A stretch of 64,000 bases of DNA, from contig JALGZR010000025.1 in NCBI GenBank assembly GCA_025774805.1, positions 15,213-79,212 of the forward strand. The letters run 5' to 3'. The notes under the pieces were generated by a model. That model did no database searches. It worked only from the letters and a program-made list of their open reading frames with translations, and was not told where the DNA came from. The stretch's first letter is position 1, and every line of letters begins with the position of its first letter. The position numbers and the translations under genes are program-made. This DNA comes from a bacterium (GTDB lineage: Bacteria; ARS69). This document shows, in pieces, positions 1 to 64,000 of the stretch.

Positions 1-717
1 ATCCGCGGGGGCGACCCGGGTCCCGCCGGGGTGCTGCTTCCGCTGTCGATCGCGGGGGCGGCCGGCCTCGTCGCCGCCCTCTTCAATCCGGCGGGCAACG
101 AGTCCCCCGGCGCCATGGACAACGCCTCCGGCCTCGCGATCCTCCACGAGGCCGCGCGGGTGTTTCCCTCCGACCCGACGCTCGCCGGGGCGGAGCTCGT
201 CTTCCTCGCGACGGGCGCCGAGGAGATCGGACTGGCCGGCGCGGTCCGGTGGATCCAGGCCCACGCCGATGCGTACGACCGGGATCGAGCCGTGTTCGTC
301 AACGTCGACTCGGTGGGCGTCGGAACGGGAATGGTGGGCGTGGACGTCCGCGGCGTAGCACCCGGCGGTCGCCCGATGGATCGGGTCGTCCGGGCGGCGG
401 CGCGGGCCGCGGGAGTCCGGCTCCGCCTGCTGCCGTTTCTCCCCGGGGTGGGGGTCGACACGATGCCGATCGGCGCCCGTGGCTTCTCGACCGTCTCGCT
501 TCTCGGAGACGTGCTGGGAGCTCCCGGGGCGCGCATTCACTCACCCGCCGACGAGATGCTGTACCTGACGGAAGAGGCCCTCGAATCGGCGATGGCCCTC
601 GTCACCGAGGTCGCCCGGGACGTGGCGCGGGCTAGGCCCGAGGCGCGGGCGTCGCCTCCGGAGGAGCGCACCGATCGTCGGGGGCGGGGGAGAGCAGCGC
701 CCCCAACTCGGGCATGA
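1..717 (+). CDS. M28-family metallopeptidase, 5' end cut by window edge
   Basis: The frame is open from base 1, so the N-terminus lies outside the window. The visible part has the zinc-aminopeptidase signature of family M28: MDNASG (metal-binding Asp about 30 codons after base 31), ATGAEEIG (general-base Glu pair), VNVDSVG (metal Asp) and a late IHSPADE (metal His). By family it removes N-terminal residues from peptides, usually outside the cytoplasm; cell location cannot be judged without the N-terminus. The Arg/Pro-rich last 30 residues are low complexity and overlap the small convergent gene at 632-868. The family call is secure, the substrate unknown. Confidence 0.85.
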   Translation: MRGGDPGPAGVLLPLSIAGAAGLVAALFNPAGNESPGAMDNASGLAILHEAARVFPSDPTLAGAELVFLATGAEEIGLAGAVRWIQAHADAYDRDRAVFVNVDSVGVGTGMVGVDVRGVAPGGRPMDRVVRAAARAAGVRLRLLPFLPGVGVDTMPIGARGFSTVSLLGDVLGAPGARIHSPADEMLYLTEEALESAMALVTEVARDVARARPEARASPPEERTDRRGRGRAAPPTRA

Positions 718-868
718 GCACCACGGTTCCGTAGCAGGGTCCGGCCCCGCCCGTCGAGTCGGCCGGGGCGGGCCGATCCTCGTCCGAGGACGGCGTCACG
801 AGAGCCACGAACGCCAGAATCGCGACCTTCAGCAGCTTTGCGACCGCGATCAGGATCCACTCGAGCAC
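632..868 (-). CDS. small single-pass membrane protein, unknown function
   Basis: 78 residues with a GTG start. The start is supported by a strong ribosome site (AGGAGG, six bases upstream). The first 27 residues form one hydrophobic segment (begins MLEWILIAVAKLLK); the rest is Pro/Ala/Asp-rich and polar. It overlaps the 3' end of the convergent peptidase gene by 86 bp, which suggests the low-complexity tails of the two proteins are tolerated rather than conserved. No family is recognised. Confidence 0.5.
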   Translation of the reverse strand: MLEWILIAVAKLLKVAILAFVALVTPSSDEDRPAPADSTGGAGPCYGTVVLMPELGALLSPAPDDRCAPPEATPAPRA

Positions 869-919
869 GGCGTCCCTCCTGCAGCTGAGACGGACGAGCG
901 GCTCGAAACGTTCAAACGC

Positions 920-1750
920 TCACCAGGCGCTCTCGTCCTCGACGGCCTCCCCGACCCACCGGAGATGCCACGGCTCGTGGGCGACGTCCCGGCCCGCGCA
1001 CCGCTCCCGGGAGAAGGGGACCACGATTCCGTGCTCCTCTCCGTGCTCCGCGATCCAGATCCCGGCCGGGTCGCTCGCGAGGGCCTCGGAGAGGGTGGGG
1101 ACTCCGGAGACCGCCACGTCGACCGCGGTTCCGAGCCGGTGATCGCTGCGGCCCGGGGCCGCGGAGTGGATCTGACCGGGATCCCGGGCGATCGCCCGCA
1201 GATAGAGGCGCCTCTGATAGGCCGCGCTCCGGTGCGCGGAGAAGATGCGGATCTCGTGACCCTTCGTGGCCGCGGCCTCGATCAGCGACCGGAAGGCCGC
1301 GACCGCCCCCGCCCGGAGCCGCATTCTCCGCCCCTCGTAGCCGGGGGCCCGGAACGCGACGGGGACCCTGACGAGATCTCCGGGAACATACTCCTCGGGA
1401 AGGACCCGGCCGGCGGCGAGCCCCTCCCGGCCGACCGGCAGATCGCCCGAGACCGGCTCGGGAGGACGATCGAGCCGGCAGGCCTCCACGTATCCACCGC
1501 TCGAGATCTCGATCCATTCGCGCCCTTCCGTGGTCAGGAGGCGCGCCGCCGTGACCTCGTCTCCGGTCCGGTGGCGGGCCCGAATCACCGCTTCGGGGCT
1601 CGGCTCCGTCCGGACGACCCCGTCCACGACGAATCGGAGGGTCTCGCCCTCGCGCAACGGCTCCGGATGGAGCGTTCGGGCCCCGCCGTCCGGTCCGAGG
1701 ACGAGCAGCAGGAGGGTCGCTCCGAGGAATCGAAGGGATCGCCGGTTCAC
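920..1750 (-). CDS. VanY-like D-alanyl-D-alanine carboxypeptidase (peptidase M15)
   Basis: 276 residues. An N-terminal hydrophobic stretch (residues 6-20) looks like a signal peptide, so the protein is probably exported to the envelope. The C-terminal half carries the M15 zinc-site pattern: SDHRLGTAVDV (His204, Asp211) and HEPWHLRWVG (Glu259, His262). Enzymes of this group trim the terminal D-Ala of peptidoglycan stem peptides. About 100 residues between the signal and the catalytic domain are unassigned. The gene stands alone on the minus strand; a full 180-bp repeat begins 42 bp upstream of its start. Confidence 0.85.
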   Translation of the reverse strand: MNRRSLRFLGATLLLLVLGPDGGARTLHPEPLREGETLRFVVDGVVRTEPSPEAVIRARHRTGDEVTAARLLTTEGREWIEISSGGYVEACRLDRPPEPVSGDLPVGREGLAAGRVLPEEYVPGDLVRVPVAFRAPGYEGRRMRLRAGAVAAFRSLIEAAATKGHEIRIFSAHRSAAYQRRLYLRAIARDPGQIHSAAPGRSDHRLGTAVDVAVSGVPTLSEALASDPAGIWIAEHGEEHGIVVPFSRERCAGRDVAHEPWHLRWVGEAVEDESAW

Positions 1751-1791
1751 GGAACCGTTGTACCGCGGGACGGCGGGCGGACGCGAGGGTC

Positions 1792-1971
1792 TAGCCTACA
1801 TATCTCACCAGGCTCTGCTGCGGCAGCGGCGAAGCCGCGTCTGGCTTCGTCGTCGTGGCACTTCCGCCCTGCGACGGGGCTACGGCCCCGCCTCGGGCGA
1901 AAGCACCCCATCTCCTTGCCAGCCACGACTATCCGCAGCCTCACGACGAGCCTGGTGAGAAATGCAGGCTA
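1792..1971. repeat. full copy A of the 180-bp inverted-end repeat
   Basis: 180 bp whose ends are inverted copies: TAGCCTACATATCTCACCAG at the left and CTGGTGAGAAATGCAGGCTA at the right. The interior has short hairpin-forming stretches such as GGGGCTACGGCCCC. It matches 40957-41136 and 61251-61429 over the whole length. The last three bases, read on the minus strand, are the TAG stop of the subtilase gene, so element and gene share a boundary. No open frame inside looks like a protein, so it is non-autonomous or structural. Confidence 0.9.
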
Positions 1972-3783
1972 GCGGATTCGGACGATGCGGGCCGTCGCCT
2001 TCCCGCGCCCCCCCTCCAGGCGGGCGAAGTAGAGGCCGGAGGGAACACGCCTCCCCGCATCGTCCCGGCCGTCCCAGGCGAGCTCGCCCTTGCCGTCGGC
2101 CCGGACCCGGCCCAGGTCTCGCACGAGCCGGCCGCCGACGTCGTAGATGGCAAGCCGGGCTCGCCCCTCCGCTCCCGCCGCGAGGGAGTACCGAAGGACG
2201 GCGGCTCCCGTCGAGGGGTTCGGGGAGACCCGCATCGCCGTCTCGCTCGGGGACGGCGGCCCGAAGGAGGGGGCCGTCGTCGAGTAGCCGGCGGCATCCG
2301 CGGCCCGGATCACGCCCCAGCCGTAGTCGTTGTCGGGGCTGGCGGCGTGCGTTGCCGTGCTTCGCAGTGCCTCGCGCACGTGCATCGGCGTCCACGTCGG
2401 GTGGACCTCGAGGAGAAGCGCCCCGACCCCGGCCGTGATCGGACAGGAGAACGACGTGCCGTCCGCGCGCACGTACCCATGATCGTCCCACGCGACGCCG
2501 ACCAGGACGTCCTCGCCCATCGCGCAGACGTCGGGCTTGATGCGACCGTCGGCGGTGGGGCCGGGTGAGCTGAACCACGTCACGACGCCCGTCGAGTCGA
2601 CCGCTCCGACGGTGATGACGCTGTCCCCGTCCGCCGGCGCGGCGATATGGCCCCATTCATTGGCCCGGTAGTTTCCCGCCGAGTTGAACACCGCGATTCC
2701 ATTCGCGACGGCAAGGTCGGCGGCAATCGTGATCGTTGCCGTGTTTCCGTCCATGTCCGCGAAGTCGTACCAATCATAGTAGGTCAGCGAGGTCGAGAAG
2801 ACGTCCGCCCCGAGGCTGTCGCCCCACTCGGCCGCCGCGACCCAGTAGTCCTCTTCGACCGGGGTCTCGCTCGTGATGTCCTCCGTCTTCGCGAGAAGGT
2901 ACGTCGCCCCGTAGGCCGGACCGATCAGGGTGCCGGGATCCCATCCCCCGATCGACGAGAGAACCATCGTTCCGTGATTGTGCTGATTCGGGTCGTCGCT
3001 CCCCTCGTTCGCCGTGTTTCCGTCTCCGTTGACGAAGTCCCGTTCCGCCATCACGTCGACCCCGACCAGCGCGTCGTGGGTTCGGAGGAACCCGGTGTCC
3101 ATCAAGGTGACGAGCACTCCCGCCCCCGAGTAACCCTGATCGTGGAGTTGATCGACCTGGATCGGCACGATCTGGGACGCGCACTCTCCGTAGTCCAGCA
3201 CGGAGCGGGCTGGGGGCGGCGACGGCCGGGGGGACGGCGTCACGGGCGCGACCTCCACCGGATCCCTCCGAGTGCGGGCCACCGGCCGCACCGCCGCGAC
3301 GAACGGCAGCGCCTCGACGGCCTCCGCCCGCTCGGGAGTCGCGTCCACCGAGATCGCGTTGAGCCACCGGGATCGCGTGCGGAGCTCGACCCCCGCGGCG
3401 AGAACCCGCGTCACGTAGGGCTCGTGGACGGGCACGTCGAGGAGATCCACGGTCGCCGTTCCCCGCGCCTTCGCCCGGCGCTCGAGACAGCGCGGGGTGA
3501 GCGCATCGCGAGCGCGCTCGATCGCAACCCGCTCGGTCTCCCGCGAATCGAGGCCCTTGTCGACGAAGTGGATCCAGTAGGGAGCGGTGGCCTCGGCCTC
3601 CGGGTTCTCCGAGGCGGGGGCGGTCGCCGGAGCCGCGACGACGAGAACCCCGAGGAGGATCCCGAGCGCGACCCCGCCCCGGCGGGCGCGGCTCGGGAGC
3701 CGGCGGGCGCGACCGGCGGCACGACGAGGGCCCCGGAGGGGGGAGGAGGGACTCGGGGCCGGGGACGCCAGGGAGGCGGGCAT
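1969..3783 (-). CDS. secreted subtilisin-like serine protease (S8) with FlgD-type C-terminal domain
   Basis: 604 residues. The start is supported by AAGGAG upstream. A long basic N-terminus leads into a hydrophobic segment (about 38-56), consistent with export. The S8 triad is visible: Asp229 (TLMDTG), His270 (HNHGTMV) and Ser444 (DGTSFSCP), with the oxyanion Asn in FNSAGN. Residues 60-180 resemble an S8 propeptide region and are followed by a Pro-rich linker. The last 85 residues (VSPNPSTG ... SGLYFARL) form the FlgD Ig-like domain common on exported proteins of FCB-group bacteria. The TAG stop lies in the terminus of repeat copy A, so the insertion may have reset the protein end without loss of the domain. 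Confidence 0.92.
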   Translation of the reverse strand: MPASLASPAPSPSSPLRGPRRAAGRARRLPSRARRGGVALGILLGVLVVAAPATAPASENPEAEATAPYWIHFVDKGLDSRETERVAIERARDALTPRCLERRAKARGTATVDLLDVPVHEPYVTRVLAAGVELRTRSRWLNAISVDATPERAEAVEALPFVAAVRPVARTRRDPVEVAPVTPSPRPSPPPARSVLDYGECASQIVPIQVDQLHDQGYSGAGVLVTLMDTGFLRTHDALVGVDVMAERDFVNGDGNTANEGSDDPNQHNHGTMVLSSIGGWDPGTLIGPAYGATYLLAKTEDITSETPVEEDYWVAAAEWGDSLGADVFSTSLTYYDWYDFADMDGNTATITIAADLAVANGIAVFNSAGNYRANEWGHIAAPADGDSVITVGAVDSTGVVTWFSSPGPTADGRIKPDVCAMGEDVLVGVAWDDHGYVRADGTSFSCPITAGVGALLLEVHPTWTPMHVREALRSTATHAASPDNDYGWGVIRAADAAGYSTTAPSFGPPSPSETAMRVSPNPSTGAAVLRYSLAAGAEGRARLAIYDVGGRLVRDLGRVRADGKGELAWDGRDDAGRRVPSGLYFARLEGGRGKATARIVRIR

Positions 3784-4154
3784 GGGGGACTCCTTCCGAC
3801 GCGACCCGGGCGTCGAGCGAGATGCGGTTTCGGGGGGCGACGGCCGAACCGATCCGGGAGGACCGGGCCCCGGGACGAGTCCATTCTACCACCGCCGTCC
3901 CGGGCTCTCCGCCGCCCCCACCCGGGGTGCCGGTGCGCCGCCGCTCCGCGGACCCTCCGCCCGCCGGGCCTCGGTGGGCCCACGGCCCCATCGGATTGCC
4001 GTTCGCCGGGTCACGAATCCCGCTCCGGCCCGTAGTCCCCGGAAACGGGCCCGTTCCCGGGCCATCGGGGACGCCGGAGCCGGAGGAGGGTGGGTCGGAG
4101 CGCGTCGTGTACACTGGCGGCCGATTTGACCTGTCCGTAACCCGGGGTGTATCC

Positions 4155-4490
4155 ATGGCTGAGACCTACTACGATCCCGCCGACCTCTCGCGCTTCGCCG
4201 AGATGGCGGAGGGAAGTCCGGAGCTTTGGAAGAAGTTCATCGCGTACTACGGTGCGGTTTTCGAGGAGGGCGAGCTCTCCGAGCGGGAGAAGGCCCTCAT
4301 CGCGCTCGCCGTAGCGTCCGCCGTTCAGTGTCCCTACTGCATCGATGCCTACACCCAGGCCGCCCTGGAGAAGGGCTCCAGTCTCGAACAGATGACCGAG
4401 GCCATTCACGTCGCCAACGCGATCCGGGGCGGGGCCTCCCTCGTCCACGGTGTCCAGATGAAGAACGTGGCCGCGAAGGTATCCATGTAG
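4155..4490 (+). CDS. arsenosugar biosynthesis-associated carboxymuconolactone decarboxylase-like protein
   Basis: 111 residues of the AhpD/carboxymuconolactone decarboxylase fold, with a CPYC redox pair followed by IDAYTQAALEKG. The start is MAETYYDP at 4155; in-frame sequence upstream is non-conserved. It lies 85 bp before the radical SAM gene arsS, and small CMD-like proteins of this type are known arsS partners in arsenosugar loci. Its exact reaction is not established; a thiol-redox role is suggested by the CxxC. The specific label depends on the arsS neighbour. Confidence 0.8.
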   Translation: MAETYYDPADLSRFAEMAEGSPELWKKFIAYYGAVFEEGELSEREKALIALAVASAVQCPYCIDAYTQAALEKGSSLEQMTEAIHVANAIRGGASLVHGVQMKNVAAKVSM

Positions 4491-4575
4491 GCCGCGATTC
4501 GAGGGCGCCTCCCGCCGCCGTCTCGAGGAGGGAGCGCGCATTCGCAGCCCGGGTCCACCGCATCACGAGGATTCC

Positions 4576-5619
4576 ATGACCGTCACGACATCGACACTGC
4601 TGCGACGGGGAGACCCGCTGGCCTCCTCGGAGCATCAACGCGACATCCTGGAGCGGGAGGACGGGCTGGCCCGCTTCGAGGAGAAGCTCCGCGAATCGAA
4701 TCTCCATCCGATGAGCGCTACGGAGATCAAGGTGCTCCAGATCAACGTCGGTAAGCTCTGCAACCAGACGTGCCGGCACTGTCACGTCGACGCGGGTCCC
4801 GATCGGACGGAGGTCATGACTCGAAGGACGGCGGACGCGTGCCTGCGGGCCCTGGAAAGCTACTCGGTGGAGATCGTGGACATCACGGGGGGGGCCCCCG
4901 AGATCCACCCCGTGTTCCGACACCTCGTCACCGGGGCCCGAGGACTCGGCCGGCACGTGATCGACCGGTGCAATCTCACCGTGCTCAATCTCCGGTCGCA
5001 GGAGGATCTGGTCGACTTTCTCGCGGAGCACCAAGTCGAGGTCGTCGCGAGTCTCCCGTACTACCGCGCGCGACAGACCGACGCGCAGCGGGGCAACGGC
5101 GTCTTCGACGCGTCGCTTCGAGCCCTCCGGAAGCTGAACCGGGCGGGCTACGGGAAGGGCACCGGGCGCCGGCTCTCCCTCGTCTACAACCCCGTGGGCG
5201 CGTTTTTGCCTCCGAGCCAGGCGGCGATCCAGCGTGACTTCAAGACCGAGCTGAAGCGACGCCACGACGTCGACGTCGATTCGGTCTTCACGATCACGAA
5301 CATGCCGATCAGCCGATTCCTCGAGTTTCTTCTCGCCAGCGGCAACTACGAGAGCTATCTCTGCAAGCTCATCGAGGCATACAACCCGATGGCCGTGGAG
5401 GGGGCGATGTGCCGGTCGATGGTGTCCGTAGGATGGGACGGAACGCTGTACGACTGCGACTTCAATCAGATGCTCTCCCTTCCGGTCGAGGAGCGGGTCG
5501 GCCGGAACATCCGTGACGTGGACCTCGCCCGACACGAAGGGCGCCGCATCGTGACCGGTCGCCACTGCTTCGGCTGCGCGGCGGGAGCCGGATCGAGCTG
5601 CGGGGGCGAGACCGTTTGA
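4576..5619 (+). CDS. arsS: arsenosugar biosynthesis radical SAM protein ArsS
   Basis: 347 residues. The radical SAM cluster site is CNQTCRHC (Cys62, Cys66, Cys69), and the C-terminal half is the family-specific DUF3641-type region with more Cys residues (CFGCAAG, SSCGG). ArsS transfers a 5'-deoxyadenosyl group from SAM to dimethylarsenite, the committed step to arsenosugars. GAGG lies seven bases upstream of the ATG. The stop overlaps the TTG start of the next gene (TTGA), so a dipeptidase is translationally coupled to it. No ArsM methyltransferase is in the window, so the methylated substrate must come from elsewhere. Confidence 0.9.
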   Translation: MTVTTSTLLRRGDPLASSEHQRDILEREDGLARFEEKLRESNLHPMSATEIKVLQINVGKLCNQTCRHCHVDAGPDRTEVMTRRTADACLRALESYSVEIVDITGGAPEIHPVFRHLVTGARGLGRHVIDRCNLTVLNLRSQEDLVDFLAEHQVEVVASLPYYRARQTDAQRGNGVFDASLRALRKLNRAGYGKGTGRRLSLVYNPVGAFLPPSQAAIQRDFKTELKRRHDVDVDSVFTITNMPISRFLEFLLASGNYESYLCKLIEAYNPMAVEGAMCRSMVSVGWDGTLYDCDFNQMLSLPVEERVGRNIRDVDLARHEGRRIVTGRHCFGCAAGAGSSCGGETV

Positions 5620-6689
5620 TCCTCGTCGACGGGCACCTCGACATCGCGTTCAATGCGCTCTGCTTCGACCGCGACCCCCGGGTGTCGGCGCTCGAGACGC
5701 GCGCGCGGGAGGGGGATCGAGCGGAGGAGCCCCTGCGGGGCCGCTGCATGGTGGGGCTTCCCGAATTGCGCGGGGGACGGGTCGCCGTGGCCTTCGGGAC
5801 GCTGTTTCTCGGGCCTCGCGACCGCTGGAGCGGTTCCGGAAACTCCGAGCGCGTCACGTACGCGAGCGCGGAGGAAGCGGAACGGGGCGCGCTCGCGCAG
5901 CTCGACTTCTACCGTGAGCTGACGAACGAGGAGGGAAGCGGCTTTCGTCTCGTGGAGAGCCGGTCCGACCTCGAGGCGGTACTCGAGGGCTGGGAGGACG
6001 GCGCGACGGGCGACGTCGGAATCGTGCCGCTCATGGAGGGGGCGGATCCGATCCGGGATCCCGCCGACGCTCCCGGGTGGTTCGATCGCGGGGTGCGGAT
6101 CGTCGGACTTGCCTGGGGTCGGACGCGGTACGCCGGCGGCACGGGAGCCCCCGGTCCGCTGTCGGCGGGCGGTCGGAAGCTGGTGCCGGCGCTCGAGCGG
6201 GCCGGGCTGGGGCTCGACCTCTCCCACGCGAGCGAGGAATCCTTCCACGAGGCCCTCGATCTCTTCGACGGGCCGGCGATCGCCTCACACTCGAATCCGC
6301 GGAGAATCTGTCCCGGGGACCGCCAGATCTCCGGCGCCATGATCCGGAGGATCGCCGAGCGGGGAGGGGTCGTCGGCACCGCTCTCTGCAGCAGAATGCT
6401 CCGGAAGGGATGGCTCGAGGAGGGAAAGCCGGAAATTCCGCTGCGGCGCGTCGCGGAATCGGTCCACCACGTCGCGCAGGTGGCGGGGACCCACCGGGCC
6501 GCCGGGGTGGGGAGCGACTTCGACGGTGGTTTCGGGGCGGAGGCGGCGCCCCGGGGACTCGACACGATCGCGGATCTCCCCCACCTGGCGGACGCGCTGA
6601 GCGATCTCGACTTCTCGGATGAGGCGATCGAGGACGTTCTCGGGAAGAACTGGCTGCGCTATCTCGAGGGACTTCTGCCCGCGGCGTAG
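5616..6689 (+). CDS. membrane dipeptidase (renal dipeptidase family M19)
   Basis: 357 residues with a TTG start inside the arsS stop (TTGA overlap). The M19 dizinc amidohydrolase pattern is present: HLD near the N-terminus (DGHLDIAF), a central bridging-Glu region (VPLMEGAD), DLSHAS, then ASHSNPR and GSDFDGGF toward the end. Members hydrolyse dipeptides or related amides. No signal peptide is visible, so it is probably cytosolic. Coupling to arsS is unusual and could mean it acts on an arsenic-containing or cysteinyl conjugate, but that is only inferred from overlap. Confidence 0.87.
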   Translation: MILVDGHLDIAFNALCFDRDPRVSALETRAREGDRAEEPLRGRCMVGLPELRGGRVAVAFGTLFLGPRDRWSGSGNSERVTYASAEEAERGALAQLDFYRELTNEEGSGFRLVESRSDLEAVLEGWEDGATGDVGIVPLMEGADPIRDPADAPGWFDRGVRIVGLAWGRTRYAGGTGAPGPLSAGGRKLVPALERAGLGLDLSHASEESFHEALDLFDGPAIASHSNPRRICPGDRQISGAMIRRIAERGGVVGTALCSRMLRKGWLEEGKPEIPLRRVAESVHHVAQVAGTHRAAGVGSDFDGGFGAEAAPRGLDTIADLPHLADALSDLDFSDEAIEDVLGKNWLRYLEGLLPAA

Positions 6690-6738
6690 CCCGCACGTCC
6701 CGCCAGGCCCGTTCCGAGACCGTGGCTCACCGCGCCCG

Positions 6739-7305
6739 TCACGCCCTCCCCTTCGACTCCCCCATCACCAGGGCCGCCCCGATGAGATGGGCGATGCGCA
6801 GCGGCTCGGGCAGGCGCGCGCGTCCGATCGACGCCCGGAGAATCGCGTCGGCGTCCTCGTCGTCCGTGCCCGCCGACGCGAGCCAGATCCCCTCACCCCA
6901 CCGTCGGGCGGGCGGGAGGCGATCGAGGAGGGGAACCCGCTCGGGCACTCCGGCCGTCCGCAGGGCGTGCGCCAGAGCGTCCGGGCGGGGCTCGCGCCGG
7001 GTCACGGCGAGCACGGGGAATCCGAGTCGCGTGGTCAGGTCTTCGAGGTCCACGAGTCCGAGCCCGGCGATCGAGACGCCGCCCAGCAGGAGCGCCTGCA
7101 GGACCTCGCTCCAGCGAAGAGCCCCGATCCAGTCCGCGAGGAAGCCCGTGGCGCCGTCGCCGTCCACCGGGAACGTCCGGATCGTGACGCCTTCGACCTG
7201 GGTCGTTCCCGCCATCACGACGCCGACGAGGGGGACCTCGCCGTCCTGTCCCTTCCGGAAGGGCGCATCGTCGATGCCGAGCACGTGCGGATGGCGGCGC
7301 CTCAC
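6739..7305 (-). CDS. DUF99 family protein
   Basis: 188 residues beginning MRRRHPHVLGIDDAPF, the typical DUF99 N-terminus with a conserved GIDD, followed by VPLVGVVMAGT. DUF99 proteins are mostly archaeal, related in fold to endonuclease V-like nucleases, and of uncertain cellular role. A presence in a bacterium is uncommon and could reflect transfer from archaea, though base composition here is like the neighbours. It lies 69 bp upstream of the convergent M19 gene end's region and just downstream of the sulfatase start-side cluster on the same strand. Confidence 0.8.
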   Translation of the reverse strand: MRRRHPHVLGIDDAPFRKGQDGEVPLVGVVMAGTTQVEGVTIRTFPVDGDGATGFLADWIGALRWSEVLQALLLGGVSIAGLGLVDLEDLTTRLGFPVLAVTRREPRPDALAHALRTAGVPERVPLLDRLPPARRWGEGIWLASAGTDDEDADAILRASIGRARLPEPLRIAHLIGAALVMGESKGRA

Positions 7306-7374
7306 GGCATTTCTCCCCGTGTGGGTTGCCTCGTACGGCGGCCACCGCGAAGCGGACGCGTCACCGCCCGTCTC

Positions 7375-9114
7375 TCACGGCGCGGATTCGCGGGGGCGGA
7401 CCTCGTCGTACGGGAGCACTCTGCACCGCGCGGCCCACTCTTCGTATGCGCCGGCCATCGCCCGCACGCGTTCCGGGTGCCGGTACGCGACGTCGAGCTG
7501 CTCGGTGCGGTCGGTCTCGAGGTCGTAGAGCTCCCAGCCCCCTCCGTCGGGACCGACCGCCTTCCACCGTCCCTCCCGGGCGGCGCGGTTCCCCTGGTGC
7601 TCCCAGAACAGGGTCTCCCTCTCTCGCGACTCTCCCCGGAAGACGGGGACGAGACTCTCTCCCTCGAGCGGGAGGACGCGCCGTCCTCCGAAGGTCTCGC
7701 CGAAGTCGATCCCGGCCAGTTCCAGACAGGTCGGCATCACGTCCATCACGTGGCCGGGACGGGACTCCCACTCCCCACTCCTCCGGATTCCCTCCGGCCA
7801 ATATGCGATGAGGGGCGTCGCGATTCCCCCTTCGTAGACCGAGCCCTTCGTCCCCCGAAACGGAGTGTTCGAGACGATCGCCCAGCCCTCGCCGTAGCTC
7901 GCCCAGGAATCGGCGGTGCCGGTCCGGGCTCCAGGTTCCCCCTCCGTGAATCCGAGCGCTCCCCCCTCCGCCGTGCCGCCGTTGTCCGAAAGGAAGAGAA
8001 CGAGCGTGTTCCGCTCTCGACCGAGGTCCGTGATCTTCTCGAGAAGGCGGCCGATCTCGCGATCCATCGCCTCGACCTGGGCCGCGTAGACGGTCATGCG
8101 CAGCTCCATCTCCTCCCGGTTTGCGAGCTCCGCCCAGATCTCCCTCTGGCGCTCGCTCGAGCCGGGGGACCAGCGCGGATCGGCGATTCCGAGCCCGATC
8201 GCGCGGCGGTGTCGCTCCTCCCGGACCGCGGCCCATCCCTCCGCGTACCGCCCGCGGCAGCGGTCGATGTCCGCATCGCGGGCCTGGAGCGGCCAGTGCG
8301 GGGCGATGTGCGGCACGTAGAGGAAGAACGGCCGATCATCGTCGCGCATCGTCTCGAGGAGCTCGAGCGCGTGATCGGTGATGAGCTCGGTGATGTACCA
8401 GTTGTCCGGTGGATCGTAGGGCTCGGTGCCCATCACCAGCGTGCGGTTCTCTCGCGTCCGGAAGTAGAAGCCTCCGCCCTGGGGACATCCGAAGAAGTCC
8501 TGGAAGCCGCGGTCCGTGGGCCAGAACGGACGGACCTTCCCCAGGTGCCACTTTCCGGACATCAGCGTGCGGTAGCCGGCGCTCGCCAGCGCCTCCGCGA
8601 TCGTCACGCACCGATCGTTGAGACGACCACGGTAGCCGTCGAATCCGTCGTCCTGGGCCATGTTCCCGACCCCCGCCTGGTGGGGGTAGAGACCGGTGAG
8701 AAGGGACGCCCGGGTCGGCGGGCAGCGGGTCACGTTGTAGAAATCGGTGAACCGCAGCCCCCGCCGCGCCAGGTCGTCCAGCACCGGAGTGCGGATCTCG
8801 CCCCCGTAGCATCCCAGGTCGCTGAAGCCGAGGTCGTCGGCCAGGATGAGGAGGATGTTCGGGCGCGGATCCGACCCCGCCGTTCGGGGGGAAGCCGAGT
8901 CCCTCTCCGCCGTGCATCCGTTCGCGCCGGGCCCGAGAGGGAGAAGGGCGGCGGTGACGATCAGCGGCCGCGCGAAACCCCGGAAACCGGACAGCGGATC
9001 ACCTCGCGGGAGTCGGGAAGCGGGGACCGGAAAGCGCCAGAATACCGCGGCCGAAAACAGAGGGGAAAGCGGGAAACCGGCTCGGGAAACCCTTTCCCGG
9101 GAACGCGCATCCAA
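7375..9114 (-). CDS. exported arylsulfatase-type sulfatase, formylglycine class
   Basis: 579 residues. The sulfatase metal motif LADDLGFSD (Asp93-Asp94) is followed by TRCPPTRAS, where Cys131 is the residue converted to formylglycine in active type I sulfatases. HWPLQ and LFLSDNGG supply further metal and substrate contacts. A hydrophobic segment at 50-65 ahead of GANGC suggests a signal or lipoprotein-like sequence. The start is uncertain because the first 45 residues look non-conserved. It hydrolyses sulfate esters, probably of polysaccharides. The gene is divergent from the P-type ATPase at 9163; a truncated repeat end lies in between. Confidence 0.88.
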   Translation of the reverse strand: MDARSRERVSRAGFPLSPLFSAAVFWRFPVPASRLPRGDPLSGFRGFARPLIVTAALLPLGPGANGCTAERDSASPRTAGSDPRPNILLILADDLGFSDLGCYGGEIRTPVLDDLARRGLRFTDFYNVTRCPPTRASLLTGLYPHQAGVGNMAQDDGFDGYRGRLNDRCVTIAEALASAGYRTLMSGKWHLGKVRPFWPTDRGFQDFFGCPQGGGFYFRTRENRTLVMGTEPYDPPDNWYITELITDHALELLETMRDDDRPFFLYVPHIAPHWPLQARDADIDRCRGRYAEGWAAVREERHRRAIGLGIADPRWSPGSSERQREIWAELANREEMELRMTVYAAQVEAMDREIGRLLEKITDLGRERNTLVLFLSDNGGTAEGGALGFTEGEPGARTGTADSWASYGEGWAIVSNTPFRGTKGSVYEGGIATPLIAYWPEGIRRSGEWESRPGHVMDVMPTCLELAGIDFGETFGGRRVLPLEGESLVPVFRGESRERETLFWEHQGNRAAREGRWKAVGPDGGGWELYDLETDRTEQLDVAYRHPERVRAMAGAYEEWAARCRVLPYDEVRPRESAP

Positions 9115-9140
9115 CGAGAATCGAGGAGGGATTCCTCAAC

Positions 9141-9170
9141 CCCGCGACGAGCCTGGTGAGAGATGCAGGC
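9141..9170. repeat. partial repeat D (right end only)
   Basis: About 30 bp matching the right terminus of the 180-bp element, including GCGACGAGCCTGGTGAGAGA followed by TGCAGGC. The ATG start of the P-type ATPase gene (9163) is within this remnant, so its first residues are repeat-encoded. Confidence 0.75.
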
Positions 9171-11499
9171 GAAGGCCCGACTGATCGTCCTCGGAATGCA
9201 CTGCGCGAGCTGTGTCCACAACGTCGAGCGGGCTCTGCGAGCCGTCGACGGCGTCACGTCGGCGAGCGTCGATCTCATGGGCGGGCGGGCGGAGGTCGAG
9301 TTCGACGACGCTCGCGGCGACGTGTCCCAACTGATCGAAGCGGTGAAGTCGGCCGGTTTCGAGGCCCGCGTGCATGAGCGCGCCGCCCCGGGCGCGGTCC
9401 CCGACGACGGGGCCGACTCCACGGCGCGACTCGGTCTCCGCTTCGCCTACTCGTTCGTCACCGCGTGGGCGGCGATGTTCCTCTCGATGCCGCTGATGCA
9501 CGCCACTCTCGGAGCCTCTCCGGCGGAGGGCGGGGCGCCGGCGTCCACCGGCCTCCCCGGCGCGTTCGGCTTCCTCACCGAGCCGATCCATCGTGGGACC
9601 GATCTGCTCTTTCCCGGACTCGCCTCCGTTCCCGCGCCGACGCTCCACTGGATCCTGTTCGCGATCACCGTCCCGATTCTCCTCTGGTCGGGGAGCCATT
9701 TCTACGTCCGCACCCTCCGGGGGATTCGACGTCGCGTCCTCGACATGGACACCCTCGTCGCCGTCGGAACGGGGACCGCCTTTCTCTGGTCCGCCGCCGT
9801 GACGATCACCCCGAGTCGGATCGCCGCCCTCGGGCTTCCGACGCACGTCTACTACGAGGCGATTCCATGGGTGATCTCACTCGTCACCCTCGGAAGACTC
9901 CTCGAGGAGCGGGCGAAACGGCGCGCGACCGAGGCCGTCCGGCGCCTGGCCGAGCGGGCGCCGCAGTCGGCCTGCGTGATCCGAAACGGCCGCGACGTGA
10001 GCGTGCGGGTCGAGAATGTGGTCGTCGGAGACGTGCTCCGGCTGCGAGCGGGGGAGCGGGTGCCGGTCGACGGAGAGGTGCTCACCGGAGACACGGCGAT
10101 CGACGAATCGATGCTGACCGGAGAGTCGATGCCGGTGGAAAAGACTCTCGGTGATCGTGTTGCCGCGGGGACGGTCAACGGAACCGGGACGATCACGTTT
10201 CGGACGACGGGCGTCGGTGAGGACACGGCGTTCGGGCGCATCCTCCGGCTGCTGGAGGACGCGATGGCCGCGAAGCCGCGCATCCAGCGCATCGCCGATC
10301 GGGTGGCCGCGGTGTTCGTTCCGACGGTGCTGGGGATCGCCCTCCTCTCGCTCCTCGCCTGGACCTTCCTCGGGCGGGGCTTCGCGTTCGGGCTCCACAC
10401 CTTCGTCACGGTCCTGATCATCGCGTGTCCCTGCGCGATGGGTCTGGCGGTGCCCGCCGCGGTCGCCGTCGCCACCGGCCGGGCGGCCCGACTCGGCATC
10501 CTCATCCGCAACGGGGTCGTTCTCGAGACCGCGCACCGGGTCGATCGCGTCGTGCTCGACAAGACGGGCACGGTGACAGCGGGCATGCCGGCGGTGGAGT
10601 CCCTCGAGATCACGGCCGGGGCTCTTCCCGAGGAGGAGCTGCTACGGCTCGTCGCCTCCGTCGAGGTCGGATCGGATCATCCCCTCGCGGGAGCGATTCT
10701 CGAGTTCGCGCGCGATCGGGGAATCGAGCCGGAGGAGGCCGATCGCTCGGTGACGCGCCCGGGGCGCGGTGTCCTCGGCCGCGTGGCCGACCGGCCCGTC
10801 CACTGCGGAACCGCGATGTTCCTCGAAGAGCGGGGGATCGATCCGTCGCCTCTGGCGGAGTTCGCCTCCCGCCTCGAGGAGGACGGAGCGACGCCGGTTC
10901 TCGTCGCGGTCGACGAGCGGGCGGTCGCCGCGTTCGGCGTCCGCGATCCCGCAGTCCCCGGGGTCGAGCGCGTCCTCGCCGCGCTCCGGGATCTGGGACT
11001 GACGGTCGAGGTTCTCACCGGGGATCGGACCCGACCCGCCGCCGCGCTCGGGCGAAGGATCGGAGTCGATCGGATCGTGGCCGAGGCCCTTCCCGAAGAC
11101 AAGGTCCACCACGTCGTCACGATGCGTGAAGCCGGGCACGTCGTCGCGATGGTGGGAGACGGAATCAACGACGCCCCCGCGCTCTCCGCGGCCGATCTGG
11201 GAATCGCGATGGGTGGAGGCACCGACGTCGCCCGGGAGGCGGCGGACATGATCCTCGTGGGCGGCCGACTCGAATCGCTGCCGTCCGCGATCCGCCTGTC
11301 GCGCCGCGCCATCCGGATCATTCGACAGAATCTCGCGTGGGCCTTCGGTTACAATGTGATCGGAATCCCCCTGGCGGCGGGCGTTCTCTACCCCTGGACC
11401 GGGTGGCTTCTCTCCCCGGTCTTCGCCAGCGCGGCGATGGCAATGAGCTCCGTCTCGGTCGTGACGAACTCCCTCCGGTTGAGGCGGTTCTCGGGCTAG
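9163..11499 (+). CDS. heavy-metal (Cu+-type) translocating P-type ATPase
   Basis: 778 residues. Order: an N-terminal metal-binding domain with GMHCASC (Cys14, Cys17), paired transmembrane helices, the phosphatase motif TGES, the channel motif CPCAMG, the phosphorylation site DKTGTVT, a nucleotide-binding domain with an HP dipeptide (SDHPLAG) and the hinge GDGINDAP. CPC plus the CxxC domain indicates monovalent copper (or silver) export from the cytosol. The ATG lies in a repeat end and the TAG stop (11497) begins another repeat end, so the gene is bracketed by two truncated elements. No copper regulator or chaperone gene is adjacent. Confidence 0.93.
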   Translation: MQAKARLIVLGMHCASCVHNVERALRAVDGVTSASVDLMGGRAEVEFDDARGDVSQLIEAVKSAGFEARVHERAAPGAVPDDGADSTARLGLRFAYSFVTAWAAMFLSMPLMHATLGASPAEGGAPASTGLPGAFGFLTEPIHRGTDLLFPGLASVPAPTLHWILFAITVPILLWSGSHFYVRTLRGIRRRVLDMDTLVAVGTGTAFLWSAAVTITPSRIAALGLPTHVYYEAIPWVISLVTLGRLLEERAKRRATEAVRRLAERAPQSACVIRNGRDVSVRVENVVVGDVLRLRAGERVPVDGEVLTGDTAIDESMLTGESMPVEKTLGDRVAAGTVNGTGTITFRTTGVGEDTAFGRILRLLEDAMAAKPRIQRIADRVAAVFVPTVLGIALLSLLAWTFLGRGFAFGLHTFVTVLIIACPCAMGLAVPAAVAVATGRAARLGILIRNGVVLETAHRVDRVVLDKTGTVTAGMPAVESLEITAGALPEEELLRLVASVEVGSDHPLAGAILEFARDRGIEPEEADRSVTRPGRGVLGRVADRPVHCGTAMFLEERGIDPSPLAEFASRLEEDGATPVLVAVDERAVAAFGVRDPAVPGVERVLAALRDLGLTVEVLTGDRTRPAAALGRRIGVDRIVAEALPEDKVHHVVTMREAGHVVAMVGDGINDAPALSAADLGIAMGGGTDVAREAADMILVGGRLESLPSAIRLSRRAIRIIRQNLAWAFGYNVIGIPLAAGVLYPWTGWLLSPVFASAAMAMSSVSVVTNSLRLRRFSG

Positions 11500-11532
11500 C
11501 CTGCATTCCTCACCGGCCTCTGCTGCGGCAGG
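11497..11532. repeat. partial repeat E (left end)
   Basis: 36 bp beginning TAGCCTGCATTCCTCACCGG and continuing into CTCTGCTGCGGCAG, matching the left terminus of the full elements. The TAG is the stop codon of the P-type ATPase. Together with D and I, it covers part of the 316-bp gap before the histidine kinase gene; nothing else was recognised there. Confidence 0.8.
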
Positions 11533-11718
11533 AGCTCGGGATCGTGGGCCGGGGACGTCATCGGAGGCGGCCACCGGAGGCCGCGGCGGGAGGCCGGAGG
11601 CAGCCGCCGGAAGCCCGCTCGCCCCGGACCCGTCCCGAGGCCCGGCCGGCCCTCGCGCGCCGCGATCCGGCCCGCCCCCCTTCCCCGCGCGGGATCGATG
11701 GGGCTATCGTGAGGGGGC

Positions 11719-11766
11719 TGGCCTGCGTCTCGCGCCGGGTCCGTCGCGGACCTCTGCCGCAGGAGA
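11719..11766. repeat. degenerate repeat I (left end)
   Basis: TGGCCTGCGTCTCGCGCCGG followed by a CTCTGCCGCAG stretch resembles the left terminus of copy C with several substitutions. It lies in the gap upstream of the histidine kinase gene and could be a decayed copy. Confidence 0.45.
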
Positions 11767-11815
11767 GGCGGGGGAGACGCGGCGGCCAGGACGCCCGCCG
11801 AGGAGAGCGACCCGC

Positions 11816-12970
11816 ATGTCCGGTTCCCCCGCTCCGACACCGAACCTCTCGGTCCGATCCCCCCTCGGGCGTCGCCTGGTTCCCGTGATCGTCGGTTGGA
11901 CGCTGGTCTGGCTCTTCTTCTCCCAGCGCCTGTACTACGCGTACCAGATGTCGGAGCACCCGATCACCTGGGGGCAGGCGCTGACGTGGTCGTTTCTCGA
12001 CTGGTCCCTCTGGGCGGCACTGAGCCCTCTCATCTTCCGGTGGTCGCGGCGCTGGGGACTCGTGCGGGCCAACCGGGTGCGCAACTTTCTCCGTCACTTC
12101 GGTCTCAGCGTCCTGTTGGCCACGCTGCACACGCTCGTCTACGGAACCGCCGTCTGGATCGCGAAACCTGTTCCCCAGGAGAACCTCTCGATACCCACGT
12201 TCGCCAAGCTCCTCCTGATGGGGAAGTTCCACATCGGGGTGATCACGTACTGGGTGCTCGTCCTCCTGCGCTACTCCCTGGACTACTACCGCCGGTACCG
12301 GAGGGAAGAGCTGCGCGTCTCCCGCATCGAGACGCAGCTCGCGCAGGCCGAGCTCCAGGCCCTTCGCATGCAGGTCCATCCCCACTTCCTTTTCAACACG
12401 TTGAACGCGATCTCGGCGCTCATGCACCGCGACGTCGAGGCGGCCGAGCGAATGCTGGCCCGCCTGAGCGACTTCCTCCGGCTCACCCTCGAGACGAACG
12501 GTCTGCAGGAGGTCTCGCTCCGGCAGGAGCTCGACTTCCTCCGGCGCTACCTGGAGATCGAGCAGACCCGCTTTGCCGACCGGCTGCGGGTGGAGATGAA
12601 CATCGATCCGGGCACCCTCGATGCGCGGGTGCCGAACCTCATCCTCCAACCGCTGGTGGAGAACGCGATCCGACACGGGATCGCCCCGTCGTCCTCGGCG
12701 GGGACGGTCGCGATCGCCGCGCACCGGGAGAACGGAACGCTCCGCCTCGAGGTGCGCGACGACGGGCCCGGACTGCCGGAGGGGAGCCCGGTTCCGCACC
12801 GGGAGGGAGTGGGTCTCTCCAACACGCGGGCGCGACTGCATCAGCTCTACGGAAACGCGAGCCGTCTCGACTTGACGAATGCGCGATCCGGGGGATTGAT
12901 CGTGAGCGTGGACATTCCGTTTCGGAGCGCTGCGTCCGGGACGGACGCCGGGGAAGGTCGAGGAGCATGA
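11816..12970 (+). CDS. LytS-type sensor histidine kinase
   Basis: 384 residues. Four predicted membrane helices (about residues 20-170) precede a short coiled region and the His_kinase domain (pfam06580 type) with MQVHPHFLFN, where the phosphorylated His is near residue 188. A GHKL ATPase follows, with the N-box LVENAIRHG and G-boxes DDGPGLP and GVGLSNTRARL. It should autophosphorylate in response to an unknown envelope or membrane signal and pass phosphate to the regulator encoded next. ATGA overlap joins the two genes, as in LytS/LytR-type pairs. Confidence 0.9.
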   Translation: MSGSPAPTPNLSVRSPLGRRLVPVIVGWTLVWLFFSQRLYYAYQMSEHPITWGQALTWSFLDWSLWAALSPLIFRWSRRWGLVRANRVRNFLRHFGLSVLLATLHTLVYGTAVWIAKPVPQENLSIPTFAKLLLMGKFHIGVITYWVLVLLRYSLDYYRRYRREELRVSRIETQLAQAELQALRMQVHPHFLFNTLNAISALMHRDVEAAERMLARLSDFLRLTLETNGLQEVSLRQELDFLRRYLEIEQTRFADRLRVEMNIDPGTLDARVPNLILQPLVENAIRHGIAPSSSAGTVAIAAHRENGTLRLEVRDDGPGLPEGSPVPHREGVGLSNTRARLHQLYGNASRLDLTNARSGGLIVSVDIPFRSAASGTDAGEGRGA

Positions 12971-13721
12971 ATTCCCTTCGGGTCCTGATCGTCGACGACG
13001 AGCCGCTGGCCCGGGAACGGATCCGTGATCTGCTCTCCTCCCGACCGGAGATCGAGATCGTCGGGGAGTGCTCGAACGGAAAGGAGGCGGTGACCGCCCT
13101 CCGACGCGACCGGCCCGATCTCGTCTTTCTCGACGTCCAGATGCCGGATCTCGACGGATTCGGCGTGCTGGAGGAGATCGATCCCGACACGATGCCGGCG
13201 GTGATCTTCGTGACCGCCTACGACGAATACGCCGTCCGGGCGTTCGAGGTGCACGCTTCGATCGGGACCGGTTCCGGGCCGCTCTCGACCGCGCGAGAAG
13301 CCAGCTGGATCGGGAGGACCGTGACCCCGATCGTCGGGATCTCGATCAGCGGATTCTCTCCCTGCTCGAGGACCTGCAGCGGCGCAAAGAAAGGCTCGGC
13401 CGCATCGTCGTGAAGTCGGGGGGTCGGGTTTCCTTTCTGCGGACGCAGGACGTGGACTGGATCGAGGCCGCCGGCAACTATGTAGAAATCCACGTCGGCA
13501 AGGAGTCCCATCTGCTGCGGGAGACGATGAACAACCTCGAGAGCCGGCTCGACCCGAATCGGTTCTTGAGGATCCACCGCCGGATCATCGTGAACCTCGA
13601 GCGGATCAAGCGGCTCGAGGGGATCTCCCACGGCGAATACGTCGTCGTACTGAAGGACGGAACCCGTCTCAGCTCGAGTCGCGGTTTCCGCGAGGGGCTC
13701 CAAAAGCTGCTGGAGACCTGA
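12967..13721 (+). CDS. LytTR-family response regulator, frameshifted by an internal deletion
   Basis: The receiver domain reads from 12967 (LIVDDEPLARER, phospho-acceptor in FLDVQMPD, then FVTAYDEYAVRAFEVHA). After about base 13255 the frame changes, and the linker and LytTR DNA-binding domain (VDWIEAAGNYVEIHV, RFLRIHRRIIVN) read on to 13721. Homologues have LDYLLKPF at the junction, including the conserved receiver Lys. Restoring about 22 bp would give one protein of roughly 258 residues. As written the regulator is broken into a receiver fragment (stop at 13413) and an untranslated C-terminal half. It is coupled to the kinase by an ATGA overlap. Confidence 0.85.
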
Positions 13722-13910
13722 TCTCTCGTCGGGTTCCCGCCCTCCCGTCTCTCCTGGGCGATGGCGCCCTCCGCTGCTATGCTCCGTCCGCCGGACGACG
13801 ACACACCGGTCTCGCTCCGTCCCGTGAAACGGATGGACTCGATTTCGATGACACGTGCGAGTGGGGTTTGCTTCCGATCGCGCATCCTCGCCCAGAGAGA
13901 GGAGAGCGAA

Positions 13911-14096
13911 ATGTCGATGACCTCGAAGATCCTCATCGGACTGGCCGGTCTGGCGTTCCTGTTGGCGGTGTTCTCGGCCAAGTTCTGGCCGGTTCTCAAC
14001 GTTCCGGCCGAAGGCTACTCGCGCGCGGCCAACAACCTGGCCCTGATTGCCATCGCACTGACCGTCTGTTCAAATCCGGGATCGAAGGGAAGCTGA
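13911..14096 (+). CDS. small membrane protein, unknown function
   Basis: 61 residues starting MSMTSKILIGLAG, with GAGAGGAGAG as ribosome site. Residues 6-30 are a strong hydrophobic helix and 40-55 a second, weaker one. No family is recognised. The TGA stop is directly followed by a degenerate copy of the repeat terminus (14094-14136). The 189 bp between it and the regulator gene show no clear promoter or RNA feature. Confidence 0.55.
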   Translation: MSMTSKILIGLAGLAFLLAVFSAKFWPVLNVPAEGYSRAANNLALIAIALTVCSNPGSKGS

Positions 14097-14136
14097 CGCA
14101 TCTCTCATCAGGCGGGGCGACCCGCTGCCGCAGAGG
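14094..14136. repeat. degenerate repeat F (left end) at a stop codon
   Basis: Begins at the TGA stop of the small membrane gene: TGACGCATCTCTCATCAGGC, then a GCTGCCGCAG block. It keeps the CATYTCTCAYCAGG core of the repeat terminus but has an altered interior. Confidence 0.5.
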
Positions 14137-14145
14137 ACCCGATCC

Positions 14146-15587
14146 TCAGCCCGCCCTCTTCACCGACTCTTCTTTCTGGGTCGGGATCGGCTCGGGTGTC
14201 CCGGGTGCGTTCTCGCCCGTCATGTAGCGGTGCATGCTGCGGGCGGCGATCTTGGCCTGGCCCATCGCGCTGATCACCGTCGCCGCGCCCGAGACGACGT
14301 CGCCTCCCGCGAAGACGCCGGGGATCGACGTCTCGAGGGACCGATGGCGACGACCACCGTGTCGGCGTCGATGACGAAGTTGCTGCCCTCGACCGGAACC
14401 GGACGGCGCCGGCCCGAGTCGTCGGGCTCGCCGAGCTCCATGCGAATGCACTCCACCGCGGTGACCCGATTGTCCCCGTCGGTGAGAACGCGCACCGGAT
14501 TCGTGAGCAGGTTCATCACCACGCCCTCCTCCTCGGCGTGGTGGATCTCCTCCGCGCGGGCGGGCATCTGCTCCCGGGCCCGTCGGTAGACGATCGTCGA
14601 CTCGGAGCCCAGGCGGAGGGCACAGCGGGCGGAGTCCATGGCCACGTTTCCCCCGCCGACCGTGATCACGTGGCGCGCCGCCGGCGGCGAGGTCGGATTG
14701 CGCGGGAAGTCGTACGCCTTCATCAGGTTGATTCGCGTCAGGTACTCGTTGGCCGAGTAGACGCCGATGGCGTTCTCGCCCGGAACCCCCATGAACGTGG
14801 GCAGCCCGGCCCCCGTTCCGACGAACACGGAGTCGAAACCGCCGTCGTTCAGGAGCTGCTCGATGTTCTCCGTCTTGCCGATCACGTAGTCGGTGTGGAG
14901 CTCCACGCCCATCCTCTTCAGCGCGTCGATCTCGTACTGCACGATCTCCTTGGGCAGCCGGAACTCGGGGATGCCGTACATTAACACCCCGCCCGGCTGG
15001 TGCAGCGCCTCGTACATCACCACGTCGTGGCCCCAGCGCGCCAGATCGCCGGCGACGGTGATCCCCGCCGGTCCCGACCCGATGATCGCCACCCGCTTGC
15101 CCGTGGGTGGAGCGATATCGGGCGGAGGCTCGCCGCCGCGGACCCGCACGTAGTCGGCGACAAAGCGCTCCAGCCGGCCGATGGCCACCGGGTCGTGCTT
15201 CTTGCCCAGGACGCACCTCTCCTCGCACTGCGTCTCCTGCGGGCAGACGCGGCCGCACACGGCCGGCAGGGCGGTCTGGGTCTTGAGGCTCTTCGCCGCG
15301 GCCTTGAAGTCGCCGTCGGCGATCAGGCCGACGAACGAGGGGATGTCGATCTCCACCGGGCAGCCCTTCATGCAGAGCGGCTTCTTGCAGTGCAAACAGC
15401 GCGAGGCCTCGAGCATCGCCGTCTCCGGCGAGTAGCCCTTGGGCACCTCCTCGAAGTTCTGCGCCCGTCGCCGCGGGGCCTGCTCGGGCATGGGCTGTCG
15501 CGGAAGCACGGGTCTCTTCGGTCTCTTCTTGGCCGTTTTTCTCTTGGGGCTCACGGGATCGCCCGACACCGGCTTCTCCTCCTTCAT
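14146..15587 (-). CDS. gltA: GltA/NfnB-like NADPH oxidoreductase (glutamate synthase small-subunit family), frameshifted near its 3' end
   Basis: Start MKEEKPVSGD at 15587, overlapping the previous stop (ATGA). After a basic leader come the N-terminal Cys motifs (CLHCKKPLCMKGCP, and CPQETQCEERC) that hold two [4Fe-4S] clusters. The first FAD Rossmann site is IIGSGPAGI, and the NADPH-binding fold has ITVGGGNVAMD. At about 14338 the frame shifts: after DTVVVAIG the expected 30-40 residues are missing, and the FAD-binding end (TSIPGVFAGGDVVSGAATV) continues in another frame to 14146. Such subunits (GltD, NfnB, SudA type) exchange electrons between NAD(P)H and Fe-S partners. Here it belongs with the two genes upstream. 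Frame loss would be damaging if real. Confidence 0.87.
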
Positions 15588-18088
15588 TTGCACTTCAGCG
15601 TCGCGAGGGCGCCGTGCGAGTCGACATCCTCGAGAGCCTCCTGGGGCATGGCCTGAACCTCCAGCCGGACGAAGGCGCGCCGGCGGGCGAAGAGCTCGTC
15701 CCAGTCGACGGCGTGGCCGTCGAAGAACGGTCCGTCCACACATGCAAACTGGGTCTCACCGTCGACGGAGACCCGGCACGCGCCGCACATGCCCGTGCCG
15801 TCGATCATGATCGGGTTCAGCGCGACCTGCAGCGGGACTCCGAGCTCCTTTGTCTTCTCCGAGACCATGCGCATCATGAACGTGCAGCCGATGGCCACGA
15901 ACAGATCCGGTTTCGGTCCCGCGCGGTCGAGCTCGACGAAGATCTCCTGCACACCTCCTTTGGTCCCGGCGCTGCCGTCCTTGGTGGCGAGCCGCAGATC
16001 GTCGCACACGGCGCGGAGCTCGTCCTCCATGTGGAGAAGGTAGCTGCTGCACGCCTCGATCACGGCGATCACCCGGTTGCCCGCCTCCTTCATCGCCCGG
16101 GCGAGGGGATAGATCGCGCCGACGCCGTAACACCCGCCCCCGAGCACGACCGTGCCGTACTTCTCGATCGGAAGCGGCAGTCCCAAGGGACCCGTGACGT
16201 GGGCCACGGAGTCGCCCTCGTCCAGGTCGGCGAGCTCGCGGGTCGTTCGGCCGAGCTCCTCGATCAGCAGGGTGATCGTCTCCTCCTCGGCGCTCCAGTC
16301 GACCAAGGTGAACGGCGTGCGCTCGGAGGATTCGTTCGGCATGAGGATGATGAACTGTCCCGGCTTGGCGTGTCTCGCGATGGCGGGCGCCTTGATCTTG
16401 AAGCGGTGGAAGTTGGGCACGACCTCGGACTTCTCGACGATGGCGAAGCCGTCCTTGGGCCGGACGCGCGGCGGCTTCGGGGTCGCCGGGAGTCCCATCG
16501 CCTCCAACGCGGGAACGGTGTCGGCGAGAGGGTGGCCCCGGAAGCGCGCCGGCAGCTCGCGCAGCGAGTCGCGCGGGCTTCCTCGGAACGGTCTTGCCGG
16601 GCCGTCCCCGTTCAATCCGGCGGTGATCTCGCCCACGGAACCGTCCGCGAAGCTCTCGTCGGCTCCCATGGCGAGAGCCAGATCCCCGATGATCGACCAC
16701 TCGGAACGCGCCAGGCCGGGCGGTCCGCTGACCGGGACCGTTCGCCTCACCTCTCCGTCGCTCGCGCGGAACGTGCCCTCGACCTCGGAGAGCACCGACA
16801 CGGGAAAGACCGCGTCGGCGATCTCGCCCGCCGCGGGCGACAGGAAGTCGGCGAGCACCAGGTACTCGATCTTCTCGGCGGTCTCCCGGTCGAGATAGTC
16901 CCCGGTCACGAGCGCCGCGCGGACCCGACCTTCGGCGAAGTCGCGGCGCAGCCGCGGGGGGCGCAGGTCGTCGAAGCCGCCTCCGGCGGGCACCCAGGCG
17001 ATACGCCCCTTCATCACCTCCTTGACGAAGCGCTCGTAGACGGCACGCGTCTCTCGCGACTCCGCCTCGTTGGCCACGAGCACGAACCGCCGGCGCACGT
17101 AGCGGCACAGGCGCTCGGCGACGGCCGGAATCGCCTCGTCCCAGTCGGCGGGGACGAGCTCGTCCTCGCTGCGCACCATCGGCCGTTGCAGTCGGTGGGT
17201 CGCGTTGACGAGTTGCGGATAGGCGAAGCGACCGAGAGCGCAGAGGCGCGCGTCCCGCTCGTTGCTCACCATGCGGGTGGAGACCAGGCGCCCGTCGTTG
17301 ACTCTGGTCCGGAACGTGCAGCCCTCGGGGCAGAGGGTGCAGGCGGAGATCGGACCGTCCACGGAGTGCCCGTACCAGCGCGCGTATCGGTCGGTGAGCG
17401 TGCCGGTGGGGCAGATGTCGACGCAGGCCCCGCAGAACGTGCACCCCGAGTTCACGTAGCTCCGGCCGAACGCGGGACCGATCTTGGCCCAGCGGCCGCG
17501 GCGCACCGCGCTGATCGCCGGGGCGCCGTGGATCTTCTCGCAGATGCGCCAGCACAGGCCGCAGAGGATGCAGAGGTTGTGATCCCGATCCATGAACGGA
17601 TCGTCCCGCTCCAAGTTGTGGTGCGAGTAGAGGGTGGGCAGGTTGAGGCGGTCGGTGGCCGCGCGAAGCGCGATCTCCCGCACCCCGCACCCGTCGCGGT
17701 TGCTGCAGAAGCCGCAGCGCGTGGTCGCGCCGGCCTTGGAGGAGCGGGGCCGGTACTTCTCGCAGTCGACTCGGTGGTCGCAGACCAGGCAGGCGTTCGG
17801 GTGACCGCTCATCATCAGCTCCATCACCCGGTCGCGCTGCTTTTGCAGCTCCGGAGTCTTCGTCTGCACGCGCATGTTCTCGCGGGCCGGCGTCGTGCAC
17901 GACGTGGGGTAGCCGCGCACGCCGTCGATTTCCACGATGCACATGCGGCACGCGCCGTAGTCGGGCAGATCGGGGTGGGCGCAGACGGTGGGGATGTCGA
18001 TGCCCGCTCCGCGAGCCGCTTCGAGCACCGTGCTGCCTTCCGCCGCGGTGACCTTGAGTCCGTCGATGGTCAGCGTGATCGTCTTCAC
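15584..18088 (-). CDS. NuoG-like Fe-S protein fused to NfnA/SudB-like FNR-type flavoprotein
   Basis: 834 residues from the GTG at 18088, chosen for its ribosome site (GAGGAAG). N-terminal half: a plant-type [2Fe-2S] domain (CAHPDLPDYGACRMC), the NuoG His/Cys region (CDHRVDCEKY), two [4Fe-4S] motifs (CILCGLCWRICEK, CTFCGACVDICP) and the cluster of a molybdopterin-type domain (CTLCPEGC). The molybdopterin part is short and lacks obvious cofactor loops. The C-terminal 280 residues are an FNR/dihydroorotate-dehydrogenase electron-transfer module (FHRFKIKAP, TPFTLVDW, GGGCYGVGAIYP) ending in a [2Fe-2S] motif (CGACRVSVDG), as in NfnA. It should link a NuoEF diaphorase to the GltA-like subunit. It overlaps gltA by ATGA. 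Confidence 0.85.
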   Translation of the reverse strand: MKTITLTIDGLKVTAAEGSTVLEAARGAGIDIPTVCAHPDLPDYGACRMCIVEIDGVRGYPTSCTTPARENMRVQTKTPELQKQRDRVMELMMSGHPNACLVCDHRVDCEKYRPRSSKAGATTRCGFCSNRDGCGVREIALRAATDRLNLPTLYSHHNLERDDPFMDRDHNLCILCGLCWRICEKIHGAPAISAVRRGRWAKIGPAFGRSYVNSGCTFCGACVDICPTGTLTDRYARWYGHSVDGPISACTLCPEGCTFRTRVNDGRLVSTRMVSNERDARLCALGRFAYPQLVNATHRLQRPMVRSEDELVPADWDEAIPAVAERLCRYVRRRFVLVANEAESRETRAVYERFVKEVMKGRIAWVPAGGGFDDLRPPRLRRDFAEGRVRAALVTGDYLDRETAEKIEYLVLADFLSPAAGEIADAVFPVSVLSEVEGTFRASDGEVRRTVPVSGPPGLARSEWSIIGDLALAMGADESFADGSVGEITAGLNGDGPARPFRGSPRDSLRELPARFRGHPLADTVPALEAMGLPATPKPPRVRPKDGFAIVEKSEVVPNFHRFKIKAPAIARHAKPGQFIILMPNESSERTPFTLVDWSAEEETITLLIEELGRTTRELADLDEGDSVAHVTGPLGLPLPIEKYGTVVLGGGCYGVGAIYPLARAMKEAGNRVIAVIEACSSYLLHMEDELRAVCDDLRLATKDGSAGTKGGVQEIFVELDRAGPKPDLFVAIGCTFMMRMVSEKTKELGVPLQVALNPIMIDGTGMCGACRVSVDGETQFACVDGPFFDGHAVDWDELFARRRAFVRLEVQAMPQEALEDVDSHGALATLKCK

Positions 18089-18099
18089 GGCCGCTTCCT

Positions 18100-20523
18100 C
18101 TACTCCACCAGCACGGCATCGAACTTGCACGCGTCACGGCACGATCCGCAGCGAATGCAGTTGTCGACGTCGATCCGGTGGGGTTGTTTCTTCTCTCCGG
18201 CGATGGCGTCGACGGGACATGCGCGCACGCACATGGCGCAGCCCTCGCAGGCCTCCCCGTCGATGCAGAACGTGACCAGCTCGCGGCAGACGCCGGCCGG
18301 GCACTCATGGTCCTCGATGTGCGCCCGGTACTCCTCGGCGAAGTAGCGCAGGGTGGTGACCACCGGGTTCGGAGCGGTCTGGCCCAGGCCGCAGAGTGAG
18401 CCCTTGAACATCGCGTCGGCAATGCCCTGAAGCCGGTCCAGATCCTCCTGCCGCCCGCGGCCTTCGCAGATCTCGGTCAGCGTGCTCAGCAGGTGCTGGG
18501 TTCCGATCCGGCAGGGCACGCACTTGCCGCACGACTCGCTCTCCGTGAACTCCAGGAAGTAGCGCGCCACGTCGACCATGCACGAGCGCTCGTCCATGAC
18601 GACCATGCCGCCCGAGCCCATGATCGAGCCGAGCTCCTGCAGGTGCTCGAAGTCCACCGGGACGTCCAGGTGCGGGCCGGGGATGCAGCCCCCCGAAGGG
18701 CCGCCGGTCTGCACGGCCTTGAACTCGCGGCCGTCGGGGCAGCCGCCGCCGATCTCCTCGACGATCGTGCGCAGCGGCGTGCCCATCGGCACCTCGATCA
18801 GGCCCGAGTTGTTGATCTTGCCCACCAGGCTGAACACCTTGGTGCCCTTGCTCTTCTCCGTGCCGATGCCGGCGTACCAATCGGCGCCGCCGAGGATGAT
18901 CCGCGGGACGCTGGCCCAGGTCTCGACGTTGTTGATGTTGGTCGGCTTTCCGAACAGCCCCTGCTCGGCGGGGAACGGAGGCCGGGGCATCGGCATCCCG
19001 CGGCGCCCCTCGATGCTGGACATCAACGCCGTCTCCTCGCCGCAGACGAAGGCGCCGGCACCCTGCTTGATCTTGACGCGGAAGCCGAATCCGGAGCCCA
19101 GGATGTCGTCGCCGAGCAATCCCAGCTCCTCGGCCTGCTGGATCGCGGTACGCAGCGTGCGGACGGCCAGCGGATACTCGGAGCGGATGTAGACATAGCC
19201 TTCGATCGGGCTGACCCCGCCGGCGATGGCGTAGGCGCCGATGATCATTCCCTCCAGCACCGAATGCGGATCGCCCTCGACGATCGAGCGATCCATGTAG
19301 GCGCCGGGGTCGCCCTCGTCGCTGTTGCAGATGAGGTAGCGCATCGTGCGGTCGGCCGCTTCACGACAGAAGCGCCACTTGCGACCCGTCGTGAAGCCCG
19401 CCCCGCCGCGGCCCCTCAGCCCCGAGCGCTCGATCGTGTCCACGATGTCCTCGGGATCCCGGCCCAGCACCTTCCCCAGCGCGGCGTAGCCGTCCACATC
19501 GAGGTAGTCCTCGATCCGCGTCGGGTCGATCTTGCCGTTGTTGCGCAGCACGATGCGGTTCTGCCGGGAGTAGAACGGGATGTCCTCGTACTTGACGATC
19601 TTCTCCTTGGTCCGCGGATCCTTGTACAGCAACCGAGCCACGGGCTCACCCGCCAGCACCGACTGCTCGACGATCTCCTTCGCGTCCCGTTGCGGGTACC
19701 TGCGTCCGACCTCGCGGTAGAAGATCCCGTGGGGCTCGACCGCGACCACCGGCGCCTTCTGGCAGAAGCCGTGGCAACCGCTGATCGTCAGATCGACCTC
19801 GTCGGTCAGATCGCGCTCCCTCAGCTCCTCTCCCAGCGCGTGGGCGGCCTCCATGCTGCCCGCGGCACGGCAACCGGTTCCGCCGCAGACGATGATCCGG
19901 GGACGGTCGGGATGCCGCGCGGCCATCACCTTCGTTCGCAGGTCGTCGAGCTCCGCGACCGAGGAGAGGTGGCGGTCGCCGTTGCGGGCCACCCGGACGA
20001 CCTCGTCGGCGCCGAGATCCTCCAGTCCGGTGGGGGCGGCGACCCCGCCGACCTCGAGCTGGTCCTTCTCCTGGATGAGCCCCTCCGCCTTCCGCGGAGT
20101 CATGCGGTCGTAGACCTTGTCGTTGATCACGATGACCGGGGCGAGGGCGCAGGAGCCGAAGCAGGCCACCCGCTCCAGGCTGAACTCCCGGTCGGAGGTC
20201 GTCTGCCCCGGCGCGATGTTCAGATCGCGCGAGAGCTGATCCAGGATCAGGCCGGCGCCGCGCACGTGACAGGCGGTGCCCTGGCACACCTTGATGCTGT
20301 GCTTGGCCGGCTCGTCGAACCGGAACTGGGCGTAGAACGTGGCGACGCCGTAGACGTCGTTCTCGGACACCCTCAGGTAGTCGGCGATCTCGCCCACCGC
20401 TTGCTCGGACAGGTAGTGAAAGCGGGTCTGGGCTTCCTGCAGTATGGGAATCAGGTTCTGCCGCGCCCGGTCGTACCCGGAGAGCAGACGCTTGAGCTCG
20501 ACAGCAGGGTGGGGAACGGCCAT
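18100..20523 (-). CDS. fused NuoE-NuoF-type NADH-oxidising subunit
   Basis: 807 residues. Residues 1-155 are a thioredoxin-like NuoE domain with four Cys for [2Fe-2S] (CQGTACHVRG, CFGSCALAP). A second thioredoxin-like ferredoxin follows (GTGCRAAGS, ISGCHGFC). NuoF comes next, with the NADH/FMN Gly-rich loops (GRGGAGFTTGRKW, CNSDEGDPGAYMDR), the N3-type cluster motif (SCGKCVPCRIG) and a C-terminal two-[4Fe-4S] ferredoxin (CEGCAMCVRACP, CIRCGSCRDACK). It is the layout of HndC/HydB-like subunits of soluble NAD-linked complexes, with NuoE fused on. First gene of the three-gene operon; the partner gene starts 11 bp after its stop. Confidence 0.9.
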   Translation of the reverse strand: MAVPHPAVELKRLLSGYDRARQNLIPILQEAQTRFHYLSEQAVGEIADYLRVSENDVYGVATFYAQFRFDEPAKHSIKVCQGTACHVRGAGLILDQLSRDLNIAPGQTTSDREFSLERVACFGSCALAPVIVINDKVYDRMTPRKAEGLIQEKDQLEVGGVAAPTGLEDLGADEVVRVARNGDRHLSSVAELDDLRTKVMAARHPDRPRIIVCGGTGCRAAGSMEAAHALGEELRERDLTDEVDLTISGCHGFCQKAPVVAVEPHGIFYREVGRRYPQRDAKEIVEQSVLAGEPVARLLYKDPRTKEKIVKYEDIPFYSRQNRIVLRNNGKIDPTRIEDYLDVDGYAALGKVLGRDPEDIVDTIERSGLRGRGGAGFTTGRKWRFCREAADRTMRYLICNSDEGDPGAYMDRSIVEGDPHSVLEGMIIGAYAIAGGVSPIEGYVYIRSEYPLAVRTLRTAIQQAEELGLLGDDILGSGFGFRVKIKQGAGAFVCGEETALMSSIEGRRGMPMPRPPFPAEQGLFGKPTNINNVETWASVPRIILGGADWYAGIGTEKSKGTKVFSLVGKINNSGLIEVPMGTPLRTIVEEIGGGCPDGREFKAVQTGGPSGGCIPGPHLDVPVDFEHLQELGSIMGSGGMVVMDERSCMVDVARYFLEFTESESCGKCVPCRIGTQHLLSTLTEICEGRGRQEDLDRLQGIADAMFKGSLCGLGQTAPNPVVTTLRYFAEEYRAHIEDHECPAGVCRELVTFCIDGEACEGCAMCVRACPVDAIAGEKKQPHRIDVDNCIRCGSCRDACKFDAVLVE

Positions 20524-20833
20524 CCGAACACCTCAGCGTTGCGCGACGTGATCGACGCGCCGAAGAGGCGGGACGAAGCCGGAGCGGGCTTCCCCCCGCC
20601 AACGGGGACGCCGCCTACGGAACCGGTCTCCCGGTCGGGGTCCGGATCGTCGCTCTCCGCCGGCCGGCTTCCGCCGGGGTAGAGGCCGAGGTCGGGGCTC
20701 CGCCGGGGCACTTCCTCAAATATAGGGGGACGGGGCGACGAGACCACCGTCGCCGCAAGCGAATGCCGGGAGAGGGATTCACCGCGCCGGACGGGGAGTG
20801 ATCCCAGCCTCGGGAGATCGGGACCGCGCCCCC
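20524..20833. other. 310-bp intergenic region upstream of the nuoEF-like operon
   Basis: No gene or RNA is recognised. On the minus strand a TATATT box (20719-20724) about 195 bp before the operon start is the only promoter-like element; it lacks a convincing -35 match. The remainder is G+C-rich without a clear hairpin terminator for the hydrolase gene end at 20834. Confidence 0.4.
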
Positions 20834-22093
20834 TCAGCGGGGGGGCGACCCGGCGGAAAGCCGCAGCCACTCGAGCCCCTCGGAGGCGCCGCGGTGACGG
20901 GGGAGGAACTCGAGGGTCCTCTCATACGCCCGCCGCGCTCCCGGCGCGTCTCCGCTCCGCCACCGGGCGTCGCCGGCCAGACCCCACAGGAGCGCCGAGT
21001 CGGGCGCTCGTTCGATCGCCCAGTCGAGCAAGCGCCGGGCATCGTCGACCCGGCCGCGGCCCAACCACCTCTCGGCCAGGACGGCCACCTCGTCCGCCGA
21101 CACGTCGTACCGGTCCGGCCGGCGGCGCATCGCGGTCTCGAGGCGATTTGCCGCCCCCACCCACCCGACGCTCTCCGCGTGATCCGACAGGAAACGGGCG
21201 GCCGACTTTTCGGGACGGACGCCTTCGAATCGCTCCCGCGCGAGGCCGCGGAGCCGAACGAGATCGACACGGGTCAGAAAGTCCCCGTGTCCGGGCACGA
21301 CGAGGATGTCCTCCGATCCGGTTTCCAGGATCTCGTCGAGCACCGACACGAGACGGGGAGCGTCCGCGAGCGCATGGTGAGAGAAGCAGAAGCCGTGGCC
21401 GGAGCAGAAGACGTCGCCGGTGAACAGGACCCGCTCCTCCGGGACCCACACGAATACGTCGTGGTCGGTGTGCCCCTCCCCGCAGTAGATCACCTGGACC
21501 GTCACGCCATGCCCGGCGATCTCGGTCCGTTCGGCGAACGTTCGGGTCGGAGGGGTCGGCAGGTAGACTCCGTCCAGATCGGCCACGACCGCGCGCTCGA
21601 TCTCCCGATCGACGCGGATTCTCTCGGCGTCGGGGGAGGTGGGGTCCGAATCCGCGAGCCGCTGCGAAAGACGGGACAGTCGCCGTTCATGGCTCCATCG
21701 ACTGCGGGGCGAACCGAGCGTGCTCGCGGCGACGTACTCCCGGCACCGTACGTGCCCGATCCGGATCGCCTCCGGGAACACCTGATTGCCGGAGGCGTGG
21801 TCCCAGTGTCCGTGCGAGTTCACGACCCAGCGGAAGTCGTCGCGTCCGAGATCGGTCGCGATTCTCTCGGCGAGAGCTCGCATGAGGCTCGGCGAGCGGT
21901 GCGTGTCGACGACGATCAATCCGGCGGCGGTGGCGATGACCCCGACGTTGTTGTTCCCGCAGCGAACCGCGATCACGCGATCCCGGAGGCGGTGCAATTC
22001 CGCGGAGAACTCACCGGCCGCGCCGGCGGCCGGAGGGGCGGCGGACGTCGGCGACCCGACCTGCGCCGTCGTGCCGGACAGGGTGGTGAGCAC
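20834..22093 (-). CDS. exported metallo-beta-lactamase-fold hydrolase
   Basis: At least 419 residues from the GTG at 22093. The MBL zinc motif is NSHGHWDHASGN, with later metal ligands in GEGHTDHDVFVW (HTD) and VPGHGD. The active-site pattern fits a class-B-like or alkylsulfatase-like hydrolase; the substrate is unknown. The codons directly upstream in frame (encoding VGAFALAIT) extend the hydrophobic start into a plausible signal peptide, but no ATG/GTG/TTG is found there, so the true start is unresolved. The last 100 residues look like helical TPR-type repeats. It follows the glycosyltransferase gene after a 99-bp gap. Confidence 0.78.
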   Translation of the reverse strand: MLTTLSGTTAQVGSPTSAAPPAAGAAGEFSAELHRLRDRVIAVRCGNNNVGVIATAAGLIVVDTHRSPSLMRALAERIATDLGRDDFRWVVNSHGHWDHASGNQVFPEAIRIGHVRCREYVAASTLGSPRSRWSHERRLSRLSQRLADSDPTSPDAERIRVDREIERAVVADLDGVYLPTPPTRTFAERTEIAGHGVTVQVIYCGEGHTDHDVFVWVPEERVLFTGDVFCSGHGFCFSHHALADAPRLVSVLDEILETGSEDILVVPGHGDFLTRVDLVRLRGLARERFEGVRPEKSAARFLSDHAESVGWVGAANRLETAMRRRPDRYDVSADEVAVLAERWLGRGRVDDARRLLDWAIERAPDSALLWGLAGDARWRSGDAPGARRAYERTLEFLPRHRGASEGLEWLRLSAGSPPR

Positions 22094-22192
22094 TGTGATC
22101 GCGAGCGCGAACGCCCCGACTCTCAGGGTCGCTGCCCCGATGCGGCGTTCCCCCGGCTTCTCCTCTCGATCCGTCGAGATGGCGGCTCCCCC

Positions 22193-24397
22193 TCAGCGCC
22201 GATACGGCTCCCCTCGCCGGTAGAGCGCGAGTCGCGCTCCGATCGCCTCGGCGTCTCCTTCGTCACCCGCCGTGAGATCCAGGGCCCTCTCGGCAATCCC
22301 GATCGCCTCGGAAAACCGCCCCGCCTCCGCGTAGGCCGCCGCCAGCGTGTCCAGGAACCTCGCGCTTCGGTGCCCGGTCGCCTCGCAGACCGCCTCCGCG
22401 AGCTCCGCCGCCCGGGCTCCGTCTCGGATCTCTCCGGACGGACTCGTGGCGAGAAGCCAGGCGAGGTTGTTCATCGACCGGATGTCCGCCGGGTCGATCT
22501 CGATCGCCTTCTCGAACAGATCGGCCGCCTCTTCCGACTGCCCCTCCCCGAGAAGCAGAATGCCGAGATTGCAGTAGGCCATCGGATCCGGCCCTCCTCG
22601 AATGGCCTCACGGTAGTGGTGAATGGCCTCCTCGGTTCTCCCCTGCCGCTCCAGCAGATTGGCCAGCCCGAATCGGGCCCGGGGAAGGGTCGGGTCCAGT
22701 TCGACGGCGCGGGAAAGCTCCTCGATCGCATCCTCGAACCGGCCCATTCGGGCCAGGACCCTGGCCAGGTTGTTGTGGGCCTCCGGGAAGTGCGGGTTCT
22801 CCCGAATGGCATGCCGGTACTCGGTCACCGCGTTCGCGGACTGGCGGTCCAGAGCATGGGCGAGACCTCGATCGAACCGCCATTTGGCATGCTCCGGCTC
22901 GTACTCGATCAGAGGAATCCGCAGCAGGACGTACAGGACGACACCGGCCAGCACCCCGACACCGACGGGTCGAAAGGCGCGTTCCCTCAGGCGACGACCC
23001 AGGCGCCATAGGGCGTGGGCGGCGAAGAGGAGAAGGAACGGGATGACCGGTGCGCGGTAGACGGCGGTCACGAAGAAGGGAAGGAACGACAGGCACGAGG
23101 CGAGGACAAAGAGGAGAATCGCGATGGAGCCCTCGTGTGCGGCGTCGGGCGGGATCGAACGGGAGCGACCGGCGGGCGATGTCCTCCACCCGGTCCTGAA
23201 CACCAGGATGGCCCCCAGTATCGCGAGCGCGAGAACCATGGAGAAGTCACCCGGAAGACGGCGCAGAGTCGGCGAGGACTCCCGGTCGAGCTGGACGACC
23301 CGGTTCAGGGTGATCTCGTGCGGACCCCAGAAGAGATAGAGCTTTCGAATCACCCTCCGCAGGAGCTCCCCCGGGTGCTCCACCACGTAGGCGAGCGCCT
23401 CGTTCCGGTAGAACTCCGAGACCTCCGCGTAACGAATCGTCCGGCCCAGACGGTCCTCGAGCTCCGAGACGATTCTCGGGTACTCGAAGCAGTTCACGAA
23501 GCGATGGAGGTACGGGGCCGAGGCGACGAACGTTCCGTCGGAGTGGCGGTTGTTCCCGATGTAGAGGTTGATTCCTCCATTGGAGGAGACCGGGATGAAA
23601 TCGCCGGACACCAGGAAGTTCCGGACGGTCACCGGCGCGATCACGATCACCAGGCCGGCGAGCAGGCCCGCGGCGAATCCCCCGAACCGGCGGACGGCGG
23701 AGGCCCGTCGCGTCAGCCACCATCCCCACCCGAGGGCGAAGGGCACGAAGAGAAGCAGGTTCACGCGCACCAACGCACACGCCCCGAGAAGGACTCCGGC
23801 CGCGATCGACCGCGAGTACGTCCATCGACGTGTGAGCATGACGAGGTTCGAGACCGAAGCGAGGCTGAGGAAGATCAAGAGCGCCGGTTCGAGAAGCTGT
23901 CCCTCGAAGTAGATGAGAATCCAGTAGACGCTCATCAGGGCGGCGGAGACGAGACCCGTTCCCGGTCCGAAGAGAGCGCGTCCGAGAAGAAACGCCAGCA
24001 GAGCGTTCACCAGGCCGAGGCCCATGTGGACGACGCGCGGCGCCAAATAGCCGGGTCCGAAGACCTTGTAGATGGCGGCAAGAAAGAAAGGGTATCCGGG
24101 AGGCCGGAAGTAGGCATGTTTTCCGATATCCAGGGGGGCGTCGTAGGCCTGTTCGATCTGCGGAGAAGTCCACACGCCGCTGGCAAGGCCTCGCGCCCAG
24201 TAGTCGTTGAAGAGGGCATCCACGGTCGGGAAACGGAACTCCGGCGAGCCCGTGACCTCGTGGAGATAGGACCACCGCAGGAGAACCCCGACGGCAGCGA
24301 TGAGGACGAGCCACCCGAGCTCGGTCCGGGAAAGCCCGCCGGCGGCACGTCGGTTCGTTGCAGTCGGAGAAGGATCTCGGGTGGCGGTTTCTTCCAT
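22193..24397 (-). CDS. membrane glycosyltransferase (GT39/ArnT-like) with C-terminal TPR repeats
   Basis: 734 residues from MEETATRD at 24397; the frame is open further upstream but that part is non-conserved and overlaps the bactofilin region. About ten transmembrane helices start at residue 25. An early lumenal loop with the acidic pair FNDYW and the RPPGYPFFLA motif is typical of the PMT/ArnT-like families that move sugars from polyprenyl phosphates. From about residue 500 the protein consists of TPR units (AHNNLARVLARMG, AYCNLGILLLGEGQ), which resembles TMTC-type enzymes. Acceptor unknown, probably an exported protein or glycan. Divergent from the bactofilin gene. Confidence 0.8.
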   Translation of the reverse strand: MEETATRDPSPTATNRRAAGGLSRTELGWLVLIAAVGVLLRWSYLHEVTGSPEFRFPTVDALFNDYWARGLASGVWTSPQIEQAYDAPLDIGKHAYFRPPGYPFFLAAIYKVFGPGYLAPRVVHMGLGLVNALLAFLLGRALFGPGTGLVSAALMSVYWILIYFEGQLLEPALLIFLSLASVSNLVMLTRRWTYSRSIAAGVLLGACALVRVNLLLFVPFALGWGWWLTRRASAVRRFGGFAAGLLAGLVIVIAPVTVRNFLVSGDFIPVSSNGGINLYIGNNRHSDGTFVASAPYLHRFVNCFEYPRIVSELEDRLGRTIRYAEVSEFYRNEALAYVVEHPGELLRRVIRKLYLFWGPHEITLNRVVQLDRESSPTLRRLPGDFSMVLALAILGAILVFRTGWRTSPAGRSRSIPPDAAHEGSIAILLFVLASCLSFLPFFVTAVYRAPVIPFLLLFAAHALWRLGRRLRERAFRPVGVGVLAGVVLYVLLRIPLIEYEPEHAKWRFDRGLAHALDRQSANAVTEYRHAIRENPHFPEAHNNLARVLARMGRFEDAIEELSRAVELDPTLPRARFGLANLLERQGRTEEAIHHYREAIRGGPDPMAYCNLGILLLGEGQSEEAADLFEKAIEIDPADIRSMNNLAWLLATSPSGEIRDGARAAELAEAVCEATGHRSARFLDTLAAAYAEAGRFSEAIGIAERALDLTAGDEGDAEAIGARLALYRRGEPYRR

Positions 24398-24548
24398 TCG
24401 CGAAGCATCGGTGGGGGGGGAGTGGCGGTGGCGTCCAGTGTCATCGTATCCGGGGCGAAATGGGGGTTCAACCCAGAAGGGAGCACATCTCTCCGTGATG
24501 CCGATGACGGAGCGGGAAGCGTCGCGGGCCGCCGCGCCTTCCTCCCCC

Positions 24549-24576
24549 TTGACATCCGCGGCGGTCGTCCGATAGG
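24549..24576 (+). promoter_or_regulatory. sigma-70-type promoter of the bactofilin gene
   Basis: TTGACA (24549-24554), a 16-bp spacer, and GATAGG (24571-24576). The bactofilin ATG lies 57 bp downstream. The -35 is perfect; the -10 is partial. Confidence 0.5.
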
Positions 24577-24632
24577 GTCCAGCCCCTTCCGGAGATCTCG
24601 AGAATCCCAGTCGGACTCCCAGGAGGCGCGAC

Positions 24633-25088
24633 ATGATCGGCAAGAAGCCAGGGCCGGCACCGGAGAGTGGCCAGGCCGCCTCGGTGATCGGAGAGGGATC
24701 GGTGCTCGAGGGAACCTTCGAGGTCCAAGGCAATCTGCGGGTCGACGGCCGGTTTCAGGGGAAGATCGACGTGAGCGGGACGCTCGTGATCGGAAAGAGC
24801 GGTCTCGTCGACGCCGATGTAAACGCGAGAAGTGCCGTCGTCGCGGGAACGATCCGGGGAGACGTTCACACGTCCGAGAAGATCACCCTGCAGAGCGGGT
24901 CCCGCCTCGAAGGCGACATGATCACGTCGAAGCTCGTGATCGAGGAGGGCGTCACGTTTCAGGGGAGCTGCAGCACCGCGCGGGGGCCCGAAGCGGGGAA
25001 GGCTCCGGCGTCCGCCTCGGCGTCGAAAAAGGACGACGCGGCGGGACCTCGTGACATGAAAGAGGTCATCGAGAAGATCGCGAAGTAG
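24633..25088 (+). CDS. bactofilin (polymer-forming cytoskeletal protein)
   Basis: 151 residues. The ribosome site GGAGG precedes the ATG. The central region (about 20-115) is a beta-helix repeat typical of bactofilins: SVLEGTFEVQGNLRVDGRFQ, then IDVSGTLVIG and GTIRGDVHTSEKITL. The ends are charged and disordered, with a C-terminal helix (MKEVIEKIAK). Bactofilins form nucleotide-independent filaments that position envelope enzymes. It is transcribed alone from its own promoter. Confidence 0.92.
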   Translation: MIGKKPGPAPESGQAASVIGEGSVLEGTFEVQGNLRVDGRFQGKIDVSGTLVIGKSGLVDADVNARSAVVAGTIRGDVHTSEKITLQSGSRLEGDMITSKLVIEEGVTFQGSCSTARGPEAGKAPASASASKKDDAAGPRDMKEVIEKIAK

Positions 25089-25313
25089 GGCCGTCGCGCC
25101 CGTCTCTCTCCGGATCGGCCCCGGGCAACCGTCTCCGAGGGCGCGAAGCCGGGGGTCCGCCCTCCCGGGATCCTCCTGCGGCACCTTCCGAATCCACGTT
25201 TCCACCCGTCGAGAATCGCGATACATTGGGGTCCCGGACCCGATTCGATCGATTCCGCGCGGCCCGAGGGGTCGCGGGATTCGACTTCTGCGCCACCGCG
25301 GAAGGGGGCATGA

Positions 25314-27221
25314 ATGGCCATCAAGCACCTGAGCGAGGAGCAGGTCCGCACCTGGTCTCTGGAAGAGAAGGACAAGTGGTGGGCCCGGGAGGTCTTTCGG
25401 GGCGACATGCCCCAGCTCACCATTCGCTCCGCGATCACCGGGATGATGCTGGGCGGAATCCTCTCTCTCACGAATCTCTACGTCGGGGTCCGGACGGGCT
25501 GGACGCTGGGGGTGGGGATCACGTCGGTGATCCTCGCGTTCTCCATGTACAAGATTCTCGCGAAGGCCGGGCTGGGGAAGGAGTTCTTCATCCTGGAGAA
25601 CGTGCAGATGCAGTCCATCGCGACCTCGGCCGGCTACATGACCGCCCCTCTGATCTCGAGCCTGCCCGCCTACATGATGGTCACGGGGAAGGTCATCCCC
25701 CTCATGCACACGTTGCCGTGGATCATCGTACTCGGAGTCCTCGGCGTGCTCTTCGCGTTCCCACTGAAACGGCGTTTCATCAACGACGAGCAGTATCCCT
25801 TTCCCGAGGGGAGGGCGGCCGGGGTCGTCATGGACGCGCTGCACACGAGCAGCGGAGCGAAGGGACTCCTCCAGGGCAAGCTGCTGGCCGGCTGGGCGGG
25901 GATCTCCGCCGCCATCAACTTCGTGCGCGACGGCGAGCTGCTGACGTTCCTGCGACTGCCTCAGATCGGCGCGTTCATGAACACGTACTGGCAGCACTGG
26001 GACGATTTCCTCTACCGGATCGTGACGCCGAGAATCCTCGGCACCCCTCTAAGCGATCTCACCATTCGCTTCGACACTGAAATCGTGATGATCGGCGCGG
26101 GGGGCCTCATGGGAATCCGCACCGGCCTCTCGCTGATCGTGGGGGCCGTGATCAACTACTTCATCCTCGCTCCGATCCTGATCCAGAAGGGGATCATCAC
26201 CGAGGTCGGATTTCGGGGCATCACGATGTGGTCGCTCTGGGGCGGCGTGGCGATGATGACGACGTCTTCGCTCTTCGCCTTCTTCTCCAAGCCGCGGGCC
26301 ATCTTGAGCGCCTTCACGAGCCTGCGCCCCTCCCGGGACGCCGAGGGGAAGCTCACCGAGGACCCCCTGCGCGACGTCGAGCTTCCCATGAAGGTGTTCG
26401 TGATCGGGATCCCCATCGTCGGGGCGCTCGTCGTCTGGATGGCGAGCGCGTTCTTCGACGTGGCGATCTGGCTCGGCATCATCGCGATTCCGCTGGTCTT
26501 CGTCTTCACGCTCATCGCGGCTCACTCCACGGCGCTGACCGCAATCACGCCGACGGGGGCCCTCGGCAAGCTCACGCAGCTCACCTACGCCGCGCTCGCT
26601 CCCGGGAACACCCCGACGAACCTCATGACGGCGGGGATCACGGGCGAGGTGGCGTCGAACGCGTCGAACCTCCTGATGGACATCAAACCGGGCTACATGC
26701 TCGGGGCGAAGCCGCGCCAGCAGGCGTTCGGTCACTGTCTGGGAATCCTCGCGGGAGGGCTCGTCTGCACGCCGATCTTCTACTTCGCGCTCTTTCGCGG
26801 GAACATCGACATGTTCGGCACCGACCGCCTCCCCATGATCGCGTCGATGATCTGGAAGGCGGTGGCCGAGGTCCTCACGGAGGGCTTCGGGATCCTCGAT
26901 CCGACGGCGTTGACCGCGGTCGTGATCGGGGCGTTCCTCGGCATCATCTTCGAAGTGCTGAAGATCACGACCGGGAACCGGTGGCCGCTGTCCGGCGTCG
27001 GCATGGGACTCGCGTTCGTGCTCCGTTTCTCCGACGCGTGGGCGATGTTCCTCGGCGCGTTTCTGTTCTGGGTGGCGAGCAAGCGCTATCGAGATCCCGC
27101 TTCGCGCGGACATCAGATCTACGTCCAGAACCAGGAGACGATCTGCGCCGGGGTGATCGCCGGTGGGGCCCTCATGGGCATCATCATCATGATCTTGAAG
27201 GTCGGGGTCTTCGGCGCGTAG
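25314..27221 (+). CDS. OPT family oligopeptide transporter
   Basis: 635 residues with about 15 hydrophobic helices. The N-terminal cytosolic stretch and the first helix motif (SLTNLYVGVRTGW) and the later NxxG-rich segments (PGNTPTNLMTAG, DIKPGYMLGAKPRQQ) match bacterial OPT proteins, which couple proton flow to uptake of oligopeptides or metal chelates. Substrate unknown. A weak promoter match (TTTCCA, 17 bp, TACATT at 25222) precedes it. The gene converges on the ergothioneine synthase gene, and a shared hairpin terminator separates them. Confidence 0.9.
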   Translation: MAIKHLSEEQVRTWSLEEKDKWWAREVFRGDMPQLTIRSAITGMMLGGILSLTNLYVGVRTGWTLGVGITSVILAFSMYKILAKAGLGKEFFILENVQMQSIATSAGYMTAPLISSLPAYMMVTGKVIPLMHTLPWIIVLGVLGVLFAFPLKRRFINDEQYPFPEGRAAGVVMDALHTSSGAKGLLQGKLLAGWAGISAAINFVRDGELLTFLRLPQIGAFMNTYWQHWDDFLYRIVTPRILGTPLSDLTIRFDTEIVMIGAGGLMGIRTGLSLIVGAVINYFILAPILIQKGIITEVGFRGITMWSLWGGVAMMTTSSLFAFFSKPRAILSAFTSLRPSRDAEGKLTEDPLRDVELPMKVFVIGIPIVGALVVWMASAFFDVAIWLGIIAIPLVFVFTLIAAHSTALTAITPTGALGKLTQLTYAALAPGNTPTNLMTAGITGEVASNASNLLMDIKPGYMLGAKPRQQAFGHCLGILAGGLVCTPIFYFALFRGNIDMFGTDRLPMIASMIWKAVAEVLTEGFGILDPTALTAVVIGAFLGIIFEVLKITTGNRWPLSGVGMGLAFVLRFSDAWAMFLGAFLFWVASKRYRDPASRGHQIYVQNQETICAGVIAGGALMGIIIMILKVGVFGA

Positions 27222-27240
27222 ACGCCCGACGACCGAGCGG

Positions 27241-27271
27241 GCCGGCGGGAGCGGTCGGCGCTCCCGCCGGC
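27241..27271. terminator. bidirectional hairpin terminator
   Basis: Perfect 13-bp stem (GCCGGCGGGAGCG with CGCTCCCGCCGGC) and a 5-base loop GTCGG, between two convergent stop codons. No T-tract, as is usual in GC-rich genomes. The last base of the stem is part of the TAG stop of the minus-strand gene. Confidence 0.75.
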
Positions 27272-30200
27272 TAGCGGCAGCCGACGAATCGGACCGCGTT
27301 CAGGGACTCCCGCACGACGCTCGCCATCGCGTCCAGCGTGTAGTCGATGTCGTCGTCGGTGGTCGAGCTCCCCAGAGAGAAGCGCACGGCGCAGTGTGCC
27401 TGCTCCTCGCTGAGCCCCATCGCCAGGAGGGCGTGGGAGGGATCGGGGTTGCCCGCCTTGCACGCGGAGCCGGACGACAGGCAGACCCCGTGGCGATCGA
27501 GGAAGAGCACCATCGACTCGCCGCGGATGGCGGGCAGACTCACGTTGAGCGTGTTCGGCAGCCGTCGCTCGACCGGGCCGTTCCGCCGCGCGTCCGGAAG
27601 CAGTTCGAGGATGCCCGCCTCGAGACGGTCGCGCAGCGCGGCCAGCCGCGGGCCCTCCCCCGCCAGGAGCCGTTGCTCGGCCAGCTCGCAGGCGGCTCCG
27701 AAGCCCACGATGCCCGCGACGTTCTCCGTGCCGGCGCGCAGGCCGCCCTCCTGATCGCCGCCGTGCACCAACGGCGTGAGCTCGACCCCCTTTCGAACGT
27801 AGAGCGCGCCGACGCCTTTGGGGCCGCCCAGCTTGTGGGCGGAAACGGTGAGCAGGTCCACGTCGAGCGCGCCGACGTCGAGCGGGACCTTGCCGAGCGC
27901 CTGAACGGCGTCGCAGTGGAACCGCGCGCCGTGGTCCCGGACGAGGGCGGCGAGCTCTTCGATCGGCTGCAGCGCCCCGACCTCGTTGTTGGCGGCCATG
28001 ATGCTGACGAGGCGCGTGTCTACGCGCAGCACCGCCCGGAGATTCGCCGGCGAGACCAGGCCCTCGCCGTTCACCGGGAGCACCGTCAGGTCGAATCCTC
28101 TCCTCTCGAGCGCCCGGCACGTGGCGAGCACCGCGGGGTGCTCGACGGCCGAGCAGACGATGTGACCGCCGGGATCGGAGAGGCTGCCCTTGAGGGCCAG
28201 GTTGTTGGCCTCGGACCCGCTGCCCGTGAAGACCACACGTCGGGCGGTGCAGCCGAGCAGGTGCGCGACCTGCCGCCGGGCGGCCTCGACCGCGGCGCGC
28301 GCCCGACTCCCCGGCTCGTGAATGCTCGAAGGGTTGGCGCAGGCCCCCTCGAGCCAGGGACGCATGGCCTCGAAGACCGCCGGGTCGAGGGGCGCGGTCG
28401 CGTTGTTGTCGAGGTAGACCGCGCGCGAGACGACGGGGCCCGCGATCGCGTCCTCTGCCGCGGCGTCCCGAACGTCCGGCCGGTCCACGGCGTGTCCTTC
28501 GGCCCTCCGGACCTCGCACAACAGCGCCTTGTAGACCGGGAAGCCCGAGACCGGATCGAAACGGGCGGGATCGGTGAGAGTGTTCACGTTGCACTGCCGC
28601 CAGGTCTCGGGGCCGTTGGGACCCCCGCCGCCCATCTGCGGATCCACGCAACCGCGAACGATGTCATCGGTGAGTCGGGCGTGGTAGCGGACGCGCCCGC
28701 GCGCGGTCTCGACCCACACGGGATCGCCGTCCCCGATCCCCCGGGCCTCCGCATCGGCGACGTGCATGAGCACGGTGGGGCTCGGCTGGGACTCGCGCAG
28801 ACCCTCGACGTTGTGGTGCTGGGAACGGAAGTCGTACGCGGTGCGGGTGCCCGACGTGAGCACCAGGGGGTACCGATTGGCGAGACCCGGTCGCGCCAGA
28901 GGTCCCTCGCCCGGCTCCGTGTAGACGGGAAGCGCATCGTAGCCGTGCTCCGCGAGGGTGCTCGACGCGATCTCGAGCCGTCCGGAGGGCGTGTCGAAGC
29001 CGGGACGCCCGTCGGGCCGAAGCCGGCCCTTCTCCCATTTGCGGTACTCCATGGCGACCGCCGGGATCTGCACGGAACCGCCCGCCGCCCGAACCTGCTC
29101 CAGCGTGAACCCGCTGCCCTCGAGAGCGAAGCGCAGAATCTCCTCCTCGCTCTGCGGAAAGAGCTCACCGTATCCCAGCCTCCGGGCCAGCTCGCCCAGG
29201 ATGAGGAAATCGCCGCGCGCCTCGCCCTGAGGCTCGATCATGCGCTCGCGGATCTTGAACATCCCCCCGTAGCGCATGTAGGAGACGTTCTCGTAGTAGG
29301 TGGTCGCGGGGAGCACGATGTCGGCGTAGGCGGAGTCGGCGGTGTGGTAGCGATCGATACAGACGAGGAACTCCAGCGCTCCCAGCGTTCGTCGCCAGAG
29401 ACCGGGATCGGGCCACGCGGTGATGAGCGAGCCGCCGAGCACGAGGAGCGCGGTGATGGGGTAGGGGCGTCCCTCGAGCACCGCCTCGGGCAGCGCGATG
29501 GCGTGCGACTCGCCGCGGTACGCGCTGTACACGGGGAAGCGGTCGCGGCCCAGAGCCCGTGCCGGGTTCGGGTTCGCGATCAAGCCGGAGCGATTCTGCG
29601 GGAAGGCGTTTTCGCGCATCCGGATCACGAGCCCGCCCGGAACGTCGAGCTGACCGGCCAGGGCCCAGAGCACCAAGACCGCGCGGATGGCCTGGACACC
29701 GCTGTCCGAATACTCGAGGCCGCTGTACATGACGGGGCAGGCGCCCCGCGCGGTGGCGATGCGCCGCGCCCACTCCCGGATCCGCTCGGCCGGGACGCCC
29801 GTGATGCCCTCGGCCACCTCGGGTCGGTAGTGCTGCGTCAGTTGCGCGAGCTCGTCGAAGCCCACCGTCCACTCGCGGACGAAGGCCTCGTCGTAGAGCT
29901 CCTCCTCGATGAGGACGTCGATCATGGAGAGCGCCAGGGCGCCGTCGGTGCCCGGCCGAACTCCGAGCCATTCGGCCCCGGCCTGACGGGCCGTGCCGTT
30001 GCGGCGCGGGTCGATGGAGACGACCTCGGCGCCGCGGGCGCGAGCCTCGAGGATCTTGCGGTGCAGGAGCGGAGGAGAGTCGGTGGCGGGATTCGCGCCC
30101 CAGAGAACCACGAGCTCGGACTGCTCGATGTCCACGTCCATCGTGATGTAGAGCTCTCCGAGTGTGGTGTGCGGGGCGATCATGGCGAACGAGACGTAAC

Positions 30201-30651
30201 AGAGCGCCCCGACCCCCAGCGTGTTGGGTGACCCGAACGGGAAGAGGACGCTGGAAGCCGAGGAGACCGCGGTGTCCGCCGGCTGGAACAGGTCGCAGAG
30301 CGCCATGTCGAATGCGCCTCGTCCCGTGTAGATGGCCGTGGCCTCGGCCCCTCGCTCGGCCTTCGTGCGCTCGAGCTCGGCGACGATGATCTCGAACGCG
30401 TCGTCCCAGGAGATTGCCTCGAAATCGTGGGTTCCCTTGGATCCCCTGCGCCGCAGGGGCGTCTTCAGCCGATCGGGGTCGTGGACCACCCGGGGCGAGT
30501 GGCGACCGATCGTGCAGATCATGCCGAGGGGGTGGTCGGGCAGAGGCTCCACGCGGGCCATGCGGCCGTTCTCCGAGCCCACGCGGACCCAGCAGCCCGC
30601 CGGGCAGATCCCGCAGAGGCCTTCGCGCCACGACAGCTGGCCAACGGTCAC
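27271..30651 (-). CDS. metallopterin-dependent ergothioneine synthase (molybdopterin oxidoreductase-cysteine desulfurase fusion)
   Basis: 1126 residues from the GTG at 30651, which overlaps the egtD stop (GTGA); upstream in-frame codons lie inside egtD. The N-terminal 730 residues are a molybdopterin-bis-PGD (DMSO reductase/acetylene hydratase-like) domain with [4Fe-4S] ligands Cys13, Cys16, Cys20 and Cys46 (CGICPAGC, MICTIG). From about residue 742 a NifS-like desulfurase starts (VYLDNNATAPLDP), with the PLP Lys in SAHKLGGPKG and the catalytic Cys near 1060 in SSGSACKAGN. This two-module layout is that of the enzyme described from Caldithrix abyssi, which moves sulfur from cysteine to hercynine without oxygen. 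Coupling to egtD supports the same role here. Confidence 0.88.
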   Translation of the reverse strand: MTVGQLSWREGLCGICPAGCWVRVGSENGRMARVEPLPDHPLGMICTIGRHSPRVVHDPDRLKTPLRRRGSKGTHDFEAISWDDAFEIIVAELERTKAERGAEATAIYTGRGAFDMALCDLFQPADTAVSSASSVLFPFGSPNTLGVGALCYVSFAMIAPHTTLGELYITMDVDIEQSELVVLWGANPATDSPPLLHRKILEARARGAEVVSIDPRRNGTARQAGAEWLGVRPGTDGALALSMIDVLIEEELYDEAFVREWTVGFDELAQLTQHYRPEVAEGITGVPAERIREWARRIATARGACPVMYSGLEYSDSGVQAIRAVLVLWALAGQLDVPGGLVIRMRENAFPQNRSGLIANPNPARALGRDRFPVYSAYRGESHAIALPEAVLEGRPYPITALLVLGGSLITAWPDPGLWRRTLGALEFLVCIDRYHTADSAYADIVLPATTYYENVSYMRYGGMFKIRERMIEPQGEARGDFLILGELARRLGYGELFPQSEEEILRFALEGSGFTLEQVRAAGGSVQIPAVAMEYRKWEKGRLRPDGRPGFDTPSGRLEIASSTLAEHGYDALPVYTEPGEGPLARPGLANRYPLVLTSGTRTAYDFRSQHHNVEGLRESQPSPTVLMHVADAEARGIGDGDPVWVETARGRVRYHARLTDDIVRGCVDPQMGGGGPNGPETWRQCNVNTLTDPARFDPVSGFPVYKALLCEVRRAEGHAVDRPDVRDAAAEDAIAGPVVSRAVYLDNNATAPLDPAVFEAMRPWLEGACANPSSIHEPGSRARAAVEAARRQVAHLLGCTARRVVFTGSGSEANNLALKGSLSDPGGHIVCSAVEHPAVLATCRALERRGFDLTVLPVNGEGLVSPANLRAVLRVDTRLVSIMAANNEVGALQPIEELAALVRDHGARFHCDAVQALGKVPLDVGALDVDLLTVSAHKLGGPKGVGALYVRKGVELTPLVHGGDQEGGLRAGTENVAGIVGFGAACELAEQRLLAGEGPRLAALRDRLEAGILELLPDARRNGPVERRLPNTLNVSLPAIRGESMVLFLDRHGVCLSSGSACKAGNPDPSHALLAMGLSEEQAHCAVRFSLGSSTTDDDIDYTLDAMASVVRESLNAVRFVGCR

Positions 30652-31649
30652 CGGGCAATCTTCCAGAGAGCATCGCAGAACCAGCGTCGCTTGTCGTAGA
30701 AACGGCCCTCCTCGACGAAGTTCGCGTGGGCACAGAGGTCGTCGATATCGCTGTCGAAGTACTTGTAGCTGTACTCGGTGTGAAGGGCCTCCCACGCCTC
30801 GAAGTGGAATTCGTCGCGAAGCTGATCGATGCGCACCCTCTGGTCCCGAACACTCACCAGGTAGCTCTTCATGGCGCTGGTGTGGACGTCGTAGGCGGCG
30901 AAGTGGCGGAAGGAAGAGACGTCGAAGTGGCCGCCCAACTCCCGGTTGATCCGTTCGAGGAGATTCAAGTTGAAGCGCGCGGTCACGCCCTTCGGGTCGT
31001 TGTAGGCGCGCATCAGGATCTCGATGTCCTTCTTGAGATCGAAGCCCACGAGAACCCGGTCGCCGGGAGACAGGGCATTGTGAAGGCGCCGCAGAAACGC
31101 CCGCACTCTCGGGCGCGTGAAGTTGCCGATGTTCGAGCCGAGAAAGAGGACCAGCTTGTGTCGCCGGCTCTGCTCGCCGAGCCGACGAAGGCTGTCGAAG
31201 TACTCCCCGACGAGACCCGCGATGGTCAGGGTCTCGTAGCGGCGACCCATCGCTCTGACCAAGCGTTCCATGCTCTTCTCGGAGATGTCGATGGGCACAT
31301 AGCGGACGTCGTTGCCGGCGGCCACCAGAGGTTCGAGCAGGATCGCGGTCTTGTTTCCGTCGCCGGAGCCGAGATCCACCACGTCGACCGGGCCGCTGCG
31401 CACCGAGGCCAGCATGCGTTCACCGTGGCTCTCGAAGATCTGGCGCTCCGAGGCCGTCAGGTAGTACACATCCTGCTCGGTGATTTGCTCGAAGAGGCGG
31501 CTGCCGGTGTCGTCGTAAAACCACTGAGAGGCGATGTGCTTGGGTCGCTCCGACAGGCCGATCAGCACATCGTCGGCGAACGCCTGCAGTGACGCCGCCT
31601 CATCGGACCGTCCGTCGACCGAGAGAGCTCGGTAGCCTTGGTGGGACAC
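30648..31649 (-). CDS. egtD: L-histidine N-alpha-methyltransferase EgtD
   Basis: 333 residues, GTG start. The EgtD pattern is clear: QWFYDDTGSRLFEQIT near residue 43, YYLTASERQI, the SAM loop VDLGSGDGNKT, LFLGSNIGNF, and the histidine-binding Asn/Tyr region AYNDPKGVTARFN. It trimethylates histidine to hercynine with SAM. It is the first gene of a two-gene operon and overlaps the synthase by four bases. An extended -10 box ends only eight bases before the GTG, which suggests a leaderless transcript. No EgtB, EgtC, EgtE or EanB-like gene is seen nearby. Confidence 0.92.
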   Translation of the reverse strand: MSHQGYRALSVDGRSDEAASLQAFADDVLIGLSERPKHIASQWFYDDTGSRLFEQITEQDVYYLTASERQIFESHGERMLASVRSGPVDVVDLGSGDGNKTAILLEPLVAAGNDVRYVPIDISEKSMERLVRAMGRRYETLTIAGLVGEYFDSLRRLGEQSRRHKLVLFLGSNIGNFTRPRVRAFLRRLHNALSPGDRVLVGFDLKKDIEILMRAYNDPKGVTARFNLNLLERINRELGGHFDVSSFRHFAAYDVHTSAMKSYLVSVRDQRVRIDQLRDEFHFEAWEALHTEYSYKYFDSDIDDLCAHANFVEEGRFYDKRRWFCDALWKIAR

Positions 31650-31657
31650 GACGGGGC

Positions 31658-31666
31658 ATCATAGCA
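31658..31666 (-). promoter_or_regulatory. extended -10 promoter of egtD
   Basis: Minus-strand TGCTATGAT is a TGn-TATAAT-like box whose predicted start site falls at or next to the GTG codon (31649). No ribosome site is visible, consistent with leaderless translation. No -35 match is needed for an extended -10. Confidence 0.45.
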
Positions 31667-31728
31667 CCTTTGCGGGGGACCGAGACGTTCGATCCGCCGA
31701 GGGCCTCTCGATTCAGGGGACTCCGGGC

Positions 31729-31897
31729 TCACCTTGAAGCGGCCGCCGCCACGGTCGTCACCATGAAACGCGAGGCGGTGTCCCGATCGGCCCTCTTCCG
31801 AGCCGACCACCCCTTCCTCTTCCTGATCCGCGACCGGGAGACGGGCAGTCTCCTGTTCCTGGGGCGAGTGATGGATCCGGGGATCGGGGAGGCGTGA
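31729..31897 (+). pseudogene. serpin C-terminal fragment
   Basis: The translation from about 31729 (HLEAAAATVVTM ... FRADHPFLFLIRD ... SLLFLGRVMDPG) matches the reactive-centre-loop hinge (EAAAAT) and the last two strands of serpins, about 55 of the usual 370-400 residues. Nothing resembling the serpin body lies upstream; the frame there is unrelated and enters the egtD promoter. It is a remnant of a lost protease inhibitor, with a normal stop at 31897 and a hairpin just after. Confidence 0.75.
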
Positions 31898-31929
31898 GAG
31901 GAGGGGCATCGCCCGCGCGGCCGACGAAG

Positions 31930-31957
31930 ACGGGGCGGGAGCTCGGTCCCGCCCCGT
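31930..31957. terminator. hairpin terminator
   Basis: Perfect 11-bp stem (ACGGGGCGGGA with TCCCGCCCCGT) and a 6-base loop. It lies after the serpin remnant on the plus strand and 48 bp after the DUF2914 stop on the minus strand, so it can serve both directions. Confidence 0.7.
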
Positions 31958-32004
31958 TCTCGATCATCGGTCGATCTCTCGAGGTCTTCCCCTTGCGGCC
32001 GGGG

Positions 32005-32598
32005 TCAGCCGGAGGAGGCGGTCCCGGCCTTCGGCTCGGGCGCGGGAGCCTTCGTCCCTCCATCGAGGGCAAAGGCCGAGGTTCCGATCACGTCCCCCTC
32101 TTCCGTCACGATCTCGACGCGGCAGTCCCCGCTCCATCCGGGCCAGATCGTCTTTTGACTCCAGCACCTCCAACGGGGTCCCTTCACGGTGATCGGGATC
32201 TCGTTGACCAGGGTGTCCCCGACGTACCAGCGGTGAAAGATTTGGGTGGGGGTCCGGGCGTTCCGCACGTCCGTGAAGCAGAACAGCATACCGACGTCCG
32301 TCGTGAAGGAGGTCCCGCCCCCGACGGGCTGACGGTCCTCGACGTCCTTGCAGACGGCGACCGCGGCAAGCTCGAGCACGGGCGCGATCTCCGCCTTCCG
32401 GGCCGTGATCTCCTTGGCTTCCGCCGGCGACTCCACGCCCTCCACCTCTCGCACCGGCTCCGGAGCCGCCTTGCGGGCGGGGGTGGCCTTCGCGTCCTCT
32501 TCGGCGGCGGGTTGCGCGCTGTCGTCCGCGAGCACGGTGAAGACCGACCCGACGGCGACGATCAACGCGAGCAACAGAAACGGCTTCAGAGCTCTCAT
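32005..32598 (-). CDS. exported DUF2914 domain protein
   Basis: 197 residues. A signal peptide or anchor occupies residues 5-24 (LLLALIVAVGSVFTVLA), followed by an Ala/Glu/Pro linker to about 60. The DUF2914 domain follows (FTDVRNARTPTQIFHRWYVG, then GPRWRCWSQKTIWPGWSGDC and VEIVTEEGDVIG). The domain is widespread in FCB and delta-type bacteria and has no established activity. A ribosome site AAGGGA precedes the ATG. It is divergent from the M29 gene. Confidence 0.85.
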   Translation of the reverse strand: MRALKPFLLLALIVAVGSVFTVLADDSAQPAAEEDAKATPARKAAPEPVREVEGVESPAEAKEITARKAEIAPVLELAAVAVCKDVEDRQPVGGGTSFTTDVGMLFCFTDVRNARTPTQIFHRWYVGDTLVNEIPITVKGPRWRCWSQKTIWPGWSGDCRVEIVTEEGDVIGTSAFALDGGTKAPAPEPKAGTASSG

Positions 32599-32963
32599 GT
32601 TCCCTTCTCCCAGATTGGTGATCTTCCCGGCCTCACGACCCCTTCCGAGGAGATCCCCCGGGAAGGAGGCCGATCATACGACCCATCGGCGGCCAGGAAG
32701 GTCGAATCAAGGCAAAAGTCGGCCAAGGAAGGCCCGAATCCCCCGGACGATCGGCGAACGCCGTCGCCCGATCCGGGGGTGGGGGGGGTCCGCGCCCGAG
32801 AGACCCCGCCGGAGCGGTGACGGGCCGATCTCCCGTGTGGAACGCCCCCGCCCCGCCCTCTATACTCCCCGCGTCGTGTCACCGCGTTCAGGAGCCCCTC
32901 GGCCAGTCCGGGCACCACCGGAGCGGTCCGCCGAGGGCCGGACCGGGACGGGAGGGATCGACC
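32599..32963. other. 365-bp divergent intergenic region
   Basis: It holds the promoters of the DUF2914 gene and the M29 gene. On the plus strand TATACT (32861-32866) is a good -10 about 100 bp before the M29 start; the -35 match is poor. On the minus strand TATGAT (revcomp at 32673-32678) is a likely -10 for the DUF2914 gene. No coding frame in the region looks conserved. Confidence 0.4.
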
Positions 32964-34202
32964 GTGTCGGACTCGTTCGAAACGAAACTGGAGAAGTATG
33001 CCGATCTGGCGGTCCGCGTGGGAGTCGGTCTTCAGAGCGGCCAGCGGCTCATTGTCCGGGCTCCCGTCGAAACGGCCCCCTTCGCACGTCTCCTGGTCAA
33101 GAAGGCGTACCAGGCGGGGGCGCGTTTGGTCGAGGTGCTCTGGGTGGACGACGCGACCAACCTCGCTCGCTTCCAGCACGCCCCGGCGGACTCCTTCGAT
33201 GAGCTGCCCACGTCCTTGGCCGACGCCCTGTTGAGATGCGGAGAGCGAGGGGACGCCGTCATCACGGTCTATGCGACCGATCCGTCCCTCCTGAAGGATC
33301 AGGACCCCGAGCTCGTCGCGAAGACTCAGAAGGACTTGCAGGCCTATCTTCTGCCCTTCTCGAAGCGGATCGTCAGCAAGAAGCTCAACTGGTGCGTGGT
33401 CTCCGCTCCGATCCCGAGCTGGGCCGCCCACGTCTTTCCCGATGCGGCTCCCGAAGAGGGGACCGATCGGCTCTGGGACCGGATCTTCCGGATCTGTCGC
33501 ATCGATCAGGCGGACCCGTTCCGGGCGTGGAAGGATCACATTGCCGGGCTGGCCCGCCGCCGGGAGTATCTCGATCAGAGGCAGTTCTCGGCCCTGCGGT
33601 TTCGGGGACCGGGAACGGATCTGACGGTCGGTCTTCCCGAACGTCACCTGTGGCTGGGGGGAGAGAGCAAGACCGCCGGGAAGAAGATCCCCTTCGTCGC
33701 GAACCTGCCGACGGAAGAGGTCTTCACGGCTCCTCACAGGGATCGCGTGGACGGAGTCGTACGATCCACGAAACCTCTCAGCTATGCGGGAGCGGTGATC
33801 GAAGGTTTCGAGTTCCGATTCGAGAACGGACGCGTCGTCCACGTCGAGGCGGAACGGAACGCCGCCGTTCTCCGGCAGCTGATCGACACCGATGACGGCG
33901 CGGCGCGCCTCGGCGAGGTCGCGCTCGTTCCTCACAGCTCCCCGATCTCCCAATCCGGCATTCTCTTCTACAACACGCTCCTCGACGAGAACGCCTCGTG
34001 CCATCTCGCCGTCGGGAAGTCGTACCGCGTCTGCATCGCGGGGGGAGGCGAGATGTCCGACCAGGACTACGCGCGCGCGGGAGGGAACGAGAGCTTGGTC
34101 CACGTCGACTTCATGATCGGATCGGGGGAAATGGACGTCGACGGCGCGGGCTCCGACGGATCGACGCAGGCCCTGATGCGGAGCGGCGAGTGGGTCGACT
34201 AG
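32964..34202 (+). CDS. M29-family aminopeptidase
   Basis: 412 residues from the GTG at 32964 (GGGAGGG upstream). M29 (thermophilic aminopeptidase T/AmpS) features are present: KYADLAVRVGVGLQSGQRL at the start, ETAPFARLLVKKAYQAGA, the Glu-metal region NLPTEEVFTAPHRDRVDG, then GNAS-like ENASCHLAVGKSY and the final VHVDFMIGS with HVD metal ligands. It removes N-terminal residues with loose specificity, in the cytosol. Start choice discards a 49-residue upstream extension that is non-conserved. A PHP phosphatase gene follows 14 bp later on the same strand. Confidence 0.9.
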   Translation: MSDSFETKLEKYADLAVRVGVGLQSGQRLIVRAPVETAPFARLLVKKAYQAGARLVEVLWVDDATNLARFQHAPADSFDELPTSLADALLRCGERGDAVITVYATDPSLLKDQDPELVAKTQKDLQAYLLPFSKRIVSKKLNWCVVSAPIPSWAAHVFPDAAPEEGTDRLWDRIFRICRIDQADPFRAWKDHIAGLARRREYLDQRQFSALRFRGPGTDLTVGLPERHLWLGGESKTAGKKIPFVANLPTEEVFTAPHRDRVDGVVRSTKPLSYAGAVIEGFEFRFENGRVVHVEAERNAAVLRQLIDTDDGAARLGEVALVPHSSPISQSGILFYNTLLDENASCHLAVGKSYRVCIAGGGEMSDQDYARAGGNESLVHVDFMIGSGEMDVDGAGSDGSTQALMRSGEWVD

Positions 34203-34216
34203 GTTCCGCCGCCACG

Positions 34217-35011
34217 ATGAGCGTGGCCACCTACCACAACCACACGAGCTGGAGCGACGGATCGGTGTCCGTCGCGGAGCTCGTGGAGCGCGCGGGCCGT
34301 CTCGGTGTCGACGAGCTGGGGATCTCAGATCACTACGTGCTGCACCCGTCCGGGCGGACGCCGCCCTGGGGAATGCCCGTGGATCGTCTCGCCGACTACG
34401 TCGAGGACGTGCGCACTCACGCGGGCGGGACGTCGCCGGTCGTCCGCCTCGGGCTCGAGGTCGATTGGTTTCCGGGCCAGGAGGAGGCAATTCGCGACGG
34501 CCTGGACGGTTTTCCATTCGACTTCGTCATCGGGTCGGTGCACGAAGTGGACGGGTTCCGGGTCGACGCGTCGGCACTCGACTGGGACGAGCTTCGACCT
34601 GAAGAGCGGAACGAGCGGTTTCGGCTCTATTGGGTGAAGGTCCGCGCGATGGCGGAGAGTCGTCTCTTCGACATCGTCGGTCATGCCGATCTGCCGAAGA
34701 AGTTCGGCCATCATCCCACGACCGATCTCGGCGCGGTCATCGACGAGGCGCTGGACGCGGTCGGCCGGGCGGGAATGATCGTCGAGCTGAACACGGCCGG
34801 ATGGCACAAGCCGTGCGCGGACGGCTACCCGGCGCTCGAGCTCCTGAGGGAATGTCATCGACGGAAGATCGGCGTGACCCTCGCGGCGGACGCCCACGAT
34901 CCCGCTCACCTTCTGCGCGATTTCCCCCGAGGCATCGAGCGGATTCGCCGGGCCGGCTACTCACGGATCGCGCGATTCCGTTGCCGAGAGATCGTTTACG
35001 AGAGCTTCTGA
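34217..35011 (+). CDS. PHP-domain phosphatase, histidinol-phosphatase-like
   Basis: 264 residues. The PHP metal motifs are present: YHNHTSWSDGS (His7, His9), GISDHYVLH, GLEVDWFP, FVIGSVHEVDG, DIVGHADLPKK and AADAHDP. Length and order fit HisK/HisJ-type histidinol phosphatases, which remove phosphate from L-histidinol phosphate, but PHP phosphoesterases with other substrates look similar. No his genes are adjacent. It probably shares a transcript with the M29 gene. Confidence 0.82.
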   Translation: MSVATYHNHTSWSDGSVSVAELVERAGRLGVDELGISDHYVLHPSGRTPPWGMPVDRLADYVEDVRTHAGGTSPVVRLGLEVDWFPGQEEAIRDGLDGFPFDFVIGSVHEVDGFRVDASALDWDELRPEERNERFRLYWVKVRAMAESRLFDIVGHADLPKKFGHHPTTDLGAVIDEALDAVGRAGMIVELNTAGWHKPCADGYPALELLRECHRRKIGVTLAADAHDPAHLLRDFPRGIERIRRAGYSRIARFRCREIVYESF

Positions 35012-35149
35012 CCCGGGCGGCGGACCGCCCACGGGCGGCCGTCTTCGGGGCCTGGGAGGTCGGCTCTCATTGTGGTATTCTGAGGAAGAACGGTCGAGGT
35101 TCATTCCCCTCCCTCCGAACCTGCCTCACTCACATCCCGGAGTCGCATC

Positions 35150-36601
35150 ATGAGGTGGATAGGTCTCGTCGTGGGGGTGCTCACGGGGCTCTGGCCGCGG
35201 GGCGGCACCGCGGATCCGGCTCTTCGCGCCGATCCCGACACCATACCGCCCACGATCGCTTCGGCTCGCGTCGTCTACGATCCGGCGAATCCCGAGGAGA
35301 CCGCCCTCCTGGAATTCGTCTACAGCGAGCCCGTCGACTGGTTCGCGGCGGTCCACTTCACCAGCTACATCGACGTGAACACGGGTCAAAACCCGATTCA
35401 GGGTTTCTGGTATCCGCCGAACCGCACGGAGATCCGGTTCCCGAGCGGGTTCTACGGCTTCGGAACCTGCGAGCAGGTCAAGGTGATCAACGTTCAGGAC
35501 CTCGCGGGAAACGTGATCGTCGACGACGGTGTCGGAAACGTCTTCACGTTTCACCTCGAGCAGCTGCTCGTGAAGGGACGGATGAGCGAGCGCATGAAGA
35601 GCCACGACACCCCTCCTCACACCTTTGCGCTCGAGGGGAGCATGGAGCCGCTCACGTGGTCCCCCCTCTGCGACGTCCAGCTCGAGGACGCGGACGGGGA
35701 CTCGACCTGGGCCCAGAAGGTCTTCTTCTGCGTGCCCTGCACGAGTGCGACCGGCGGCCCCGAGACCGCGGACGTCGAGTTCCGGTTCTCCCACCAGTGC
35801 AGCGATCTCGAGACGCTGCCCGGGAATCGCATGGTTACGCTCGATTCCGCGGCTCATCCCGATGGCCGGGACACGCTCGATCTCTGGTGGGAGGACGCGG
35901 CGCCGGTGAACCATACGAGCCACGACATCGACGTGATCTTCCGGGTCCAGGCCGCACCGATGGACCCCCCCTTCGGCCCGGGCGACTCGCTCGGCCTCGG
36001 CGGCAGCGAGCTTCCGCTGGCCTGGGACGTGCCGCCCGGGACACGCCTTCTGGATGACGGGGTCCCGCCGGACGGGATCGCGGGCGACGGTATCTACGCG
36101 ACCCGGTTGACGTTTCCGACCGGCACGTTCCGCAATCTGCAGTTCCGCTTCTTCCGGCGAGCGGCGGCGGAAACGGCATTCGCGCCCGAGTGTCCGGGAG
36201 ATCCCAACCGATCGGCCTTCCTCGACGACTCCCTCTACTCGACGTCGGTTCCGCTCGAGCTGGACCTCCTCTTCGACGACTGCCCCTCCGCGACGGGTGC
36301 GGGCGAGCTTCCGCAAGGCGCGACGCGATCCCTGCTCGGCTCCATCTTCCCGAACCCGGCCCGGTCGGAGGCGACGGTTCCCTTCGCCGTTCCCTCTCGA
36401 ACCCGCATCTCCCTCGAAGTGGTCGATGTGCGGGGCCGCCTCGTGCGCCGTCTCCTGAGCGAGGATCGGCCTGCGGGGAGCCATCGAGTGACCTGGGACG
36501 GCCGCACGGAGCGCGGACGAAACGCGCCCTCCGGGGTCTACTTCGTGAGGCTCGTCGCCGGAGACCGGGCGGAGAGCCGCCGGTTCGTGCTCACCCGCTG
36601 A
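35150..36601 (+). CDS. secreted protein of unknown function with FlgD-type C-terminal domain
   Basis: 483 residues. A short signal peptide (MRWIGLVVGVLTGLWPRG) is followed by a region resembling bacterial Ig-like or 'Big' domains (PPTIASARVVYDPANPEETA), a beta-rich middle part with several Cys (CVPCTSATG, SHQCSDLE), and the FlgD Ig-like domain at the end (IFPNPARSEATVPF ... SGVYFVRLVAG). The FlgD tail is shared with the subtilase and both C25 peptidases here. The body is not recognised. It is convergent with the C25 gene at 36659, with 57 bp between the stops. Confidence 0.75.
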   Translation: MRWIGLVVGVLTGLWPRGGTADPALRADPDTIPPTIASARVVYDPANPEETALLEFVYSEPVDWFAAVHFTSYIDVNTGQNPIQGFWYPPNRTEIRFPSGFYGFGTCEQVKVINVQDLAGNVIVDDGVGNVFTFHLEQLLVKGRMSERMKSHDTPPHTFALEGSMEPLTWSPLCDVQLEDADGDSTWAQKVFFCVPCTSATGGPETADVEFRFSHQCSDLETLPGNRMVTLDSAAHPDGRDTLDLWWEDAAPVNHTSHDIDVIFRVQAAPMDPPFGPGDSLGLGGSELPLAWDVPPGTRLLDDGVPPDGIAGDGIYATRLTFPTGTFRNLQFRFFRRAAAETAFAPECPGDPNRSAFLDDSLYSTSVPLELDLLFDDCPSATGAGELPQGATRSLLGSIFPNPARSEATVPFAVPSRTRISLEVVDVRGRLVRRLLSEDRPAGSHRVTWDGRTERGRNAPSGVYFVRLVAGDRAESRRFVLTR

Positions 36602-36658
36602 AACAGCGACGGGCCTCGATCGGGAGAGGACCCCGGACCGGAGTCCCCGGCCCGACGC

Positions 36659-38956
36659 CTACCTCAGAAGGACCATGCTCCGGGAGACGGTGCGCTCACC
36701 GGCCTGGAGACGGAAGAAGTAGATCCCCGAGGGACACTCCGCTCCTTCCCGATTCCGGCCGTCCCAGGGGACACTCTTTGAGCCGACCTTCTGGTGCTCG
36801 TTCACGAGCTCCGCGACGGTCCTCCCGTGAACGTCGAAGATCTCCAGACGGACCCGGCCGTCCGCCGCCAGGTCGTACTCGATTCGCGTACCGGGACCGA
36901 AGGGATTCGGGAAGTTGGCGGGCGAGGTCCCCCGCTCGACGAACGTGTCCAGCGACGAAACGTCGACCGCGCTCGAAACTCCCTCCCACACCAGGGCCGG
37001 ATCTCCGTACAGGTTGTAGTCGTACAGGTTCCAGTACTCGAAGTAGTGGTCCCACCCGTAGTTCACGTGGCAATAGTGCTTGGCGTCGTACAGGGCATCG
37101 CCGACCCTCCCGGCGCCGGACGGACCCGCGATCAGGTACCGGTTGAACTCGCAGCAGATCGACTCGGCTCCCCCTGGAGACGTGGGCCAATCTGCGGAGA
37201 CCGCCGCGACTCGGGAGGAGCTGACCACCCCCGCGGAGGCGCCGAAGGAGGGAAGGGTCAACAGGTCGACCCCGAGACGTCCCTGGGCGTTCGGCTCCGG
37301 GTAGCCGACGTTGCAGGAGACGGCGAACACGATCGAGGGGTGATCGTCTTCCAGACTGACCCAATCCGCGACGAAAGCCTCGTGGCTGAAACCGTCCGAG
37401 CCGTCCGTCTCGGGCACGCCGTCCCCGTCGTCCCAATCCCAGATCACTCGCCACGCGCCGTTCGGCGATCCGTGGCCCGCCCAGTTCACGATTCCGTACT
37501 TGCCGTTGCGCCACTCGCTCGTGAATGAGGCCTGGGTCAGGGCCAACCAGGGATAGGTCGACGGGCTCAGACCCTCGTGCTCACAGTACCGGGCCATGGG
37601 CCATCCTCTCATGAAGCCGGTCTCGATCAGGTTCAGGCAGTCGGCCCCGTCGCGAAACGGAATGCCCATGTAATCCTGGTTCTCGTAGAACAGGATCGCC
37701 GCGCCGTGGAGCGCACAGTTCTTCCAGGCGCCGGTGTCCTGCTCGAACTGGACCAGCTTGTCGAGGGCGTACGTGATCTTGGTCAGGTTGTTCGTCGGAA
37801 TCCGGCCGACGGAGATCTCCGCCAGGAAGTCGGGCGTGTCCTGACCGTACTCTCCGTAGTAGCCGTCCCCATCGGAGTCCCAGGACACGTCGTCCGGAAA
37901 CGACAGGTCCGCATAGTAGTAGTCGGTCGGAACGGATCCACCCGGGTTGGACGGGTTGGACGGGTTGTGCGCGTGATTCGTCGGATCGGCGAAGCAGTAG
38001 CGCATGGGGACGCGGGCGTAGTTGCCGATCAGCAGGACGTACTCGATGCCCCAAGGGCCGTAGGAGGCGCGAAGGAAGTTCCGGATCCTCTCGGCGAAGT
38101 CACCGCCGGGCTGATCGCCGATCTCGGGTCCGTTGCTCAGAACGATCCGGACATCGTGCCCGAGACCCGTCTTCCAGCTCACGAAATCGGAGGAGGTCAC
38201 GGCGCTCACCATGTCGTCCCGCGCGATGATCACGTAGTCGTGGGTGTCGGGATTCGGCGGGGAGGGCGAGCCGCTCGGTTCGTACAGAGACGCCATCTGC
38301 GCGTAGTTCACGAACAGCCCCTCCGCCCGGTCGTCGGCGACGGTGTCCCGGAGAAGCCGGGCGACGGCCTGCCCTTCGGGGCCGGCGGGATCCGGAAGCG
38401 CGAATCGAATCCGAGCCCGCACCGATTCGTGGTGCGTCAGACGGCCCGAGGCGGCGCGATAGGTGAACGGACAGAACGAGATCGAGACGTAGGAGTACTT
38501 CCGCAGCGTGCCCGATCCCGTGATCCGCGCGACCACCGGCGGATAGGCTCGATTCGAGCCGAAGACCTCGTCGTGGTTGCGGTTCCACTCCCGCCGCATC
38601 TCCTCCATGACTTCCGGAGAATGCGTCAGGGGCACCAGGAGGGGAGTCGCGACGATCCGGTGGGTTCCCGGTACGTCGCGGGCACCGGTCTCCTGCACGT
38701 CCAGAGACAGGACGCGCGCGCCGGGGGGCAGGAGAACCGAGAAGTTCCGCGCCGGGAGCATGGGTCTCCCCGGCGCCATGAGGTGGCCGAATCCATCCAT
38801 CTCGATCCGGGTGCCGCAGGGCTCGGTCACGAGACGGAATTCACCGGACGTGAGATCGATCGTCTGCACTTCGATTCGCTCCTCGGCGGTCGAGACCGAC
38901 GCGAGGCCCGAGCAGGCCAGGCCCACGACCGCGGCGAGCAGGGCGGGTCTTTTCAC
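36659..38956 (-). CDS. gingipain-like cysteine peptidase (C25) with FlgD-type C-terminal domain
   Basis: 765 residues. A signal peptide (MKRPALLAAVVGLACSGLAS) and a propeptide-like region (to about 230) precede the C25 fold (DYVIIARDDMVSA, WGIEYVLLIGNYARVPMRY, EISVGRIPT). The catalytic pair is visible as His in NWAGHGSPNGAW and Cys in FAVSCNVGYPEPN. A C-terminal FlgD Ig-like domain follows (NFPNPFGPGTRIEY ... SGIYFFRLQAG). Such enzymes cleave after Arg or Lys outside the cell. The lone full copy of catalytic motifs implies activity. No T9SS component is in the window. Confidence 0.9.
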   Translation of the reverse strand: MKRPALLAAVVGLACSGLASVSTAEERIEVQTIDLTSGEFRLVTEPCGTRIEMDGFGHLMAPGRPMLPARNFSVLLPPGARVLSLDVQETGARDVPGTHRIVATPLLVPLTHSPEVMEEMRREWNRNHDEVFGSNRAYPPVVARITGSGTLRKYSYVSISFCPFTYRAASGRLTHHESVRARIRFALPDPAGPEGQAVARLLRDTVADDRAEGLFVNYAQMASLYEPSGSPSPPNPDTHDYVIIARDDMVSAVTSSDFVSWKTGLGHDVRIVLSNGPEIGDQPGGDFAERIRNFLRASYGPWGIEYVLLIGNYARVPMRYCFADPTNHAHNPSNPSNPGGSVPTDYYYADLSFPDDVSWDSDGDGYYGEYGQDTPDFLAEISVGRIPTNNLTKITYALDKLVQFEQDTGAWKNCALHGAAILFYENQDYMGIPFRDGADCLNLIETGFMRGWPMARYCEHEGLSPSTYPWLALTQASFTSEWRNGKYGIVNWAGHGSPNGAWRVIWDWDDGDGVPETDGSDGFSHEAFVADWVSLEDDHPSIVFAVSCNVGYPEPNAQGRLGVDLLTLPSFGASAGVVSSSRVAAVSADWPTSPGGAESICCEFNRYLIAGPSGAGRVGDALYDAKHYCHVNYGWDHYFEYWNLYDYNLYGDPALVWEGVSSAVDVSSLDTFVERGTSPANFPNPFGPGTRIEYDLAADGRVRLEIFDVHGRTVAELVNEHQKVGSKSVPWDGRNREGAECPSGIYFFRLQAGERTVSRSMVLLR

Positions 38957-39303
38957 GATCCTCTCCTCGTGTTGATCGACCCGGCGGCGCCGCGGGGTCC
39001 GGGCAACCGGTCCGGCCTCTCGTGCTCGCCGCGGGGGAGTGCGGATCCGCGAAAGGCGGGACGGGTGCCGGCACCGGGATCCACGGGTCGTGTCATCACC
39101 TTACGAACCGGCCGAGCGACCGCCCGGCGATCCCGACTCGATTCTTGCACGAGGCGGGGCTCGGCCGACATGACCTTCGTCGTGCAAAGAACTGATATAT
39201 GTCAGTTTTGGTGCCTCCGGCGCCGCGGCATTCGGTGGACCCGGAGACGGAGGCGGGAACGCCTTTCAGCGCCCCCGCCAAGGCCTTTCCTCGCGACCGG
39301 AGT
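38957..39303. other. 347-bp intergenic region
   Basis: It lies upstream of the C25 gene and downstream of the dockerin-like gene, both on the minus strand. An A+T-rich island (39176-39205, around GAACTGATATATGTCAG) could hold the C25 promoter. No gene, tRNA or clear hairpin was seen. Confidence 0.35.
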
Positions 39304-39942
39304 CTACGGGCAGGACACGGTCGAGCAGTCTACGGTCAGACCGCTGGCCCAGAAGCCCAGATCGTACACGTCCACCGTGCCGTCGCACGTGTAGTCCATG
39401 TAAACGTCGTAGCCCGGCGGAAGGCCACCGGCCCACAGGGCGAGGCTGAACACGTTCGTGACGCCGCTGGGATCCCCGCGGAGGTTCGTGCTCGTGAACG
39501 GGATCCAGGTCTCTCCGCCAATGGGGATGTCGTACGGGCACCGGGCGGTAACGGAGTAGCTCAGGTGCCCCCGGCCCTGGACGAAGGGAAAGTAGAACTC
39601 GACGCGGCCGTTCGCGTCCGTGGTGCCCGTCCCGCGGAAAGCACAGCAGTCCCAGAACGCCTTGCCGCCCAGGCCGTATCCCGAGATCGTGTCGTCATAC
39701 TGGAGGTGAGCCGTGGTCAGACATCCGGCGACCGGGTTCGCAAACTCGTCTCGAAGGGTCACGTAGACGATCAGCGTATCTCCGAGGGACCCGGGAGAAT
39801 CGTGATTGGTGAACTTGTGATGACAAGGAGTGCTTCCGACGTTGTTTCCGACGCCGCAGAGAGGCGGGAGGGGGAGGACCGCGAGGGCAATCGAGCTGCA
39901 AGCGAAGAGGATCAGGGGGGAGAGGGCCAAGGATCTGCGCAT
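39304..39942 (-). CDS. secreted dockerin-like protein
   Basis: 212 residues from the ATG at 39942, chosen because GGAGG lies six bases upstream; a six-residue extension is possible. Signal peptide: MRRSLALSPLILFACSSIALA. The middle part resembles an Ig-like 'Big_1' domain (GDTLIVYVTLRDEFANPVAG ... GTTDANGRVEFYF). The end has a single dockerin-type calcium loop (DYTCDGTVDVYDLGFWASGL) with Asp at the EF-hand positions. Cellulosome-type partners are not seen; in FCB-like genomes such tails occur on many extracellular proteins. Confidence 0.7.
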   Translation of the reverse strand: MRRSLALSPLILFACSSIALAVLPLPPLCGVGNNVGSTPCHHKFTNHDSPGSLGDTLIVYVTLRDEFANPVAGCLTTAHLQYDDTISGYGLGGKAFWDCCAFRGTGTTDANGRVEFYFPFVQGRGHLSYSVTARCPYDIPIGGETWIPFTSTNLRGDPSGVTNVFSLALWAGGLPPGYDVYMDYTCDGTVDVYDLGFWASGLTVDCSTVSCP

Positions 39943-40564
39943 CAGACACCTCCAATGCAAAAGCGCTCGGCCGGGTGAGGCTCGAACACGGACGGCCGCT
40001 CACTGAGGGAAGCGAGCTCACTGCAACGGAGTCTGACGATCGTTTCGGTACGCTCCTCCCTTCCTGGCCTGGTCAAGGACAATCCTACTATCATCGCCAC
40101 GGCGGGGTCAATTCGACGCGCCTCCCGGCCCTTCGAGCCATCGTGGGTAGACCGTTCATCCGCATCCGCCGAACCCGGCTTCCAGATGCCGATCGACCGG
40201 ATGCGGTCCTTCACGCGCCGGGCGTTACGCTCGTTGGCGGCACGCTTGGTGCACGCACTCGACACCGCCGGTGCGGCCGGACGGCAGTGAACTCTCGAGC
40301 GCCGACTGGAACCGTGGGGAGCGACGATTCACCGAACGGGGAGGCAGGACCCGAGCGGCCGGCTCTGCCCCGCGATTCTCGCCGGTCTCTGCTGCGGCCG
40401 TCCCCGCCCACCGTTCCGAGACGTCGGCCTCGGTATCGTTCCTGCTTGAGGTCCCCTTCCTGACGGGATCAAGCCACCCAGCGGCGGTGCGCTCTCGCCC
40501 GATTGCCCGCCGACCTCGGTTCCGTTGCCAGAAGACCCGCTCCCCCGTGGAGACCGTGAACATC
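39943..40564. other. 622-bp gene-poor region
   Basis: It lies between the divergent dockerin-like gene and a small plus-strand gene. A short A+T-rich stretch (CAATCCTACTATCATCG, 40080-40096) with TTGACC on the minus strand may hold the dockerin-like promoter. Open frames in the region are not conserved-looking, and no RNA fold was recognised by eye. Confidence 0.35.
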
Positions 40565-40822
40565 ATGACCCGACACGCGAAGCTCTCTCCTCTCCCCGTA
40601 CGGTATGCCGTCACCGCCCTGCTGGCCGCACTCCTCCTCTCGGCCGCGCTCCTTCCCCCGACCGGTTCTCCGGGAGCGGCGCCGGAGTCGGTGCCCGAAG
40701 AGGCGACCGGAGCGGGGTGGAAGCTCTGCGCGATGGGAATCGCGATGGCCGTTCTGGGATTCGCGAGCAACAACGGGGCGATGGGAAGCGCGGGATGCGC
40801 GATCGCGTCCACCGGCTGCTGA
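40565..40822 (+). CDS. small secreted or membrane protein with Cys-containing C-terminus
   Basis: 85 residues. An N-terminal hydrophobic segment (about residues 12-32, YAVTALLAALLLSAALL) looks like a signal or anchor. The C-terminal part (WKLCAMGIAMAVLG ... SAGCAIASTGC) is hydrophobic, Gly/Ala/Ser-rich and has three Cys, which recalls bacteriocin-like core peptides but no family is recognised. The frame is open for 98 codons further upstream; the ATG at 40565 is chosen because conservation-like features start there. The ribosome site is weak. Confidence 0.45.
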   Translation: MTRHAKLSPLPVRYAVTALLAALLLSAALLPPTGSPGAAPESVPEEATGAGWKLCAMGIAMAVLGFASNNGAMGSAGCAIASTGC

Positions 40823-40956
40823 GGGCGGCGTTCATCCGGGGCCGGGAGTCGGTGGGGCGCGCCGACTCCCTCCTCGGCGCTCCCCGCGAAGTCTCCGCGA
40901 CCGGGACACGCCCGCGCTCGGCCGGGGCGAGAAAGCCGGCCTCCGAGGCCACGACC

Positions 40957-41136
40957 TGACCTGCATTTCTCACCCGGCTCTGCTGCGGCAGCGGCGAAGC
41001 CGCGCCTGGCTTCGTCGTTGGGGCACTTCCGTCCTGCGACGGGGCTACGGCCCCGCCTCGGGCGAAAGCACCCCATCTCCTCGCCAGACACGGCCATCCG
41101 CAGCCTCGCGACGAGCCTGGTGAGAAATGCAGGCTA
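40957..41136. repeat. full copy B of the 180-bp inverted-end repeat
   Basis: Ends: TGACCTGCATTTCTCACCCG and CTGGTGAGAAATGCAGGCTA. It is nearly identical to copy A over all 180 bp. Its right end, read on the minus strand, provides the TAG stop of the secreted protein gene at 41134. Confidence 0.92.
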
Positions 41137-42234
41137 ACGATAGAGATTCTTGATGGCGGACCACGACGCCGAGGGGATTCTCGCCGACGTGGAGACCGAG
41201 GTCGCGTCTCCCGTGAAGCCGGTAACGGTCAGCACGTAAAGCCGTCCACAGGGGATCCCGGTGAAGACGGAGGGCCCCACCCAGAACCAGTAGACTCCGG
41301 GAGGGAAGGTGTACGAGATCGTCGCGACGTCCGGAAAGACGCCGGCTTCGGCCGACCCCAGGACCTCCGGGGGACCCTCGCAGCCCGCGTTGGCATCCAT
41401 CACGACGATCAAGACGGGGAACTGAGCCGTGCACTTGAACGTGATCGTGTTCTCTTCGACCACTTGGAGCTCGTACCAATCCGAGTCCCGGAAGCTGCTT
41501 CCCTCGAAGAGGAAGGTCCCGCTCGTGCCGCAGACGGCGAAAGAGCGGCCGTTCGCTGTTCCATGGAGGGTGCTGAACGCGGGTTGGGGATACGCCTTGC
41601 AGCCGCTGTTGAACTGGTCCTCGTACCCGTCGTAACAGTCCGGCTCCCCCTCGGCGATCGCATCCGCCGGACACTCGAGGGTTTCGAAGACAACCTCGTC
41701 GATCTGCAGGAAGAAGTCGCCGCAGAGCTCGCCGTATCCGTCGACGACGATGTAGTACGTGTTGCCGGCGATCACGGGCAGCGAGAAGATCTCGGAGCGA
41801 TAGCCGTCCGGTCCACATGCGTCGTCGTTGCAGGCGACGAGGTTCGGCCACGCGTTCTCGTAGACGTAGACCTTCGTGTCGTAGGCCGACTCGCACAGAC
41901 TGACGCCGATGTGGGAGTCGTGACCGGGCGTATACGCGTAGACGACATCCGGCGCCGTCGAGCCGTCGAAGGGACAGACTTCGTCATAGTCGTCGAGGAA
42001 ACCGCACGTGGTCCCGAAGTCGGCATACGGAAGAACGGCGATGGGGAGAGCGGTGGCGATGTCCTCCCCGGCCACGACCGGCCGGGGGACGTCCCGGCCG
42101 TGAAGTGCTGCACCGTTCGCGGGGGAGGGTCTCTCGGATTCGACAGGCCGTCGCGCGGTCAGGTCCGAAGCGGACGCTCCGGCGAGTGAGGTCAGGAGAA
42201 CGGCCAGCAGTGGAGCGATGAGCGCGTTTCTCAT
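41134..42234 (-). CDS. secreted protein with pre-peptidase C-terminal (PPC)-like beta domains
   Basis: 366 residues from MRNALIAPLLAVLLTSLAG at 42234; GAGG lies seven bases upstream, and a 23-residue extension is possible. After the signal peptide come two PPC-like beta-sandwich segments (DVVYAYTPGHDSHIGVSLC ... YYIVVDGYG, and DSDWYELQVVEENTITF ... PGVYWFWVGP), which usually aid exported proteases. No catalytic domain is present. The C-terminus (SWSAIKNLYR) is a short amphipathic tail rather than FlgD. Its TAG stop is the outer end of repeat copy B. Confidence 0.75.
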   Translation of the reverse strand: MRNALIAPLLAVLLTSLAGASASDLTARRPVESERPSPANGAALHGRDVPRPVVAGEDIATALPIAVLPYADFGTTCGFLDDYDEVCPFDGSTAPDVVYAYTPGHDSHIGVSLCESAYDTKVYVYENAWPNLVACNDDACGPDGYRSEIFSLPVIAGNTYYIVVDGYGELCGDFFLQIDEVVFETLECPADAIAEGEPDCYDGYEDQFNSGCKAYPQPAFSTLHGTANGRSFAVCGTSGTFLFEGSSFRDSDWYELQVVEENTITFKCTAQFPVLIVVMDANAGCEGPPEVLGSAEAGVFPDVATISYTFPPGVYWFWVGPSVFTGIPCGRLYVLTVTGFTGDATSVSTSARIPSASWSAIKNLYR

Positions 42235-42356
42235 CAGGGTCCTCGCACGTCCATCGTGGCGTCGGGGACCGGAACGCCTCCTACGATTTCCGACGATACA
42301 CACACCGGCGTGATGAATGCAAGCGAAGCCGGGCGCGATTTGCCGTTACCGCGGCG

Positions 42357-42380
42357 GAGGCTCGTGAAAAACGCAGGTCA
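42357..42380. repeat. partial repeat G (right end) at a stop codon
   Basis: GAGGCTCGTGAAAAACGCAG followed by GTCA resembles the right terminus of the repeat with a few changes. Read on the minus strand it starts with the TGA stop of the hdrCB fusion. Confidence 0.55.
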
Positions 42381-43874
42381 GGCCGACTTTTCGAACCGCC
42401 GCAGGCACTCCGGCTTGAAACGATGCCGCTCCAGCCCGAGCTCGTCGTAGGGAACTCCCTGGGCGAAGGCGAGGAGCTGCATGTAGTAGATCGAGGGGAT
42501 GTGGAAGTCCTCCTCGAACCGCTGCGCGATCTTCATCTGCCCGTGATCGAACTGGCCGAAGCAGGTGGGGCAGATGAGGCAGAGAAGCTCGGCGTCCTCC
42601 TCCCGGACGGAGGTGAGCAGGTCGCGCATCATGTTCGCAGGGAGGTCCTCTTCCTGGCAGGCCTTTCCGCAGCAGAGGTGCCAGTTGTGATGGCGCACGG
42701 GCTCGGCGCCGAGGGCACCGACGAGGTCCTCCATCATTCTCGGGTCGTTGGGATCGTCGACGCGCATCACCGCGCTCGGCTTGAGAAGATGGCAGCCGTA
42801 GTGGATGGCGATCTGGAGACCCTCCAGAGGGCGCACCACCGAATCCCGAATCCGTCCGATTCCGATGCAGTCGCGGAGAACCGTGGCCACGTGGCGAACC
42901 CGGGTGGTCCCGTGGTACCGGCGTCCGATGCGGCGAAGCCGCCGGTCCACCTTCTCCAGGAGCTCGGAGTCATGCAGCAGGTGCCAGGCCTCGGAAAGGG
43001 TCGCGGTGCAACCCGAGCAGTTCGTTACGACGTCGAGCCCCAGCTCCTCGGCGAGTGAGAGGTTGCGGGCCGCCACGGTCAGCCAGCTCAGCTTGTCCTT
43101 CGACTTGAAGTAGATCGGATCGGGGCAGCACGAGGCCCCCTCCATGTCCACGAGCTTCACGCCGAGGGTCTCGAGGGTGCGGCGGATCGCCTTCTCCATC
43201 GCGGGATAGCGCGCCGGAATCAGGCAGCCGGGGAAGAATGCGAAGCGGTCGGTTCTCGTCACCGGGTGCGGAGAGATCTCCTTCTCCACCACCGGGTCCG
43301 GCCCGTCCTCCGGCGGCTCCTCCAGGAGCGTACGGATCTCGTCGACCGGGACGGCCGGCATCGGGGAGAGCCCGAACTTCTCGCGCTGCCGGTCGACCGC
43401 GGTGGAGGCCGGCACCGTCCGGCCCGTGGTCTCGAAGGTCTTGATGACCCGCTCCACCCCGGCGGAGATCAACCCCCGATCGGCCAGCATGTTCTTGAGG
43501 GAGAGGATCACCTCGACCGGTTTGACTTCCTGCGGACAGCGCTCGTGGCAGTTGTAGCAGTTCGTGCAGAGCCAGAGGACGGACTCCTCGCCCAAGAGCT
43601 CCGGCTCCAGCCCGTACAGGACCTGCAACATGATCTCGCGCGGGTTGAACTTGTCGCTGTAAATGGCCGCGGGGCAATCGCCGACGCAGGCGCCGCACTG
43701 GTAGCAGAAGTTGGCGAGGTTTCCCTCCACCTTCTTCGCCAGCTCCCGCCGGAACTCGAAGTCGACGTGGACGACATCGCCCTCGGGTCTCGCCCCGTCC
43801 TCCGACTTCGGCGTGTCCTCGGTCTTCGGTGCGGGCTCGGGTTTCGATGCGGGCTCAGGCTTCGGTGCGGGCAT
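42378..43874 (-). CDS. HdrC-HdrB fusion (CoB-CoM heterodisulfide reductase-like)
   Basis: 498 residues. An acidic/Pro linker (about 1-30) precedes an HdrC-like ferredoxin with two [4Fe-4S] motifs (CYQCGACVGDCP, CTNCYNCHERCP). Residues 220-480 hold two CCG (Cys-Cys-Gly) domains of HdrB: FFPGCLIP ... ASCCPDP ... NCSGC, and HYGCHLLKP ... LCCGKACQ ... CPTCFGQFD, which bind the noncubane [4Fe-4S] clusters where disulfides are reduced in methanogens. The bacterium need not use CoM/CoB; the real disulfide or other acceptor is unknown. Last gene of the kor-hdr operon; its start overlaps the zinc-ribbon gene by 20 bp. Confidence 0.9.
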   Translation of the reverse strand: MPAPKPEPASKPEPAPKTEDTPKSEDGARPEGDVVHVDFEFRRELAKKVEGNLANFCYQCGACVGDCPAAIYSDKFNPREIMLQVLYGLEPELLGEESVLWLCTNCYNCHERCPQEVKPVEVILSLKNMLADRGLISAGVERVIKTFETTGRTVPASTAVDRQREKFGLSPMPAVPVDEIRTLLEEPPEDGPDPVVEKEISPHPVTRTDRFAFFPGCLIPARYPAMEKAIRRTLETLGVKLVDMEGASCCPDPIYFKSKDKLSWLTVAARNLSLAEELGLDVVTNCSGCTATLSEAWHLLHDSELLEKVDRRLRRIGRRYHGTTRVRHVATVLRDCIGIGRIRDSVVRPLEGLQIAIHYGCHLLKPSAVMRVDDPNDPRMMEDLVGALGAEPVRHHNWHLCCGKACQEEDLPANMMRDLLTSVREEDAELLCLICPTCFGQFDHGQMKIAQRFEEDFHIPSIYYMQLLAFAQGVPYDELGLERHRFKPECLRRFEKSA

Positions 43875-44031
43875 CGGACTCTCCCTTCGCCGCCGGCTTT
43901 CGCTTCAGTTGACGGATGCTGTTCGATCGGCAGTCGGGGCAGGACCGCTCCTTGTCCTCGTCTTTGCGCACCTCGTTCTCGTACTCGTGGCCGCACGCCA
44001 TGCACCGGAACAGCCAGATCGTGGCATCCAT
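43855..44031 (-). CDS. small zinc-ribbon protein in the hdr operon
   Basis: 58 residues: an N-terminal MDATIWLFRCMACGHEYENE, then CPDC in the second half, giving two CxxC pairs of a zinc ribbon or rubredoxin-like knot, and a basic tail. It is encoded between hdrA-mvhD (18 bp downstream of its stop) and hdrCB, whose ATG overlaps its end. It may assist assembly or carry one electron, but no family member with a known role is recognised. Its small size makes it easy to miss. Confidence 0.7.
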   Translation of the reverse strand: MDATIWLFRCMACGHEYENEVRKDEDKERSCPDCRSNSIRQLKRKPAAKGESDARTEA

Positions 44032-44049
44032 CGCTTGTCCTCTGTTCGC

Positions 44050-47000
44050 TCAGGACGGGGTCGCCGTCTTCGTCTTCGCCTTTGCCCTCGTCTTCCGAAC
44101 TTTGGGTTTCAGCGCCTCCATCGAGTGCTCGATCTCCTCGGGCGCGACGGTCTTCCGGAGCTCTTCCATTCGCCGCATGACCTCCGCGAACTTCTGGCCC
44201 TCGGCCGCGCTGATCCACTCGAGCTGGAGTCGCTCGGGCCGAACACCGGCCCTCTCCAGCTTGCCCCAGAGCTTCTGGACCCGCTTCACCGTCTGGCGGT
44301 TCGCGTTGATGTAGTGGCAGTCCGAATAGTGGCACCCGGACACCAGCACGACCGGCGCGCCGCACCGGAAGGCCTCCAAGACCATCTCCTCGGAGACGCG
44401 CCCGGAGCACATCGTCCGGATCAGGTGGGCGGTCGCCGGGTACTGGAGACGCGAGATGCCGGCCATGTCGGCGCCGGCGTACGAGCACCAGTTGCACGCG
44501 AACACCACGACCTTTTCCGCGGGCCGGGACTCCAGCATCGCCCGGACCTGAGCCAGCAGCTGATCGTCGCTGAAGTGCAGCATGGTGATCGCGCCGAACT
44601 GACACGCGGCCCCGCAGGTGCCGCAGCCGGCGCAGAGGGCCTCCACGATCTCGGGCGTGGTCTTCTTCTCCCATTGGATCGCGCTGTAGGGGCAGACGCC
44701 CGCGCAGATGCCGCACATCTGACACGGATCGGGGTCGAGGCGGGCGATCGCCGGATGTTGTTTCGCCTTTTCGTGGGACAGGAATACCGCGGCCTTGGCC
44801 GCCGCCGCCGACGCCTGCGCGACGGAGTCCACGATGTCCTTCGGTCCCTGGGCCGTTCCGGCGACGAACACGCCTTCGACGGTCGTCTCCACCGGAGCGA
44901 GCTCGGGGTGGCGCTCCATGAAGAAGCCGTCCAGACCCACGCTCGCCTTGAGCATGACGTGGAGTCGATCCGTATCGGGTTGGAGCGGCCTCATTCCCAC
45001 GCTCAGGACGACGAGATCGGTTTGGACCTCGATGCGGCGCCGGAGCAGGTCGTCGAAGCAGCGCACCGCGCCGACCCGATCCTCGCCGATGATCTCGGGC
45101 TTCTCGCCGTCCGGGATCCGCACGAAGAGCACGCCCATGCCGCGGGCCCGGCGGTACATCTCCTCGGCGCCGGAGGAGATCGTCCGGATGCCCCGGTGGA
45201 AGACGGTGACGTCCACCCCCTGCTCCCGCAGCTGGATGGCCTGCTTGATCGCGGTCGGGCAGCAGTAGCGCGAACAGCCCCGATGGCTTTCGAGATCGCG
45301 CGACCCGACGCAGAGAATGAAGGACGCGCTCTGCGGGCCCTGGCCGTCGGCGTGCGGCAGCTTCTTGTCGAAGAGTGCTTTCTCGAGCTCCGCGCTCGTG
45401 ACGACGTTGGGAAGCTCCCCGTAGCCGTACTCACCGGTGGGGTCGTGGAGGTCGGCTCCCAGGGCGAGCACGATCGCTCCCACGCGCAGCGAGTCGGCCT
45501 TTCCGTTCGTCAGGGTGACGTCGAAGTTGCCGACGTATCCGCTGACGTCATCGACCTCGGTTCCCAACAGGATCTTCGCTCCGCTCGCCTTCAGGCGCTC
45601 GATCTTCTCCGCCAGAACCTCGGCTGCGGGGCGCATCGTGGGGTACAGGAGCATCAGGCTCTCTCCCGCCAGCCGCCCGCCGAGCCGGTCCGTCTTCTCG
45701 ACGAGCGTCACGGGGAAGCCCTGCTCCGCCAGGTCGGTCGCGGCCTGGATGCCGGCGATGCCGCCGCCGATGACGAGGGCCTCACGGGTCATGGGAACCT
45801 CACGCTCCTCGAGCGGATCGAGACGCGCGGCCCGGGCCACGCCCATGCGCAGCAGGGACTTCGCCTTCTCCTGGGCCTCGGCCGCCTCCTTGACGTGGAC
45901 CCACGAGCACTGGTCGCGGATGTTCACCATCTCGAGGAGATAGGGATTCATCCCGATTCGACTCAGCGTCTCGCGGAAGACCGGTTCGTGGGTGCGGGGG
46001 GTGCACGCCGCGACGACCAGACGGTTGAGTCGGTGCTCCCGGACGATCTCCGCGATCTGATCCTGCCCGGTGGACGAGCAGGAGAAGAGATCCGTGTCGG
46101 CGACCACGACGTCGGGAAGTGACTCCGCGTAGGTCGCGAGCTCCTTGACGTCCAGGAGGCCGGCGATGTTCACCCCGCAGTGGCAGACCACCACGCCCAC
46201 CCGGGGCGGGCCCGACACGTCGATCGGCTCGACGGGCTCCGTCTCCTCGGGAGCGCGGTGTCCCGTCAGGTACAGGGCCGCCCGGGACGCTGCAGCGGAA
46301 GCCTGGGCGACGGCATCGGGAATCACCTGCGGACCCACGGCGCTGCCGCACACGTACACGCCTTCGCGGGAGGTCTCCACGGCCGACAGGGCCGGATCAC
46401 TCGGCTGAATGAACCCGTAGGTGTCGGTCTCGATGCCCAGGATCTCCGCGAGGGCGACGGCCTGGTCGCTGGGTGCGGCGGCCACCGAGAGCACCACGAG
46501 ATCGGCCGGGATCCGCCTCAGCTCGTGACCGAGCGTGTCCTCCACAAAGACCTCGAGCGTATCGGTCTCGATGTCGCACTCGACCTTCGCGGGACGGCCG
46601 CGGACGTACTGGGCGCTCTTCTCGTCGCGGGAGCGCTGGACGAACTGGTCGAACCCCTTCCCGAACGCGCGGAGATCCGTGTAGAGGATCGTCACGTCCT
46701 CCACGTCGGGATCGTGCTCACGCAGGAGGAGGGAGTCCTTCACCGCGTTCATGCAGCAGAATCGGCTGCAGTAGGGCCGGCCGCCCTCTCCCCGGGCGCC
46801 CACGCACTGGACGAACACGACGCGTCGTGGCGTGCGCTGATCCGAGGGGCGCACGACGTGACCGCCCGTCGAGCCGGCCGGACTCAACATACGCTCCAGC
46901 TCCAGACTGGTCACCACGTTGGGGAAGCGGCCGTAGCCGTAGTTGCCCAGCTTGCGGGCGTCGAACTCCTGGAAGCCGACGGCGACGAGAACGGACCCGA

Positions 47001-47595
47001 CGGTCCGTTCCGTCTCCTCACCGGGATCGTCGAAGTCGATCGCGTCGATGTCGCAGACCGCCATGCATCGGTCGCAGACCAGGATCTTGTCGTTGAGACA
47101 CAGGTCCCGATCGATGGCGTAGGTGGCGGGAACCGACTGAGGGAAGGGGCGGTAGATCGCTTTCCGGGCTTTGAGCCCGAGATCGAACTCGTTTCCCGAC
47201 ACCTGGGGACATGCGTCGACGCAGAGACCACACCCGGTACAGAGGTCTTCCCGCACGTAGCGCGGGTGCCGGCGTACGCGAACCCGAAAACGTCCGGGCT
47301 CTCCTTCGCAGCCCACGACCTCGGCGTTGCTCAGGACCTCGATCAACGGATGCCGACCGGCATCCAGGGCCTTGGGCCCCAGGATTCAGATCGAACAGTC
47401 CATGGTGGGGAACGTCTTGTCGAGCTGGGCCATGCGCCCGCCCAACGACGGAGACTTCTCCACCAGAGTCACCGGGATACGGGCGTTCGCCAGATCCAGA
47501 GCCGCCTGGATGCCCGCGATTCCGCCCCCGATGACGAGGGCCCTGGTCTCGCTCGCCGGATGGGTCGAGCTCTCCCCTCCTTTTCCGGCGACCAT
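44050..47595 (-). CDS. hdrA: HdrA-HdrA-MvhD fusion, probable selenoprotein (in-frame TGA at codon 70)
   Basis: 1182 codons from the ATG at 47595 (GGAGG five bases upstream; a TTG five codons earlier is the alternative). The first HdrA domain has FAD site VIGGGIAGI, then [34 protein letters not shown]. HdrA proteins have Cys or Sec at this exact place. A [4Fe-4S] pair follows ([12 protein letters not shown] and further Cys). The second HdrA domain ([20 protein letters not shown]) starts near residue 600 and lacks the Cys/Sec loop. Two ferredoxin motifs ([24 protein letters not shown]) lead into MvhD ([24 protein letters not shown]). HdrA bifurcates electrons through FAD in methanogens. If TGA is read as stop, only a 69-residue peptide is made. 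Confidence 0.88.
47348..47388 (-). promoter_or_regulatory. candidate bacterial SECIS element
   Basis: On the minus strand the TGA (47388-47386) is followed after 20 bases by a perfect 7-bp stem, GGATGCC and GGCATCC, with a GGTC loop (27 bases from TGA to loop). Bacterial SECIS hairpins have a small apical loop with G in the first two positions, 16-37 bases after UGA, and E. coli fdhF has GGUC-like loop bases. The hairpin is inside the coding frame, as required in bacteria. Confidence 0.75.
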
Positions 47596-47596
47596 G

Positions 47597-48220
47597 TCAC
47601 CCTCCTCCAAGGGTGCGGCCGGCCGCGGACCGGGCGGGTTCCCGCCCGTCCGACAACCATGGCCGCGTCCACGGTTCTCGGTCTCGTTGCTCCTGCTGAT
47701 AGTGATCCCAGCCGGCGTCGAAGGCCTTCCGATTCAACTCCACCGTTCCGGCCGGAACGGAGGCTTCCACCGCCGCGCGCATCTGTCCACGCGTGACGAA
47801 TCCCGTGACCGCCGCGAAGAACCCCAGCATCACGATGTTCTGTACGATGGTGCGCCCGAGGTTCTCGGCGATGCGCGTGGACGGGACCCCGAACTTCGTG
47901 CGCGTCTCTCCCGCCGGATCTACGAGGTCCTGCTCGTAGACCAGGATTCCGTCCGAGCGGAGCTCGTGCCGGTACTTGTCGTACCCCTCCGCCGACATGG
48001 CCACGAGCACGTGGGGACGACGCGCGTACGGGTACAGGATCTCGTCCTCGCTCAGGACCAGCGTGGCGCTGCACGAGGACCCCCGGGCCTCGGGACCGAA
48101 GCTCTGGATCATCGTGGCCTGGTGCCCGGCCTCGATCGCGTAGGCGCGCCCGACGACGTAGCCGCACATGACGACGCCCTGTCCGCCGAAGCCGGTGATC
48201 CGAATCTCAGTCCGGGGCAC
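47597..48220 (-). CDS. korC: 2-oxoacid:ferredoxin oxidoreductase gamma subunit (KorC-like)
   Basis: 207 residues with a GTG start that overlaps the korB end by 14 bp. The gamma domain signature is [17 protein letters not shown] at the start, then [13 protein letters not shown] and the [18 protein letters not shown] segment. Residues 170-207 are a polar tail not usually conserved. In Kor enzymes the gamma part helps close the CoA site of the alpha-beta core. One base separates its stop from the hdrA ATG. Confidence 0.88.
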
Positions 48221-49109
48221 GGATCCATCCTCCCTCTTCGGACATGGGAACGTACTTGTCTCCGAGAACGCGTCCGTAGTGATCGTGCATCATGTCGAGG
48301 AACGTGGGCCGCTCCTCGTCCACGAACTTGCCGCAGACGATCGGACCCTGGAAGTCGATGTCCATGTTCCGTGTGTCGGCGCCGTGTCGGATCTCCGAGT
48401 TCTCGTAGTAGTACTGCAGCAGGTCGTACCCCGAGCCCAGCTTGTTGAGCCGCGCGTAGAGGGTGGAGCAGGGGGCGATGACCTCGACGAAGCGGAAACC
48501 CTTGCGTTGGATGGCCTCCTGGAACGACTTCGTGAGTCGTCGCACGTGGAGACAGGTCCAGCGCGCCACGTACGTGGCCCCCGAGCTCGCGGCGAGATAA
48601 GGCAGGCTGAACGGCCGCTCGAAGTTTCCGAACGGCATCGTGGACGAGCGGGCGTTCACCGGCGTCGTCGGCGCGTTCTGTCCGCCCGTCATTCCGTAGA
48701 TGAAGTTGTTCACCAGGACGATCAGGAGATCCATGTTGCGGCGCGCGGCGTGAATGAAGTGGTTGCCGCCGATACCGACCAGATCGCCGTCGCCCGAGAA
48801 CACGGTCACCAGGAGCTCCGGCCGCCCGAGCTTGAGCCCGGTGGCGAAGGGGACGGCACGGCCGTGGGTGGAGTGAAAGCCGTCGAGCTTCATGTAACCG
48901 GCCACGCGACCGGTGCAGCCGATGCCCGAGCAGACCGCCACCTTGTCCAGATCGGTTCCGGTCCGCTCGAGCGCGGCGGCGAAGCACTTCACGACCGTGC
49001 CGATGCCGCACGTCGGACACCAGATGTGCGGCATCCGGTCCATCCGCACGTAGGGGGAGATGGGGTGCGCTTCCGGGCGCGTCTCGGCCGTCTGTCTCGC
49101 TTCGCTCAT
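48207..49109 (-). CDS. korB: 2-oxoacid:ferredoxin oxidoreductase beta subunit (KorB-like)
   Basis: 300 residues from MSEARQTA at 49109; ATGA overlap with korA. The TPP-binding subunit motifs are present: WCPTCGIGTVVKCF (first cluster Cys pair), CSGIGCTGR, TVFSGDGDLVGIGGNHFIHAARRN split around the GDGD TPP motif, and NNFIYGMTGGQNAPTTP. KorB binds thiamine diphosphate and a [4Fe-4S] cluster. Sequence style fits 2-oxoglutarate (Kor) rather than pyruvate enzymes, but the substrate is inferred from the subunit layout. Confidence 0.9.
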   Translation of the reverse strand: MSEARQTAETRPEAHPISPYVRMDRMPHIWCPTCGIGTVVKCFAAALERTGTDLDKVAVCSGIGCTGRVAGYMKLDGFHSTHGRAVPFATGLKLGRPELLVTVFSGDGDLVGIGGNHFIHAARRNMDLLIVLVNNFIYGMTGGQNAPTTPVNARSSTMPFGNFERPFSLPYLAASSGATYVARWTCLHVRRLTKSFQEAIQRKGFRFVEVIAPCSTLYARLNKLGSGYDLLQYYYENSEIRHGADTRNMDIDFQGPIVCGKFVDEERPTFLDMMHDHYGRVLGDKYVPMSEEGGWIRAPD

Positions 49110-50263
49110 GCCGCCGCCCTCACGATTGCCCGGCGGATCGCCTCCGGGTCGTGGACGCCGCCGCCCGCGTGCGAAACGAGAACGACCGGAGCGCGACCGG
49201 CCGCGCAGCGCTCCACCTCGAGCGACATCTGGCCCAGGTTGATCTCCGGAACGACGAACGCCTTCAGGTTCCCGGCCAGCTCCCGCACCCGCTTCTCCGG
49301 GAACGGCCACACGACGATGAGCCGCAGTACACCCACCTTCACCCCGTCCTCCCGGGCCAATCGGATTCCCATGCGGGCGACGCGCGCGGTGATGCCGTAC
49401 GTCACCACCACGACATCCGCCCCCTCGGTGTCCTCCTCTTCGAAGCGGATGATCTTGTTCGCGTTCCCGCGGATCTTCTGGACGATTCGCGTGACGTTGT
49501 CCTGCTGGCACTCCTCGCTCATCACGGGGTATCCGCGCTCATCGTGCGTGAGTCCGGTCGTGTGGAACCGGTACCCGTCTCCGGCGCGGGCGAACTCGGG
49601 AATCTCCATTCCGTTCGTCCCGTACGGCACGAACTCCTCGGGCGGGACGCGCGTGAGCTTCCGGGGAATGATGTCGATCTCGTCCGCGTCGGGAATCACC
49701 ACCTTCTCCGTCATGTGGCCCACGCACTCGTCCATCATCAAGAGGACCGGAGTGCGGTACAGCTCGGACAGATTGAACGCGTCGATCGTCTGGTCGAAGG
49801 CCTCCTGCGGGGAGCGCGGGCAGAGGGCGATGACCTCATAGTCCCCGTGCGATCCCCATCGCGCCTGCATCATGTCCGCCTGTCCGACCATCGTCGGCAG
49901 TCCGGTGGAGGGACCGCCGCGCTGCACGTTGACCACGACGCAGGGCGTCTCCATCATCGCGCCGAGCCCGAGGTTCTCCATCATCAGGCTGAAGCCGGGT
50001 CCGCTCGTGACCGTCATGCTCTTCGTACCGGTCCACGAGGCGCCCACGACGGCCGCCATGCTGGCAAGCTCGTCCTCCATCTGGATGAACGTGCCGCCCA
50101 TCGTCGGAAAGCGGCGACTGATGCGCTCGACGACCTCCGTGGAGGGGGTGATGGGATAGCCGGCCACGAAGCGGCAACCGGCGGCCATGGCCCCTTCGGC
50201 GCACGCGAAATCGCCGTCCAGGTAGTGAGCTCCCGTCAATACTCCGGATGGATCCGCCTTCAT
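49106..50263 (-). CDS. korA: 2-oxoacid:ferredoxin oxidoreductase alpha subunit (KorA-like)
   Basis: 385 residues. The alpha subunit pattern: DGDFACAEGAMAAGCRFVAGYPITPSTE is the pyrimidine-binding domain start (given here in part), followed by QMEDELASMAAVVGASW with the TPP-activating Glu, TSGPGFSLMMENLG, and the C-terminal domain (GADVVVVTYG, VLRLIVVWPFP). It has no fused gamma domain, as the gamma is a separate gene. Together korDABC encode an enzyme that interconverts a 2-oxoacid with acyl-CoA, CO2 and reduced ferredoxin. Stop 16 bp after korD. Confidence 0.9.
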   Translation of the reverse strand: MKADPSGVLTGAHYLDGDFACAEGAMAAGCRFVAGYPITPSTEVVERISRRFPTMGGTFIQMEDELASMAAVVGASWTGTKSMTVTSGPGFSLMMENLGLGAMMETPCVVVNVQRGGPSTGLPTMVGQADMMQARWGSHGDYEVIALCPRSPQEAFDQTIDAFNLSELYRTPVLLMMDECVGHMTEKVVIPDADEIDIIPRKLTRVPPEEFVPYGTNGMEIPEFARAGDGYRFHTTGLTHDERGYPVMSEECQQDNVTRIVQKIRGNANKIIRFEEEDTEGADVVVVTYGITARVARMGIRLAREDGVKVGVLRLIVVWPFPEKRVRELAGNLKAFVVPEINLGQMSLEVERCAAGRAPVVLVSHAGGGVHDPEAIRRAIVRAAA

Positions 50264-50282
50264 CGAGTGCCTGCCCTCCTCC

Positions 50283-50591
50283 TCACGCGGCGCCGGCGGC
50301 CCGCGGCGGGGACGAACCGTCCGTCGACTCCGACTCCTCCACCGGCACGCAGAAGATGGCGAAGTCCGGACAGATCATCTCGCAGAGGCCACAGTTGACG
50401 CAGTCCGCCTCCTTGAGCGCTTCCGGAGGGTGATAGCCCTTCCGGTTGAACTTCTCCGACATCACGAGCACGTCCTTCGGACAGTACTCGACGCAAAACG
50501 CGCACCCCTTGCATCGTTCGACGAGAATGAGCACGCGTCCTCGCGGGACGACCACCTGATCGAGGTCGAGGGGATTGCGCCAGGGTTTCAC
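50283..50591 (-). CDS. korD: KorD-type ferredoxin subunit, two [4Fe-4S]
   Basis: 102 residues with a GTG start and GAGAGGAAG upstream. Two ferredoxin motifs, [14 protein letters not shown] and [16 protein letters not shown], are separated by about 25 residues, as in delta subunits of 2-oxoacid:ferredoxin oxidoreductases. First gene of the seven-gene kor-hdr operon. It is the natural electron exit of Kor and thus the likely contact with HdrA or MvhD. Promoter candidate lies 265 bp upstream. Confidence 0.9.
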
Positions 50592-51035
50592 GATCGCTTC
50601 CTCTCGAGAGATATCGGCCGCTCGGGGCGGACGGAGAGGCGCGTCCTCGGCACGGAACGGACGAGCGGCGTTCGATGAGGAAGTGCGCGGACGGAGGCGA
50701 GGACGGCAGGGAAAGGGGAGGGAATAGGGGGGAGGCGTGGGAGGGGGGGGGAGGCCCGATCTCGCCCGTCGACCCGATCGGTTACCCGCGGGCCTTGCCG
50801 TGATTCGGGGAGACCACTGACTCGGACCATGGGCCGACCTGCCTCATATCGAGTCCGCTAAGTATGTTAGCCCTGCCGGGCGGTCGCATCAAGGGCGCCA
50901 CGGGACGAGAAGAGTCGATTGTCCCACTAAAATGGTCGGGATCCCTCGCCGGGGTCTCGATCCCCACCCCGACCGATCCCCCCCAAGAGCCGAAACGGCC
51001 CGCGCGGCCAATCTCACCCGGAGGGGAGAGCAGAC
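50592..51035. other. 444-bp divergent regulatory region between korD and the C25 gene
   Basis: Contains the kor promoter (50864-50892) and an extremely G-rich plus-strand tract (50706-50753, GGGG-AGGG-GGGGGG-GGG-G9). On the plus strand TAAAAT (50928-50933) may be a -10 for the C25 gene. The kor leader would be about 265 bases and is C-rich; no known riboswitch was recognised by eye. Confidence 0.4.
50864..50892 (-). promoter_or_regulatory. sigma-70-type promoter of the kor-hdr operon
   Basis: Minus-strand TTGATG (50892-50887), a 17-base spacer, and TAACAT (50869-50864). Both boxes match four of six consensus bases with ideal spacing. Confidence 0.45.
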
Positions 51036-54000
51036 ATGCGCCCGGTGAAAGGTCGATCCCGAGACTTCCTTCTCGGCACCCTTCTCCACCTCGCCGTCCC
51101 CGTCGCCGGCGCGGCGGAGTACCTCGATCATCCCGTCGCGTTCGGTCGCGGCGATCTCGTTCTCTCCTCTTCGGGCGGGTACGACGTCGTCCGCCTGGCG
51201 GGATCGGATCTCACTCAGGTGTCCGGCGAGCCGGAGGTCCCCGTCCACCTGATGCACCTCGCGATTCCCGGCGACGCCGCCGTGGAATCGGTGGAGCTGG
51301 TGGACGCCGAGTGGACCGTGATCCCGGGGACGTACCGGGTCCGACCGGTGCAGGAGCCCTTCGTCCTGTCCCACGAGGTGCTCGGTCTCCCCGGGCCCAC
51401 GAAGACGGGCCCGATCGCCGCGATCTACGAGTCCGCCGGCGCGTACCCCGCGAAGGCCGTCGAGCACGCGGGCTCGGGCTACCTCGCGGGGGTGCATGTG
51501 GCCGGTCTTCGCATCCACCCCGTGCGGTACGTGCCCCTCGAGGGATCCCTCGCCCTCTGCGAACGGGCCGTCCTCCGCGTGCACTATCGGACCGAGGCCT
51601 CCGATGCGCCCTTCCGACCGGCCGGGGAGCTGCGGGAGCACGGGATGCGAAGGCTCGCGAGGCGTCTCGTCGCCAATCCGGAGGCTCTCGCTCACACCGC
51701 CGTCAAGATGGTGAGACCGAGCCGAATGCTCCGGACCGAGGAGCAGTACGACTACCTCCTGATCTGTCCCGAGGAATTCGTTCCGTACTTCACCCCCCTC
51801 GCGGACTGGAAGACGCAGAAGGGGGTGAAGACGAAGATCCTGACGATCGAGGACATCGACGGATCGTACCCGGGGATCGAGCCGGCGGCGGCGCGCGTCC
51901 GTCAGGCCGTGATCGACGCCTACGCGAACTGGGGGATCGCGTACGTGCTTCTAGGCGGCGACACGAACAAGGTCCCCTCCCGCCACTGCTTCGCCATGGC
52001 GAGCGGCATGATGGGGGGGAACGTGGACCAGATCCACGCCGATCTCTACTTCTCCGATCTGGACGGCGACTGGAACGCGAACGGGATCGAACCGTACGGG
52101 GAGGTTGCCGACGAGGTGGATCTCTATGCGGACGTGATCGTGGGTCGCTTCTCGGCCCGGAACACGAACCAGGCCACGAAGCTGACCACGAAGCAGCTCA
52201 CATACGAGAGGAATCCCCCGACCGACTACGAGACCGAGATGCTCATGACCGGCGAGATCCTCTGGCAGAATCCGTACACCGATTCCCGCATCAGTCTCGA
52301 CTGGGTGGACGAGATGTTCATTCCGTCTCGGTTCGATCCGATCGAGAAGCTCTACGAATCGCTCGGCAACGAGTCGGTGTCATCCGTGACGTCCGCCCTC
52401 AACTCGGGGAAGAGCTTCTGGCTCCACGACGGACACGGCAACTACGAACTCATGTCCGTGGGGATCGGAAACCTCTACTTTGAGAACATGACGGGCCTCA
52501 CGAACGGGCCCCGCTACTCGATCTGCTACTCCGTCGCCTGTCTCTCCGCCGGGTTCGATTGGTGGAGCTGTATCGCCGAGGGCTTCGTGCGGAATCAGGA
52601 CGGCGGCGGCGTCGCGTACGTCGGCAACAACCGCTACGGATGGGGAAGCCCCGGCAATCCCAAGTACGGTTACTCGGACCGGCTGCAGCACAAGTTCTTC
52701 GAGACGGTGTTCGTGGACGGGGAGAAGGGGGTCGGGAAAGCCCTGGCGCTCGTGAAGGCCCACTATGCGCCCCAGTCGCAGTCGGAGAACGTCTACCGCT
52801 GGCATCAGTACTCGGTCAACCTGCTCGGCGATCCCGAGTTCGAGGCGTGGACGGACACGCCCACCCCGCTGACCGTGCTCCATCCGGCCAGCCATCCGCA
52901 CGGGGGGGGATCGTTCACCGTCACGGTCGCCCACGGAAGCCAGCCCGTCGAAGACGCCCTCGTCTGCGTGACGGACCTTTCGGCCCTCACCGACGTCCAT
53001 GCCGCGGGACGGACGGACGCCACCGGACAGGTCCACCTCGCTGTCGATCCGGTCACCGTCGATCCGCTCCATGTGACGGTGACCGCCCCCGACCACCTCC
53101 CGTACCAGGGGCTCTGCACGGTTCTTCCCTCCGGTCCGTACGCCACGCTCGAGGAGTGCCTTCTCGTCGACGTCCCCGGGGGAAACGGGAACGGCCTCCT
53201 CAATCGGGGAGAGACGGTCAACCTCGCGTTGACCCTGCACAACCCGGGGACGGAGACGGCCGAGTTCGTCACCGGGATCCTCCGCACGACGGATCATCTC
53301 GTCGACGTCCTCGACAGCACCGTCACGTTCGGGGACATCCCCGCGGGAGAGAGCGCGGCCGGGACCGGTGACCTCTGCTTCCGTCTCGACCCGTCCGCCC
53401 CGGGAGGACGGATCTGCCAGTTTGAGCTCGAGATCAACGCGGTCTCCGGAGGCCCCTGGAGCGCGATCATCCCGCTGCCCGTCGCCGCCCCGCAGGTGGA
53501 GCACGCACTTCTCGCCGTGAACGACGACGGAGGAGGCAACGGCAACCGACGCGTGGAGCCGGGCGAGATCTTCGACCTCGCCGTCGTCTTCCGAAACGAG
53601 GGGACCGACCTCGCGCCGGCGACGATCGCCCGGGTCTCGACCGCAAGCTCGTTCGTCTCCTTCAGCGACTCCACGGCCGATCTGGGCGACCTGCCGGTGG
53701 GAGGCGTGGGAACGGCCCTCTTCACCGGAAGCGTGAGCCCCGGCTGTCCGGATCCGGAGTTCATCACTCTCCGGTTCGATCTGGAGACGTCGGACAGGTA
53801 CACGTTCACCGAGAGCACGCTCTTCGTGATCGGTACGACGGGCTTCGAAGACGACATGGAAGGGGGGGGAGGCAACTGGACGCACGGCGGCGCGAACGAC
53901 CTTTGGCACCTGACCTCGGTTCGGACCCACTCGGGGACGGCCTCCTGGTACTGCGGCCGGCAGGACACCAGTCGGTACGAGCCGGACATGAACGCGCACC

Positions 54001-54644
54001 TGGAGAGCCCGGTGGTGACCCTGGCCCCGTCGCCTCAGCTGACCTTCTGGCTCTGGCACGATGTGGCCACGTACGGCGTGGACGGGCTCTACGTGGTCCT
54101 GCAGGAGGGCGTGTCCTCCGACACCCTCGACTTCATCGCGTCCGGCGGAGCACTGCCCCACCTCACGATCGGGAGCGAATGGCTCCAGTTCCACTACGAT
54201 CTCGGCTTCTTCGGCTACGAGGCGGGCGACGCGGTCCGGCTCTCCTTCATCTTCATCAGCGACGAGGACGACGACGTCGGCGAGGGCTACTACCTGGACG
54301 ACGTGATCCTCACGGGGACACTCCCCCTGACCTCCACGGGGGTCGACGCCGCCCCGCAACCGGTCCGGATCACGAGCCTGCACGGGAGCGTGCCGAATCC
54401 GTTCCGACCCCGAACGACGGTTCGCTTCTCGCTCGCGGAGCGGGGACCGGCGCGGCTCGCGGTATACGACGTGCAGGGTCGACTCGTTCGCGTGTTGACG
54501 AGCGGCGCCCTGCCCGCCGGTCGGCACGAGGCCCTCTGGGACGGCAGGAACTCCCACGGGACCTCCGTCTCGAGCGGCGTCTACTTCGTCCGGCTGGAGG
54601 TCGGTGCGTTCGAGGACACGAAGAAGGTGCTTCGCCTGAAGTGA
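51036..54644 (+). CDS. large gingipain-like C25 peptidase with FlgD-type C-terminal domain
   Basis: 1202 residues. Ribosome site GGAGGGGAG. A short signal peptide precedes a propeptide (to about 230). The C25 peptidase fold follows (YDYLLICPEEFVPYF, WGIAYVLLGGDTNKVPSRH, VIVGRFSARN), with catalytic His in WLHDGHGNYE and Cys in CYSVACLSAGFD. Four or five Ig-like/CARDB-type beta domains follow (GGNGNGLLNRGETVNLALTL and a second copy GGGNGNRRVEPGEIFDLAVV), then a MAM or concanavalin-like segment (TSWYCGRQ-like SWYCGRQDTSRY), and the FlgD tail (VPNPFRPRTTVRFS ... SGVYFVRLEVG). An extracellular, probably surface-attached protease. Confidence 0.9.
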   Translation: MRPVKGRSRDFLLGTLLHLAVPVAGAAEYLDHPVAFGRGDLVLSSSGGYDVVRLAGSDLTQVSGEPEVPVHLMHLAIPGDAAVESVELVDAEWTVIPGTYRVRPVQEPFVLSHEVLGLPGPTKTGPIAAIYESAGAYPAKAVEHAGSGYLAGVHVAGLRIHPVRYVPLEGSLALCERAVLRVHYRTEASDAPFRPAGELREHGMRRLARRLVANPEALAHTAVKMVRPSRMLRTEEQYDYLLICPEEFVPYFTPLADWKTQKGVKTKILTIEDIDGSYPGIEPAAARVRQAVIDAYANWGIAYVLLGGDTNKVPSRHCFAMASGMMGGNVDQIHADLYFSDLDGDWNANGIEPYGEVADEVDLYADVIVGRFSARNTNQATKLTTKQLTYERNPPTDYETEMLMTGEILWQNPYTDSRISLDWVDEMFIPSRFDPIEKLYESLGNESVSSVTSALNSGKSFWLHDGHGNYELMSVGIGNLYFENMTGLTNGPRYSICYSVACLSAGFDWWSCIAEGFVRNQDGGGVAYVGNNRYGWGSPGNPKYGYSDRLQHKFFETVFVDGEKGVGKALALVKAHYAPQSQSENVYRWHQYSVNLLGDPEFEAWTDTPTPLTVLHPASHPHGGGSFTVTVAHGSQPVEDALVCVTDLSALTDVHAAGRTDATGQVHLAVDPVTVDPLHVTVTAPDHLPYQGLCTVLPSGPYATLEECLLVDVPGGNGNGLLNRGETVNLALTLHNPGTETAEFVTGILRTTDHLVDVLDSTVTFGDIPAGESAAGTGDLCFRLDPSAPGGRICQFELEINAVSGGPWSAIIPLPVAAPQVEHALLAVNDDGGGNGNRRVEPGEIFDLAVVFRNEGTDLAPATIARVSTASSFVSFSDSTADLGDLPVGGVGTALFTGSVSPGCPDPEFITLRFDLETSDRYTFTESTLFVIGTTGFEDDMEGGGGNWTHGGANDLWHLTSVRTHSGTASWYCGRQDTSRYEPDMNAHLESPVVTLAPSPQLTFWLWHDVATYGVDGLYVVLQEGVSSDTLDFIASGGALPHLTIGSEWLQFHYDLGFFGYEAGDAVRLSFIFISDEDDDVGEGYYLDDVILTGTLPLTSTGVDAAPQPVRITSLHGSVPNPFRPRTTVRFSLAERGPARLAVYDVQGRLVRVLTSGALPAGRHEALWDGRNSHGTSVSSGVYFVRLEVGAFEDTKKVLRLK

Positions 54645-54995
54645 GCGCCGTCGAACCGGGACCGGAGGGAGCGGGTCCGGCCCGCTCCCTCTCGTCCCCG
54701 GAGAATCCCCCCTCGTCCCCGAATCCGCCACGCTGATCCCCGCGCGTTTGGCGCCGTTCCGAACCTGGACTAGCGTGATCCTATAGGAACCCTAGGAAGT
54801 GATCCCGCACGCGTGACGGGCTGGTCGGCTTCGGATTCGGGCTGGCCGGCGGGGATCCGGTCCGCTCCCACGGAAGGGGAAGGAGACCCGGGGAAGATCT
54901 CCGTGGGTCTTCGTGGCGAGTGGGGGACCGACCGACCTCCCCGCTCCGGCCGGCCCATCTTCCTGGCCCGGTGAGAAACCCGGGCCGGATTCCCA
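54645..54995. other. 351-bp region between convergent genes
   Basis: It holds the terminator at 54665-54691 and otherwise no recognisable gene, RNA or repeat. A run of frame-open but non-conserved codons on the minus strand runs through it. Confidence 0.4.
54665..54691 (+). terminator. hairpin terminator of the C25 gene
   Basis: Perfect 11-bp stem, GAGGGAGCGGG and CCCGCTCCCTC, 5-base loop, 20 bp after the stop codon. Confidence 0.75.
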
Positions 54996-55325
54996 CTACG
55001 GCTTCTTCTCCGACACCGTCTTGAGGAACCAGCGCGGGTCCGTCGGTCGTCTTCCGCCGCCTCGCCGAAGCGGCTGCCGTACGAAGTAGACGTCCCAGAT
55101 CGAGTCGTCGTCCATGCGGAGCCGGTACCCGTGCCGCGCGACGTACTTTTCCCCGGACGCCGGTTCGGCCCGGACCTCCTTGGCCCTCTCCAAAACCTCG
55201 GCGATCCGGCGCTCTTCGCCCCGCCAGACGAAGCCTTCCGGAAGGCTCGGCTCCCCGCGGGCGAGGTCCTCGGTCGAAAACGTCCCCGCAAGCGGGATGA
55301 GGGCCTCGCTTACGAAGCGCTTCAT
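54996..55325 (-). CDS. conserved hypothetical protein, DUF6504-like
   Basis: 109 residues from MKRFVSEALIPL at 55325, overlapping the HD gene stop by ATGA. The second half (YVARHGYRLRMDDDSIWDVYFVRQ ... DPRWFLKTV) suggests the small DUF6504 family; this is from pattern memory only. No catalytic motif is seen. It is the last gene of an overlapping minus-strand cluster that starts at ispH. Confidence 0.55.
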   Translation of the reverse strand: MKRFVSEALIPLAGTFSTEDLARGEPSLPEGFVWRGEERRIAEVLERAKEVRAEPASGEKYVARHGYRLRMDDDSIWDVYFVRQPLRRGGGRRPTDPRWFLKTVSEKKP

Positions 55326-55885
55326 CCCGCGAGCTCCTTGATCCGCGCCAGCGTGCGCTCGAGCTCGTCGACGAACGGGTGGCTCCAGCCGTCGCGCAAC
55401 TCCCCGAGGATGGCCCCGTAGTACCACAGCGTCCCGTCGCGCCCTCCGCGAAAGCGGCTCCACGCCCCCTCCCCCTCGGTTCGCAGATCGGCTTCCAGGC
55501 AGCGCGCGTTGTGCAGCTTGTCGGCGACCGCCACGAGACGACAGTGCGCCGGCGCGGTCCGGAGTCGGGCCAGCCACGCCTCCTTGCGAGGGCGCCAGGG
55601 CGGCTTGGGCGTGACGTCGCTGTCCGTGCACGCGTCGACGATCCGCGCGACCGGCTCGCCGAACCGGCGGGCGATCTCGTCGCGGGTCCGCGCCCCCCCC
55701 GCGTCCTCCACCGCGTCGTGAAGCAGGGCGGCCACGATCTGGTCCTCGTCGCCCCCTCCCTCGGCCACCAGCGCCGCGACCGCGAGCAGGTGGGAGACGT
55801 AGGGAATCGGCCTGCTCTTGCGCGTCTGCCCCGCGTGGAGCCGCGTGGCCCAGACGAGCGCCTCCTCCAGACGTGAGGTCCTCAC
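55322..55885 (-). CDS. HD-domain (p)ppGpp-hydrolase-like protein
   Basis: 187 residues from the GTG at 55885 (GTGA overlap with the glycosyltransferase stop). HD metal motif: HAGQTRKSRPIPYVSHLLAV, then AALLHDAVEDAGG, and later VAVADKLHNARC. Order and spacing match small alarmone hydrolases and the hydrolase half of RelA/SpoT; no synthetase, TGS or ACT domain is present. It could hydrolyse (p)ppGpp or a related nucleotide in the cytosol. Confidence 0.82.
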   Translation of the reverse strand: MRTSRLEEALVWATRLHAGQTRKSRPIPYVSHLLAVAALVAEGGGDEDQIVAALLHDAVEDAGGARTRDEIARRFGEPVARIVDACTDSDVTPKPPWRPRKEAWLARLRTAPAHCRLVAVADKLHNARCLEADLRTEGEGAWSRFRGGRDGTLWYYGAILGELRDGWSHPFVDELERTLARIKELAG

Positions 55886-57494
55886 TTTCCCTTCTCCGCT
55901 CGAATCCGGTCGGTCGGGAGGTCCCTCCAGACGAGGATCGACCCCCCGCCCAGCTCCTCGTCGGGGGGGATGTCCCTCAGCCACGACCACGAGTCCGGCC
56001 GGGTCCATGCGAGGGTGCTCTCGGTGAGCACGGGTCTCTCTCTCACCCGGACGACGTACGGCCTTCCCACCGCCAGCGTCGCGCTGATGGCGATGGATCC
56101 CCGGACCGGGTCGGTGGGCAGGGTTCGCCACCGAATCCCGTAGATCGAGGGATCGATGCGCCCGAAGTAGGCGAGCTGCACGGTCTCCACGCCCTCGCGC
56201 TCCGCCCAATCCCGGAGGTCGGGCAGGGCCTGTCCCGCTTTCCTCCCCACAGCCTCTCGACACCGTTGAAGTAGGCCAGCGGAGCTCGGCTCGCCCCGAT
56301 CCCCGAGACCGCGGCGAGAAGGAGTGCCGCCAGCCCCAACCCGCGCATCCCGGGGCGCCCGGAACGGAAGACCGCGGCCGCGACGACGTGCAGGAGGGGG
56401 AGGGCGGGAAGCAGGTAGCGCAGGCCGATGTTCTTCTTCGTCACGAGGCCGAGGCCGACGAGAAACGCCGCGGCCAACGCCAGGGGAAGTCCGAACGGAC
56501 GCCGGCGCTCCGCGATCGTCGCTCCCACCGCCAGAGCGAACAGGACGAGCGCGCCGAGGGGAATCTTCACCAGGAAGGCGATCGGATAGTAGGCGAGCCA
56601 CCCGCCGTGCCGCACTTCCCCCAGGAGATAGGCGGGATACGGGGGCTCCCGGAGCTGGGTCAGGATTCCGTGGACGTAGGGCGAAGGGAGCGGGGTCGGA
56701 AGCGCGCCGTATCGGCCCGGCCCCGGAAAGCCGTATCCCGCGTACAGAACGAACAGGACCACGCCCGCGAGCAGCAGCGGGTCGCCGATCCGACGGCGTC
56801 CGGTCGAGCCACCGATCGCGAGGGCCCCGGCGAGAACGGGGAGGAGGATCAAGCCGCTCATCTTCGACAGGCACGCGGCCCCGGCCAGCGCGCCCGCGAG
56901 CGCCACCGCGAGAATCCGAGGGCGCCCGGGCTCCGTCCGCAGGGCGCGATCGGTCGCCCACCCGGCCCAGACGACGAAGCACGCGAGCCCGATGTCGGGA
57001 GTCACGAGCCGGCCGTGGGCGAGGAGATTCGGCGAGAGCGCCGTCAGCAGGGCCGCGCCGAGGGCCGGCCACTCCCCGGCGAGGGTCCGCGCCCACACGT
57101 ACACGCCGAGAACCGTCGCCAGAAGCAGAGCGACCGACCCGAGCCGCGCCCGGACCAGAAGCCGGTGATAGTCGGTGAAGTGGGCCTTCTCGAACCGATA
57201 GCCGAGATCCCACGACGTCTCGATCTCGGCCAGCTCGGAAGGAGTGACTCCGGGGTCGGGCGAGGCCGCGAGCAGCCCCACCCCCTGGATCCATCGCGTC
57301 AGGGGAGGGTTGCCCGGGTCGATGTGGAGCGTCCCCGGCTTCCAGTAGGCCACGGTGAGCGGGAGGTTGCCGAACTCGTCGACCGTGCAGGAGTCGCGGG
57401 TCATCGTGCGCCCGGCCAGCAGTCCGGCCAGGACCACGGGCAGGAGAACCGCGATCCGGATCGGGCCCGAGCCGCGGGTCGTCACGTCGGTCAC
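55882..57494 (-). CDS. membrane glycosyltransferase (GT39/PMT-2-like), frameshifted
   Basis: Start GTG at 57494, overlapping the TerB gene stop (GTGA). Reading: RTMTRDSCTVDEFGNLPLTV (acidic loop after helix 1), about ten helices (LLLATVLGVYVWARTLAG; GLGLVTKKNIGLRYLLPALP) as far as LAYFNGVERLWGGK near 56243. The frame then shifts, and the C-terminal soluble domain (GQALPDLRDWAEREG ... AYFGRIDPSIYGI) continues to 55882. PMT-2 homologues have ADSNxDWGQxLxxL at this junction, so 20-35 bp with part of that motif are missing. It should use a polyprenyl-phosphate sugar. Real deletion or assembly error cannot be told apart. Confidence 0.78.
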
Positions 57495-58402
57495 GACTCG
57501 ATCCGATCCCGATAGCGATCGCGAACGGCGAAGTACTCGGGCCGAGAGATCCAGAGAAGGTCGGCGATCCGTCGGATCTCCTCGATCTCCTCTTTCGAGG
57601 CGCGATCGTCGGCGACGGCCACCTCGAACAGGACTTCCAGATCTTCCAGCCGCTGCTCCATCGTGGAGATGCGACAGTACTCGGAGCAGATCCTCTGCAG
57701 ATCCGTGTCCCGCCCCACCTCCTCGTCCATGACGGTGAGCAGCAACTCCCGCGCGAAGTCGTCCAGACCGAACCGGCCCGCGAGCGCCCTCTCGACGACC
57801 TCCCGCTCCCGACCGCTCCACCCCTCGTCGACGTGAACGATTCGCGCCAGAAGGACCCCGACGAGCGTCGCCCGGTTCCAGTCGGCTTCGTGCCCCTCCA
57901 GGGTCCGTCCTCGCTGGCGGGAGAGGTCCGCCAAGCGGGCGAGCGCGGAGTTCCGGACGCCTTCCGTCACCGTACCCGCGTGGGGATTCTCGGACCGTCC
58001 GCGCGCGAAGAGCGTCCGGGAGAAGAGTCCGCGAAACCTCTCGGTGAGGCCGTCCAGTACGGTGTGCGACGAGAGGATCGCCCGCACGTGCTCGAGCAGC
58101 TCCCCTTCCTCCGGGGCGCGCGACTCCTCGTCTCCGAGCATCGCCTCGATCTCGACGAGTAGCTCTCGCCTCGCCCCGGGCGGAGCGATCCGGCCCGCGA
58201 AGTCCTTCGTGAGAGCGACCGCCTTGTCGAACGAGACCGGCCGATCCAGCAGAGCGTCGATGGGCTTCCGCTCGGAGGGGTCGAGACCGAAACGGTTGAA
58301 GAGAACCTTGATCCGGTTCCGCTCGTCCGGCTCGACCGCGCCATCCGCCCACGCGACCGCCGCCAGCACCTTCAGGAAGGCGACTTTCAGCGCCCGGGAC
58401 AT
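57491..58402 (-). CDS. TerB-like two-domain protein
   Basis: 303 residues from MSRALKVAFLKVLAAVAWAD at 58402; a 28-residue upstream extension lies in ispH. Two TerB-type helical units are visible: residues 1-110 (AVAWADGAVEPDERNRIKVL) and 190-300 (ARIVHVDEGWSGREREVVE ... VAVADDRASKEEIEEIRRIADLL). TerB domains bind divalent metal and are linked to stress and membrane systems; the role here is unknown. It overlaps ispH by 16 bp and the glycosyltransferase by four. Confidence 0.75.
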   Translation of the reverse strand: MSRALKVAFLKVLAAVAWADGAVEPDERNRIKVLFNRFGLDPSERKPIDALLDRPVSFDKAVALTKDFAGRIAPPGARRELLVEIEAMLGDEESRAPEEGELLEHVRAILSSHTVLDGLTERFRGLFSRTLFARGRSENPHAGTVTEGVRNSALARLADLSRQRGRTLEGHEADWNRATLVGVLLARIVHVDEGWSGREREVVERALAGRFGLDDFARELLLTVMDEEVGRDTDLQRICSEYCRISTMEQRLEDLEVLFEVAVADDRASKEEIEEIRRIADLLWISRPEYFAVRDRYRDRIES

Positions 58403-59375
58403 TCCGGATCGTCCTCCACGAGCTGGCCGTCGCGCTCCTCGCGCAGGTAGCGGACCTTCCCCGGGTAGAGCTCCGCCACCCGACACAGTACGGCCTCGAT
58501 CTGGTCCCGCGGCGTGGAGGTGCCCGCCCCGGTACGGCCTCGATCTGGTCCCGCGGCGTGGAGGTGCCCGCCCCGATCCCGAGCTGCCGGACTCCTTCGA
58601 GCCACTTGCGGCGAATGCCGTCCACCGAGTCGACGTGGTACGTCCGGTCCGGGAGATAACCGCGCGCGATCCGGGCGAGGTTCGTCGTGTTCGACGAGTC
58701 GAGCCCCCCGACGATGATCATCGCGTCGACCCAGCGGGCCAGGCGGTCGACCGCCCCCTGCTGGTTCTTGACCGGACGACAGCGCGTGTCGATCGCCTTC
58801 AGGCCCGGGTACCTCGTCCGCCGGATGCAGTCCACGAGTTGCTCGAACTTCTCTCGCGTGATCGTGGTCTGACAGATCGCCACCGTCCGGTCGAAGTCCC
58901 GGGGAAGAGCCTCGACGTCTTCCTCGGTATAGACGACCGGAACGTTCGTGCCGTAGGAGCGGCTCGCGATGATCTCGGCGTGATCCGGGTTCCCGATCAG
59001 GATGACCTGATAGCCCTCGGACTCGTACCGGTGAATCTTGCCGTAGACCCACTTCAGTAGAACCGGACACGTGGCATCGTGATACACGATGCCGCGACGC
59101 GTGAGCTCCTCCTTGAGTTCCTTCGGGTATCCGTGCGCGGTGATCACCAGCTCCTTCACGCCGTGCTCTTCGAGCTCGCCGAGGTCGGTGTACCGCTCCA
59201 GGATCGGAATGCCTTGCTCCGCCAGACGATTCACGATGATCGGGTTGTGGACGATGGGACCGAGAATCGGGTTGGCTCTCTCCTGTGCGGTCTCGATCGC
59301 CTCCTCCACGCCGAAGCACGTGCCGGCGCTGTGGGCCACGATGACGTCCAGCGTGGGGGTGGTCACGGTCGCCAT
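58387..59375 (-). CDS. ispH: IspH, 4-hydroxy-3-methylbut-2-enyl diphosphate reductase, frame broken by a 44-bp tandem duplication
   Basis: The N-terminal LytB/IspH pattern is intact: HSAGTCFGVEEAIETAQ (first cluster Cys), GPIVHNPIIVNRLAEQGI, DATCPVLLKW, GNPDHAEI, QTTITREKFEQ, DTRCRPVKNQQ and VGGLDSSNTTNL. After GAGTSTPRDQIEAV, the same 44 bases occur twice (58486-58573), which shifts the frame. Removing one copy restores a 314-residue enzyme ending LCRVAELYPGKVRYLREERD...PGR at 58387. IspH makes IPP and DMAPP in the last step of the MEP pathway and is normally essential, so either the frame is corrected or the duplication is an assembly artefact. Confidence 0.88.
58486..58573. repeat. 44-bp exact tandem duplication inside ispH
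   Basis: Units 58486-58529 and 58530-58573 are identical (each begins GTACGGCCTCGATCTGGTCC). 44 is not a multiple of three, so the second unit is read in another frame. Confidence 0.9.
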
Positions 59376-59382
59376 CTCCGCT

Positions 59383-61260
59383 TCAGTCTCCGATGTACCC
59401 GAGGGTGCGAAGCTGCTCGAGGATGCGCTCGTCGCCCGCCGCGTCGGCGGCCGTCACCGTCAGGGCGTCCGGACGCTCATAAGAGGGTACGTAACGGATC
59501 GGGAACTCCTTCCAGAACCCGGGGTCGAAGAAGTCCCGCGCGACCTCTCCGTCCATATCGTCGGGAACGGGAACGCCGAGCAGGGCCAAGATCGTCGGAG
59601 CTATGTCGTAGATGGAGACGACCCCTCGCTCCGAGGAGGGGACGATCGGACCGCCCGCCAGGATACAGAACCCGTCCGGCTTCCGGCTGTGCCCCCAGAG
59701 CTGGTTCTCCCACCCGTGATCGGAGAGGACGATCACGACGGTGTTCTCATCCGCCTGATCCAAGGTATCGCGAAGCAGGTCATCGCAAAACCGGTAGTAG
59801 GCGTCGATCGCGTTCCGGAATCGCCGCTCCGGAAATTCGTCCAGGTCCTCGGGCGGCAGATTCCGCCACTTCCAGGTCATGTGGTGGGAGCCGTCCATCC
59901 CCCGGTAGTAGACGGCCCCGAGTCGCCAGTCGGGCACGCGGGGGAAGACCTCTCCGACGACGCGACAAGTCGTGAGGTCCCGGGACATCTCGCCGCCGAT
60001 CGTCTTGAACCAGGGACGGAACGAGCTCGCGAGCTCGTCCCGCCTTCCGGAGTCCAGGTTGTCCACGTCGAGGAACTGCATCAGATCCGCCCGGGACAGG
60101 TCCCGTTCCGCCGTGATGAGCGGCGCGAGCTCGGGGACGAGCGAATCGGGAAAGACCGCAAAGGAAAGCGCATCCTCCCGCCCCTGGAGGAGGTGGAACC
60201 GGTCCGAGATCTGAATGCCTCGGACCGGCCGAACCGGGTGGGTGACGTACCACTCGAGCGAGATCGTCGGGAGCCCGAACTCCCCCAACACGTCCCAGAT
60301 CTGACGGGCGCCCAGATTGCTCGAGGCGTAGATCCCCAGCGGAAGCAACCCGAGACGGTGACCGCCGCGCACGTTGAGCTTCATCACCTTCGTGAGGTGC
60401 TTGATGCGCTTCGGGTCGTGAGGGATTCCGGGGAGCCCGAACGGGGGCTGCGTGTAGACGTGACTGAAGATCCGGTGCTTCTCGAGGCTCTTCCCCGTGG
60501 CCACCCCGGTCCAAATGATCGGCGAGAACGTCGGCTCGACCGTCTTGACGACGGCGGTTCGTCCCCGGGCGGCGAGAGCGGCGTGGACCGGCATGCCCCC
60601 CGCCTCGAAGAGGGGATCGATCACCGACCACTCGCCACCGTCCATCCCCACGAGAAGGACCCGGACTCCCGTGTCGGGGATCGGGTCGAGATCCGCGGCG
60701 GCGACGGCGTCGACCGTCGGGACGATCTCGAATCTCGAGCGGGCGGTCGTGAGGCCGATGCCGCCCGCCACGGTCAGGAGGGCTCCGACCGCTACGAGGA
60801 CCCGACGGATCCCCGCCGGACTCCGGTCGCGGGCCCGGCGACCGAGACCCAGCAGGATGATCGCGAGCACGAGCATCCCGACGACCGTGATGATGAGGTC
60901 CTCCCGGCTTCGTGCATGCAGGACCATGCGATCCCGGTAGTGGGAGACGGCCAGGATGAACGCGAGGAACCAGGGTCCGGCCCACAATCGCAGCGGCCCC
61001 GTGAGACTCCCCCACACGCGGCGGGTGATCCAGACCGCCACGGGCGCCGCGAGAGCGACCACCGTGTACTCCAGGACGAGAAAGACCGCCAGGAGCAGAT
61101 GCCCGGTCCCGAGCGGAAACACGTCGTTCACGCGGGTGAAGTAGGCGGCCTCGAGGAGACCGAACCCCGCACCCCAGAGGAGGCATACCCCGAACACCGG
61201 GCCCCGGCCGAGGCGGGACCAGGTGCTCCGCGCGGAGCTCTCTTCGCCCCTGGCCCGCAT
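59383..61260 (-). CDS. membrane-anchored alkaline-phosphatase-superfamily (type I phosphodiesterase/nucleotide pyrophosphatase-like) protein
   Basis: 625 residues. Several N-terminal hydrophobic helices (about 17-160) precede the catalytic domain: LLVGMDGGEWSVID (metal Asp), FSPIIWTGVATGKSLEKH (Thr nucleophile region), later VVIVLSDHGWENQ and ISLEWYVTHPV. This set fits phosphodiesterase/pyrophosphatase or phosphonate-type hydrolases. The ATG at 61260 is formed by the outer end of repeat copy C with a poorly spaced GGTGAG, so the true start may be a little downstream. Stop is 8 bp before the ispH start. Substrate unknown. Confidence 0.78.
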   Translation of the reverse strand: MRARGEESSARSTWSRLGRGPVFGVCLLWGAGFGLLEAAYFTRVNDVFPLGTGHLLLAVFLVLEYTVVALAAPVAVWITRRVWGSLTGPLRLWAGPWFLAFILAVSHYRDRMVLHARSREDLIITVVGMLVLAIILLGLGRRARDRSPAGIRRVLVAVGALLTVAGGIGLTTARSRFEIVPTVDAVAAADLDPIPDTGVRVLLVGMDGGEWSVIDPLFEAGGMPVHAALAARGRTAVVKTVEPTFSPIIWTGVATGKSLEKHRIFSHVYTQPPFGLPGIPHDPKRIKHLTKVMKLNVRGGHRLGLLPLGIYASSNLGARQIWDVLGEFGLPTISLEWYVTHPVRPVRGIQISDRFHLLQGREDALSFAVFPDSLVPELAPLITAERDLSRADLMQFLDVDNLDSGRRDELASSFRPWFKTIGGEMSRDLTTCRVVGEVFPRVPDWRLGAVYYRGMDGSHHMTWKWRNLPPEDLDEFPERRFRNAIDAYYRFCDDLLRDTLDQADENTVVIVLSDHGWENQLWGHSRKPDGFCILAGGPIVPSSERGVVSIYDIAPTILALLGVPVPDDMDGEVARDFFDPGFWKEFPIRYVPSYERPDALTVTAADAAGDERILEQLRTLGYIGD

Positions 61261-61429
61261 ATCTCACCAGCCTCTGCTGCGGCAGCGGCTCGCCGCGCCT
61301 GGCTTCGTCGTCGGGGCGCTTCCGCCCTGCGGCGGGGCTCCGGCCCCGGCTCGGCCGAAGGCCCCCCATCTCCTCGCCAGACACGACGATCCGCCGCCTC
61401 GCGACGAGCCCGGTGAGAAGTGCAGGCCA
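61251..61429. repeat. full copy C of the 180-bp inverted-end repeat
   Basis: 179 bp, ends TGGCCCGCATATCTCACCAG and CGGTGAGAAGTGCAGGCCA. Interior matches A and B with more substitutions. The left end contains the ATG of the minus-strand phosphodiesterase gene. Confidence 0.9.
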
Positions 61430-61681
61430 GCGGACGTCGAAGCGCGAGACATGCGGTCGATTCCTCTCCCGGAAGGCACGTCGAGGGGGAGACACCGGAC
61501 CCGAGGACCGGATGCGAGCCCCGGTCCCGCTTCCGATCCGGTCAGCGTACGGAGCTGGGGGAGGATCGCAAGGTTTCCGTTCGGGCGGTCGAGAGGGAGC
61601 CCGGCCCTTGACACCCCGGGGACCGCCGCCCGAGAATCGGCGTCGGGGTATCGGTATAACTCTTTGGAACTGAACAGGATC

Positions 61682-61705
61682 TGGCCTGCAATGCTCACCT
61701 GCCCC
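61682..61705. repeat. degenerate repeat J (left end)
   Basis: TGGCCTGCAATGCTCACCTG resembles the left terminus of copy C. It lies 45 bp upstream of the sulfatase-type gene. A TATAAC at 61655-61660 nearby may be its promoter -10, but no spaced -35 is present. Confidence 0.45.
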
Positions 61706-61749
61706 GCGGCGACGGCGGCGGCGAGCCGGGGAGATCCGGGAGGGCCGGG

Positions 61750-63588
61750 GTGAACAGGTGCGATCGGCCCGGGCCCCGGGTCCCCCTTCTCCGAGTCGTG
61801 GTCCTCACCGGGGCAGTATTCCTCGGGGCCTCCTGCGGCGCGCCCGCTCCGAACAGGAGCAGCGTCCTCTTCGTCACGATCGACACCCTGAGACCGGACC
61901 ACCTGGGGACCTACGGGAATCCCCGGGCGCGGACGCCGTGCCTCGACTCCCTGGCCCGCCGGGGGGTCCTCTTCGCCGACGCCCGGGTTCCCTACCCGCT
62001 CACCCTGCCCTCGCACGCGACGCTCTTTACCGGGGCTCTTCCCTACCGGCACGGGGCCCGACGGAACGACTCGTTCGGACTCGATCCGACGTTGCCCGTG
62101 CTTTCGGAGCGGGCCTCGGAGCAGGGGTGCGCGACGGCCGCGATCATCTCGACGTTCGTGCTCAATCGGGACTTCGGGCTCGCCCGAGGGTTCGGCTCCT
62201 ACTTGGACCTGTCGGCTCCGGAGGACCTCCGCCGGAACCGCGTGGAGCGGCGGGCCGGCGAGGTCACGGATCTCGCGCGGGCCTGGCTGGACGGACGACC
62301 CGACTCGACGTTCCTCCTGTGGACGCACTACTTCGATCCCCACGACGACTACGAGCCCCCGTTTCCCTACGACAGGGTCTACGCCGGAGGCGCCGAGAAC
62401 CGCTACGACGGGGAGATCGCGTACACCGACCTCGAGCTCGCCCGTCTGTTCCGGGGGCTGGACGCACGACGCGATCGGGACCGGCACGTGATCGTCGTGA
62501 CCTCGGACCACGGGGAGGCGTTCGGGGAGCACGGCGAGTGGGGGCACGGGTTCTTCCTCTACGACACGACGGTGCGGGTTCCGCTGATCGTCGCCCGGGG
62601 CGCCCGGCGAATGGAGATGGACCACCCGAGGATCCGCGGGGAGTTTGTCCGGTCGATCGACCTTCTTCCCACGACGTGCGCGCTGGCGGGGTGGAGCGCG
62701 CCGGAAGCTCCGGAAGGACGCGATCTCGATCCGTTCGGAGCGCCTCCCTCGGGAGGGGTGCCGCTCTACCTGGAGACCTTCGAACCGACCGTGGGATACG
62801 GCGCCACGGATCTGCGGGGAGTGGTCGGCGACGGTTGGAAAGCGATCCTCGCCCCGATTCCCGAGCTCTACGATCTCGGGTCCGATCCCCACGAGCGGCG
62901 AAACCTCGCGGGAGAAGAGCCCGAGCGGGAAGAGGCGCTCCGGGAGATCCTCGAGGGTCATCTGGACGCGGAGCGCACCGCGGGCCGGGCCGCGACGGCC
63001 GACGAGCGCGTGGACGAGGACACGCGAGCCCGTCTTCTCGCGATCGGGTATCTGGGGTCCACTCCGGCCGAAGAGGAGGCGACCGCCTGGTCACGGCGCG
63101 ACCCCAAGGAGATCGTGCAGTTGATCCCCCGAATGGACAAAGGGGTCGAGCACTGCCGGAACGGCCGCTGGGAGAAGGGTCTTCCGTTGCTGGAAGAGGT
63201 GCTCCGGGAGGATCCTCTCAACGGAAAAGCTCTGCACTGGATCGCGCGCGCCCGCATGCGGGCCGAGGATCCGGACGGTGCCGTGGAGGTCTACCGGACG
63301 GCGCTGGAGCACGACCCGTTCAATCCGGGCCTGCTGAACCGGATCGGTGTCCTGTATCTGCGGACGAAGCGATTCGACGAGGCGGTCGAGACTTTCGAGA
63401 AGATCGTCCGAGTCGATCCGCGGAACGTGTCCGCTCACCTGAATGCGGCGACGGCCTACTCCCGGACCGCGAGACCTCGGCGTGCACGCGCCGCCGTGGA
63501 GAGAGCCCTGGAGATCGATCCCGTGAATCCACTCGCGACTCGCATCGCGCGTCAGATGGGAATCCTGCCGCCGGCCGAGGAGCGCTGA
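61750..63588 (+). CDS. sulfatase-family (alkaline phosphatase superfamily) lipoprotein with C-terminal TPRs
   Basis: 612 residues from the GTG at 61750 (GGGAGGG upstream). The N-terminal hydrophobic stretch ends in a lipobox-like LGASC near residue 29. The catalytic domain has VTIDTLRPDHLG (metal Asp), YPLTLPSHATLFTG with Thr/Ser where arylsulfatases have the formylglycine Cys, DPHDDYEPPF and VTSDHGEAFGEHGEWGH (Asp-His metal pair). Lack of a CxPxR motif means it is not a formylglycine sulfatase and more likely a phospho- or phosphoglycerol-type transferase or hydrolase. The last 150 residues contain TPR units (GRWEKGLPLLEEVLREDPL, AVEVYRTALEHDPFNPG). Confidence 0.82.
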   Translation: MNRCDRPGPRVPLLRVVVLTGAVFLGASCGAPAPNRSSVLFVTIDTLRPDHLGTYGNPRARTPCLDSLARRGVLFADARVPYPLTLPSHATLFTGALPYRHGARRNDSFGLDPTLPVLSERASEQGCATAAIISTFVLNRDFGLARGFGSYLDLSAPEDLRRNRVERRAGEVTDLARAWLDGRPDSTFLLWTHYFDPHDDYEPPFPYDRVYAGGAENRYDGEIAYTDLELARLFRGLDARRDRDRHVIVVTSDHGEAFGEHGEWGHGFFLYDTTVRVPLIVARGARRMEMDHPRIRGEFVRSIDLLPTTCALAGWSAPEAPEGRDLDPFGAPPSGGVPLYLETFEPTVGYGATDLRGVVGDGWKAILAPIPELYDLGSDPHERRNLAGEEPEREEALREILEGHLDAERTAGRAATADERVDEDTRARLLAIGYLGSTPAEEEATAWSRRDPKEIVQLIPRMDKGVEHCRNGRWEKGLPLLEEVLREDPLNGKALHWIARARMRAEDPDGAVEVYRTALEHDPFNPGLLNRIGVLYLRTKRFDEAVETFEKIVRVDPRNVSAHLNAATAYSRTARPRRARAAVERALEIDPVNPLATRIARQMGILPPAEER

Positions 63589-63616
63589 CGGCCGGTCGCC
63601 GGCGGCCGGGAGGCGC

Positions 63617-63690
63617 CGCCTCGGCGAGTGCACCCCGTCTCCTCGCCAGACACGACGATCCACCGCCTCGCGACGAGCCTGGTGAGAAAT
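63617..63690. repeat. partial repeat H (right half)
   Basis: Matches the right half of the element: TCTCCTCGCCAGACACGACG and GCGACGAGCCTGGTGAGAAA are present, but the terminal TGCAGGC is altered to TTCGGGG. It begins 29 bp after the sulfatase-type gene stop. Confidence 0.8.
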
Positions 63691-63725
63691 TCGGGGTCGG
63701 GAGCTCGCGGTACGGGAGGGAGACG

Positions 63726-64000
63726 TCAATACCCCGAGATCGGATCGCCGACGCGCAGCACTCCGCCCCGGAGGATCCTCGCCCGCAACCCGGCGCGGTG
63801 GAGCAGGGCCTCCCGCGCGCCCTTCGTCGTTCGCCTCTCGAGCGTGGCGCACGGTTCGCACAGTCGGACACCGCGGAGGACGACCTCCCCGATCCGGAAC
63901 TCCCGATCGACGAGGTGATTCAGGGGGACATGGGACGTGAGGAGATTGCGGCGGGTGTCCGCCGCCGTCAGCTCGAACCCGGAGTCGCGGGGCAACGCCT
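63726..64000 (-). CDS. MOSC-domain protein, 5' end cut by window edge
   Basis: The visible 90 residues (TRRNLLTSHVPLNHLVDREFR, then GVVLRGVRLCEPCATLE) match the C-terminal part of MOSC domains, which deliver or carry sulfur via a conserved Cys, here in RLCEPC. The N-terminus lies outside the window. MOSC proteins act with molybdenum-cofactor enzymes or as sulfur carriers; the molybdopterin-type enzyme elsewhere in the window gives a possible but unproven link. Confidence 0.75.
   Translation of the reverse strand, partial: ALPRDSGFELTAADTRRNLLTSHVPLNHLVDREFRIGEVVLRGVRLCEPCATLERRTTKGAREALLHRAGLRARILRGGVLRVGDPISGY

Follow-up and report, generated by a model that had tools for sequence, protein, structure and literature searches.

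A kor-linked gene cluster in a bacterium of the ARS69 lineage predicts a selenocysteine-containing HdrA-HdrA-MvhD protein

Background

HdrA proteins that contain selenocysteine (Sec), with a bacterial SECIS element, are known from methanogens, Deltaproteobacteria and Clostridia (PMC1794560, PMC13188914, PMC2702500; NCBIfam NF040770), and hdrA-hdrA arrangements in Deltaproteobacteria were already noted by Zhang and Gladyshev. In HdrA, Cys197 of one protomer coordinates the N-terminal [4Fe-4S] cluster of the other and lies on the electron path to ferredoxin (PMC9012536). The fused HdrA of ANME archaea is composed of complementary halves (PMC9012536).

The locus described here was found in a 64,000 bp stretch, referred to as the window, of contig JALGZR010000025.1 (positions 15,213 to 79,212, GenBank assembly GCA_025774805.1). 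Its HdrA belongs to the same family as the known Sec-HdrA proteins, and shares with them the CxxU site, as judged by motif, and a bacterial SECIS downstream. It differs from them in being part of a kor operon, in its occurrence in Planctomycetota, Acidobacteriota, Zixiibacteriota, Latescibacterota and others, and in having MvhD fused behind two HdrA halves. In ANME archaea and Moorella, HdrA that is fused or in tandem (HdrA3/4; PMC9012536) likewise has two halves that are complementary for the N-terminal Fe-S domain and Cys197, but here the order is reversed, with residue 197 in the first half and the N-terminal domain in the second, and residue 197 is predicted to be Sec. The HdrABC-MvhADG complex (PDB 5ODC and others) is built from the same HdrA, HdrB/C-like and MvhD modules, which are homologous over nearly the whole length, whereas the modules here adjoin a KorDABC 2-oxoacid oxidoreductase and carry a predicted Sec in place of Cys197. 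No description of a kor-linked Sec-HdrA operon or of an HdrA(U)-HdrA-MvhD chain was found in the open-access literature. The locus would add a conserved kor-hdr operon, present in at least eight phyla and mostly in metagenome-assembled genomes (MAGs), to the known range of Sec-dependent electron bifurcation. Ordinary gene callers split the kor-linked Sec-hdrA genes at the TGA.

Organisation of the kor-hdr gene cluster

The genes are transcribed from the minus strand in the order korD, korA, korB, korC, hdrA(U)-hdrA-mvhD and an hdrCB-like gene. The assigned genes and the domains of the fusion are as follows.

50283..50591, minus strand: korD, ferredoxin-like delta subunit (Fer4 families)
49106..50263, minus strand: korA, alpha subunit (NF006412, 566 bits over a cut-off of 411; PF01855, PF17147)
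48207..49109, minus strand: korB, beta subunit (best match 2-oxoglutarate:ferredoxin oxidoreductase beta, 230 bits, below cut-off)
47597..48220, minus strand: korC, gamma subunit of 2-oxoacid:ferredoxin oxidoreductase (PF01558)
44050..47595, minus strand: hdrA(U)-hdrA-mvhD fusion gene, 1181 aa on read-through, with predicted Sec at residue 70 (NF040770; FlpD/MvhD domain at residues 1029-1145)
46263..47553, minus strand: first HdrA half, ~residues 15-445 (aligns with 5odc_A 145-511)
44524..46208, minus strand: second HdrA half, ~residues 463-1024 (aligns with 5odc_A 3-175 and 483-650)
44116..44511, minus strand: fused MvhD domain, ~residues 1029-1160, with CNWC, hence Cys and not Sec (PF02662)
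42378..43874, minus strand: hdrCB-like subunit with a 4Fe-4S and two CCG cysteine-rich domains (PF02754)

A preliminary description of the window had recognised a bacterial HdrA-HdrA-MvhD fusion within a kor operon, and the domain matches bear out both assignments. The HdrA2 model NF040770 gives the fusion product 1265 bits, above the curated cut-off of 1100. The first HdrA half comprises a thioredoxin-reductase/FAD domain with an inserted ferredoxin domain and the position equivalent to residue 197 (U197), and lacks the N-terminal Fe-S domain, there being no CHCG motif before residue 471 of the protein. That motif, at 471, marks the N-terminal Fe-S domain of the second half, which also has the C-terminal ferredoxin domain and a Glu (GAG) in the Cys197 column. 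The hdrCB-like gene matches HdrB (TIGR03288, 293 bits) and HdrC (TIGR03290, 105 bits), both under the cut-offs. KorA scores over the cut-off for the 2-oxoacid alpha model and under it for the 2-oxoglutarate model, and KorB is below cut-off.

An in-frame TGA at codon 70

Read-through translation of the minus strand from 47595 to 44050 gives one HdrA-HdrA-MvhD frame with a single internal TGA.

47386..47388, minus strand: in-frame TGA read as Sec (residue 70, equivalent to Cys197 of the 5ODC HdrA chain in the 5odc_A alignment, offset 127)

With this TGA counted as a residue, the frame runs from the ATG at 47595 to the TGA ending at 44050 and encodes 1181 residues, with U70 in the motif DCSI-U-ILGPK. 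A ribosome site, GGAGGAGGG, precedes the start, which lies 2 nt from the korC stop. Both korC and the fusion gene itself are terminated by TGA, which indicates that this codon is not globally recoded in the genome, and a reassignment of TGA to Trp or some other residue was dismissed because neighbouring genes end in TGA.

About 78 distinct relatives of the gene, spread over at least eight named phyla, share a TGA in the codon 70 column; they were collected from one contig scan (50 loci) and from genome relatives. In the Cys-bearing HdrA homologues the same column is TGC or TGT (12 distinct Cys-type sequence windows compared, one of them, L024, doubtfully aligned). It had been proposed from the DNA of the window alone that a single HdrA frame continues on both sides of the TGA and that the codon falls at the residue that is Cys or Sec in this family; the intact 1181-residue frame and the alignment at codon 70 agree with both proposals.

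A conserved hairpin downstream of the TGA

The preliminary description had also pointed to a perfect 7-bp stem with a GGTC loop 20 bases past the TGA. This element was recovered, and compensatory C-G to U-A changes were found in relatives.

47348..47365, minus strand: SECIS-type hairpin GGATGCC-GGTC-GGCATCC, 20 nt after the TGA (supported by fold, conservation and covariation)

A 20 nt spacer (47385-47366) is followed by the 5′ arm GGATGCC (47365-47359), the loop GGTC (47358-47355) and the 3′ arm GGCATCC (47354-47348), the two arms forming a perfect stem of 7 bp. The local fold has a free energy of -36.7 kcal/mol, compared with -28.0 on average for shuffled sequences (z -2.3), which is only moderate taken alone, so that it is conservation among relatives that decides whether the hairpin is above chance. 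As no match was found within the window in Rfam at gathering thresholds, the SECIS was judged by covariation.

Of the seven stem pairs, five form in every one of 79 distinct TGA sequence windows; the innermost is present in 78 of them and the outermost in 56. One pair is C-G in 58, U-A in 15, U-G in 6 and C-A in none, and the U-A form, which involves an Ala to Val replacement together with a change at a silent Arg position, recurs in the two paralogues and across several clades. Among 31 representatives, paired cells amount to 96.8%, compared with 28-56% when the partner arm is slid. Stem covariation in the same set is 0.170 against 0.084 for shuffled alignments and is reached by 0/500 shuffles, a comparison in which kinship among the sequences can itself beat shuffles, so that the slid control and the recurrence of the changes weigh more. 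Within the stem, Asp is encoded by GAT and His by CAT in 79/79 copies, opposite to the preference of the fusion gene itself (GAC 46 vs GAT 23; CAC 20 vs CAT 4). The stem is not kept in the 12 distinct Cys-type windows, and two Cys homologues treated with the same folding did no better than shuffles.

Genes for selenocysteine decoding

A search of the genome for the Sec machinery, as suggested in the preliminary description, was successful for three of the four components. A tRNA-Sec with a TCA anticodon (72 bits), SelA (536 bits, cut-off 268) and SelB (383 bits, cut-off 242) are present, and selD was not found in the assembly (96.3% complete, 284 contigs), where the sole match, at 20 bits, reads as purM and was rejected. 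All four other genomes of the family and phylum have strong selD matches, each with one in-frame TGA, and the absence here is therefore most simply an assembly gap.

The conserved TGA codon, the covarying hairpin and the tRNA-Sec, selA and selB genes together make it near certain that U70 of the HdrA fusion is selenocysteine. Decoding of the TGA at 47388-47386 as Sec by SelB and tRNA-Sec, directed by the hairpin 20 nt downstream, is strongly supported by these sequence features. The Sec HdrA proposed initially, which the Cys homologues also favour, is thus retained, as is its statement that such proteins are known in methanogens and delta-type bacteria, for which there is literature (PMC1794560, PMC13188914, PMC2702500). 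The encoded protein is predicted to be a true selenoprotein from an established family, with an unusual, fused domain arrangement.

Contig C261 carries another selenoprotein candidate, an mvhD gene (L126 2628, minus strand) with CNW-U and a 7-bp hairpin 19 nt after the TGA. The cluster on C261 has Cys in HdrA and Sec in MvhD, the reverse of the window. Formate dehydrogenase alpha-like matches in the genome have no in-frame TGA. One large ORF in the window (27271-30795) resembles a molybdopterin oxidoreductase, matches formate dehydrogenase alpha below cut-off and also has no in-frame TGA.

Predicted function of the fusion protein

U70 aligns with residue 197 of 5odc_A. By homology it would replace Cys197 as a ligand to the N-terminal [4Fe-4S] cluster of the partner half, and we infer that U70 is a cross-domain Fe-S ligand. 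The complementary layout, with U197 in the first half and the N-terminal domain in the second, is seen in the window and in most relatives. As one half has U197 and the other the N-terminal domain, the fusion chain may supply both sides of its own pseudo-dimer via one selenolate ligand placed between FAD and ferredoxin. A concrete and testable role for Sec at the Cys197 position is thereby proposed.

The product would be a Sec-containing HdrA-HdrA-MvhD subunit for electron bifurcation or confurcation. Acting with HdrCB and KorDABC, it would most likely link 2-oxoacid oxidation, via ferredoxin and the FAD of HdrA, to electron exchange with a disulfide at HdrCB and with a partner at MvhD. The 2-oxoacid is probably 2-oxoglutarate, which is a guess, as are the partners at HdrCB and MvhD. 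Two DsrC-family genes (L130 and L131) were detected in the genome, and a DsrC-type disulfide at HdrCB is consequently possible.

Origin of the fused gene

The operon of the relatives has the order korDABC, hdrA(U)-hdrA, mvhD1, a distant hdrCB, hdrA2(U)-mvhD2 and hdrCB2. All Sec-bearing relatives with enough flanking sequence on both sides have two separate Sec-hdrA genes, and none is fused as in the window. The second Sec-hdrA (L049-L094), which is fused to mvhD and has the same hairpin, lies ~5 kb downstream of the first TGA in most relatives and is missing from the window.

44731..44790, minus strand: predicted crossover zone, ~residues 936-955 (from a sliding comparison of identity with the two genes in 24 relatives)

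The fusion gene resembles gene 1 up to ~residue 945 and the C-terminus of gene 2 thereafter. The fused MvhD shares 78-86% identity with mvhD2 in a large number of relatives and 44-54% with mvhD1, the hdrCB gene of the window matches hdrCB2, and ~4 kb is missing at the crossover zone compared with the relatives. A ~4 kb deletion, either in the organism or in the assembly, would account for the switch from gene 1 to gene 2 and for the matches to mvhD2 and hdrCB2. The three-part fusion is not the normal form, and from these comparisons the gene appears to be a crossover of two Sec-hdrA genes. Two neighbouring genes appear to have merged in this genome by internal deletion, and the fusion, if real, offers a natural single-chain HdrA dimer for structural work.

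Alternative explanations

Two other readings of the TGA were considered. The source is a MAG in which selD was not found, and the codon might be a sequencing error or nonsense mutation in a broken hdrA pseudogene; however, the recurrence of the TGA in 78 distinct copies across many phyla, the covarying hairpin, the intact frame on both sides and the presence of tRNA-Sec, selA and selB render this exceedingly improbable. Equally hard to credit is a real stop that yields two proteins, a 69-aa stub and an HdrA reinitiated at the TTG at 47346, ~40 nt past the TGA. Such a stop would cut the FAD-binding domain within the invariant DCSI-C/U motif, the Cys homologues read through codon 70, and the conserved stem would be left unexplained. 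With Sec at codon 70, the residue could act as a catalytic redox residue of the thiol/selenol type rather than as an Fe-S ligand, since C-S-I-U resembles a CxxU redox motif and a 2026 review lists HdrA as CxxU. This is considered unlikely, because Cys197, with which the residue aligns, binds the partner's N-terminal cluster according to PMC9012536, and because the halves are complementary for U197 and the N-terminal domain.

More weight attaches to the proposal that the Sec gene is real and the fusion is an artefact of a mis-joined MAG, which lost ~4 kb between the similar 3′ parts of two Sec-hdrA genes. The occurrence of two separate genes in the relatives allows this, the fusion is absent from every relative with enough sequence, the crossover falls within a stretch homologous between both genes, and contamination of the assembly is 5.06%. 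However, the frame continues unbroken over the junction, protein similarity between the two genes at the crossover is only moderate, with no obvious shared exact k-mer, and the missing pieces were not seen elsewhere in the assembly. Misassembly is accordingly regarded as possible though doubtful. The preferred explanation, which joins Sec decoding, a Sec HdrA-HdrA-MvhD bifurcation or confurcation subunit, the ligand role of U70, Kor-Hdr electron exchange, horizontal acquisition and gene merger, is considered highly probable. A further-reaching reading, of a single-chain HdrA pseudo-dimer with one Sec as its sole bridging ligand, in a selenium-tuned Kor-Hdr bifurcation complex that spread horizontally among uncultured phyla and was condensed here by deletion, is offered tentatively, its likelihood being a little short of even.

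Lineage and acquisition of the operon

The ispH gene of the window is 69-72% identical to those of four family members and ≤40% identical to those of other genomes; it places the contig in the family lineage, and contamination of the contig was rejected. The korA gene is 77% and 68% identical to genes of two genomes outside the family and ≤45% identical to any match within it. Neither Sec-hdrA nor the kor-hdr operon was found in any of the four other family members. A quick tree places the first HdrA half together with two Acidobacteria MAGs (support 94), inside a set mixing many phyla. As the operon is common to several phyla and absent from the four family relatives, it was probably acquired horizontally.

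Elsewhere in the window, adjacent genes at 14274-20523 encode NuoE/NuoF-like, NuoG-like plus NAD-binding, and glutamate-synthase-like subunits, which may form a second bifurcating complex.
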